NCBI GenBank assembly: GCA_022361255.1
Contig: JAKSBG010000437.1
Span: forward strand, 1 to 35,578
Length of the DNA stretch: 35,578 bases
Reading direction: 5' to 3'
Source: Verrucomicrobiales bacterium
GTDB taxonomy: Bacteria > Verrucomicrobiota > Verrucomicrobiia > Verrucomicrobiales > DEV007
In this document: positions 1 through 35,578 of the stretch, piece after piece
Layout: each line of letters starts with the position of its first letter
Position numbering within the stretch: the stretch's first letter is position 1
Made by a program: the position numbers and the translations under genes
The notes under the pieces: model-generated
Told to the model about the DNA's origin: nothing
The model's input: the letters and a program-made list of their open reading frames with translations, nothing else
Databases searched by the model: none

Positions 1-3000
1 TGAGAACAATCACTCCGCATCCTTCACCGCGACCGAATCCGTCCGCGCCGGCGGAAAATGACTTGCTGCGCCCGTCCGGGGAAAGAACGCCGCCCTTGCA
101 GAGAAGAATGGAGTTTACCGGACTGAGAATGGCGTTAACCCCGCCGGTAAGAGCAAGATTGCACTCCCCGTCGAGAAGAGCACGGGCAGCCTGACAAACC
201 GCCACGAGTGAACTGCTGCTCGCAGTGTCGACGGCAACTCCCGGCCCTTCAAACCCGAATAGAAAACTGAGTCGACCGACACCGGCGCTGTGGGAAAGCC
301 CCGCGCCCTGAGAACCTTCGAGGTCACCGGGGGCAATCTGCTCACGAAGCTGCGCGTAGTCCGTCGACATGATGCCCATGAAGACGCCCACCTGCCGATC
401 GGTGAGTTGATCCGGAACGATCCCGGCATCCTCCATCGCATGCCAACTTGTCTCGAGAAGCATGCGGTGCTGCGGATCCATCCAGATGGCATCTGTTTCG
501 GAAAGCCCGAAAAAGTCGGCATCGAACTCACCGATGTCGGGAAGAAACCCGCCGCGCTTCACATACATTTTTCCGGGCTTCGGCTCGGGATCGTAGAGCG
601 CCTCCATATCCCAGCGCTCCGCAGGGATGTCTATGGTTCCATCGCGGCCTTCGTGGAGCAGATTCCAGTATTCCTCCACTCCGTCGGCACCGGGAAAGCG
701 GCACCCCAAACCAATGATCGCCACTGAATCTTCGACCGTCGCTGCCTGAACCGTAACCGTTTCCTCTTCAGCCGGAACCGAATCGATCAGCTCAAGAAGA
801 TGCTCTGTCAGTTTGGAAACGCTCGGGTAGTCAAACGCCAGGGTTGGTGGAATCGCAAACCCACTGCCGACCTGCTGCTGAATGCGTGTGGCAAATTCAA
901 CGGCCATGAGCGAATCGAGCCCGAGCTCGGCGAGCGGGACGTCTTCGCCGGGAGGTTCGGGAAGGGAAAGAACCTGCTGCAATTCCGTTTCGACATGCTC
1001 TTTGAAAACACTTTCCCGCGACTCGCCGTTTTCGTCGGCCTCGCGCAGTTTTTCAAGGAGGACAGCGGGACCTCCGGACACCTGCATGGAATCCGTCCAC
1101 AACTCATCGAGAAGAGGCGGGGTCTCGACCGGATAACGCGTCCGCATTGTCGCCCAGTCAGCGTCGAGCATCGTCGCCTGTACAATGTCATTGTCGATGA
1201 GCCGGTCAATTGCTTCGTGCGCTTCGTCGGCAGCGAGAGGAGTGATCCCCTGAAGCTCCATCGCCTTGATTACATTTTCCGTTGCTGCCATTCCCTCGGT
1301 CCAGGGTCCGAAGTTGACACTTTGAGCGGGCAACCCCTCTCCTCTGCGCTGATGAGCAAGACCGTCGAGGTAGCCGTTTCCGCAGGCGTAGTTTGCCTGC
1401 CCCGGTGATCCGAGAACCGACGCAGCGGATGAGTAGAGAACAAAGAAATCGAGTTCTTTATCTTTCGTCAGTTCATGCAGCAATGCTGCCCCGCGTTTTT
1501 TCGGATTGAGCACTTTTTCGAAACGCTCCCAGGTCTGCTCAAAGAGAAGCCCGTCCTCCAGAACGCCCGCAGCGTGCAGGACCCCTTTGAGCGGGGGAAG
1601 CTCCTTCCCGATGCGATGAATCAGCTTTTGGAAACTCTTCTGATCGCTGATGTCAGCCAGCATGACATGGATACGGCACCCCGTCTCCTCGATCCCGGCG
1701 ATCAGCTCTTTCGTCGATTCGGTTGGTTCCCGACGGGAAACAAGGACAATATCTTTGGCGCCCTTCGAGCCGAGCCATTCCGCTCCGCGACGACCAAGCA
1801 TTCCCAGACCGCCAGTGATCAGATAGCTTGCGTCACCGCTTACTGGCAGCCCCTCTTCAGCGACCGGAGCCTTCGAAGGAATCAGCCTCGGAAAGTAAAT
1901 GGTTCCGCTGCGCAGACCAAGCTGGCTTTCCCTCGTTTCCGTCAGAAAAAGATCCACGAGATTTTCTGTGTTGTCCTCCGGGCTCTGGCTGTCAATCACC
2001 CGACCTCGCAAGGGCGGGTTTTCATTGATCACCACCCTGCCAAAACCCCAAAACTGGGCTGACTCGGCTCGCACTTTATCCTCCGGAAGGAAGGCTGCCG
2101 CATTGCCGGTCACGATTTGAAAACCCCGGTCAAGCCATTCAATGCGACGCGTGCGCATCGCCTTCAGGATTTCCAGAATCCCCTCGCAGTGACGACGGGT
2201 GTAGGAATCCGGGCCGTCGAGAACGGATTGCTCAGGCGCATCTCCCGTGTTCCAGATAATACCGTTGACCTGGCCGGATCCCTCTTCGGGAAAGTAGTGT
2301 GTCAGCAACTCCAGCCACTGGTCGTATTCGGAAGGTGCAATTTTTGCAGAGCGGTTCTCCAGCAAGGGCCCGCTCCCGGAAACCGTGTCGTCGAGCACGA
2401 CAGAAATCACATGCTGTCCTTTTTCAGAAAGCGAGTTGCCAATTGTGTCGTTCCAGTCCGGAGACTCCCCGACAACCAGCCACTGGCTGAAACGGTTGTT
2501 CAAAGGAGGCAGCTCCCCCTCACGCCATTGAATATCGTAGAGAAGACGGTCACTGCCTGATCCGGTCATCTGCCGGAGAGCGGTTCGATTGACCGCGCGA
2601 ACCTTCAATTTCCCGAGGCGGACAACAACATTTCCGGCGTCGTCAAAGAGCGTGAGATCTGCCGTCCGCATATCCCCTTCTGTCTCGTGCCACTTTCCGT
2701 GACACCAGAGCCCACCCGCCGAAGAGCCAATCGCGGCAGAGGAAAAGTTTTCGTAGGACTCGATCCCGACCGGAAGAAAGAGCGACGAATCCGCATCTCG
2801 AAGCAACCCAACGGCGAGACACTGGAAAGCCCCGTCGAGCAGCATCGGGGGTAGAAAGTAGCCGCGATGATCCCCCGCCAGCTCGAGGCGGGCGAGAACC
2901 TCCGAGTCATTGTATCGCAGGGAACGGATCGTCTGAAATTCCGTTCCGTAATGAATGCCCAGAGACGCGAACATCTGGTAGAAAGCAGCGGGATCCGCCG

Positions 3001-6000
3001 TTTCGGTGCAGACCGACTCTATCTCCGACCGCAGCACCTTCCCCGCCGCGTTTTTCCTGCCCGCTCCGATTCCTGCAGAAACATTCCGCACCCACGGCTG
3101 CCCCGCTCCTTCGTTGGAGTAAATTTCAATCGAGCCCTGATCGCCCTTTCGAACGACCGTCTGCATGGTGGTCGGACCGGATACCATCAGTGGCATCTCG
3201 AAGTTAAGATTCTCCAACACCCCGGCACCTCCCGTCGCGGCGACTGCCATCTCCACGTATCCGGCGCCGGGAAAGAGAACATCCTCAAACACGCGGTGAT
3301 CTCCGAGCCAGTGCTGTTTTTCCGGATCAATGTAGGATTCAAACCGCGATTCGTTCGATACTCCCGCCAGCTCCCGCTTCTCTCCCAGAATGGGATTTTG
3401 CGTCAATTGCTGAACCCGGGAAAGACCGGGCCGCTCCGGTCCCCAGTGACGCTTGCGCTGGAACGGATAAGTCGGCAGGGCAACCCGGCGACGATTGCCA
3501 TCCGGGTTCAGAATCGCGTCAAAATCGAGAGTGGCGCCCTGCTGAAAGAGCCTCGCGGTTGCTTCGTTGAGTAGGGTGCGATCATTGCCATCCTGTTCGA
3601 TGGTCGAAATGAGCGTTTCGGGAGAGCCACTCCAACAGGCGGCTGCCATTCCGGTGAGAAAGGCGCGCGGTCCCAGCTCGAGGATCAGGTCGCAGCGGTG
3701 TTCAGCGAGGTGCTGAATGCTTCCCTCAAACTGCACTGCCTCGCGAAGCTGTTTGCGCCAGTAGTCCCCGTCGGGAACAAAGTCAGGTGCGAGCACATTT
3801 CCTGACACATTGCAAATAAGTGGAATCGCAGCAGGCTGGAACGAAATCGAATCCGCCACCTGAGCAAACTCGTCAAGAATCGGATCGAGTAATGCGGAAT
3901 GAAACGCATGCGAGGTATCGAGACGTTTCGAGCGGATTTCCTCTTTTTCAAAATCAGCGAGAGCGGCATCCACATCCTTTCCCGGTCCACTTATGACAGT
4001 GTGCGATCCATTGTGAGCGGCGATGGACAGCCCCTCGTAGTTTTCCACGATCCGCTTCACTTCATCAGCTCCGGAGAAAACGGCAGCCATTGCCCCCCCT
4101 TCCGGGAGACTTCCGGTGAGTCTCGCCCGTTCGTGAATCAGGCGGATCCCATCCTTCCAATCAAGCATACCGGCAACGACGGCAGCCGCATACTGGCCGA
4201 GACTGTGCCCGAGAACGAAATCAGGGGTGCACCCCCGACTTTTCATCAATTCGGCAAGAGCGAGGTGAAATGCGAACAGCGCGGGCTGGGTCCAGTAGGT
4301 ATCCGCCAGCAGTTCCCCGTCTTCGAACATCACCTGAATCAGCTCACCCTCGCGGTATTTCGACAGCTCGGCAGCACATTCGTCGAGAACCTTTCGAAAG
4401 ACCGGCTCCGACTCGTAGAGCTCGCGTCCCATGCCTTCATACTGCGAACCCTGACCAGTAAACTGCCAGGCAACTGCGGGGTTCGGTCGGGCCGGTCCGA
4501 CAGAAAGACCGGGAGCATCGGATCCGGAGGCAAGTGCGGAAAGAGAATTGAGAAGTTGATCCCTGTCATCCGCAGCGATAGCTGCCCGAATCTCAAAATG
4601 ACGCCTCGTGGAAGCGACCGACCAGCAGAAATCGGCGGGGTCGACTTCCCGGGATAGAGTCTCCCGGTACTGGGCAGCCAACTGTTGAACGGCGCCTTCA
4701 TTTTTTCCGCTCAGCGGAAGGAGAATGGGTTGCGAGACGGATTCACCAGCTTCCGTTGGCTCCTTTTCCGGAGGGGATTCGATGAGGATATGAGCGTTGG
4801 TTCCACTCATTCCAAACGCACTCACCCCGGCGATGCGGCGCTTGTTGGCGGGCCACTCCGTGGCTTCGGTGACCACTTCCACGGGTAGGCGGTCCCAGGC
4901 AATATGGGGATTCGGAGTTTCAAAATGGAGGTGCGCCGGAATCCGGTCGTTTTGAATCGCAAGCACCGTTTTGATTACCCCTGCAATTCCTGCGGCGGCT
5001 TCGAGATGGCCCAGGTTTGTTTTCACCGAGCCGACGAGGAGAGGGTCGGTTTTGTCGCGGCCTTCTCCGAGAACAGAGGCCGCTGCATTCAGCTCGATCG
5101 GATCGCCGAGCTCGGTGCCGGTCCCGTGTGCTTCGAGATAGCTGACGTCGGAGGGGGAAAGCTCAGCCCGTTTCAGCGCTTCGCGAATAACCCGCTGCTG
5201 GGAGTCGGGGTTGGGCGCAGTCAGGCCGCTGCTAAAACCGTTGTGAGTGATCGCAGATCCGCGGATCACAGCGAGGACTTCATCCCCGTCGCGCTGCGCA
5301 TCGGAGAGTCGGCGCAAGGCGACAACGCCACACCCCTCGCCGCGTAAATAGCCGTCGGCGGACGCGTCGAATGCCCGGGAGTGCCCGCTTGGGGACAGCG
5401 CATGCAGCTTACAGGTCATAATGGTGGTCTTCGGGGACACCATCACGTTGACACCACCGGCGAGAGCGCGATCACACTCGCGGTTGCGAAGGCTCTGGCA
5501 CGCGAGATGCAGTGCCACGAGTGAGGAGGAGCATGCCGTATCCACGGCGAGGCTCGGCCCCTGCACACCAAGATAATAAGAAAGGCGACCACAGAGGAAA
5601 CTGCCTGCGGAACCCGTCGCGATGTAGGGATTCAGGTCGAGCAGCGATTCGCTGGCCTCGTTCTGGTAATCATTGTGCATCCAGCCGACAAACACACCGA
5701 TGTCATTGGCCGTTTTTTCCGTGGTCCATCCGGCCCTTTCCAGAGCCTCCCAGCCAACCTCAAGAAAGATCCGTTGTTGCGGATCGACCCACGTCGCTTC
5801 CCGGGGCGAAATGCCGAAAAAGTCAGCATCCATCTGGTCGATGTCTTCGAGAAAAGTTCCGCGCCGGGCGTACATCTTCCCGGGCTCATCCGCGTCCTCA
5901 TCGTAATAGGCATCGAGATCCCACCGGTCATCGGGCAGCTCGGAGGTGACGTCCTCCTTTTCCAGCAAACTTTCCCAGAAAGCCTCCGGGCTGCTGGAGC

Positions 6001-6124
6001 GTTTCGGAAAACGACAAGCCGTCGAAACAATTGCTATCGGTTCATTCGAACCGCTCTCGGCTTCCGCGAGCTTTTGCTTTAATTCGCGAATTTTGGCGAG
6101 TGCCTCTTTGGTAGGAGAAGACAT
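1..6124 (-). CDS. Type I modular polyketide synthase, KS-AT-DH-KR-ACP-KS(Ser), partial (C-terminus off left edge)
   Basis: The frame is open from an ATG at 6124 to the window edge, giving at least 2041 residues. A charged helix at residues 1-27 looks like an N-terminal docking domain. KS1 (about 28-455) has active-site Cys198 in DTACSSS and both His motifs (EAHGTGT, NLGHLE). AT (about 550-850) has Ser641 in GHSLGQ and HAFH near 740, which predicts malonyl-CoA. DH (about 905-1190) has His943 in an HxxxE...P form of the usual HxxxG...P motif, and Asp1097 in DGAFQ. KR (about 1430-1640) has GGLGMLG near 1438, Tyr1579 in NYACGN, and an LED triad in place of LDD, suggesting B-type stereochemistry. 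ACP carries Ser1738 in GLDSL. There is no ER. KS2 begins near 1800, but its catalytic position reads DTASSSS (Ser1969). It starts 42 bp after the A-ACP gene, as the last visible gene of the operon. No clear Shine-Dalgarno sequence precedes the ATG. Family and domain order are certain; the product is not. Confidence 0.95.
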   Translation of the reverse strand, partial: MSSPTKEALAKIRELKQKLAEAESGSNEPIAIVSTACRFPKRSSSPEAFWESLLEKEDVTSELPDDRWDLDAYYDEDADEPGKMYARRGTFLEDIDQMDADFFGISPREATWVDPQQRIFLEVGWEALERAGWTTEKTANDIGVFVGWMHNDYQNEASESLLDLNPYIATGSAGSFLCGRLSYYLGVQGPSLAVDTACSSSLVALHLACQSLRNRECDRALAGGVNVMVSPKTTIMTCKLHALSPSGHSRAFDASADGYLRGEGCGVVALRRLSDAQRDGDEVLAVIRGSAITHNGFSSGLTAPNPDSQQRVIREALKRAELSPSDVSYLEAHGTGTELGDPIELNAAASVLGEGRDKTDPLLVGSVKTNLGHLEAAAGIAGVIKTVLAIQNDRIPAHLHFETPNPHIAWDRLPVEVVTEATEWPANKRRIAGVSAFGMSGTNAHILIESPPEKEPTEAGESVSQPILLPLSGKNEGAVQQLAAQYRETLSREVDPADFCWSVASTRRHFEIRAAIAADDRDQLLNSLSALASGSDAPGLSVGPARPNPAVAWQFTGQGSQYEGMGRELYESEPVFRKVLDECAAELSKYREGELIQVMFEDGELLADTYWTQPALFAFHLALAELMKSRGCTPDFVLGHSLGQYAAAVVAGMLDWKDGIRLIHERARLTGSLPEGGAMAAVFSGADEVKRIVENYEGLSIAAHNGSHTVISGPGKDVDAALADFEKEEIRSKRLDTSHAFHSALLDPILDEFAQVADSISFQPAAIPLICNVSGNVLAPDFVPDGDYWRKQLREAVQFEGSIQHLAEHRCDLILELGPRAFLTGMAAACWSGSPETLISTIEQDGNDRTLLNEATARLFQQGATLDFDAILNPDGNRRRVALPTYPFQRKRHWGPERPGLSRVQQLTQNPILGEKRELAGVSNESRFESYIDPEKQHWLGDHRVFEDVLFPGAGYVEMAVAATGGAGVLENLNFEMPLMVSGPTTMQTVVRKGDQGSIEIYSNEGAGQPWVRNVSAGIGAGRKNAAGKVLRSEIESVCTETADPAAFYQMFASLGIHYGTEFQTIRSLRYNDSEVLARLELAGDHRGYFLPPMLLDGAFQCLAVGLLRDADSSLFLPVGIESYENFSSAAIGSSAGGLWCHGKWHETEGDMRTADLTLFDDAGNVVVRLGKLKVRAVNRTALRQMTGSGSDRLLYDIQWREGELPPLNNRFSQWLVVGESPDWNDTIGNSLSEKGQHVISVVLDDTVSGSGPLLENRSAKIAPSEYDQWLELLTHYFPEEGSGQVNGIIWNTGDAPEQSVLDGPDSYTRRHCEGILEILKAMRTRRIEWLDRGFQIVTGNAAAFLPEDKVRAESAQFWGFGRVVINENPPLRGRVIDSQSPEDNTENLVDLFLTETRESQLGLRSGTIYFPRLIPSKAPVAEEGLPVSGDASYLITGGLGMLGRRGAEWLGSKGAKDIVLVSRREPTESTKELIAGIEETGCRIHVMLADISDQKSFQKLIHRIGKELPPLKGVLHAAGVLEDGLLFEQTWERFEKVLNPKKRGAALLHELTKDKELDFFVLYSSAASVLGSPGQANYACGNGYLDGLAHQRRGEGLPAQSVNFGPWTEGMAATENVIKAMELQGITPLAADEAHEAIDRLIDNDIVQATMLDADWATMRTRYPVETPPLLDELWTDSMQVSGGPAVLLEKLREADENGESRESVFKEHVETELQQVLSLPEPPGEDVPLAELGLDSLMAVEFATRIQQQVGSGFAIPPTLAFDYPSVSKLTEHLLELIDSVPAEEETVTVQAATVEDSVAIIGLGCRFPGADGVEEYWNLLHEGRDGTIDIPAERWDMEALYDPEPKPGKMYVKRGGFLPDIGEFDADFFGLSETDAIWMDPQHRMLLETSWHAMEDAGIVPDQLTDRQVGVFMGIMSTDYAQLREQIAPGDLEGSQGAGLSHSAGVGRLSFLFGFEGPGVAVDTASSSSLVAVCQAARALLDGECNLALTGGVNAILSPVNSILLCKGGVLSPDGRSKSFSAGADGFGRGEGCGVIVL

Positions 6125-6166
6125 AAAAATCAGTTACGCAGTGGACGCTTGGAGAGAGTCAGCGAT

Positions 6167-8074
6167 TCAACCCTCAAGCTCTTTTCGGAGGGCCTCTTCA
6201 GCCTCTTCTTCGCTCATTTCTTCGATGGAGCTGCCCACCGGTTCCGAACCCTTCGCGGCACCAAAATCCAGCTCTCCGAGAAGGTAGCCTGACAGATCAC
6301 AAATTCTCGGATAATCAAAGACGAGAGTCGCGGGCAGGTCGAGGTCGGATCCGAGTTGCGACTGCAGATTTTTCGCCAGCGTGACCATCGTCAGGGAATC
6401 CATTCCCGTCTCGAGAAGAGCCGTCTCGACAGCAGGCGCGGACTCACTTCCCGTCAGGGTGCGGATCTCCTCCTGTAGAAATTCCATGAGAACCCTCTCG
6501 CGGGTGGAAGCGTGGGAATTTTGAAGCTTAGACAGAATCGCACTGGGAGGTGAATCGCTCTTTTCAGGAGTCCTTTCGGTCTCTCCTCCGTACTGCGCCC
6601 GCAGCTCCTTCTTCAACACTTTGCCCGCCGGATTGCGTGGAAGATCATCGAGAAAAATGACGCGGGTCGGCGCTTTGTAAGAGGCAAGGTGCTCGAGGCT
6701 GTATGTACGAATTGCCTCTTCCTTTTTCTCTGCGCCATCCTTTGCGACGATGAAGGCCACCACCTCTTCGCCGAGCGTGTCATCAGGTAAACCGACCACC
6801 GCGCACTCTCCCACGGACGGCTCATCCAGAAGAACTCTCTCCACTTCCGATGGAAATACCTTCAGCGCTCCGACGGCAATCATATCCTTGATGCGGTCGA
6901 CGATGAAGTAGTAACCGGTCTCGTCCTTTCTCCCCACGTCGCCGGAGTAGAACCAACCGTCGCGAACCGCTTCCGCCGTTTCCCCGGGGCGATTCCAGTA
7001 ACCAATCATGACGTTGGGTCCCCGCACCGCGATTTCCCCGGGAACGTTCGCTGGGCAGGTCTCCCCTGTTTCCGGATCGACCACTTTCATTTCCACAAGG
7101 TCAACCGGAACACCGATCGAACCGGGAACGTGTCTTAGCGGATGGTTGTAGGAAGCGAACGGCGCTGTCTCGGTAAGACCGTATCCTTCGAAAATCGGCT
7201 TTTGAAACTTCTTTTCCCAGGCGAGCCCCAACTGAGGCGGCAACGTCGCTGCTGCGCAGAAATAATATTCGACAGTGTCGACATCTTCCGGGCCGCAGGC
7301 ATCCAGCATAAGTTGAAAGGTTGTCGGCACGCCGAAAAGTCTCGTCACGCGGTGATCGCGGATGAGGCGCAGGCTCTCTTTCAGATCAAAAACCCGCTGC
7401 ATCACGATGGTGGCTCCGACATTCAATCCACCGTTCAAAATCGTGTTCTGCCCGTAGCAATGAAACAGGGGAACCATCAGCAAGAGCTGATCGTCCGGCC
7501 TCATATGGCAGAGATGGTTGAAGGAGTGCACCGTCGATCTCACATTTTGATGAGAAAGCGTAGCCCCTTTCGGAAATCCCGTTGTTCCCGAGGTGTAAAG
7601 AATGATTGCCGGATCGTTCGGTTCTGTGGGATAGCAGGCTCCGGTATCGATGCGGGAGCCACCGGAAAGTGGCTTTCCGCCACAGTCACTTCCATTGTCC
7701 GAAACGGACAGGACCGGTATATCCGGAAACTCACCGGTAAATGCTTCATCCGTTCCTTGGGGAACAACCACAACGGAGGCCCCGCAATCTCCCAGAATGA
7801 AGGCTGCCTCTTCGCCGGTTAGGCGGGTATTTACGGATACCGCAATCGCCCCGAGACGAAGTGCTCCGTAATACCAGACGGGAAAAGCCAGCACATTCCC
7901 CAGAACGAGAGCCACCCGGTCGCCGGCTTTTACCCCGAGCTCCTCCAACGTAGAAGCTGCGTGCGCAGACAAAGCCTCCAGTTCGGAATAGGTGAGATCG
8001 GTCCCTTCGAAAGTCAGCGCGACTTTGTCGGGAAAAATGCGGAAATTATCGAGGAGTCCGTCGCTGATGTTCAT
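6167..8074 (-). CDS. Acyl-adenylating enzyme fused to an acyl carrier protein (PKS loading protein)
   Basis: This 635-residue protein belongs to the ANL superfamily. It has the A3 loop TSGTTG (161-166), A5 YGLTETAP (298-305), A7 SGDVG (377-381) and an A10 lysine in NPAGK (about 485). After a linker, an ACP (about 525-605) carries the phosphopantetheine serine at 560 in GMDSL. The last residues (MSEEEAEEALRKELEG) resemble C-terminal docking tails of modular PKSs. The protein probably makes an acyl-adenylate, passes the acyl group to its own ACP, and hands it to the PKS encoded immediately downstream. The lyase upstream suggests an aryl-acrylic acid substrate, but a fatty acid cannot be excluded from sequence alone. 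The start ATG at 8074 lies 34 bp after the lyase stop, with no strong ribosome site. Confidence 0.9.
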   Translation of the reverse strand: MNISDGLLDNFRIFPDKVALTFEGTDLTYSELEALSAHAASTLEELGVKAGDRVALVLGNVLAFPVWYYGALRLGAIAVSVNTRLTGEEAAFILGDCGASVVVVPQGTDEAFTGEFPDIPVLSVSDNGSDCGGKPLSGGSRIDTGACYPTEPNDPAIILYTSGTTGFPKGATLSHQNVRSTVHSFNHLCHMRPDDQLLLMVPLFHCYGQNTILNGGLNVGATIVMQRVFDLKESLRLIRDHRVTRLFGVPTTFQLMLDACGPEDVDTVEYYFCAAATLPPQLGLAWEKKFQKPIFEGYGLTETAPFASYNHPLRHVPGSIGVPVDLVEMKVVDPETGETCPANVPGEIAVRGPNVMIGYWNRPGETAEAVRDGWFYSGDVGRKDETGYYFIVDRIKDMIAVGALKVFPSEVERVLLDEPSVGECAVVGLPDDTLGEEVVAFIVAKDGAEKKEEAIRTYSLEHLASYKAPTRVIFLDDLPRNPAGKVLKKELRAQYGGETERTPEKSDSPPSAILSKLQNSHASTRERVLMEFLQEEIRTLTGSESAPAVETALLETGMDSLTMVTLAKNLQSQLGSDLDLPATLVFDYPRICDLSGYLLGELDFGAAKGSEPVGSSIEEMSEEEAEEALRKELEG

Positions 8075-8091
8075 CGTGTCGGCACCCCGAA

Positions 8092-8113
8092 CGGGTTACG
8101 GGTTCGGGTTACG
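8092..8113. repeat. Short direct repeat in the lyase/A-ACP spacer
   Basis: CGGGTTACG occurs at 8092-8100 and 8105-8113 with GGTT between, filling most of the 34-bp spacer and overlapping the lyase stop codon. Confidence 0.45.
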
Positions 8114-9848
8114 CAACTAACTCGACCTTGCCAAGAGAGTCAACGATCTCCGAAACAGCAGCAACAATTGCCCCTTCTCCGCGTATGGAATCAGCCAGAT
8201 CAGCCAGAATTTGCTCCAGCGAACGGTCCGAACCGTCGCTGATGAAGGGATCTTCACCTCCCGGCTTCTTTCCGGCTATTTCATATACCGCCTCATAGAT
8301 GGCGCGCAGATCGGAACCGAGAAGAGTCACGCCGTCACACTTCGACCGCGCCTTTCCGGCACGAAGATCCACGGCCTGAACGGCGAAAATGAGCGCAACA
8401 GCAGCGTAATTGGCAAAAAGATCCACAGACTGTGAAGCCAGATTTGCCGACCCCCAGCTGAGACCATTCACATTTTGATTGTACTGCTCGGCATGAGTCG
8501 GAAAGTGATCGACCAGGGAATTGCCGAGATGGGTCAACATCGGCATGATGGAGTTCCCCGTAATCTGAAGCCCCTTGAGATTCATATTCACCGGTGAATC
8601 CCCGTGCCCCATGAGAGAGGGAGGAAGACCGTGATTGAATTCGGGAGAAACAAGCAGCGCGATCTGCACGTCGAGATGCTTGGCAAGAAGACCGATGTGG
8701 CGACGAAGCTCGTCCATCGCCATCCCGACGTACTGACCGAGGAAATTCCCGCTTTGAAAAAACTCGCCCGCCTCGGTATCGATCAGCGGATTGTCGGTGA
8801 TCGCGTTCATTTCCGTCTCCAGCGTTTTTTCGATCCTGAGAATCCCTTCCACAATCGGGCCGATGTACTGGGGGAAGCAGCGAAGAGAATAGCGATCCTG
8901 CAGATGTTCGCGCGGATGAGCACGATCCATTTCCGTAGCCTGACCGTCCGTGAGGGCGAGAAGTCGCCTCATGATTTTGGCAGACCACGCCTGACCCGGA
9001 TGCGGTTTGCAGCGATGAACGAATTCCGCGAAAGGATCTTCATGACCGAGCAGGGCCCGGATCATCAACCCGTGTGTGGCGATGGAAATTCCGAGATAAT
9101 TTCGCACGGAATGAAGATGGTTCAGCGCAATCGCAGCGGAGAAAGAAGTCCCATTGACGATCGCCAGTGCCTCTTTGGGAAGCAGGGTGATGGGCTTGTA
9201 TCCGAGAAAATCGAGAACTTCGTCGCGATCGTATTCCCGACCGTTCATCGTGACCCGGCAGGAAGCAGCCTGTCCGGTAATGGCCCGGGCAATGGTGCCG
9301 AGCGGAATCAAGTCTCCACTCGCGCCAATCGATCCCAGCTCACCGACGACCGGCGATGCTCCGGCATTGATAAAACGAACGAGGCGCTCCACGATTTCCA
9401 TTCGCACACCCGATGCACCGCGAAGGAGCATATTGGCACGGAGCACCATGGCAGAGCGCACGTGAATTTCCGCAATCGGCTTCCCGGTTCCGGCGGCCAG
9501 AAACTCGAGCAAATTTGTCTGGGAGGCTTCGGCATCAGATGCGCAAACCGGAAGATCGGCCATGCTTCCGAATCCGGTTGTGAGTCCGTAAATCCGCTGC
9601 CCTGAATCCACCGCCTTGCGGACCAGATCCTGAGAAGCCTTCATTTCCTCGAGCACTTTCGGATCGTCCGTTATCGAGACCGATCGAGCCCCCGAGGCTA
9701 CGGAATACACTTCATCAATTGTCAATTGCTGGCCACGAAGGCAAAGCGGGCTGACCTGCCCGACATTTGACGTGTCGGTCTGGAAGGTTCGATTCGACAT
9801 CTGAAAAGAAAGGAAGGAGTAGGTAACAAAGTTAGGGTCGGCTGTCAC
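8109..9848 (-). CDS. MIO-type aromatic amino acid ammonia-lyase (HAL/PAL/TAL family)
   Basis: The 579-residue protein has the hallmarks of the histidine/phenylalanine/tyrosine ammonia-lyase family. These are catalytic Tyr87 in YGLTTGFG, the self-cyclising Ala176-Ser177-Gly178 triad that forms the MIO electrophile (in GSIGASGDL), and downstream NPLI and EQYNQNVN motifs. It should remove ammonia non-oxidatively from an aromatic amino acid to give the trans-acrylic acid. The specificity loop reads EFLAAG (115-120) and not the SHAAG form I associate with HAL, so Phe or Tyr is a better substrate guess than His. An aminomutase is also possible. I use a GTG start at 9848, preceded by GAGGGG. An ATG at 9800 would remove a non-conserved 16-residue extension. 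The next gene is an A-ACP protein, so this enzyme probably supplies the PKS starter acid. Confidence 0.9.
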   Translation of the reverse strand: MTADPNFVTYSFLSFQMSNRTFQTDTSNVGQVSPLCLRGQQLTIDEVYSVASGARSVSITDDPKVLEEMKASQDLVRKAVDSGQRIYGLTTGFGSMADLPVCASDAEASQTNLLEFLAAGTGKPIAEIHVRSAMVLRANMLLRGASGVRMEIVERLVRFINAGASPVVGELGSIGASGDLIPLGTIARAITGQAASCRVTMNGREYDRDEVLDFLGYKPITLLPKEALAIVNGTSFSAAIALNHLHSVRNYLGISIATHGLMIRALLGHEDPFAEFVHRCKPHPGQAWSAKIMRRLLALTDGQATEMDRAHPREHLQDRYSLRCFPQYIGPIVEGILRIEKTLETEMNAITDNPLIDTEAGEFFQSGNFLGQYVGMAMDELRRHIGLLAKHLDVQIALLVSPEFNHGLPPSLMGHGDSPVNMNLKGLQITGNSIMPMLTHLGNSLVDHFPTHAEQYNQNVNGLSWGSANLASQSVDLFANYAAVALIFAVQAVDLRAGKARSKCDGVTLLGSDLRAIYEAVYEIAGKKPGGEDPFISDGSDRSLEQILADLADSIRGEGAIVAAVSEIVDSLGKVELVA

Positions 9849-9979
9849 GCGCGAATCCCCTCAGTTGCTCCGTTGTTTTAGCGTATTCTGGAAATTTAAT
9901 AAAGAATCGGAAAAATTGATAATTTTCACCCGAAACGAAGAATTTGCACATGGTTTTGACGATTCAACCGCAAAGAAAT

Positions 9980-12900
9980 TCACCCCTTCCTGGCAATTGA
10001 TCGCGAATTTCGGAGTCGGCGAGGAAAAACCCGGGATCGGATCTTCCTTGTTCTTCGAGAAGATGGCCCTCCCGCAACGACTGGAGGAGGCCTCTCAGCG
10101 GGGCCAGCAACCGCCGGGATTCCCCTCCCGATAAAGAGCAAATACAGTGATGGAACGAAAAACAGGGCAAGTATGGTCGCTCCGCCTACCCCTCCGGCAA
10201 TCGTAATTGCAACCGGAGGCCAGAAGCCTCCCCCGCCCATCACAAGAGGGATAAATCCGGCAATGGTCGTCAGACTGGTCGCGACAATGTGGCGCGTTCG
10301 CCGGATTACGATATCCGCAATCGCCTCGGGGACTCCCGCCCGGGCATTCTTATCGTCCCGGATCCCGGCCATTACGACAATGGCATCGTTCACCGCAACG
10401 CCGACAAGGCCCATTGTTCCGACGACCCCCATGAATCCGAAGGGAAATCCAAAAGCCCACAGCGCACCCAGCCCCAGCCCAATCGAGAGACCGCCGACCA
10501 CCGCAACGACGAACGCAACCCGAAACGACCGGAAAGAGGTGACGAGCGTTGCGATCATGAGAACGATCAGCAGAGGAATGTCAGCCATCAAATTGCCGAC
10601 CGCTTCATCGCGTTTCGCCGCTTCGCCCCCGTATTCCATCGAATAACCGGGCGGCAGAACGAAATCCGAGTTTTCCAGCTTTTCTTTGAACTCCGTCACG
10701 ACGAGATGGGGCAGCGTTCCTGCTGTGATATATGCCTTCACTTCATTGACCCGCTTTCCATCGATGCGGGGAATCGAGGCGACCTCCGAGCTGAGATTGA
10801 TTTCCCCGAGAGCCGCGAGAGGAGTCGCATTCTGAGCTCTCCCGCGCGGGGTGAGAGGGCGCAACTCAAACGAGGATATCCTCCCGGTATCGGCGCGCGT
10901 TTCCCCCGCGAGACGAACGCGGATGGGAATTTCTTCGGTATCCTCGATTAGGGATCCGCTCTCCAGGCCCTCGAGAGAAGAATAGAGCTGCTGCTCGATC
11001 TCCCGGTGGCTCAGACCGGACATTCTCGCCTGGTGTTCGTCGAGATGCAGAGCGAGCTTCGGAACCATTTCGGTGAGATCCGACCGGGTGTGCACCACGT
11101 CCCTCGTCTCTGTCATGAGAACACGCACTTCATTTCCCAGCTTCTGAAGGACAGCCAGGTCGGGTCCGAAAATTTTCACCTCCACCGGAGCGTCAAAGGC
11201 CGGCCCCTGCTCCAGCTGGCGGACGAGCAGACGTGCCTCCGGAAATTCTGCGTCCAGTTTGTCCTGCAGTCTGCGAATCATGTCACGGGAATCGACGCCG
11301 TCGGAAAACTGAACCAGCGCCTGCGCGTAAAAGGCCGAATTTTTCCGGCGCGGCATGACGTTGTAGTAAAACGTCGGAGCGCTTTCCCCGAGAAACCAGT
11401 GAATGCGATCCACACCTTCCAGCTCCAATGCCGATTCCCGCATCTCCCGTGCGACCGCCGTCGTCTGTTCGAGCGAGCTGGAAGCAGAAAGTTCGAGCTC
11501 GATCTGAACCTGGTCCCGGTCCGCTGGCGGAAAGAATTGCTCCGGCAGTTTTTTCGCCTGATAAAATCCAAAAATGGGTAGAGAAACTCCCAGCAAAACA
11601 CCTAAAACAGGAATTCGGAACAACCCGACGAGGATCTTTCGATAGCCCCCGGCTGCCGCCTCATTTCCAATACCGTTGGACCAGAAACCATACCCTGTTG
11701 AGTCTCCCGCTTTACCCTGTTGAGTCAGTTTGTTGATCAATCCCGTCAGGGCGGGGACAACCGTCATCGCGAGAAGAAAGGAGGAATTGATCGCGAGAAT
11801 CACACTCACCGCGATAGAGCCGACAAATTCACCACTGGCACCCGGCAGCATCGCGATCGGGGCAAATGCCAACGTTGTCGTCAGAGTCGAGCCGAACAGG
11901 GGAAGAGCGAGATGCCGGATCGTTTTGAGAATCGCTTCACGAGGCGTGCTTCCGTCCCGGATTTCCGCACTGACTTCGTCGACCATGACAATGGCGTTGT
12001 CGATGAGAAGACCCAGCGCAATGATCAGTCCCGTAACCGACATCTGATGAATGGGGATTTCGAGAAAGCGCATTCCCGCAATCACCATCATGGCTGAAAG
12101 GGGCAGTGCGATCCCCACCACCACCATGCTACGCCACCCCATGAGCAGGAAGACAACGAAGGTCACCGCAAGCGTACCAACGAGCAAATTCCCCGCCAGT
12201 TGAACGAGACGGTCCTGCACGTAGGCATTCTGTGTAAAAAGAACATCCAGCTCCACACCGGGAGGGAGCGTTTTCTCAAATTCACCCAGAATTTCGTCGA
12301 GTTCCTTTGTCCACAAATCGATGCGGCTTTCCTCGCGAACAAATGCGGCGGTAACAACGGCATCGAGCCCGTCGACCATGGCGCGATTCGCGGGCGGGTT
12401 CCCGATGGTTTTCTGAATGTCGGCAATCTCGTCCAGATTTGTGAGTCGACCTTCCTCCCCATACCGGATCGGGGTGTTCCCGACCCGCTTAAGCGTATCG
12501 AAATCCTGATCCAGTTCGATGACCAATTCCGAGTTTTCATTCCGGAGCATGCCGGACGAACCTTTCGCCTCGCTCTCTTCGATCTGTTTTGACAAATCAC
12601 CTATCGTCAACCCCATGCGATGGAGCACATCCTGGGGAACCTCGACGAGAATTTCCTCTTCCGGCTGCCCGAAGAGACCGACGCTCTCCGTTCCCCGCAG
12701 CGACCGGATCTCCGCTTTCAAATCTTCCGTGAGGCGGCGCAGGATCGCGTAGTTCGCCTCCCCCTGCCCGGTCCACTTCAGCGCGAGAATGGTGGCATAG
12801 GCACGCAACTCCGGCTGCTTGAAATCCGGATTCATCGCACCCTCGGGAAGGCGTTTCGCCGTCTCCGAGATTTCGTCCCGCACGCGCGACCAGACGGTGT

Positions 12901-13204
12901 CGACGTCGGTAATGTCTTCATTCAGCTCAACACCGACGGTGGAGAGTCCGGCCATGCTGTCCGTACGGATTTCTTTGATCCCTTTTACCTTGCGGATATC
13001 CTCCTCCAGAGGACGGGAAATCTGCGACTCAACACGTTCGGCGTCAGCACCGGGGAAAACGGTTCGAATCACCCCGAAACGCTGCACGAGGATCGGATCC
13101 TCCATGCGTGGCAGAGTGGTATAGGAGGTCACTCCGGCCACTCCGATAATCCCGATCAGCAGCAGAAGCAGCCGGGGATTCTGGAAAAGAAGCGCTCCGG
13201 TCAC
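9980..13204 (-). CDS. RND efflux pump permease subunit (AcrB/HAE1-like)
   Basis: The 1074-residue inner-membrane transporter has the usual two-fold layout: TM1 (about 12-28), a porter/docking domain, TM2-6, then a repeat of the same arrangement. TM4 carries the proton-relay Asp in GLLIDNAIVMVDE (DN, where AcrB has DD), and TM10 carries VNDAIVVM. The start is GTG, sharing GTGA with the stop of the fusion-protein gene and preceded by a good GGAGGA, so the two are translationally coupled. Residues about 493-505, in the cytoplasmic linker between TM6 and TM7, are encoded by two copies of the ACCCTGTTGAGTC repeat. The last 40 residues are rich in Pro and Arg and are not typical of the family. The likely role is export of, or self-protection from, the cluster product. 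No TolC-like gene is in the window. Confidence 0.95.
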   Translation of the reverse strand: MTGALLFQNPRLLLLLIGIIGVAGVTSYTTLPRMEDPILVQRFGVIRTVFPGADAERVESQISRPLEEDIRKVKGIKEIRTDSMAGLSTVGVELNEDITDVDTVWSRVRDEISETAKRLPEGAMNPDFKQPELRAYATILALKWTGQGEANYAILRRLTEDLKAEIRSLRGTESVGLFGQPEEEILVEVPQDVLHRMGLTIGDLSKQIEESEAKGSSGMLRNENSELVIELDQDFDTLKRVGNTPIRYGEEGRLTNLDEIADIQKTIGNPPANRAMVDGLDAVVTAAFVREESRIDLWTKELDEILGEFEKTLPPGVELDVLFTQNAYVQDRLVQLAGNLLVGTLAVTFVVFLLMGWRSMVVVGIALPLSAMMVIAGMRFLEIPIHQMSVTGLIIALGLLIDNAIVMVDEVSAEIRDGSTPREAILKTIRHLALPLFGSTLTTTLAFAPIAMLPGASGEFVGSIAVSVILAINSSFLLAMTVVPALTGLINKLTQQGKAGDSTGYGFWSNGIGNEAAAGGYRKILVGLFRIPVLGVLLGVSLPIFGFYQAKKLPEQFFPPADRDQVQIELELSASSSLEQTTAVAREMRESALELEGVDRIHWFLGESAPTFYYNVMPRRKNSAFYAQALVQFSDGVDSRDMIRRLQDKLDAEFPEARLLVRQLEQGPAFDAPVEVKIFGPDLAVLQKLGNEVRVLMTETRDVVHTRSDLTEMVPKLALHLDEHQARMSGLSHREIEQQLYSSLEGLESGSLIEDTEEIPIRVRLAGETRADTGRISSFELRPLTPRGRAQNATPLAALGEINLSSEVASIPRIDGKRVNEVKAYITAGTLPHLVVTEFKEKLENSDFVLPPGYSMEYGGEAAKRDEAVGNLMADIPLLIVLMIATLVTSFRSFRVAFVVAVVGGLSIGLGLGALWAFGFPFGFMGVVGTMGLVGVAVNDAIVVMAGIRDDKNARAGVPEAIADIVIRRTRHIVATSLTTIAGFIPLVMGGGGFWPPVAITIAGGVGGATILALFFVPSLYLLFIGRGIPAVAGPAERPPPVVAGGPSSRRTRKIRSRVFPRRLRNSRSIARKG
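11691..11726. repeat. 22-bp-period repeat, two units, inside the RND pump gene
   Basis: TACCCTGTTGAGTC occurs at 11691-11704 and 11713-11726, exactly 22 bp apart. It lies in frame in the RND gene and encodes LTQQGKAGDSTGY in the linker between TM6 and TM7. The core matches the two intergenic arrays at 18512 and 29797. Confidence 0.7.
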
Positions 13205-14310
13205 GACTCCTCCTTTGTTTCCTCCGGTTCGCCGGGCTCGCCTTCCCCACTCTCTTCCAGTTCCTCCGGCTCCTCCGGATTACCCTCTTCTCCCGCAATC
13301 GCTATCGGCTGCCCCGGAACAATCCGGTGGGTTCCGTCAGCGATGACTTTGACTTTTCCATCAAGCGTTCCGCGAATCCAGGCACGGTCATTCTCGACGT
13401 GCACGACTTCCACGTAGTGACGGGCGACGCGAGCTTCCTCCCCTTCCCCTTCCACGACAAAGGCGGACCAGAGCCCCCGCGTTTCCCGGCTCAAAGCGGT
13501 CAGAGGGAGCCAGTATCCGGGAATAGATTTGGTACGTGTCAGGGTAAGGTCGACCACTTCTCCCGGCCGGTGCTGATCTGAAACCGACTCATCGAGTGAG
13601 AACACCACCGTTCGGGTGCGGGCGCTCTGATCCACCTCCGGAAGAATCGCGGTGACCGGCGTTGAGAAAGTATTCTCCCCGATGGTGAGATCGTGAAACT
13701 CACCTTCTGAAATTTCGTCGGCCACTTCGACAGGAACGCCAACCCAAACCTCCAGTTGATCTCCGCCGACAATTCGGAAAACCGGCATTCCCGGGCTCGC
13801 GACGGAACCTACTGACATCTGCTGCGCGGAAATCTCCCCTGCGAAAGGCGCTTTGAGAATGCTGTCCTCCAGATCGAGATCCACGAGATCGGCATCCGCT
13901 TCCGTTACGTTCCCACGACCGGGGCTTCCTGCGCTTTTCGAGAGAGCGTCGTCGATTTTTTCCTTCTGCAATTCGAGGCGTCGGGTATCGAGCTTCGCGA
14001 GCACGTCCCCTTTTGATACCGAATCACCGGGGCCGGCATTGATCTCAATGACAGTTCCCGCTTTGGAAAATCCGAGGTCGACCGACTCTTTTGGCCTGGT
14101 CACTCCTGTGTATGTCCTTGTCAGGGCAAATGAATCAGCAGGCTCGACGTCGATCGTATTTACGGTAAGGCGACGGAGCTCCCGTTCCCCACTGCTTACT
14201 CCCTCTTCTTCCGAGCCGGACTGTCCGCCCAGAAGAACCACAACAATCAGACCTGCCAGAAGAAGACAAACGAGCAGGGAAAGGGTGTTGTTGACCTTCT
14301 GAGCATTCAT
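13201..14310 (-). CDS. RND periplasmic adaptor (membrane fusion protein, HlyD/AcrA-like)
   Basis: The 369-residue protein starts at the ATG giving MNAQKVNN. A TTG further upstream (14361) would overlap the previous gene and add nothing recognisable. Residues about 10-28 form a membrane anchor. A split lipoyl domain follows (AGPGDSVSKGDVLAKLD ... ILKAPFAGEIS), then beta-barrel and membrane-proximal domains. The alpha-helical hairpin between the lipoyl halves is very short, about 20 residues per arm against the long hairpin of AcrA. The C-terminus is an extended Glu/Gly/Pro-rich acidic tail. It overlaps the RND gene by 4 bp, so the two form one pump. It lies 31 bp downstream of the halogenase-like gene. 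Confidence 0.9.
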   Translation of the reverse strand: MNAQKVNNTLSLLVCLLLAGLIVVVLLGGQSGSEEEGVSSGERELRRLTVNTIDVEPADSFALTRTYTGVTRPKESVDLGFSKAGTVIEINAGPGDSVSKGDVLAKLDTRRLELQKEKIDDALSKSAGSPGRGNVTEADADLVDLDLEDSILKAPFAGEISAQQMSVGSVASPGMPVFRIVGGDQLEVWVGVPVEVADEISEGEFHDLTIGENTFSTPVTAILPEVDQSARTRTVVFSLDESVSDQHRPGEVVDLTLTRTKSIPGYWLPLTALSRETRGLWSAFVVEGEGEEARVARHYVEVVHVENDRAWIRGTLDGKVKVIADGTHRIVPGQPIAIAGEEGNPEEPEELEESGEGEPGEPEETKEES

Positions 14311-14341
14311 AGAACAAAAACAGGTGGTTGGGAGCGGGAAA

Positions 14342-15970
14342 TCAGATGCCGAGTGCCTCAAAGACCTCAGCGAGGCGACCGCCCTGAGCCGGCGGAGACG
14401 GATCCTCTCCTTCTTTCATCAGGCCGCCCCGGGCAATAATTTCGCCCGCAAGTTCTTCGAGAATGACCGCGTTCCTGCGAAAGCGGGCATCCAGCTCCGC
14501 GTCATTGAGATGCTCACGCAGCTCTCCATTCAACTGGGCGAGAATCGCGATTTCATTTTGGTTGATGAACGAAAGCGATGAATCGCGGGCTGAATCGGCG
14601 TCGTGCCAGTCGCGAAAGAACTGCTGCATGCGAACGTTAAGAGCGCGAATCGACTCAATACTTTCCCCGATACGGGATACAAACCCCGGATCGGTAAGCT
14701 TGTCGTTAAAATACAGAAGCGCAGGGAATCCCCAATAGATTGCGTAATCCCACACATACTTGAGCGACATGACTCTCGGATTCCCAAAGAGACGATACTG
14801 GTCCTCGTAGGTGAGCAGATTGTCCTGAAACAACTGCAGAAAAAGCCCCTGGTATCGGGGTGCGATGAGACGCAGAGACTCCCCCGCAAGATCCCGCTCA
14901 ATCATGCTGCAAATCTGCATGTTGGCCATCGCGATATAATCGATCCCCGGAGAGTAGAGCGGGTCGAGAAAAACTCCTGCCTCCCCCGTGATTGCCCATC
15001 GGTCCATCGAATAGATCTGCTTGCAGCCATGTGCGATTTGTTTGATGGCACGGAAATCCTGAAGCTCGTCCCGATGCGCTTCAATTGCCTCGGCACATTT
15101 CGGTTCGTGCTTTCGAATCCAGGCCAGCGCTTTCTCGAACTGATTGAATTCACGGACGGGATGCAAACGGGGATCCGCCACGATTCCAATGCTGGTGGCA
15201 CCGGAAGAAAGAGGAATGATCCAGATCCAGTAGCCCTCCCCGAGAAGGTGGTTCGTGCTGAGCCAGCGTCGCGGAACATTTCCGGTGCGGGCCTTCCAGT
15301 CCGCATCTTCGCTCCAGCAATCCACGCAAATTTCCCCGCCGATACGAAACCACGCAGCATTTACCTTATGAGAAACTTCCTCCTGCAGTCCGAGCTTTTT
15401 CTTGAGCACCGCACTCCTGCCACTCGCATCAACGATCCAGCGCGACTCGATCCGGTGATCTTCCCCATCGACCCGATACTCGACTTTGTGCATCACGTCG
15501 CCGTCACAGAGCTCAACCTCTATCACCTTCGCCTTCTCGAGAAATGTCACTCCGCGTTCCCGAAGAGTTTTCACGAGGTAGTTTTCGAGGCGACCCCGGT
15601 CAATCTGGTAACCGGGAGTGGGGAAAAAATCGGTGAGACCCACTTCGAAAGCATCATCAAATGAATCACAGCCCCCGTCGAAGAAAAACCGCAGCCCGAA
15701 CTTCGGAAGCTGATCGTCGACGAGGTGCTTTTTCAATCCGACCCTTTCAGCGAGATAGTGTGCGCCCGCTTCGATGGTAGACTCTCCGACTTTGTGTGCC
15801 CCTTCCGGCACCGGAAACTCCCGGCGCTCAAGAATGAGAATTTTCAAATCAGGATGTTGATCCGACAACTGCTTCGCGAGAGTCATGCCGGAAAGACCGC
15901 CACCAAGAATCGCCACGTCATAAACCGGACCGCAGGAAGCGGCCGATGATGTTTCACCGTCTGATATCAT
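14342..15970 (-). CDS. Flavin-dependent halogenase-like FAD protein, copy 1
   Basis: The 542-residue protein has an N-terminal FAD fold with GGGLSG (23-28), HKVGES (59-64), a lysine at 90 in PKFGLRFFF in the place expected for the catalytic lysine of flavin-dependent halogenases, the WxWxIP signature as WIWIIP (248-253), and FLDPLYSPG (334-342), matching the second halogenase motif FxxPxxSxG. VDASGR near 180 is also typical of the wider family. The expected reaction is FADH2- and O2-dependent halogenation of an electron-rich aromatic, probably free or ACP-bound. A hydroxylase or dehydrogenase role in the same fold cannot be excluded. It is the first gene of the leftward cluster operon and a close paralogue of the divergent gene at 16200. 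No clear Shine-Dalgarno sequence precedes the ATG. Confidence 0.85.
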   Translation of the reverse strand: MISDGETSSAASCGPVYDVAILGGGLSGMTLAKQLSDQHPDLKILILERREFPVPEGAHKVGESTIEAGAHYLAERVGLKKHLVDDQLPKFGLRFFFDGGCDSFDDAFEVGLTDFFPTPGYQIDRGRLENYLVKTLRERGVTFLEKAKVIEVELCDGDVMHKVEYRVDGEDHRIESRWIVDASGRSAVLKKKLGLQEEVSHKVNAAWFRIGGEICVDCWSEDADWKARTGNVPRRWLSTNHLLGEGYWIWIIPLSSGATSIGIVADPRLHPVREFNQFEKALAWIRKHEPKCAEAIEAHRDELQDFRAIKQIAHGCKQIYSMDRWAITGEAGVFLDPLYSPGIDYIAMANMQICSMIERDLAGESLRLIAPRYQGLFLQLFQDNLLTYEDQYRLFGNPRVMSLKYVWDYAIYWGFPALLYFNDKLTDPGFVSRIGESIESIRALNVRMQQFFRDWHDADSARDSSLSFINQNEIAILAQLNGELREHLNDAELDARFRRNAVILEELAGEIIARGGLMKEGEDPSPPAQGGRLAEVFEALGI

Positions 15971-16199
15971 TTTTTGAGGGGAACCAGAGCTGCAGATGAA
16001 ACGGACGGAGGCAGATGCGGCTCCACATTCTCTGGTTTCAGTAGTTATGATAATTTAACCATCAACCCGCCTGCTGACAAGCACCGTTTCAGAAAGGTTT
16101 TAGAATATTCCTGAAAAACGGGTTCCATCGTTCACGGTTACGACGTATCCTTCGTTCCGGTAGTCACTATCGGAATCAATTTTCAATTTTCCACACACC
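15971..16199. promoter_or_regulatory. Divergent promoter region between the two halogenase-like genes
   Basis: This 229-bp non-coding stretch separates two divergently transcribed paralogues and must hold the promoters of the leftward cluster operon and of the rightward gene. It is richer in A and T than the genes beside it. An 8-bp inverted repeat, AACCAGAG at 15982-15989 and CTCTGGTT at 16030-16037, could be an operator. I could not assign convincing -35/-10 pairs with normal spacing. Confidence 0.45.
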
Positions 16200-17885
16200 A
16201 TGGCGGATTCGGAATCCAAACACTACGACGTGATCATCCTCGGAGGAGGACTGGCCGGACTCACCTGCGCATTACACTGCCGCAAGCAAACCCCCTCGGC
16301 CACCATTGCAGTGATTGAAAAAGCCGGGCACCCGGTCCCGGAAGCGACCCATAAAGTCGGAGAGTCCAGCGTCGAAGTGGGAGCGCATTACCTCGGCGAG
16401 TTTCTCGGGTTCAGAGATCATCTCGAAAACGATCAAATTCCGAAAATGGGCCTTCGCCTCTTTTTCGACCGGGGCGACAATTCGAAAATTGAAAACCGTC
16501 TCGAGGTAGGCGGTACAGATTTCCCCCCGCACCAAAGCTACCAGTTCGACCGGGGCCGTTTCGAAAACTTCTTAGCCGAACAATGTCTTGATCAGGACAT
16601 CGACTTCATTTCCTCCGCCCGAATCAAAGAGGTAAATCTCAATAGCGGGAAGAACGACCACGTCGTTCGCTACGAGAAAGAAGAGGAAAAAAGAGAGCTC
16701 ACCTCGCGCTGGGTCGTCGACGCAAGCGGCCGGGCCGGACTGCTCAAGCGCAAGCTGGAGCTGAAAAAAGATTCGGCCCACAAAAACAACTCAGCCTGGA
16801 TCCGTATCGGGACCCGCATCAAAGTTGACGACTGGAGCGACGACGCGGAGTGGGGGAAAAACTTTACGGAAGATCATCCCCGCTGGCAGAGCACCAATCA
16901 CTTTCTGGGGGAAGGCTACTGGATCTGGATTATCCCTCTCGCTTCCGGTTCCACCAGCATCGGAATTGTCGCAGATCCCAAAGTCCATCCTCTCGACGAG
17001 TTCAACTCGAAAGAGAAATTCCTCGCCTGGATCGAAAAGATGCAGCCGCAGCTCGGGGCGAACCTCCGTGCCAATGAATCCGCGATTCAGGATTTTCTCG
17101 CGATCAAGCGCTACGCGATGGAGTGCAAGGAAATGTTCTCAAACGATCGCTGGGGCATCGTCGGAGACGCCGGATATTTCATCGATCCTTTCTATTCGCC
17201 GGGGAATGATTTCATCGCGATGGCAAACTTCTTTGTTTGTGAGCTGATTGATCGCGACCTCAAAGGAAAGTCCAACCTGCTGCGCGTCCCCGTCTACAAC
17301 AAACTGTTCCGTCTGTTCTATCATGGCACCGGAGCCATTTTTCAGGACAACTACCCGCTTTTCGGCCACCACCAGATCATGCCGATCAAAATCGTCTGGG
17401 ACTGGATGGTCTACTGGACGATCACCGGACACATCGTCATTCAGGAAAGGATTACGGATCCGAAGATTTTCCTGCGCCACATGTTTCACCTGAAGCGGCT
17501 CAACGATTTGAACGAGACAATGCAGGCGCATTTCCGAAAATGGGGAAAAACCGTTCCGCCAATGGAGCTGGGCGGAACCATCGACACGTCGAAAATGTGC
17601 TTTCTCATGGGAGTAAACCGCTCCCTTGGAGACAAGCTCGATGACAAGCAGTTCTCCGAGCGCTTCGCGAAGAACGTCCGCCAGATGGAAACGCTTTTCT
17701 GGGAGATCGCCGACCACTCCGGTATCGAGATGAAAGCCCCCTTCCGTCGGAGGGAGCACGCCGACACCACAAAAGGCGGCTTTGAAATGGTGTTCCGGAT
17801 CTCTCAGGGAGAACCCTACGAAATGCCGGAAGACAGCGGCATGATGAAGGAGACCCCGATGACGGAAACTCCCGCCATGGTTTGA
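16200..17885 (+). CDS. Flavin-dependent halogenase-like FAD protein, copy 2
   Basis: The 561-residue protein has the same architecture as the divergent copy: GGGLAG (15-20), HKVGES (51-56), Lys82 in PKMGLRLFF, WIWIIP (241-246) and FIDPFYSPG (327-335). The two align almost end to end by eye and clearly arose by duplication. The C-terminal tails differ: this one ends in a Met/Pro/Thr-rich stretch. The ATG at 16200 has no visible Shine-Dalgarno sequence. Reaction and cofactor are presumed as for copy 1. Two copies suggest either two halogenation positions or one halogenase plus one non-halogenating oxidase. It belongs to the cluster by homology and position, although it is on the opposite strand. 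Confidence 0.85.
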   Translation: MADSESKHYDVIILGGGLAGLTCALHCRKQTPSATIAVIEKAGHPVPEATHKVGESSVEVGAHYLGEFLGFRDHLENDQIPKMGLRLFFDRGDNSKIENRLEVGGTDFPPHQSYQFDRGRFENFLAEQCLDQDIDFISSARIKEVNLNSGKNDHVVRYEKEEEKRELTSRWVVDASGRAGLLKRKLELKKDSAHKNNSAWIRIGTRIKVDDWSDDAEWGKNFTEDHPRWQSTNHFLGEGYWIWIIPLASGSTSIGIVADPKVHPLDEFNSKEKFLAWIEKMQPQLGANLRANESAIQDFLAIKRYAMECKEMFSNDRWGIVGDAGYFIDPFYSPGNDFIAMANFFVCELIDRDLKGKSNLLRVPVYNKLFRLFYHGTGAIFQDNYPLFGHHQIMPIKIVWDWMVYWTITGHIVIQERITDPKIFLRHMFHLKRLNDLNETMQAHFRKWGKTVPPMELGGTIDTSKMCFLMGVNRSLGDKLDDKQFSERFAKNVRQMETLFWEIADHSGIEMKAPFRRREHADTTKGGFEMVFRISQGEPYEMPEDSGMMKETPMTETPAMV

Positions 17886-17903
17886 TCCGGCAGCCTACCG
17901 GAT
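17885..17903. terminator. Possible bidirectional terminator hairpin
   Basis: ATCCGG and CCGGAT flank a 7-base loop between two convergent genes, with TAAATTT on the right side. The stem is only 6 bp and there is no long T-run, so a rho-independent terminator is only suggested. The stop codon of the halogenase-like gene overlaps the left arm by one base, and the stop of the DUF2141 gene lies in the loop. Confidence 0.3.
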
Positions 17904-18317
17904 TAAATTTACGTGCAGCTTTCCACCGGGCTCAGTAACCGTGAAGGTGCACTCTTCATATTTCGGCGGTCCAAACTGAACCTTCGGATTGAGGGAAAAA
18001 CCGTAAGGCTCTTTCGGGCGCTTGAAAGCCCCCGTATCGAGGATCCCGTTGTTGTTCTGATCCCAGATCACCGCAACCGCGTAGACGCCCGGCTTCAGCC
18101 CTTTCATCACACAGACGATTCGCCCGGCCTTCGTGACTTTGATTTCGGGGGAGCCTTCGACTTCTTTTCCCGGCGACTGAAAATCGGCCGCGTTGTCAAA
18201 AAATCCCACCAGGAGAGTTCCCTTCGCGGCGTCCACTCCGTCGACAGTCACCTCGACATCAGCACCCTGAACAAAGGAAAAACCAAAGCAGGCCGCAGCG
18301 AGTAAAATCGTTCTCAT
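17895..18317 (-). CDS. Small secreted DUF2141-type protein
   Basis: The 140-residue protein has a Sec signal peptide (MRTILLAAACFGFSFVQGA) and a beta-rich domain with the features I associate with DUF2141: a WDQNNNGILDTG segment followed by PKEPYGFS, and a conserved FGPPKYEE stretch. I chose the ATG at 18317 because it begins the signal peptide. A longer frame from a TTG adds an unlikely leader. DUF2141 has no established function. It is convergent with the second halogenase-like gene and only 9 bp from it, but nothing shows that it works with the cluster. Confidence 0.75.
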   Translation of the reverse strand: MRTILLAAACFGFSFVQGADVEVTVDGVDAAKGTLLVGFFDNAADFQSPGKEVEGSPEIKVTKAGRIVCVMKGLKPGVYAVAVIWDQNNNGILDTGAFKRPKEPYGFSLNPKVQFGPPKYEECTFTVTEPGGKLHVNLIR

Positions 18318-18511
18318 GAGTAAATTTATACATAGTTTCTGGAAAAAATCCACACCGCTGTGACGCAATTTTGATTCTCAAAAAAAAGTGAAGATCTTTT
18401 CTGCGATTCCAAGGACGAATGAAATCACCCTTTCATGAGAGTTATTCGCAGACAGCCCGGAAAGAAAATCCGGAAGCCGTACCACCGTTCTTGATTCGTC
18501 GGGCCAAACGG

Positions 18512-18564
18512 TACCCTGTCAGGTCAGTCACTTAACCCTGTTGCCCCTCCCGTGTAACCCTGTT
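18512..18564. repeat. 22-bp-period repeat, three units (ACCCTGT core)
   Basis: The core ACCCTGT begins at 18513, 18535 and 18557, exactly 22 bp apart, and the second and third copies are preceded by TA. The first unit continues as CAGGTCAGTCACTTA, close to the unit at 29799. The array ends about 20 bp downstream of the SDR stop. The 268-bp gap in which it sits (18318-18585) holds no gene. It also contains a weak CCGGA/TCCGG hairpin at 18457-18473 and an A/T-rich stretch upstream of the DUF2141 gene. Confidence 0.7.
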
Positions 18565-18585
18565 GAAAAGAGCTCCACGGATAGA

Positions 18586-19374
18586 TCAATAGGCCTCCAC
18601 GAGCGCTCCATCGATGAGGATATTCTGCCCTGTGAGATACGCGTTCGCCTGCGATCCGAGAAAAGTAACAATACGCCCGAAATCAGCCGGCGCCCCGTAG
18701 CACCCGAGAGGAATGGAAGCCTCTGAATCCTTGCGCTGGTCCTCGTAGGAAATTCCTTTCTGATCCGCCCAGATCGTATCCAGCTGTTCGATCCGCTCCG
18801 TGTCGATGCGCCCCGGCCCAACGGTGTTCACGAGGATCCCGTCCGGTCCCAGCTCGCGGGCAAGAGATTTCCCCAGACCGACAAGACCCGAGCGAAAGAC
18901 ATTTGAAAGAAGAAGCCCGTCAATCGCCTGCTTGGTGGAAACGGAGGTATTGTTGATGATGCGTCCCCCGCCCCCCTTCTTCATGTGAGGCAGCGCGGCA
19001 CGGATGGCGCGAACGTAGCCCAGCATCGTCAGCTCGAAGGCCGACTGCCAGGTTTCGTCGTCGAACTGTTCGAATTTCCCTGCGGGCGGCCCCCCGGTGT
19101 TGTTAAACAGGGCCCAGAGGTTACCGAATTCGGCAGCAGCGCGATTGACGGCTCCCTCCACATCAGCCTTACTGGTGATGTCCCCGACGGTAAAAACCGG
19201 CCGGTTTCCCGTCTCGTCTGCAATCGCGTCTGCAGCTTCCGCGAGTTTCTCCTCCGACCGTGCGAAAAGCATCACCTTCGCACCTTCGCGGGCAAATTCT
19301 GTTGCCACGCCTTTTCCGATTCCCCCGCTGGAAGCGAGAACAACAACCCCTTTGTCAGCAAGTCCGAGATCCAT
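18586..19374 (-). CDS. Atypical short-chain dehydrogenase/reductase (SDR)
   Basis: The 262-residue Rossmann protein starts at the ATG giving MDLGLADKG; a TTG 33 bases upstream is rejected. The nucleotide-binding loop is ASSGGIGKG (14-22), and NNTGG (91-95) replaces the usual NNAG. The catalytic Ser144 region is followed by SNVFR at 157-161, where a classical SDR has Tyr-xxx-Lys. Both Tyr and Lys are therefore replaced (Ser157, Arg161). SDRs of this sort are often annotated as 3-oxoacyl-ACP reductases, but the replaced residues make ordinary ketoreduction uncertain. It lies 41 bp downstream of the RlpA-like gene on the same strand, probably in one transcript. Confidence 0.85.
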   Translation of the reverse strand: MDLGLADKGVVVLASSGGIGKGVATEFAREGAKVMLFARSEEKLAEAADAIADETGNRPVFTVGDITSKADVEGAVNRAAAEFGNLWALFNNTGGPPAGKFEQFDDETWQSAFELTMLGYVRAIRAALPHMKKGGGGRIINNTSVSTKQAIDGLLLSNVFRSGLVGLGKSLARELGPDGILVNTVGPGRIDTERIEQLDTIWADQKGISYEDQRKDSEASIPLGCYGAPADFGRIVTFLGSQANAYLTGQNILIDGALVEAY

Positions 19375-19415
19375 TTCGAATGGTAGCCCGTCCGCCCCGA
19401 CCGACAACCCGATTT

Positions 19416-19844
19416 TTACCGCCGTCCCACAGGCTGGAGCACTTCAACGCGACAGGGAACCACACCACTGTTCACGAAGTCGAGCTTCCCCGCGACGCCG
19501 ATGGAAACATCAATGATCCGGCCGGGCGTGAATGGCCCGCGATCATTAATACGAACAATCGCACTTCGGTTGTTATTTAGATTAGTGACCTCAACCAGGG
19601 TGCCCATGGGGAGAGTTTTGTGCGCGGCAGTGTTCCCGGAATTGGTGAAGCGCTCCCCGCTGGCAGTGGCAGTTCCACCATTTGTTCTCACACTGTACCA
19701 GGACATCTTTCCATGATACACCTGCCCGGACTTGCGCAGGCCAAGCCGGGAAAAATCCGGTGCCGATTTCACATCGGACCGGTCAGGAAGCGTCTCGCAG
19801 GAACAGAGTCCTGCCGCAAGAGCGAAAGGGAGCAGGGATTTCAT
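19416..19844 (-). CDS. rlpA: RlpA-like septal/peptidoglycan lipoprotein
   Basis: The 142-residue protein has a short signal sequence ending in a Cys-containing lipobox (Cys14/Cys16, with Cys16 the better lipid site) and a double-psi beta-barrel of the RlpA family. The motifs TASGERF, AAHKTLPMGT, INDRGPF and GRIIDVS are all present, including the catalytic Asp of RlpA lytic transglycosylases. It has no C-terminal SPOR domain, so it is a short form. A GGAGG lies about 15 bases before the ATG. Family assignment is firm; lytic activity is inferred. Confidence 0.85.
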   Translation of the reverse strand: MKSLLPFALAAGLCSCETLPDRSDVKSAPDFSRLGLRKSGQVYHGKMSWYSVRTNGGTATASGERFTNSGNTAAHKTLPMGTLVEVTNLNNNRSAIVRINDRGPFTPGRIIDVSIGVAGKLDFVNSGVVPCRVEVLQPVGRR

Positions 19845-19999
19845 AGAAAGACGAGACCGCCTCCACTTTACCCCGAAAAAGTCACTTCGCCACCGCTCTG
19901 CTTCCGGTCGTCTTTTTTCCGGAGTCTGAGAAAGAGGATGCCCCCGGGAAGAATCAAAACATCACTGCCCGGAGGCAAAGAATCTACGGTAAGACGCCT

Positions 20000-20018
20000 C
20001 TGACAGCGGCACTGTCAG
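20000..20018. terminator. Stem-loop downstream of valS
   Basis: CTGACAG and CTGTCAG form a perfect 7-bp stem with a 5-base loop, about 50 bp past the valS stop. There is no T-run after it, so termination is only a suggestion. The rest of the gap between valS and the RlpA-like gene shows nothing else. Confidence 0.3.
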
Positions 20019-20070
20019 GCTTCTCCATCGAAGCTCCGGTCCTTTCGCTTCGTGAAGCGGGAAACCCCGG

Positions 20071-22800
20071 TCAGCTCCCCAGATTATCGATCATACGACC
20101 GAGCTCATCGACGCGCTCCTGCCACTGCTTTTGGCGATCGCGCATTTCTTTGACAACCGCTTCAGGCGCACGGGAGACGAAATTCTCGTTCGCGAGTTTG
20201 GCATTCACCTTCTTGAGCTCATCCTCTGCCTTTTTGGATTCTTTGCCGAGCCGCTCCCGTTCCGCGTCCAGATCGATGAGTCCGTCCAGGGGAAGGTAGA
20301 TTTTTCCGATCGGCGTCAGTGCTGTCGGAACTCCTTTCTCCGCTTCAAATCCCGGCTCTATGGAAACGCCGGCTGCTCCAACGAGTTGACGGAACACATC
20401 AACGTCTTCCAATCCGGCCCCTTCGGGGTCGATGATGAATTTCACTTCCTTGTTCGCCGAAAGCCCATACTCAGCTTTCAGATTCCGGGCGCGCCCAACT
20501 GCCTCATAGATCGCCTTGACCTGCTCCTGAGCTTGGGAGATATCAGCCTCGTCCAGATCTGCAAGAATCGCCGCAGAGGGGAGCGCCGTCTGCATCAGAA
20601 ACTCAGGATCGTCTTCCTTTCGGAAGCCAAGTTTTTCCCAGAGTTCCTCCGTGATGTGCGGCATGTAGGGATGGAGCAGAAGCAGAAACCTCTTCAACAC
20701 CTCATCCATTGTCGCAAGGGTTGAATTCCGCACTGCTTCATCCGCATCTTCCGAGAGGGCGCTTTTCGAAGATTCGAGATACCAGTCACAGTAGTTGCTC
20801 CAGAAGAAGTCGTAGAGCAGCTGAGCCAGCTCGTTGAAACGATAGTCCTCGTACGCCGCCGCCATGTCCACCGTGAGCTTGTCGAGCTTCGCAAGAATAT
20901 CGATGGAGTAGATGGAAAGGCTCGCGGCGTCAAACTGCGCACTGTCCGGCTGCATTTGACGATAACGTGCCGCGTTCCAGAGCTTGTTGGCAAAATTCCG
21001 TCCTTCGACAACCTGCGGGTAGACTTCCTTTCCTCCCTCGTTCGCGATATCGAAACGGATATCGGATCCGAGAGGGGCCGTCCGCATAATCGCGAAGCGC
21101 AAGGCATCCGCTCCGTATTCCGCAATAATGTCGAGCGGATCCGGGGAATTTCCGAGGCTCTTCGACATCTTGCGGCCTTTTCCATCGCGTACGATTCCGG
21201 TGAAATACACATTCCGGAAGGGCAGCTCGCCACGCCATCGGTATCCGGCCATGATCATTCGCGCGACCCAGAAGAAAATAATCTCCGGTGCAGTCACGAG
21301 ATCAGTGGTCGGGTAGAATTTTTTCTCCGTTGCACTCGGCTCAGCATCGCTGTCGGTCATGGTCGCAAAAGGCCACAGCCAGCTGGAAAACCACGTATCA
21401 AGCACATCCCCGTCACGAACCCAGTTCTCCTCGTCTGCGGGCGGATCGATACCGACATGCAGATCGCTGCCGGCCTGTTCCGCATCGAGGCTTTCGCGGG
21501 CCTGGAGCTCTTCGGCCTTCTCTTTTCGATACCAAACCGGAATCTGATGTCCCCACCAGAGCTGTCGACTGATGCACCAGTCCTGAATGCCGTCCATCCA
21601 GTGAGCAAACGTCTTCTTCCACCGGTCGGGGCGGAAACGAATCTCGTCGTTGGCCACGGCATTGGCGGCTTCCTCGACACAGGGATACTTGAGAAACCAC
21701 TGCATGGAAATGCGCGGCTCGATCGGCACATCGGCGCGCTCGCTGAAACCGACGTTGTTTTCGTAGTCTTCCACCTTCACGAGCTGCCCCATTTCCTCCA
21801 GCTTTTCCGCCGCCGCTTTGCGGGCTTCAAAACGGTCCATTCCGGAAAATTCGGGCCCGGCATGATCATTCAATTTTCCATCGGGATGGAACACATCGAT
21901 GATCTCGAGATCATTTTTCACCCCGATATCAAAGTCAGCCTTGTCATGGGCCGGGGTCACTTTCAATACACCGGTTCCGAATTCCGGATCAATGTGCTCG
22001 TCTGCCACCACCGGAATTTCCGCCTCGGGGAAAGGACGAATCACTTTCCTGCCGACGAGGTCGCCGTAGCGTTCATCATCCGGATTCACGGCAACGCCGG
22101 TATCGCCCATGAGCGTTTCGGGACGGGTCGTCGCAATTTCCACCCAGCGCTCACCGTCGTCACCGTCTTCCGGCACAACGCGGTAGCGCATAAAGTAAAG
22201 CTTGGACTTCTGCGGCTTCATGATGACTTCCTCATCACTCAACGCCGTGAGCGACTTCGGGCACCAGTTCACCATCCGCTTCCCGCGGTAGATCAAACCT
22301 TCCTCAAAGAGATCGACGAAAATCTTCGAGATCCATTTCGAATACTCCTCATCCATCGTGAACCGCTCACGGTCCCAGTCGCAGGAGCAACCCAACCGTT
22401 TGAGCTGTTCGATGATGATGCCCCCGTGCTTATCCTTCCATTCCCAGACACGCTCGAGAAATGCCTCGCGGCCCAGATCACGCCGTGTCTTTTTCTCTTC
22501 CTTGCGAAGTTTTTGTTCCACCTTCGACTGGGTCGCAATTCCGGCATGATCGGTTCCGGGCAGCCAGAGCACGTCCTTGCCCTCCATACGGGCCCGGCGG
22601 GCGAGAATGTCCTGAATGGTGTTGTTGAGAACGTGACCAAGGTGCAGGATACCCGTGACGTTGGGAGGGGGAATAACAATTGAGTATGACTCCTTATCTC
22701 CGTTTTCGTCACCGCGAAAACACCCGCCCTCGACCCAGCGGTCATACCACTGAGTTTCCACATCGCCGGGTTGATAGCCTGTTGAGATTTCTTTCGTCAT
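20071..22800 (-). CDS. valS: Valyl-tRNA synthetase
   Basis: The 909-residue class I synthetase attaches valine to tRNA-Val in the cytoplasm. The HIGH motif is HLGH (53-56) after PPPNVTG, and KMSKS is at 544-548. Between them is the long CP1 editing domain with TTRPETLMGDTGVAVNP and ATTRPE-type motifs. The C-terminus ends in the charged coiled coil typical of bacterial ValS (LDAERERLGKESKKAEDELKK is part of it). Length is normal. The ATG at 22800 has AGGG a few bases upstream. It is divergent from the amidase gene. Confidence 0.98.
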   Translation of the reverse strand: MTKEISTGYQPGDVETQWYDRWVEGGCFRGDENGDKESYSIVIPPPNVTGILHLGHVLNNTIQDILARRARMEGKDVLWLPGTDHAGIATQSKVEQKLRKEEKKTRRDLGREAFLERVWEWKDKHGGIIIEQLKRLGCSCDWDRERFTMDEEYSKWISKIFVDLFEEGLIYRGKRMVNWCPKSLTALSDEEVIMKPQKSKLYFMRYRVVPEDGDDGERWVEIATTRPETLMGDTGVAVNPDDERYGDLVGRKVIRPFPEAEIPVVADEHIDPEFGTGVLKVTPAHDKADFDIGVKNDLEIIDVFHPDGKLNDHAGPEFSGMDRFEARKAAAEKLEEMGQLVKVEDYENNVGFSERADVPIEPRISMQWFLKYPCVEEAANAVANDEIRFRPDRWKKTFAHWMDGIQDWCISRQLWWGHQIPVWYRKEKAEELQARESLDAEQAGSDLHVGIDPPADEENWVRDGDVLDTWFSSWLWPFATMTDSDAEPSATEKKFYPTTDLVTAPEIIFFWVARMIMAGYRWRGELPFRNVYFTGIVRDGKGRKMSKSLGNSPDPLDIIAEYGADALRFAIMRTAPLGSDIRFDIANEGGKEVYPQVVEGRNFANKLWNAARYRQMQPDSAQFDAASLSIYSIDILAKLDKLTVDMAAAYEDYRFNELAQLLYDFFWSNYCDWYLESSKSALSEDADEAVRNSTLATMDEVLKRFLLLLHPYMPHITEELWEKLGFRKEDDPEFLMQTALPSAAILADLDEADISQAQEQVKAIYEAVGRARNLKAEYGLSANKEVKFIIDPEGAGLEDVDVFRQLVGAAGVSIEPGFEAEKGVPTALTPIGKIYLPLDGLIDLDAERERLGKESKKAEDELKKVNAKLANENFVSRAPEAVVKEMRDRQKQWQERVDELGRMIDNLGS

Positions 22801-22881
22801 GATTTTTCCCTAATTTTTGCAGGGGGCGAAACGATTCCTTGTTCGAGTGGTTTTGTAAAACCGAAATCACGATTTCACCGA

Positions 22882-22910
22882 TTGCGTTTGAGACGGGAAT
22901 CGACTAGATT
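22882..22910 (+). promoter_or_regulatory. Candidate promoter for the amidase gene
   Basis: TTGCGT (22882-22887) and TAGATT (22905-22910) are separated by 17 bp and lie 42 bp before the amidase ATG, inside the valS-amidase divergent gap. Each hexamer matches the sigma-70 consensus at four positions. This is pattern matching only. Confidence 0.3.
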
Positions 22911-22952
22911 TCCGGCTCGAATCCTCCCGTTCGCCCCCGCCAACACACACCC

Positions 22953-23984
22953 ATGCGTTTGCTCGCACGACAATTCAGGTCTTTCCCCCACTTCGGTTCG
23001 GCCAGGTTCGCCCTGTCATACGGCGCGGCATTGTTTCTGCTCGGAGCCGTTTTCTTGGGCACAACGGACCTGCAGGCCCGCGACTGGCAGGTGTATAAGC
23101 TCGGCGGCCGGGAATATGTTTCCGACGAAAATGTTGCGAAGTTCTACGGTTTCGCCCGCTTCGCGAAAGAGGGAGACAATCGTATTTTCAAGCATCCCGA
23201 TCTGGTGATGACATGGAAAGTCGGCTCGCAGTCGATCTACGTGAACAACGTGAAGTTCAATCTCAGCTTCCCCGTCGTCGACAACGGGGGGAAAGCAATG
23301 CTCTCCACCGTCGATCTGGCCAAACTCGTCGACCCGGTTCTCCGGCCGAGTTACATCAAGAAGCCGATCAGCTTTGATACGGTTGTAATTGATGCCGGGC
23401 ATGGTGCTCACGATTCCGGGGCCATTGGTCCTTTCGGGCGGGAAAAAGACTACGCCCTCGATATGGCGCTCCGTCTCGAAAAAGCCCTTCAAGCCAGGGG
23501 TTTCAAAACGCTCCTGACGCGCCGGACGGATGTCTTCCTCACCCTCGGACAGCGGGTTGCCATCGCGAACAAGCAGAAGAATGCGATTTTCATCAGCATG
23601 CACTTCAATTCCTCCGGCTCCCGTGATGCCCATGGAATCGAAACCTACGCTCTCGCTCCGCAGGGGACACGGTCAACCAACGGAGGCAGCCCGTGGAACT
23701 CGCTTCTCAGCGGAAACCTGCGGGACGCCGAGAACATTGCCCTCGCAACCGCTGTGCATGCCCACGTCATCACCGACATGCGCTCCGTTGATCGCGGGAT
23801 CAAGCGAGCCCGTTTTAATGTGCTTCGCGGCATCAACAAGCCGGCCATTCTCTTCGAAGGCGGCTTCGTCACCAACCGTACCGAAGGCAAACTGATCGAT
23901 GATCCTGCGCATCGCCAGCGGATTGCCGACTCCATCGCGAACGCGGTCGTAAAGTTCCGCACTGCCGTTGGGAAAAAGCGGTGA
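22953..23984 (+). CDS. N-acetylmuramoyl-L-alanine amidase (Amidase_3)
   Basis: The 343-residue exported protein has a hydrophobic signal near residues 20-42 ending in QA-RD. A small N-terminal beta-domain (about 45-135) resembles the copper-amine-oxidase-like/AMIN region, and a zinc amidase domain of the AmiC/CwlV type follows. Zinc ligands and catalysis are visible as DAGHG (His150), REKD (Glu164), SMHFNSS (His217) and FEGGF (Glu302). It should cleave the bond between MurNAc and the stem peptide, for example in daughter-cell separation. It is a single gene, convergent with the kelch gene, with stops only 4 bp apart. Confidence 0.92.
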   Translation: MRLLARQFRSFPHFGSARFALSYGAALFLLGAVFLGTTDLQARDWQVYKLGGREYVSDENVAKFYGFARFAKEGDNRIFKHPDLVMTWKVGSQSIYVNNVKFNLSFPVVDNGGKAMLSTVDLAKLVDPVLRPSYIKKPISFDTVVIDAGHGAHDSGAIGPFGREKDYALDMALRLEKALQARGFKTLLTRRTDVFLTLGQRVAIANKQKNAIFISMHFNSSGSRDAHGIETYALAPQGTRSTNGGSPWNSLLSGNLRDAENIALATAVHAHVITDMRSVDRGIKRARFNVLRGINKPAILFEGGFVTNRTEGKLIDDPAHRQRIADSIANAVVKFRTAVGKKR

Positions 23985-23988
23985 TTTC

Positions 23989-25038
23989 CTACTTTGTTGG
24001 CTGCACCCACCAAACCTTCGGGGTCCGGACCCGGGGCCGAACTTCGCCACTTGGCAGAATAAACCCGCCTCTCCACGGAACCGCTTCTGTCGTGACCTGA
24101 TTTGCCGGCACTTCCCCCGCTTCACTCCACTCGTTCTCCACGGGATCGTAGACCAGAACCGTTTTCGGAAAGCCGGGATGATCGTCTTTCAGCTCATCGC
24201 TTTTCGCGAACAGCGAACCATCCGCTCCGGCTACGACGTAGATTTTGCCTTTGATAGAAGCAGCAGTCCCCGCTGCATTTGGTCGCGGAAGATCAGCGAC
24301 ACGTTTCCAGTTCGCATCCGGACCGAGACGATACACGTCGCTCAGGAACTCCACCTCCCCCGACTCATTCATTCGCCTGCCACCAATGAGATAGAGAACG
24401 CTTGAATCCCCCTCTATCGTCGAAACGAGAGAAGCAAAGGCGCGTGCCGGACCGGGGAAGGGGGACTCCTTTTTCCAGGCTGCGTTCTCCGAAGGGTAGT
24501 CGAAGCTGTAAACGGCATTCGTTGCCGTTTCCAAACCGGGACCGGTCTGTCCCCCAGCGACAAAAATTTTCCCGGCGTGTCGCGCACTGCAGGAATACAC
24601 CAGCGGCGCAGGAAACGACGGCAGGGGGGCGATCTGCAGATTTCCTTCGGGAAAAGTCAGCAAAAAGACATCGTCGAAGACCCGCTCCGCATCGTTCCCC
24701 CCGATGCAGACAATGCCCCTGGCCTGTGGAAGAGAAACCGTTGTGCCGTAGCCGAGCGGACGCGGAAGCTTCCCTACCGTTCTCCACTTCGCTTTCTCCT
24801 CCTGCAGGGACAACACGTAGACTTCATCATGCCAGACTTTGTCCGTTTCCCAGACAGGCAGAGGAAAATTTGCTCCGCCTGCTACGACCAGGTTCCCGTC
24901 ACAGAACCCCGTGTAGGGGCCGGCTACTCCGAGTGAGGACGGAACATCGGGGAGCGGAGTCCAGGTAAGAATTTCATCTCCGGCCCGCGCAAAGACGAGG
25001 CCAAGCACGAGAGCAGAGAAAACAGAAAGTCGCCTCAT
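23989..25038 (-). CDS. Kelch-repeat secreted protein, NanM-like / cyclically permuted mutarotase
   Basis: The 349-residue protein has a Sec signal peptide (MRRLSVFSALVLGLVFARAG) and six-bladed kelch features. Repeated hydrophobic-GG turns are visible (VVAGGANFP, VCIGGNDA, FVAGGQTG, YLIGGRR, YVVAGADG), each followed by a Trp or Tyr strand. The GPYTGFCDG...ANFP opening matches the NanM/cyclically permuted mutarotase group, which epimerises N-acetylneuraminate in the periplasm. No other sialic-acid genes are present, so the substrate is unknown. It lies 12 bp downstream of the lipoprotein gene on the same strand, which makes a two-gene operon likely. Confidence 0.8.
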   Translation of the reverse strand: MRRLSVFSALVLGLVFARAGDEILTWTPLPDVPSSLGVAGPYTGFCDGNLVVAGGANFPLPVWETDKVWHDEVYVLSLQEEKAKWRTVGKLPRPLGYGTTVSLPQARGIVCIGGNDAERVFDDVFLLTFPEGNLQIAPLPSFPAPLVYSCSARHAGKIFVAGGQTGPGLETATNAVYSFDYPSENAAWKKESPFPGPARAFASLVSTIEGDSSVLYLIGGRRMNESGEVEFLSDVYRLGPDANWKRVADLPRPNAAGTAASIKGKIYVVAGADGSLFAKSDELKDDHPGFPKTVLVYDPVENEWSEAGEVPANQVTTEAVPWRGGFILPSGEVRPRVRTPKVWWVQPTK

Positions 25039-25050
25039 AGCAAAAACGCG

Positions 25051-26097
25051 TCAGTTTCCCAGCAAGCGAATCGACGAGGGGTTCTGGTCGATTTTTTTCT
25101 CCTGCAGATCGATGAGCTGCTGCACAAGATTCAGTGAGGCCATCGACCGGCTCGGCGGATTGTTGGGAATGCTGTAAAAACTACCCCGATGCAGCACAGA
25201 AACTTCGGCATTACCGGGGTGTTTGGCATGACGCACGATGTGAAACAACGGCTCCTGATCCTTGCCGATTTTGGGAATCCGATCCCGGGCCGAATCTTTC
25301 AACGACATTCGAGCCAGCTCGCCCAAATAGGACAAGACTCCCTGCGGAGAGCGGATCACCAACTCGGCGCGGACACCGGGGATCACGAATTTTTCCATTA
25401 CCTGACCACCGGAAGCCTGAATTTCGCGAATCTCCATCCGGTCGATATTTTTTATGATCATCCGGTCAAAGGCGTCATCGTCGTCATTGGGATCGTTCGG
25501 GATACGGATGAACTCTGTTCCCTCGGTATTGCGACGAATCCGCGAAGGGTAGCGCTCCCTGATTTCCGCCCGGTCCGCCGGGTTGAAGTCCTCATAAGGC
25601 ACCTCAATCGCCTCGACGACGAGATAGGCAAGGAACTGCATGTTCCATCCCTGCTTCACAAAAAACGCGATCGTTTCACCGGAGATCGGCTTCATGAATC
25701 CATCGATGAACTCCTTCTGGTTATCCAGAATCGTCATCGTCATCTCCGGGCTTTGCTTGTACTCAGCGGAGACATCCGCTTCGTAAAGATCGCTGGAGAG
25801 GTAGCCAAAGTTGAAGCCCAGCCCGGCTTTTCTCGTGTCGGTGTTGCGTTGCACAAAACTTCCGATCGTCGTCATCGCCATCGGTTCATACCTCGATGCT
25901 CGAACCACATTCAGCAAAAGCTGGTCGACCCGGTGATTGTGGACTGTTTTGTTCAAAGCCATCGCCTGATGGCTCAGGGTCATTTTTGCACAACCGGACA
26001 AAGCCGGAATCAACAGGGCCGGGACGAGGGCCAGCTGCCGAAGGCGAATGATAGAGACACGGCTGCGAACCGCCGCATGGATACGGAGTAATTTCAT
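25051..26097 (-). CDS. Lipoprotein of unknown function
   Basis: The 348-residue protein has an Arg-rich start, a hydrophobic segment and a clear lipobox LSGC (Cys36), so it is probably an outer-membrane or periplasmic lipoprotein. The mature part begins with an amphipathic stretch (HQAMALNKTVHNHRVDQLLLNVVRASRYEPM), followed by a GxGFxFGYLSSD segment. Proteins with a similar N-terminal pattern exist in several phyla as uncharacterised lipoproteins. No enzymatic motif is visible. I start it at the ATG at 26097; a TTG at 26142 would add a leader without signal character. Confidence 0.75.
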   Translation of the reverse strand: MKLLRIHAAVRSRVSIIRLRQLALVPALLIPALSGCAKMTLSHQAMALNKTVHNHRVDQLLLNVVRASRYEPMAMTTIGSFVQRNTDTRKAGLGFNFGYLSSDLYEADVSAEYKQSPEMTMTILDNQKEFIDGFMKPISGETIAFFVKQGWNMQFLAYLVVEAIEVPYEDFNPADRAEIRERYPSRIRRNTEGTEFIRIPNDPNDDDDAFDRMIIKNIDRMEIREIQASGGQVMEKFVIPGVRAELVIRSPQGVLSYLGELARMSLKDSARDRIPKIGKDQEPLFHIVRHAKHPGNAEVSVLHRGSFYSIPNNPPSRSMASLNLVQQLIDLQEKKIDQNPSSIRLLGN

Positions 26098-26180
26098 TTC
26101 CCGGATTCTGTCTGTGTGTCGAAAACCCTCCGGCGGTTTCAAACCGGAAAACTTTCCCTTATTCCATCAGACACGATCGC

Positions 26181-26222
26181 CTCTTCGCAAACCAAAAGAT
26201 GCGTCTCTTCGCAAAAAGATGC
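26181..26222. repeat. Imperfect direct repeat upstream of the lipoprotein gene
   Basis: CTCTTCGCAAA followed by AAAGATGC occurs twice, at 26181-26202 and 26205-26222; the first copy is 4 bases longer. It sits in the 142-bp gap after glgB. A palindrome CGGTTT-C-AAACCG nearby (about 26132-26144) could belong to a glgB terminator, but it has no proper T-run. Confidence 0.5.
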
Positions 26223-26239
26223 TGATCGCGAAGGGGGAA

Positions 26240-28444
26240 TCAAACCACCCGCCGTTTGAAGAACACGGTTCCGAGCGGAGGAATCGTAATCACGAGCGAA
26301 TTCGGTTTTCCGTGAGCTTCCTGCTCCTGTGCGGGAATTCCGCCGCCGGATCCCTGATTGGATCCTCCATAAATGGCCGCGTCGGAATTGAAAATCTCTT
26401 CGTAAAAACCGCCCTCGGGGACTCCAAGACGATATCCGGTTCGGGGAACCGGGGTGGCATTCACCACCGCAACAATCGTTTCCCCGTCGCGGCTGCGGCG
26501 AAGAAAAGAAAAGAGGCTGTTTTCAGAATCCTCGTGATCAATCCACTCGAATCCACCCGGTTCGTGATCGAGCTCATTCAATGCAGACTCGGAGGTGTAG
26601 AGGCGATTGAGATCGCGAATGAGACTCTGCACGCCTTTGTGTTCCTCATACTCCAGCAGATGCCACGGCACGCTCTGCTCGTGATTCCATTCCTCTGACT
26701 GCCCGATATCGAGTCCCTGGAAAAGCAGTTTCTTGCCGGGGTGAGCAAACATCCAGGCATAAAACATACGCAGGTTCGCCATCTGCTGCCAACGATCACC
26801 GGGCATCTTCTGCACCATCGACCCTTTTCCGTGAACCACCTCGTCATGGCTGAGAACCAACACATAATTCTCGTGGTAGGCGTAGATCATCGAGAATGTC
26901 GCCATTCCGTGGTGATACTTCCGGTGAATCGGCTCATGACTCATGTAGGAAAGCGAGTCGTTCATCCAGCCCATGTTCCACTTGAACCCGAAGCCGAGTC
27001 CGCCTGTGTCGACAGGACGTGAAACGCCGGGGAAAGCGGTCGACTCCTCCGCGATCGTCATGATTCCCGGATTCTCCTCATAGCACACCTGATTGAGCTG
27101 CTTGAGAAATTCAATCGCATCGAGGTTTTCGCGTCCGCCGAACTCATTGGGGACCCACTCCCCTTCTTCACGGGAATAATCGAGATAGAGCAGAGACGCC
27201 ACCGCATCGACACGCAGACCGTCGATGTGAAACTCCTGCAGCCAGTACATCGCATTACTGATCAGGAAATTCCTTACCTCGTTGCGACCAAAGTTGAAAA
27301 TCAAGGTGCCCCAGTCGGCGTGCTCCCCCTGTCTGGGATCTGCATGTTCGTAAAGAGCTGTTCCATCAAACCGGGCAAGCCCGTGAGCGTCTTTCGGAAA
27401 GTGCGCCGGCACCCAGTCGACAATGACTCCAATTCCACGCTGGTGACAGCGGTCTACAAACTGCCGGAACTCATCCGGATTCCCGAAGCGACTCGTCGGA
27501 GCGAAATACCCGCAAACCTGATATCCCCATGACCCGTCGAACGGAAACTCCGAGATCGGCATCAGTTCAATGTGGGTGTATCCCATATCGACAACGTAGT
27601 CGACCAGCTCGTCCGCCAGCTCCGCATACGTGAGGAAGCGATTTTCCTCTTCAAATTTCCGCTTCCACGATCCGAGATGCACTTCGTAGACAGACATCGG
27701 ACCGTGATACCGATCCACCTCTCCGCGTTTCTGCATCCATTCGCTGTCACCCCACTGGTATTGCTTCAGGTCAAAGGTGATGCTGGCCGTCCGGGTGTCG
27801 TGCTGAGAGAAAAACGCAAACGGGTCGCTCTTTACAAAAAGGTTTCCGTCACCGCCAACCAGCTCGAACTTGTAATGTTCATTCGTCCCGATTCCGGGGA
27901 GAAAAATCTCCCAAACCCCGTTCCGGTTTCTCATCGGGTGCGTCCGGCCGTCCCAGGAATTGAAGTCTCCAACGACACTGACGCGGTGCGCATTGGGAGC
28001 CCACACCGCGAAGGATACGCCTTGAATCCCGCCAATTTCGCAAACCTGCGCCCCCATGCATTCCCAGAGACGACGGTGATTTCCCTCACCAAAATAATGC
28101 AGATCCTCGTCACCCAGAATCGTACCGAAGGAATACGGATCAGCCAACGGTTCGCTTTTTGTTTCTCCGAAAAGAAACTGGATCTGATAGGAAAAACGCT
28201 CCGAATCGTCCGGCAGAACGAGTTCGAAAAACCCGCAAGGATCGATTTTCTTCAGCTCAGACTCGACGCCTTCACGAAGCACAAAGGCCTTCGCTGCATC
28301 CGGCCGAAACACGCGGAGGACAAGCCCGCTACCGGCAGGGTTCTCATGCAGGCCTAGAAACCCGAAAGGATCAGCGTGACTCGCCCCGGCAATGGAAGCA
28401 ATCTGATTGGGGTCGGAGGAAGGGGGTTGTGTTTCTGATGACAT
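26240..28444 (-). CDS. glgB: 1,4-alpha-glucan (glycogen) branching enzyme
   Basis: The 734-residue GH13 enzyme forms alpha-1,6 branches in glycogen. It has the full-length bacterial layout: an N1 domain (about 15-110), CBM48 (about 115-215, with [19 protein letters not shown]), a catalytic barrel and a C-terminal beta-domain. Catalytic motifs are GLRVDA with nucleophile Asp413, AEEST with acid/base Glu466, and [14 protein letters not shown] with the transition-state Asp. The ATG at 28444 is divergent from the methyltransferase gene. No other glycogen genes are in the window. Confidence 0.97.
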
Positions 28445-28475
28445 GTTGGAGCAAGGTAGCCGGATTTAAGATATG

Positions 28476-28501
28476 TCGATAGGGAAGAAATATCGATAGG
28501 G
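28476..28501. repeat. Direct repeat TCGATAGGG in the divergent gap
   Basis: TCGATAGGG is found at 28476-28484 and 28493-28501 (17-bp period), each preceded by an AT-rich TAT stretch, in the gap between glgB and the methyltransferase gene. It could be a regulator site; nothing else supports this. Confidence 0.4.
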
Positions 28502-28578
28502 CACTTTCGAAATTTGCGTATCGACCCGCTCCATGCAGATTGCAGGAATCGGGCCACCTTTGCGCCTGTGAAAAAATT

Positions 28579-29799
28579 ATGTCACGAAAGCCGAAACGAT
28601 TTCATCCCGAGCCCTTCGATTATCACGAAGAACTTGAGCTCACTGTTGAGTCCCTCACCAATCTCGGACAGGGGGTCGCCCGTGTCGATGATTGGGTCGT
28701 ATTTGTCACCTTTGCCCTTCCCGGGGAAAAAGTGAGAGCGCGCGTGTTTCGCAATTCCTCGAATTTCTCCGAGGCTGACCTGATCGAAGTGCTGGAGCCC
28801 TCCCCTCATCGGGTAGAGCCCCCCTGCCCTCTCTTCACGCAATGCGGAGGATGCCAGTATCAGAACCTTGAATACGGCGAGCAGCTCCGCTGGAAACGGG
28901 ATCAGGTCGCCGAGTTACTCAAGCGAATGGCGGGAATCGAATTTCCGGTCGACGCCGTTCATCCTTCGCCGGAAATCTACGGCTATCGCTCCAAGATCAC
29001 ACCGCATTTCAAGAAACCACAAAACGGAAAGATGGGGCCGATCGGCTTTCTCCTTTTTGGCCGAAGGCAGCAAATTCTCGACGTTCCCCACTGCCCGATC
29101 GCATCGGATACGATCAACGAGAAGCTTCCCGAGGTTCGCCGCGAGGCAACCGAACGGGCGTCAAGCTACAAGAAAGGCGCGACCCTTCTGCTGCGTGATT
29201 CAATCGACGGATACGTCTGCACGGACCACACCGAGATGTGTGAACAAATGGTCGGCGACCTCCGCTTTTCTTTTCACGCGGGAGAATTTTTTCAGAACAA
29301 CCCGCACATTCTTCCCGCCTTCGCCGAACATGTGAAATCGGAAGCACTCGGGGACGGGGGCGTCGAATTTCTCGTCGATGCCTACTGTGGATCGGGCCTG
29401 TTCTGCCTCGCGTCAGCAGATTCGTTCCGGGAAGCGGTCGGCATCGAAATCAGCGAATCATCGATCGACTGGGCACGGCGCAATGCCCGACAGAACGACA
29501 TCGGGAATTGCACCTTCCATCAGGGAGACGCCTCCAACATTTTCGCCGAAGTCACCTACGAACCCTCCAAAACCGCAGTTGTCATCGACCCCCCGAGAAA
29601 AGGCAGTACGCCGGAGTTTCTCAGTCAACTGATCGAATACGGACCGCGCCGCGTCGTTTACGTGAGTTGCAATCCCGCCACCCAGATTCGCGACCTGGAG
29701 CAGTTGAAAGATGCCTACCGGATCACACGGATTCAGCCCTTCGATCTTTTCCCGCAAACCCGACACCTGGAGTGCGTTGTCACTCTCGAGCGCATCTAA
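28579..29799 (+). CDS. RNA m5U methyltransferase (TrmA/RlmC/RlmD family)
   Basis: The 406-residue protein has an N-terminal TRAM domain (about 15-75), an iron-sulfur cluster set Cys83, Cys89, Cys92 and Cys172 (spacing C-x5-C-x2-C) and a SAM-dependent methyltransferase domain. VDAYCGSGLFCL (266-277) is the SAM motif, DPPRKG (338-343) follows, catalytic Cys364 sits in YVSCNP, and a late Glu398 lies in RHLECV. It should methylate a uridine in 23S rRNA or another RNA; RlmD-like is the best guess because of the cluster cysteines. I use the ATG at 28579, where the TRAM-like sequence begins, rather than a TTG at 28540. Its TAA stop is the first part of the 22-bp repeat. Confidence 0.92.
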   Translation: MSRKPKRFHPEPFDYHEELELTVESLTNLGQGVARVDDWVVFVTFALPGEKVRARVFRNSSNFSEADLIEVLEPSPHRVEPPCPLFTQCGGCQYQNLEYGEQLRWKRDQVAELLKRMAGIEFPVDAVHPSPEIYGYRSKITPHFKKPQNGKMGPIGFLLFGRRQQILDVPHCPIASDTINEKLPEVRREATERASSYKKGATLLLRDSIDGYVCTDHTEMCEQMVGDLRFSFHAGEFFQNNPHILPAFAEHVKSEALGDGGVEFLVDAYCGSGLFCLASADSFREAVGIEISESSIDWARRNARQNDIGNCTFHQGDASNIFAEVTYEPSKTAVVIDPPRKGSTPEFLSQLIEYGPRRVVYVSCNPATQIRDLEQLKDAYRITRIQPFDLFPQTRHLECVVTLERI

Positions 29800-29849
29800 C
29801 CCTGTTTGGTCAGACACCTAACAGGGTCAGATCATCGTCTGTACCCTGT
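29797..29849. repeat. 22-bp-period repeat, three units with the middle one inverted; possible bidirectional terminator
   Basis: ACCCTGT begins at 29799 and 29843, and its reverse complement ACAGGGT at 29821, so all three sit on an exact 22-bp grid. The inversion creates two potential hairpins, one with arms ACCCTGTT (29799-29806) and AACAGGGT (29820-29827). The array fills nearly the whole gap between two convergent genes and includes the TAA stop of the methyltransferase. There is no T-run, so a terminator role is only possible. Confidence 0.7.
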
Positions 29850-29857
29850 TCCGTCAT

Positions 29858-31420
29858 CTACTCACCCGCCCCGTAAAGCCGCTGGATTTCGGACGCGGAC
29901 AAGGCGCGTTTGAGAATGACAAACTCATCCATCCGGCCGTTGAGAGACCGCAAGGGGTGACTGCTTCCACCCGATCTCCAGTTCCCGATTTCGGTGTCAC
30001 CAATGCGAAACACAGGGAGGTCCGTTCGAATGTCCTCCTGTACCAGTTTTCCGTCGAAATAGTGAGCCACCCGGCCGGTTTTCCGGCTCGCGGTGGTCGC
30101 GACGTGAATCCATCTCCCCAGGTCTCCCGGTCCGATAACTGACGGGGAGGTGGTGTTGGGGGAACTTTTTCGACCGGTTTGGATTCCGAGAATCATCTCG
30201 CCGTCGTCACTGATCTGCCAGTGCACTTCCCCGCTGTCAAAATCGTCGGTGAGCATGAGGGAGCTCAACCAGCGATCCAGTCCCTCCACCCGGACACGCG
30301 CAGCGAAGGTCAGCTCGTCAAATTCACCGGGGATATGCAACCGGATGCGGTCGGTGATGCGCTTGAACTCGATCGCCCCTTTCCCGGGCCAGCGCCCTTC
30401 TGTCCACTGAGCACCAATGATCGCGGCGTTGGGTCCATTCTCTCTGCGATTCTGCAGCTCGCGATCCCAGGGCTTTTGATTTTCAAAATCGAACAACACA
30501 AGGGTATCCGGATCATCCCGCAGAGAATCACGAACGCTTTCCCAGGCGCGGTATTTCAACTGCCAGTCCGCCTCGGCAAGCCCTCGCAGACCTTCCGGAT
30601 CGATGTAACCCGATCCGCTGGCGTCCACCGTTTCAATACTTCCCGCCTCCGACCGGATTGCATTGCCGGTTTCCAGGGTCCGCAGTTCCTGTCCATCGTG
30701 ACTGTCCACCCGGACCTCTCCATCGACGACGTGCAGTTCGCTTTCCCCGTTCCGGCCGACACTGACAGCAAACTCAGTTCCGAGATCAACCGCGCGGTAG
30801 TCCGGCGTGACGATCGTGAAGCCCTGCGCCGGCTCCGGAACAGAGGCCCGCAATTTTCCGCTGCGACACTCGACAAGACTGGCCGATTCGATATGCAGCT
30901 CGGCAGGCCCTTCGACGATGATTGACGCTCCGCTGAAAAATTCGATCTGCGCGAGGCCTGACCGGAGGGAAATCGTTCCGGTCCCGAGCCCGTCCCCCTC
31001 CGAAGGGGCCGCCGTTCCGTTTTCCCACTCGACATCAACAACCCGGCTCAATACGGCAACCCAGCTTTCCCCGGCGGTGGGTTCATCGCTTTCGGAATTG
31101 CCGAACCAGATCAGCGCTCCATTGGCAAGAAGAAGAATCACAGCCGCCGCCGCCGCAATCGCGAGAGGGGAAATCCGGGGAAACGAGAGAATCTTTTCTT
31201 TTCTGCCCTGCGGTTCCCTCACGTCAGGCAGGAGATCGTCTCCGACATGGTCGTGCAACAGGGCGGCGTGCGCCTCGGTCAGGTTCAGGTAGACTTCGCA
31301 GGCATCCGGGTCCCCACTGAGGAGGTCATTCAACTCGCCCTTCTCTGCATCGGTCAAAGTTTCATCGAGCAGACCCGAAGTCAGCTCGCCGACACGCTTC
31401 ATTCGCTCGTTCTGATTCAT
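29858..31420 (-). CDS. FecR-domain membrane protein with C-terminal LamG-like domain (putative anti-sigma partner)
   Basis: The 520-residue protein has three parts. A cytoplasmic helical region (1-83) is rich in Glu/Asp/Leu and resembles anti-sigma N-termini. A single transmembrane helix covers about 84-107. The periplasmic part has a FecR-like domain (about 150-250, with FFSGASIIVEGPAEL, FTIVTPDYRAVDLGTEFAV and VVDGEVRV) and then a concanavalin/LamG-like jelly-roll (about 330-520, ending in GRMDEFVILKRALSASEIQRLY). The start is ATGA, overlapping the sigma stop, with GGAGG 7 bases before it. A longer frame to 31606 is rejected. It probably senses an external signal and controls the co-encoded sigma factor. 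Confidence 0.85.
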   Translation of the reverse strand: MNQNERMKRVGELTSGLLDETLTDAEKGELNDLLSGDPDACEVYLNLTEAHAALLHDHVGDDLLPDVREPQGRKEKILSFPRISPLAIAAAAAVILLLANGALIWFGNSESDEPTAGESWVAVLSRVVDVEWENGTAAPSEGDGLGTGTISLRSGLAQIEFFSGASIIVEGPAELHIESASLVECRSGKLRASVPEPAQGFTIVTPDYRAVDLGTEFAVSVGRNGESELHVVDGEVRVDSHDGQELRTLETGNAIRSEAGSIETVDASGSGYIDPEGLRGLAEADWQLKYRAWESVRDSLRDDPDTLVLFDFENQKPWDRELQNRRENGPNAAIIGAQWTEGRWPGKGAIEFKRITDRIRLHIPGEFDELTFAARVRVEGLDRWLSSLMLTDDFDSGEVHWQISDDGEMILGIQTGRKSSPNTTSPSVIGPGDLGRWIHVATTASRKTGRVAHYFDGKLVQEDIRTDLPVFRIGDTEIGNWRSGGSSHPLRSLNGRMDEFVILKRALSASEIQRLYGAGE

Positions 31421-31938
31421 GCGCGCGCCTCCGTTGCAATTTGCTTTTCCACGCAGCTCTGCAGCGTCGCACGAATGCGATACAAGGCCTGGGAGATCGC
31501 CCCCTCTGTCCTGCCTTTCTCTTCGGCAATATCCTGAACAGAAGCTCCCGGTTCGTAGCGTTGCTGGATGAGTTCCTTTTGTGGATCGGGCAGTTTCTCC
31601 ATGCATTTTCGCAAAGCAGAAATGCGATCACCGGTGGTATCGGCGCGCTCTTCCTGCCTCTCGGCCAGGTAGTCGAGAACATCCTCGTCGAAGACGAGCT
31701 GCTCGCGGCTCAGTTTTCGCCGGTGATTGAGAACGTGAAAGTAAGCCGTCCGGCAGGCCCAGGCGGTAAAGTTGGTTCCCTCCTCGAAGTGATCCGCTTT
31801 CCTCCAAAGGGTCAGGTTCGTCTCCTGGAGAATATCCTGTGCCTTTGCGTGGTCGTGGCATAGCGTCAGGATATAACCGAAGACGGAACTCTGCGCGCCG
31901 GTGAGCAATTCGATAAATTCTTCGGTATCGCGTTTCAT
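31417..31938 (-). CDS. ECF-type RNA polymerase sigma factor (Planctomycetota/Verrucomicrobiota type)
   Basis: The 173-residue protein has sigma region 2 (about 10-80, with DHAKAQDILQETNLTLWRK and NFTAWACRTAYFHVLNHRR) and region 4 (about 110-165, with LPDPQKELIQQRY and a helix-turn-helix near VQDIAEEKGRTEGAISQALYRIR). It lacks regions 1 and 3, as expected for an ECF sigma factor. TATAGT at 31944-31949 on this strand lies only 5 bases before the ATG, which would give a nearly leaderless message. It is translationally coupled to the FecR gene and is presumably regulated by it. Confidence 0.9.
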   Translation of the reverse strand: MKRDTEEFIELLTGAQSSVFGYILTLCHDHAKAQDILQETNLTLWRKADHFEEGTNFTAWACRTAYFHVLNHRRKLSREQLVFDEDVLDYLAERQEERADTTGDRISALRKCMEKLPDPQKELIQQRYEPGASVQDIAEEKGRTEGAISQALYRIRATLQSCVEKQIATEARA

Positions 31939-31995
31939 GTCTTACTATACACCGCTCTCAATCGTCGAATCTCACGAAGATTTTTGAGAAAGAAA

Positions 31996-32583
31996 ATGCC
32001 AGAAGCAAAAACAGAAACCCGAAGTCCCCGACTCCCGTCCATTTTGTGGGGGCAGATTTTCCAGTTTCTGGCCTACGTGGGCATCTGCGGTTGGCTGATC
32101 CGACTCGTCGCTTCGGGAAGTTCACAACCGGAAGTGGCTGCCAAACTGGATACCATCATCTTCACGGATTTTTTCGGCTACTTCCTGATTTCCCTGCTCT
32201 TTCGCAGTGATTCGAAATCGGTTCGCTGGGTCTGGCCGATGTCTTCTGATGAAATCCTGAGAATCGTCGGATACATCCTCCTCATTCTTGTGGCAGGTTG
32301 GTTCATGGAAGGCGTGGCCGGATGGCCGCTCACGCTTGCGTGGATGCTGGGTCTTTTGACCAGTCTGACAGATGTGGAGTCGCTTCGCATCGGAGCAATC
32401 ATCCGCGTGGTCTGGGCGATCAGTAGCGGGTTTCTTGTCGCGTTGGTCGGATCCATTGCCGGAGTCCCGGAGAAATCCCTTCTCGAAAACCACGTCCCCA
32501 CGCTGTTTGCCTGGGGCCTACTCTATTTCGGCGGTGTCGCTTTATTCCGACTGGTCCGAATCTGGCTCGTCGGCTCCGGCTGA
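31996..32583 (+). CDS. Small integral membrane protein of unknown function
   Basis: The 195-residue protein has about five hydrophobic helices: near residues 20-38, 52-66, 84-102, 107-118, and the last 70 residues. No motif is recognised with confidence; a DUF3054-like protein is a loose guess. I use the ATG at 31996, preceded by GAGAAAG, rather than a TTG at 31984. The 3' end overlaps the end of the convergent MscS gene by 42 bp. It is divergent from the sigma gene. Confidence 0.65.
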   Translation: MPEAKTETRSPRLPSILWGQIFQFLAYVGICGWLIRLVASGSSQPEVAAKLDTIIFTDFFGYFLISLLFRSDSKSVRWVWPMSSDEILRIVGYILLILVAGWFMEGVAGWPLTLAWMLGLLTSLTDVESLRIGAIIRVVWAISSGFLVALVGSIAGVPEKSLLENHVPTLFAWGLLYFGGVALFRLVRIWLVGSG

Positions 32584-33897
32584 GAGAAGATTCTCCTCTT
32601 TCGCACTCTTCTGCTCATCTTCGATCTGATCATCGATGGAGCGATCCACGGAAAGATCCTCTTCTTCATCCGGTGTCGTACCACTCCATTCCGGTTTCAG
32701 TTTGGTCGCTGCCTCGGGAGCCGTCACGCTTGCCTGTCCGTCCCGGAGATGAACCCGGTAGATTGGCTCGGGCATTTCGATACCGTGTTCGTCGAAAGCC
32801 TCTTTGATCCGCCGGATTGCTTCGCTCTTCACCTTCAGGAAACTGACTTCCCGCTGATCGAGCCATGCGAAAAATTTGATTACCACAGCGCTGTCGCCCA
32901 GTTGATCGACGAGGACGAGTGGCTCGGGGTCACGGAGGAGACCGGGGTGCTTGCCCAACACCTCCAACCCGATGCGCTTGACCTCGGACAAGTCAAATTC
33001 GGTGGAGACTCCGACTTCAAAATCAAATCGGCGCTTCGGATTCCTCGAGTAGTTTATGAGGGTGGAATTCATCACCACTCCGTTCGGGATTCGCAGATGA
33101 TTCCCATCAAAGGTAACGAGAACTGTGTCACGTGAAGTGAGGCGGGCAACCTTTCCCTCCTTGCCGTCGACCAGAATGGAATCGCCGATCTCGAACGGGT
33201 TTCTCGTGCTCAGAAGCACACCCGCGAGATAGTTCTCGACGATATTTTTAAATGCGAATCCCAGCGCCAGTCCAGCGAGGCCTGCGGCTCCGAGGACCGC
33301 ACCCACAATTGCAGTGGCGTCGAGCAACTCCAGCGCGATGAGAACTCCCACCACTACAATGGTGAGCCGCACGACACGTAGAACGAGCTGTTTTCCCAGG
33401 GCGGAAAAGGGCACTCTCTCGAGCCAACCGCGACGGTTCCCCACGAGTCGGGCGAGATATATTGTCAGCAGCAGGATAGCCAAAGCAGCGCCAATCAGTG
33501 GTAGCTTCACGACGAATGTGCGCCCCATTTCCCGAAGCTTTTCAAATGCAGGTGCGAACTGACTTTTGATTTCGACCGGTTCGGTCATGCGATCCAGCGT
33601 CAGAACGACTCCATCGGTCCGGTTCGCGAGAGAAACAGCATCCTCCCGCACCTTGGGGCCGGCAGCCTCGCCTGACAGAGTCACCACACCGGATTTCACA
33701 GTGATGCCAATGCTCTCGAAGCCACCGACAGCGTCGAAAATCTCGCGGATCCGCTCCTCGATCAACTCATCGGAATTCTTCGCAACGACCTCAATCGGGT
33801 CAGCCTTTTCCGCCGGGGCAGCATCCTGCCCGAAGCTCTGGCAAAGCCACAAAGCAGAAGCGAAAACGGCAAAAGCCAATACACGGTTCCAGATCAT
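32542..33897 (-). CDS. MscS-family mechanosensitive channel with N-terminal BON domain
   Basis: The 451-residue protein begins with a signal sequence (1-23) and a periplasmic BON domain (about 42-106). Two or three transmembrane segments follow (about 131-152, 172-192, and the pore helix near 195-228). The MscS core then starts with GLALGFAFKNIVENYLAG and continues through FEIGDSILVDGKEGKV and PNGVVMNSTLINYSR. The C-terminal tail is acidic (SVDRSIDDQIEDEQKS). It should open on membrane tension. Its ATG shares ATGA with the stop of the ligase gene, so the two are coupled. Confidence 0.92.
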   Translation of the reverse strand: MIWNRVLAFAVFASALWLCQSFGQDAAPAEKADPIEVVAKNSDELIEERIREIFDAVGGFESIGITVKSGVVTLSGEAAGPKVREDAVSLANRTDGVVLTLDRMTEPVEIKSQFAPAFEKLREMGRTFVVKLPLIGAALAILLLTIYLARLVGNRRGWLERVPFSALGKQLVLRVVRLTIVVVGVLIALELLDATAIVGAVLGAAGLAGLALGFAFKNIVENYLAGVLLSTRNPFEIGDSILVDGKEGKVARLTSRDTVLVTFDGNHLRIPNGVVMNSTLINYSRNPKRRFDFEVGVSTEFDLSEVKRIGLEVLGKHPGLLRDPEPLVLVDQLGDSAVVIKFFAWLDQREVSFLKVKSEAIRRIKEAFDEHGIEMPEPIYRVHLRDGQASVTAPEAATKLKPEWSGTTPDEEEDLSVDRSIDDQIEDEQKSAKEENLLSAGADEPDSDQSE

Positions 33898-35578
33898 GCC
33901 TTCGCGATCGTTTCGCAGCCTTTGATGTCGAGTTTGCCCGAAGCGAGGATCGGTATCTCGCTGACGTCGACCATTTTCTTGGGAATCCAGAGGGCCGGAA
34001 TGCCCTGCTCGGTGAGCTTCACCCGAATGTCGTGCAGGTCGATATCAGGATCTGAACTCAGGAGAATGAGCGCCTCTCCCTTTGCCTCATCCGGCACTCC
34101 GACAATGGCGATTTTTCTTTCATCCTCCCCAAGTCCGAGAACTTTGTTGATGTGATCCTCCACTGTCTCGTGGGGTACCATTTCGCCGCCAATCTTCGAA
34201 AACCGCGACAGGCGCCCCTCAATGTAAAGAAAGCCGTCCTCGTCGACGCGCCCGATATCACCGGTCATGAACCAACCGTTTTGCATCACTTCAGCAGTCT
34301 TTTCCGGCTGATCCAGGTAGCCTTCAAAAATGTTGGCTCCCCGCAACCAGATCATGCCCGAGCTGTGAATCGGAAGCGGCTCGTGCGTATCCGGATCCGT
34401 GATCCGAACCGCGATCCCCGGGATAAAAAGTCCGACCGAGCCGAGGCGGCGGTTCGGAATGACCGGACAGTTGTCCGCGTCGCCGTCCCCATCCGGATCG
34501 TGAACATTGAAGTTCGTCACCGGAGCCGTCTCAGTAAGCCCATACCCCTCGAGAACCGGGTGTCCGAACTTCTCTTCGAATGTTTCCGCGACTTTCTTCG
34601 GCAGCTTCTCCGCCCCCGTCACTACCATCTTGAGACTGCTCAGTTGCTCCTTCTTGGCGCGACGCAGGTAGCCCCGCAGGAAGGTCGGCGTAGCAAGCAG
34701 GAGGTTGATTTGATGTTCTTCTATCAACTCGGCGAGCTTCTGCACATCCAACGGACTCGGATAAGTCACGACGCTGATTCCTTCAATCAACGGATACCAC
34801 ATCGTTACTGTGCATCCCAGGCTGTGGAAAAGAGGCAGGCAGCCCAGCACCTTGTCCGTCGATTTCAGATCAATTCTCGAACCGAACTGGTTCACATTGG
34901 CGAGCAGGTTCCTGTGGGAGAGAACCACACCCTTTGGATCCCCTGAACTGCCACTCGTGAAAAGCAGGACCGCTTCCTCGTTTCCGCCTTTTTTGGAGAG
35001 CCCGAGCAGGGACGCGAGGACTCCAAACGGGATGATTTTTGAAAGCCCCAGCCAGAGGACAATTTTGCTTTTCAAGGTGGGAAGCAGGCGATCCAGATAA
35101 ATCAGGTCGCGATTGGGAGGCCAGGCGAAATTCTGGATCTTCTGCACAAACGCGTCTGCAGTAATGAACTTGTCCATGTCCGCCTGCTTGATGCAGGAAG
35201 CAATCGCGCTGTCTCCGGCGGTAAAATTCAAGTTCACGGGAACTTTCCCTGCGAGCAGGACAGCCACGTTCGCGACGATACCACCTTTGCCGGGAGGCAA
35301 AATGATTCCAACCCGCTTTTTCGACGTTTCCTTCCTGAGGTGTTTGGAAAGCGCAATTGCCGCAGCCAGCAGCTTGTCGAAACGCAGTTCTGCATCCTTC
35401 GCCGCGTTTCCGTCGATAAAGGCCGCAGAATTTCCGTTCTTCTTCAGCCCCCTCAAGATCTCATAGGCGAGGTTTCCTTTCAAAATCGGGCGGTTGGAAT
35501 ACGCCTTTTCGGAAGCGATCAGGAGGTTCTCGGTGAAATTTGCCAGATTGGCAGCCTCCCGTTTCAGCGGTTCCCCAA
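33894..35578 (-). CDS. Acyl-AMP ligase, Aas-like, partial (N-terminus off right edge)
   Basis: The frame stays open through the right edge, so the true start lies outside; a TTG at 35483 is unlikely to be the start. ANL superfamily motifs are FTSGSSGDPKGVVLSH, YGLTETAP, TGDIG, a hinge region near SRFSKIGGEMV, and a C-terminal GKLDIK lysine. The sequence resembles the adenylation half of Aas-type acyl-ACP synthetases, which activate fatty acids for lysophospholipid acylation. An acyltransferase half could therefore lie beyond the edge. It is translationally coupled to the mechanosensitive channel gene, which suggests membrane-lipid maintenance. It is not close to the A-ACP protein of the PKS cluster in position and lacks an ACP. 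Confidence 0.85.
   Translation of the reverse strand, partial: GEPLKREAANLANFTENLLIASEKAYSNRPILKGNLAYEILRGLKKNGNSAAFIDGNAAKDAELRFDKLLAAAIALSKHLRKETSKKRVGIILPPGKGGIVANVAVLLAGKVPVNLNFTAGDSAIASCIKQADMDKFITADAFVQKIQNFAWPPNRDLIYLDRLLPTLKSKIVLWLGLSKIIPFGVLASLLGLSKKGGNEEAVLLFTSGSSGDPKGVVLSHRNLLANVNQFGSRIDLKSTDKVLGCLPLFHSLGCTVTMWYPLIEGISVVTYPSPLDVQKLAELIEEHQINLLLATPTFLRGYLRRAKKEQLSSLKMVVTGAEKLPKKVAETFEEKFGHPVLEGYGLTETAPVTNFNVHDPDGDGDADNCPVIPNRRLGSVGLFIPGIAVRITDPDTHEPLPIHSSGMIWLRGANIFEGYLDQPEKTAEVMQNGWFMTGDIGRVDEDGFLYIEGRLSRFSKIGGEMVPHETVEDHINKVLGLGEDERKIAIVGVPDEAKGEALILLSSDPDIDLHDIRVKLTEQGIPALWIPKKMVDVSEIPILASGKLDIKGCETIAKA

Follow-up and report, generated by a model that had tools for sequence, protein, structure and literature searches.

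What does a ketosynthase (KS) do when it has Ser in place of its catalytic Cys and stands at the end of a type I polyketide synthase (PKS), behind a complete extending module? The question is raised by a 35,578-base stretch of Verrucomicrobiales DNA (the window), in which the initial annotation read DTACSSS with Cys198 in the first KS (KS1) and DTASSSS with Ser1969 in the second (KS2), the latter residue being encoded by AGC at positions 218 to 220 of the minus strand. Translation of the open reading frame (ORF) confirmed both readings.

The PKS gene (1 to 6124, minus strand) starts with ATG at 6124-6122 and is cut off by the contig end at position 1, giving a minus-strand ORF of 2041 amino acids (2 to 6124) that is open at the window edge. 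Given that the window is the complete contig G000:C241, KS2 is truncated by the assembly, and only its 243 N-terminal residues are encoded here (2 to 730, minus strand). The end of this contig has 17 bases (window positions 1 to 17) in common with the end of a second contig, G000:C271, such that the break falls inside KS2. The remainder of the gene would occupy bases 18 to 1687 of C271 (plus strand), and the joined frame comprises 2597 amino acids with zero stops. From the assembly overlap and the open frame, we infer that C271 continues the PKS gene; intact orthologues back the join, as does an SDR gene that follows the PKS both in C271 and in one of these orthologues (L033).

The order KS-AT-DH-KR-ACP-KS given in the initial annotation is correct, based on Pfam matches in the orthologues and on a motif table in which the key motifs of KS1, AT1, KR, and ACP are all present. 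KS1 (4787 to 6043; this and all following domains on the minus strand) has the active form, with Cys198, His333, Lys368, His373, and AFGMSGTN (Pfam ketoacyl-synt on an orthologue). AT1 (3449 to 4474) is intact, with GQGSQ, GHSLGQ, and SHAFHS (Pfam Acyl_transf_1 on an orthologue), and is presumably malonyl specific, judging from its HAFH motif. These domains are followed by a DH (2615 to 3412; LLDGAFQ motif; Pfam PS-DH/PKS_DH_N on orthologues), a KR (1295 to 1828; TGGLGMLG, PGQANYACGN, and an LED motif; Pfam KR on orthologues), and an ACP (797 to 1009; GLDSL; Pfam PP-binding on orthologues). A DNA search of phage records yielded no match to the PKS gene.

Conservation and origin of the serine ketosynthase

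A species-genome scan identified orthologues in two Verrucomicrobiales MAGs, L033 and L034 (78% and 74% identity in KS2, respectively), and in one Planctomycetota MAG, L035 (64%). Two further Planctomycetota genomes, G542 and G521, came from a phylum sample, and in each of these the locus lies on a contig of >7 Mb. In all five relatives, as in the window, the nucleophile position is occupied by Ser in the case of KS2 and by Cys in that of KS1. The KS2 Ser codon is AGC throughout, except for AGT in L035. For the L034 PKS, the sequence comes from the ends of two contigs (L103 and L034), with the middle join inferred, but its KS2 and C terminus are found together on a single 92-kb contig.

Outside this group, Cys is the rule. 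Ser occupies the KS2 nucleophile position in 6/6 orthologues (the window included) versus 0/96 other KS domains compared, and all 96 comparison domains have the catalytic Cys in the DTACSSS motif. The remaining matches of the genome scan, none of them more than about 50% identical, show Cys wherever the motif was read; in the phylum samples, beyond the two new Planctomycetota Ser copies, the domains inspected were Cys domains only, with the AT nearly always intact. A scan of 388 genomes of the phylum for the motif with a serine codon of the AGY type, the only type covered, matched the window alone. A WSN active-site pattern, which also matches Cys codons and was used as a base rate only, was searched in 24 genomes, mostly of Actinomycetota, where nearly all KS-like matches listed had TGY.

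Apart from its nucleophile, KS2 is a complete KS. The KS histidines, which lie past the window edge, are both present in the joined protein together with the lysine: EAHATGT (His2104), KANLSHLEAA (Lys2139 and His2144), and ALGMTGTNAH. All six KS2 copies keep this active-site His/His/Lys set. When near-invariant columns were defined as those at least 95% conserved in the 96 Cys-type KS domains, 62 columns qualified, of which KS2 keeps 57 in all six copies. Two of the five departures are shared by 6/6 copies, namely, Ser for Cys and, in FGxxGTN, Leu for Phe; the others are NxSH for NxGH in 5/6, EAHA for EAHG in 3/6, and one Leu in 2/6. All but one of the five are located at the active site. The Phe of FGxxGTN is found in about 99% of the 96 other KS domains. 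With changes at the nucleophile, beside both histidines, and in the active-site loop, the pattern is that of a re-tasked active site rather than of decay. The Phe-to-Leu position is that of the Phe two residues before the gate residue F400 of FabF (SFGFGGTN). At the gate itself KS2 has Met or Leu, so that no gating role is claimed for the substitution.

The C-terminal part of KS2 lies on C271 (L074:5-1687), where it is followed by a second AT (AT2). In AT2, GHSxG is replaced by GEGIG, and GQGSQ and AFHS are absent. At the corresponding position L033 has GAGSG and the three Planctomycetota copies have GFGIG, and in L034 AT2 is lost, such that KS2 leads directly into the post-AT tail and the end of the protein. 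The window PKS ends after the post-AT linker, and all complete copies stop after KS2-AT2 or KS2; neither a second ACP nor a thioesterase was found after KS2 in the joined protein or the orthologues. In an AlphaFold model of KS2-AT2, the AT2 part has a pLDDT mostly between 75 and 93, and the KS2 part is of poor confidence; structural comparison of the model confirmed the AT fold only and pointed to CalA3, the release module discussed below. Across the AT2 equivalents (L074:5-1687 in G000:C271, L033:11264-12424, L035, and L099/L100), the AT fold is kept, and the catalytic Ser, His, and GQGSQ are gone. A separate variation affects the DH: the window and L033 copies have Glu or Asp instead of the Gly of the HxxxGxxxxP motif (window region 3265 to 3305), which the Planctomycetota copies keep.

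To estimate selection, pairwise dN/dS values were calculated by the Nei-Gojobori method (own script) for L035 against G542 and G521, at a dS of about 0.8 for the KS domains, and for G542 against G521. For L035 versus G542 and G521, respectively, the values were 0.036 and 0.033 for KS2, 0.040 and 0.042 for KS1, 0.094 and 0.082 for AT1, and 0.203 and 0.196 for AT2; for G542 versus G521, they were 0.031 (KS2), 0.051 (KS1), 0.143 (AT1), and 0.296 (AT2). KS2 is constrained as strongly as the working KS1, and AT2, evolving at 2 to 3 times the rate of AT1, is relaxed yet not neutral. The combination of a tightly held KS2 with a relaxed AT2 is not the behavior of a domain merely stripped of function.

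A maximum-likelihood tree of 79 KS domains unites the six Ser domains in one clade (support 100/100). Its sister, with 100/97 support for the pairing, is the clade of KS1 domains from these PKSs and their relatives. This sister relationship points to duplication of the module, and the tree further places the fixation of Ser before the split between the Verrucomicrobiota and Planctomycetota copies.

Neighboring genes and the putative pathway

Beside the PKS, on the same strand, lie genes for an AMP-dependent acyl ligase fused to an ACP (6167 to 8074, minus strand; Pfam AMP-binding, AMP-binding_C, and PP-binding), a candidate for starter activation, and an aromatic amino acid lyase with the MIO motif GASG (8109 to 9848, minus strand). 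The closest solved relatives of the lyase include cyanobacterial phenylalanine ammonia-lyases, and its selectivity residues (FL) suggest phenylalanine as the substrate, that is, a cinnamate starter. Two conserved neighbors encode an RND efflux pump (9980 to 13204, minus strand; Pfam ACR_tran) and an HlyD-type membrane fusion protein (13201 to 14361, minus strand). They are followed by two genes for FAD-dependent halogenase-like proteins, both with the motif WIWIIP (14342 to 15970, minus strand, and 16200 to 17885, plus strand), so that the aryl product is likely halogenated. This pair (WxWxIP) is divergent in the window and codirectional in Planctomycetota.

The Planctomycetota copies are accompanied by the same set of ligase-ACP, lyase, RND, HlyD, and two halogenase-like genes, and G004 agrees with this as far as its genes were checked. 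The likely pathway consists of a cinnamoyl-type starter, one reducing module that is perhaps iterative, halogenation, and export. Among the conserved cluster genes, no thioesterase, reductase, or condensation domain that could serve release was found.

Candidate roles of the terminal KS-AT pair

The placement of KS2 behind a full extending module is unusual, as the initial annotation stated, and this odd position and the change from Cys to Ser make normal condensation unlikely. There is, we estimate, an even chance that KS2-AT2 is instead a cis-fused C-terminal chain-release pseudo-module with a Ser nucleophile, a reading made by analogy with CalA3. The transfer-only domain that had been listed initially among several options comes close to this.

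CalA3 is the experimentally established chain-release module of calcimycin (PMC10006239; PDB 7wvz and 8i4y). It has no ACP, and its AT has lost both the catalytic Ser, replaced by Gly, and the His (G651 and L755); its KS keeps C-H-H and the Lys and by itself performs amidation or hydrolysis (PMC10006239). Amidation was abolished in each of the mutants C197A, H332A, H372A, L437A, and K367A (PMC10006239). KS2-AT2 resembles CalA3 in its terminal position, the missing ACP, a dead AT with Ser changed to Gly, and the retained His/His/Lys, and the CalA3 cluster likewise offers no thioesterase for release. The two also share a substitution: in a gap-free alignment of CalA3 residues 423 to 452, C436-L437-T438-L439 falls on the canonical S-F-G-V, which places L437 at the position where all six KS2 copies have Leu for the canonical Phe. 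The 30-residue CalA3 query was composed to include the reported residues, so that the alignment, with the numbering of the paper, fixes the register only.

The differences are also clear. The nucleophile is Cys in CalA3 and Ser in KS2; release is therefore proposed by analogy only, and no membership in the CalA3 family is claimed. CalA3 is a separate protein with DH/KR remnants, whereas KS2-AT2 is fused to the C-terminal side of an extending module, with the dead AT as its last domain. Further observations count against the release reading. In one genome, G025, the PKS does not adjoin the lyase and is split over two contigs. Hydrolysis was still increased in the CalA3 mutants, including C197A (PMC10006239), which leaves the part of the nucleophile in hydrolysis itself ambiguous, and among the conserved genes none was seen that would supply an acceptor amine or alcohol. 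For a functional Ser in a KS fold, DpsC provides a precedent (PMC12664062); the Ser-type KS domains of polyene loading modules, in which an ACP stands behind the AT, provide a second (PMC4540446).

Under the release reading, the copy that arose by duplication of KS-AT within the same PKS would then have lost condensation. KS1-AT1-DH-KR would build the chain from an aryl, probably cinnamoyl, starter on the only ACP of the PKS, and the chain would be moved from the ACP onto Ser1969 of KS2 as an ester. His2104 would activate water or a small nucleophile, freeing the product, with Lys2139 and His2144 positioning it, and AT2 may be retained solely as a structural lid. In its most general form, which we put forward tentatively as a possible account, tandem module duplication would have turned a KS into a cis-acting, thioesterase- or acyltransferase-like release domain with a Ser nucleophile, taking the place of a thioesterase in a type I PKS that is aryl primed, possibly iterative, and common to Verrucomicrobiota and Planctomycetota.

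KS domains with a known role other than joining carbon to carbon are few, and the structurally characterized release KS, that of CalA3, keeps its Cys; no description of a Ser-type terminal KS or of this cluster was found in the open-access literature. A Ser KS with a dead AT and no ACP, kept in two phyla beside an active sister, constitutes a natural test of condensation versus release, and because KS1 and KS2 stem from one duplication, the few changed residues can be swapped singly. If the release reading is true, it would explain how thioesterase-less PKSs finish their products, and such clusters would be annotated correctly rather than as containing a broken extra module.

An unlikely alternative is that KS2 is a structural or chain-length-factor (CLF)-like partner, which would perform no chemistry itself but would set the chain length or stabilize the dimer of an iterative PKS with a single module. 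KS2 is sister to KS1, as CLFs are to their KS, its Cys is replaced, AT2 is dead, and a single functional extension module makes iteration plausible. A comparable case is the aryl polyene pair ApeO-ApeC (PMC8358021), in which the polyketide is aryl primed and the active KS is accompanied by an inactive partner derived from a KS. However, ApeO-ApeC is a free-standing type II system, and ApeC, the aryl polyene CLF, has just one of the two thiolase folds (PMC8358021), whereas KS2 is a full-length KS whose apparatus, with 57/62 near-invariant columns, is not degraded. The CLF-like option of the initial annotation is further disfavored by the two histidines and the lysine, on which an inert partner would exert no hold and which persist in six of six copies from two phyla.

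Alternatively, KS2 could act as a KS-S decarboxylase that converts malonyl-ACP, loaded by AT1, to acetyl-ACP, which we consider quite unlikely. Ser-for-Cys KS-S domains are known in the type I loading PKSs RimA, NysA, and PimS0 of polyene macrolide biosynthesis, for which decarboxylation has been suggested, and RimA, like the window PKS, works with a carboxylic acid ligase-ACP (PMC4540446). The retained His/His/Lys is compatible with such a role, and the condensation-incompetent KSQ domains (PikA1, 7uwr; GfsA, 7vee) keep their histidines as well. The architectures are nevertheless different: the RimA loading module is ligase-ACP-KS-S-AT-ACP, with an ACP behind the AT, and KSQ domains occupy an N-terminal loading position, whereas KS2 is C-terminal, is followed by a dead AT, lacks its own ACP, and is not in a loading module. 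The KSQ features (Gln, where KS2 has Ser, ELHGTGT, and SFGMGGTN) are absent from KS2, which has EAH[A/G]TGT and ALG[ML][TA]GTN. In NysA, mutagenesis implicated Ser413, not the active-site Ser (PMC4540446), and in the window a starter would already be provided by the lyase and the ligase-ACP.

Slow, Ser-dependent condensation by KS2, using the malonyl-ACP of module 1, is very improbable. It has a parallel in daunorubicin DpsC, a KS III-like protein that uses the triad Ser118-His297-Asp302, self-acylates, and was shown to transfer the acyl group to its ACP (PMC12664062); this subfamily and its triad differ from those of KS2, and DpsC has a priming role whereas KS2 is terminal. KS2 is also without its own AT or ACP and has lost the FGxxGTN Phe in 6/6 copies. 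Finally, a sequencing error or the recent inactivation considered in the initial annotation, which a single base between AGC and TGC would suffice to produce, is practically ruled out by Ser in six copies from two phyla that form one fully supported clade, by the synonymous AGC/AGT difference at this codon, and by the KS2 dN/dS of about 0.03.

Distribution of the locus

Carriers of the Ser-KS2 PKS amount to 3 or 4 of 34 same-genus genomes and 3 of 392 genomes in the Planctomycetota sample, and this patchy spread suggests horizontal transfer. The genome of the L034 copy (G025; contigs C295/C140 and C168; L034, L103, and L107) has its PKS apart from the lyase and a halogenase-like gene; unrelated genes precede the PKS start, AT2 is deleted, and the PKS halves are on separate contigs, so that this PKS may be a relocated or differently used copy. 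In a seventh carrier, G002 (L108 = G002:C189; G002:C546), KS2 is unassembled; the lyase, ligase-ACP, and KS1 are present, and the lyase and the PKS N terminus are, respectively, 96% and 92% identical to those of the window.

Follow-up and report, generated by a model that had tools for sequence, protein, structure and literature searches.

The two head-to-head genes in a 35,578-nt stretch from a Verrucomicrobiales bacterium (the window) raise the question of whether their products, HalA and HalB, halogenate two positions of one compound, or whether one of them is a halogenase and the other an oxidase. Both options had been considered in an earlier note on this DNA. With a probability of about 0.58, we consider HalA and HalB to be two FADH2-dependent halogenases that act at different positions of a carrier-bound, probably iteratively built aryl-polyene. 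The two genes and their neighbours are listed in Table 1.

Table 1. Position of HalA, HalB and the neighbouring features in the window.
Feature	Position	Strand	Basis
Type I PKS, frame still open at the window edge; domains KS-AT-DH-KR-ACP and a KS with Ser for the active-site Cys	2..6133	-	Pfam, open frame
AMP-dependent acid ligase with carrier domain, putative starter loading	6167..8074	-	Pfam AMP-binding, AMP-binding_C, PP-binding
Aromatic amino acid ammonia-lyase, PAL-like	8109..9848	-	Pfam Lyase_aromatic, solved relatives, pocket pair FL
RND permease, probable exporter	9980..13204	-	Pfam ACR_tran
RND periplasmic adaptor (membrane fusion protein), overlapping HalA at its end	13201..14361	-	Pfam HlyD_3, NCBIfam RND_mfp over cut-off
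HalA, FAD-dependent halogenase-like, 542 aa	15970..14342	-	ORF, Pfam, alignment, model
Divergent intergenic stretch, 229 bp	15971..16199	.	Between the 5' ends of HalA and HalB
HalB, halogenase-like, 561 aa, head to head with HalA	16200..17885	+	ORF, Pfam, alignment

The earlier description of two paralogues in head-to-head orientation, which share a lysine and the WIWIIP and FxxPxxSxG motifs, was confirmed and could be given exact coordinates. HalA and HalB are identical at 226 of 502 aligned positions (45%, BLASTP E 1e-151), a likeness far beyond chance. The pair carries the flavin motif as GGGLSG and GGGLAG, and WIWIIP is present in both proteins. FxxPxxSxG is one spacing of the published halogenase motif Fx.Px.Sx.G (PMC7336383), which is complete in HalA (FLDPLYSPG) and in HalB (FIDPFYSPG). 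The supposed difference between the C-termini is limited to the last 25 residues of HalA and the last 52 of HalB, which fall outside the alignment; homology of the C-terminal domains extends to A517/B509. HalA is probably the first gene of an operon on the minus strand. Two promoter-like sites, one per strand, were present between 15900 and 16260 (0.3 expected; consensus matches only). Both proteins matched the Pfam family Trp_halogenase (PF04820; 64.4 bits for HalA and 57.3 bits for HalB, cut-off 21), a family name that says nothing about the substrate. The scores for the CmlS equivalog NF033113 of NCBIfam (86.5 and 71.8 bits) lay below the cut-off of 900.

HalA and HalB have two lysines in common. 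At the sites of K90 in HalA (LPKFG) and K82 in HalB (IPKMG), each of the six solved references also has a lysine, and we take this residue to be the catalytic lysine of CmlS and PltA. The lysine of HKVGES (K60) was dropped as a catalytic candidate, as the six references have R, Q, H or V at this site. We counted residues in 104 family proteins (>300 bits to HalA or HalB, identical cores removed): K90, W248, W250, I252, D336, P337, S340, G342 and D344 were invariant, P253 was kept in 102 and F334 in 100. G23, G25 and G28 of GxGxxG were invariant in the 57-sequence alignment A3, one of two structure alignments (A3 and A4, with 57 and 30 rows) assembled from 73 listed locus rows and the window pair.

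These residues do not prove halogenation, because all 24 distant paralogues of about 430 aa that served as a control carry the whole set (K90, WxWxIP, F, D, P, S and G). This control also bears on the view that neither protein halogenates and that the subfamily consists of flavoprotein tailoring enzymes for aryl-polyenes, the motifs marking an older shared reaction. Our literature search found no family member with a published measured activity, and the annotation of plasmid-borne relatives ranges from "NAD(P)/FAD-dependent oxidoreductase" to "tryptophan 7-halogenase". We nevertheless consider this view unlikely, since the presence of a halogenase gene goes along with bromine in the pigments of Xanthomonas and Lysobacter, which we link to the family by description: two Xanthomonas species have such a gene in their xanthomonadin clusters and 0-2 Br in their pigments, whereas the cluster of Lysobacter enzymogenes is described without one and its pigment without a Br isotope pattern (PMC3691225).

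The predicted structures had mean pLDDT values of 91.3 (HalA) and 90.5 (HalB), and the HalA model was used for a fold search. The best match was PltM (Z 31.9, rmsd 2.9, 432 aligned residues), and the top 18 entries were all halogenases or 3nix (Z 28.3-31.9; 16-23% identity in the structural alignments). The entry 3nix, which is labelled only "flavoprotein/dehydrogenase", scored as high as true halogenases. PqsL was the first clear non-halogenase (Z 27.4), and CmlS followed at rank 47 (Z 26.4), below several hydroxylases. Judged from this model, the gap between halogenases and hydroxylases is modest (31.9 vs. 27.4). The nearest solved sequences to HalA were mostly halogenases (CmlS, CndH, PltA, ChlB4); for HalB, PltA came first and 3nix second. 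Thus, HalA and HalB share GxGxxG, WxWxIP, Fx.Px.Sx.G and the aligned lysine with two-component halogenases of the PltA/CmlS/CndH/PltM type, and HalA also shares their fold. They differ from this type by the low identity and by their position in a deep separate clade. Furthermore, SPGxD of the family corresponds in the six references to S(S/Q/Y)G, then V/A, then H, S or T. Profile, solved relatives, residues and the fold of HalA support that HalA and HalB are halogenase-like, as was first proposed, and both are likely to have halogenase activity.

Monooxygenases of the p-hydroxybenzoate hydroxylase type also have the HalA fold, which would be compatible with one halogenase and one non-halogenating flavoenzyme (oxidase, desaturase or hydroxylase) that share one chain as substrate. 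The divergence of the HalA and HalB orthologue groups points in the same direction: seven differences between them are near-fixed (at least 13/14 in each group), five of these C-terminal, from residue 380 onwards. However, all tested halogenase residues are retained in both groups, and WxWxI is described as blocking monooxygenation in a preprint (PMC12871659). We consider such a division of labour improbable. Two halogenation positions are favoured because HalA and HalB form separate, co-conserved orthologue groups that both have every tested motif residue.

The minus-strand genes downstream of HalA encode, in this order, the RND adaptor, the RND permease, the lyase, the ligase-carrier protein and the type I PKS. 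An ordinary aryl-polyene cluster was considered and rejected once the long open frame proved to be a type I PKS. No ApeP-like protein was detected by Pfam in 19 of the 20 called window genes (all except the gene at 31984..32583), and the arrangement of a type II aryl-polyene locus, with a stand-alone KS/CLF and an ApeP-like dehydratase beside the halogenase, was not found in the window. As judged from the predicted genes, the pair is accompanied in its loci by a PAL-like lyase and a ligase-ACP, together with a type I PKS whose terminal KS-AT has lost active-site residues. A substrate bound to an ACP is plausible from the operon context.

The best solved match of the lyase was 9eq5 (604 bits), named histidine ammonia-lyase, followed by 2nyn (540 bits) and NpPAL 2nyf (532 bits), whereas 2o78 and 2o6y scored only 198 and 194 bits. 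We take 2o6y to be a tyrosine lyase. The pocket pair, which presumably indicates the substrate class, was FL in seven of the eight lyases compared and FH in the eighth, from the aryl-polyene locus L051. The enzyme thus looks like a phenylalanine-type lyase, its closest solved relatives including cyanobacterial PALs. A p-coumarate starter had been our first guess and was dropped on the basis of the pocket pair and the closest solved relatives. Because the lyase looks phenylalanine-type, a phenol ring as the site of halogenation is not given. The unactivated phenyl ring of a cinnamoyl starter would be a poor target for electrophilic halogenation, so the halogens would be placed on polyene or enol carbons, or an unseen hydroxylation of the ring would have to come first. 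A PAL-like orthologue (53-62% identity) was found in 13 of the 14 planctomycete or RND-type genomes searched; it was not found in the genome of locus L062.

The complete PKS could be followed in a genome of the same genus (G004), where Pfam gave the domain order KS-AT-DH-KR-ACP-KS-AT; in the planctomycete locus L066 the second AT was missed by Pfam. Codon-based gene calling missed genes at some loci (e.g., the PKS of L161-L163), and open frames were used there. In all 16 sequences that cover the site, the second KS reads DTASSS(S/A), with Cys replaced by Ser, and the second AT-like part lacks the Ser of GHSxG (16/16). The first KS and AT are intact where covered. The rest of the window PKS is probably located on contig C271 (L143) of the same genome, since this piece has 57% identity to the PKS tail of G004 and, again like G004, an SDR-like gene behind it. 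The position of a dead KS-AT behind one reducing module points to iterative use of the enzyme, with a part that may resemble a chain-length factor. Since a second KS-AT is absent from the type I PKSs in L092 (Ktedonobacteraceae) and L129 (Nocardiopsis), this part is not required for multiple halogenases.

We scanned named genomes and kept the best 80 of 533 relatives, which included many close kin (Variovorax). Of 18 loci counted among these and the window, 16 had both a HalA-type and a HalB-type gene (window, L060-L072, L074 with an incomplete HalB, and L075). The two exceptions were L059, which ends just upstream of HalA, and L121 with HalB only. The genes are divergent, with RND genes beside HalA, in four of these loci (window, L060, L061, L075); the remaining twelve have them in tandem. 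Within the genus, G004 has the complete gene order, and G002 shows HalA, adaptor, permease and lyase up to the contig ends. The genome G024 has HalB, adaptor, permease, lyase and ligase, with the PKS on other contigs; HalA was not found in this assembly, although HalB is present. Among 392 genomes of the planctomycete phylum, nine match HalB at 1e-100, four of them with an adjacent pair. Three of these four were additional to the loci above and have the order ligase, PKS, HalA, HalB. In two planctomycetes (G494, G515) the contig with the cluster is about as long as a whole genome (7.4 and 7.2 million bases), so that these are probably finished genomes from cultured strains. Only three of 387 genomes from the phylum of the window, its own included, match HalA at 1e-60, and the cluster is therefore rare and patchy. 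Pattern A1 gave 69 matches on viral contigs, with no relative among them. The plasmid collection yielded 69 records, two of which cover at least 80% of HalA (Janthinobacterium, Gloeothece); the Janthinobacterium relative adjoins a type I PKS.

The copy number of the family genes tracks the PKS type. Among the best 80 of 533 relatives, all 54 loci of the aryl-polyene (type II) class had one family gene, a class that was assigned leniently (any of five L051 proteins at >40 bits) and within flanks that end at 10 kb. At least two family genes were present in 16 of the 17 type I PKS loci: 14 had two and two had three, and in L074 the second gene is cut by the contig end. Neither marker was found within the flank in nine of the 80 loci (eight with one gene, L075 with two). 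This distribution speaks against the proposal that both proteins halogenate cinnamate as a free small acid, or some other compound that is not on the PKS. The lyase and the ligase do stay nearby in planctomycete and verrucomicrobial loci, as this proposal would predict, but HalA stands in one operon with the PKS and the unactivated ring is an unlikely target. We regard it as quite improbable.

The history of the pair was followed in trees with 87, 40 and 41 rows, with 144 non-identical sequences at hand. HalA and HalB types (16 rows each) formed fully supported clades in the 87-row tree, each with verrucomicrobial and planctomycete members, and both clades reached 100/100 in the careful 41-row tree. 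A joint clade of both was rejected (23.3 log units worse, p-AU 0.018). The HalB clade grouped with a gene from an aryl-polyene cluster (G384) in the 87-row tree and with 95/86 support in the 41-row tree. This grouping is not certain, because the 40-row tree with fewer columns placed G384 outside HalA and HalB together, with weak support (89/83, 81/76). From the clade support and the rejected joint clade, the pair is old, and two lineages may have contributed to it. The term "duplicated" thus applies in a deep sense only. A recent tandem duplication with redundant copies could be imagined from the adjacent position and the 45% identity of the genes; with planctomycete orthologues in each of the two clades and the joint clade rejected, it is hardly credible.

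In the 40-row tree the family formed a deep clade apart from the six reference halogenase sequences. The long paralogues L047 and L052 fell inside it (86/99), so its border is not sharp. Three copies stand beside a type I PKS in both L092 and L129, and two in Chloroflexi (L138). The L138 pair are sisters and the six copies of L092 and L129 form one clade in the 87-row tree, which points to at least three multiplications of family genes.

From these data we propose that HalA and HalB would act as two-component halogenases of a subfamily without a characterised member, which otherwise accompanies aryl-polyene pigment clusters. By analogy to the known family, a reductase encoded outside the cluster would supply reduced flavin, which would react with O2 to the C4a-hydroperoxide and oxidise a halide. 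The resulting HOX would pass the Fx.Px.Sx.G tunnel to K90 (HalA) or K82 (HalB), from which electrophilic halogen would be delivered. Cinnamate from the PAL-like lyase would be loaded by the ligase-ACP and elongated on the PKS, probably in an iterative manner, with the C-terminal dead KS-AT acting like a chain-length factor. Halogenation would take place while the aryl(poly)enoyl chain is still bound to the carrier domain of the adjacent type I PKS, or after the product has been released. HalA and HalB would use two different positions, either ring and chain or two sites on the chain, and the product would exit via the RND pump. A wider generalisation is tentative, and we think it possible but doubtful as a whole: an iterative type I synthase encoded by one gene, with its own dead KS-AT as chain-length factor, would make a cinnamate-started polyene in planctomycetes and Verrucomicrobiales, two dedicated halogenases would act at separate sites, possibly on the chain rather than on a phenol ring, and the family would have multiplied at least three times together with type I synthases.

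The closest known systems include the xanthomonadin and aryl-polyene clusters with halogenase genes (Xanthomonas, Azoarcus arcA, Variovorax). Among the best 80 of 533 relatives, 54 loci were of the aryl-polyene type, Variovorax paradoxus included. Conserved halogenase genes at aryl-polyene loci are indicated in the legend of Figure 5 of PMC3691225, the reference list of which also holds a title that assigns two bromines to xanthomonadin I. Two genes of a Xanthomonas xanthomonadin cluster are labelled halogenase and putative reductase/halogenase (PMC3838355). These clusters, of which Xanthomonas and Azoarcus are likened by description, have one copy and a dissociated type II system, whereas the HalA/HalB loci have two copies, a type I PKS and a PAL-like lyase, and the window also an RND pump. 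Flexirubin biosynthesis likewise starts with an aromatic amino acid lyase, but the window lyase scored 246.6 against the FlxA cut-off of 700, has a PAL-like pocket and is accompanied by a type I PKS. For the cabrillospirals, the authors name type I PKS, halogenases and a planctomycete MAG as best candidate; a p-hydroxybenzoate starter is expected there and key genes are said to be lacking (PMC11187115; likened by description). Titles and the beginnings of abstracts gave no published description of the paired HalA/HalB cluster, and a term look-up in the mSystems 2021 halogenase survey (PMC8269204) gave no match. We conclude that the enzyme class is known and that the paired subfamily and its setting appear to be new, as far as this literature search goes. 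Two dedicated halogenase types stand here beside a single-polypeptide synthase, and each could be assayed separately. If halogenation of the chain is true, these enzymes would extend beyond electron-rich arenes.

G024 (contigs C168, C140 and C295), a genome of the same genus, retained HalB, the lyase and the ligase without HalA, and its PKS was located on other contigs. A third halogenase-like protein of 616-623 aa was encoded in G004, also of the genus (L047, 1..1689), where it adjoins the cluster, and in the window's genome (L052 on contig C395, 11412..13283), where it lies on a contig separate from the cluster. Many genomes of the genus harbored a halogenase-like protein of about 430 aa with all motifs present (L030-L042; L053, 70..1347).

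The verrucomicrobial aryl-polyene cluster L051 combined one family halogenase with a flavoprotein resembling the solved structure 3nix. Some Chloroflexota halogenases (L092, 6282..8075; L138, 397..3882) carried an N-terminal stretch similar to 'LSPEKREELAQLLQQK', which may resemble megasynthase docking segments.

Coordinates of the PKS and of the L051 flavoproteins
Feature	Location	Strand	Remark
Type I PKS with terminal KS-AT	window 2..6133, with probable remainder on L143	-	KS Cys to Ser, AT Ser lost
Family halogenase and second, 3nix-like flavoprotein (412 aa)	L051 6410..8008 and 8532..9770 (G384)		

The terminal KS-AT with both changes was found in the window PKS taken together with its probable remainder L143, and in L144, L063-L072, L074 and the planctomycete loci L161-L163. 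This altered PKS end is kept in two phyla, and it is possible that it acts as a built-in chain-length factor.
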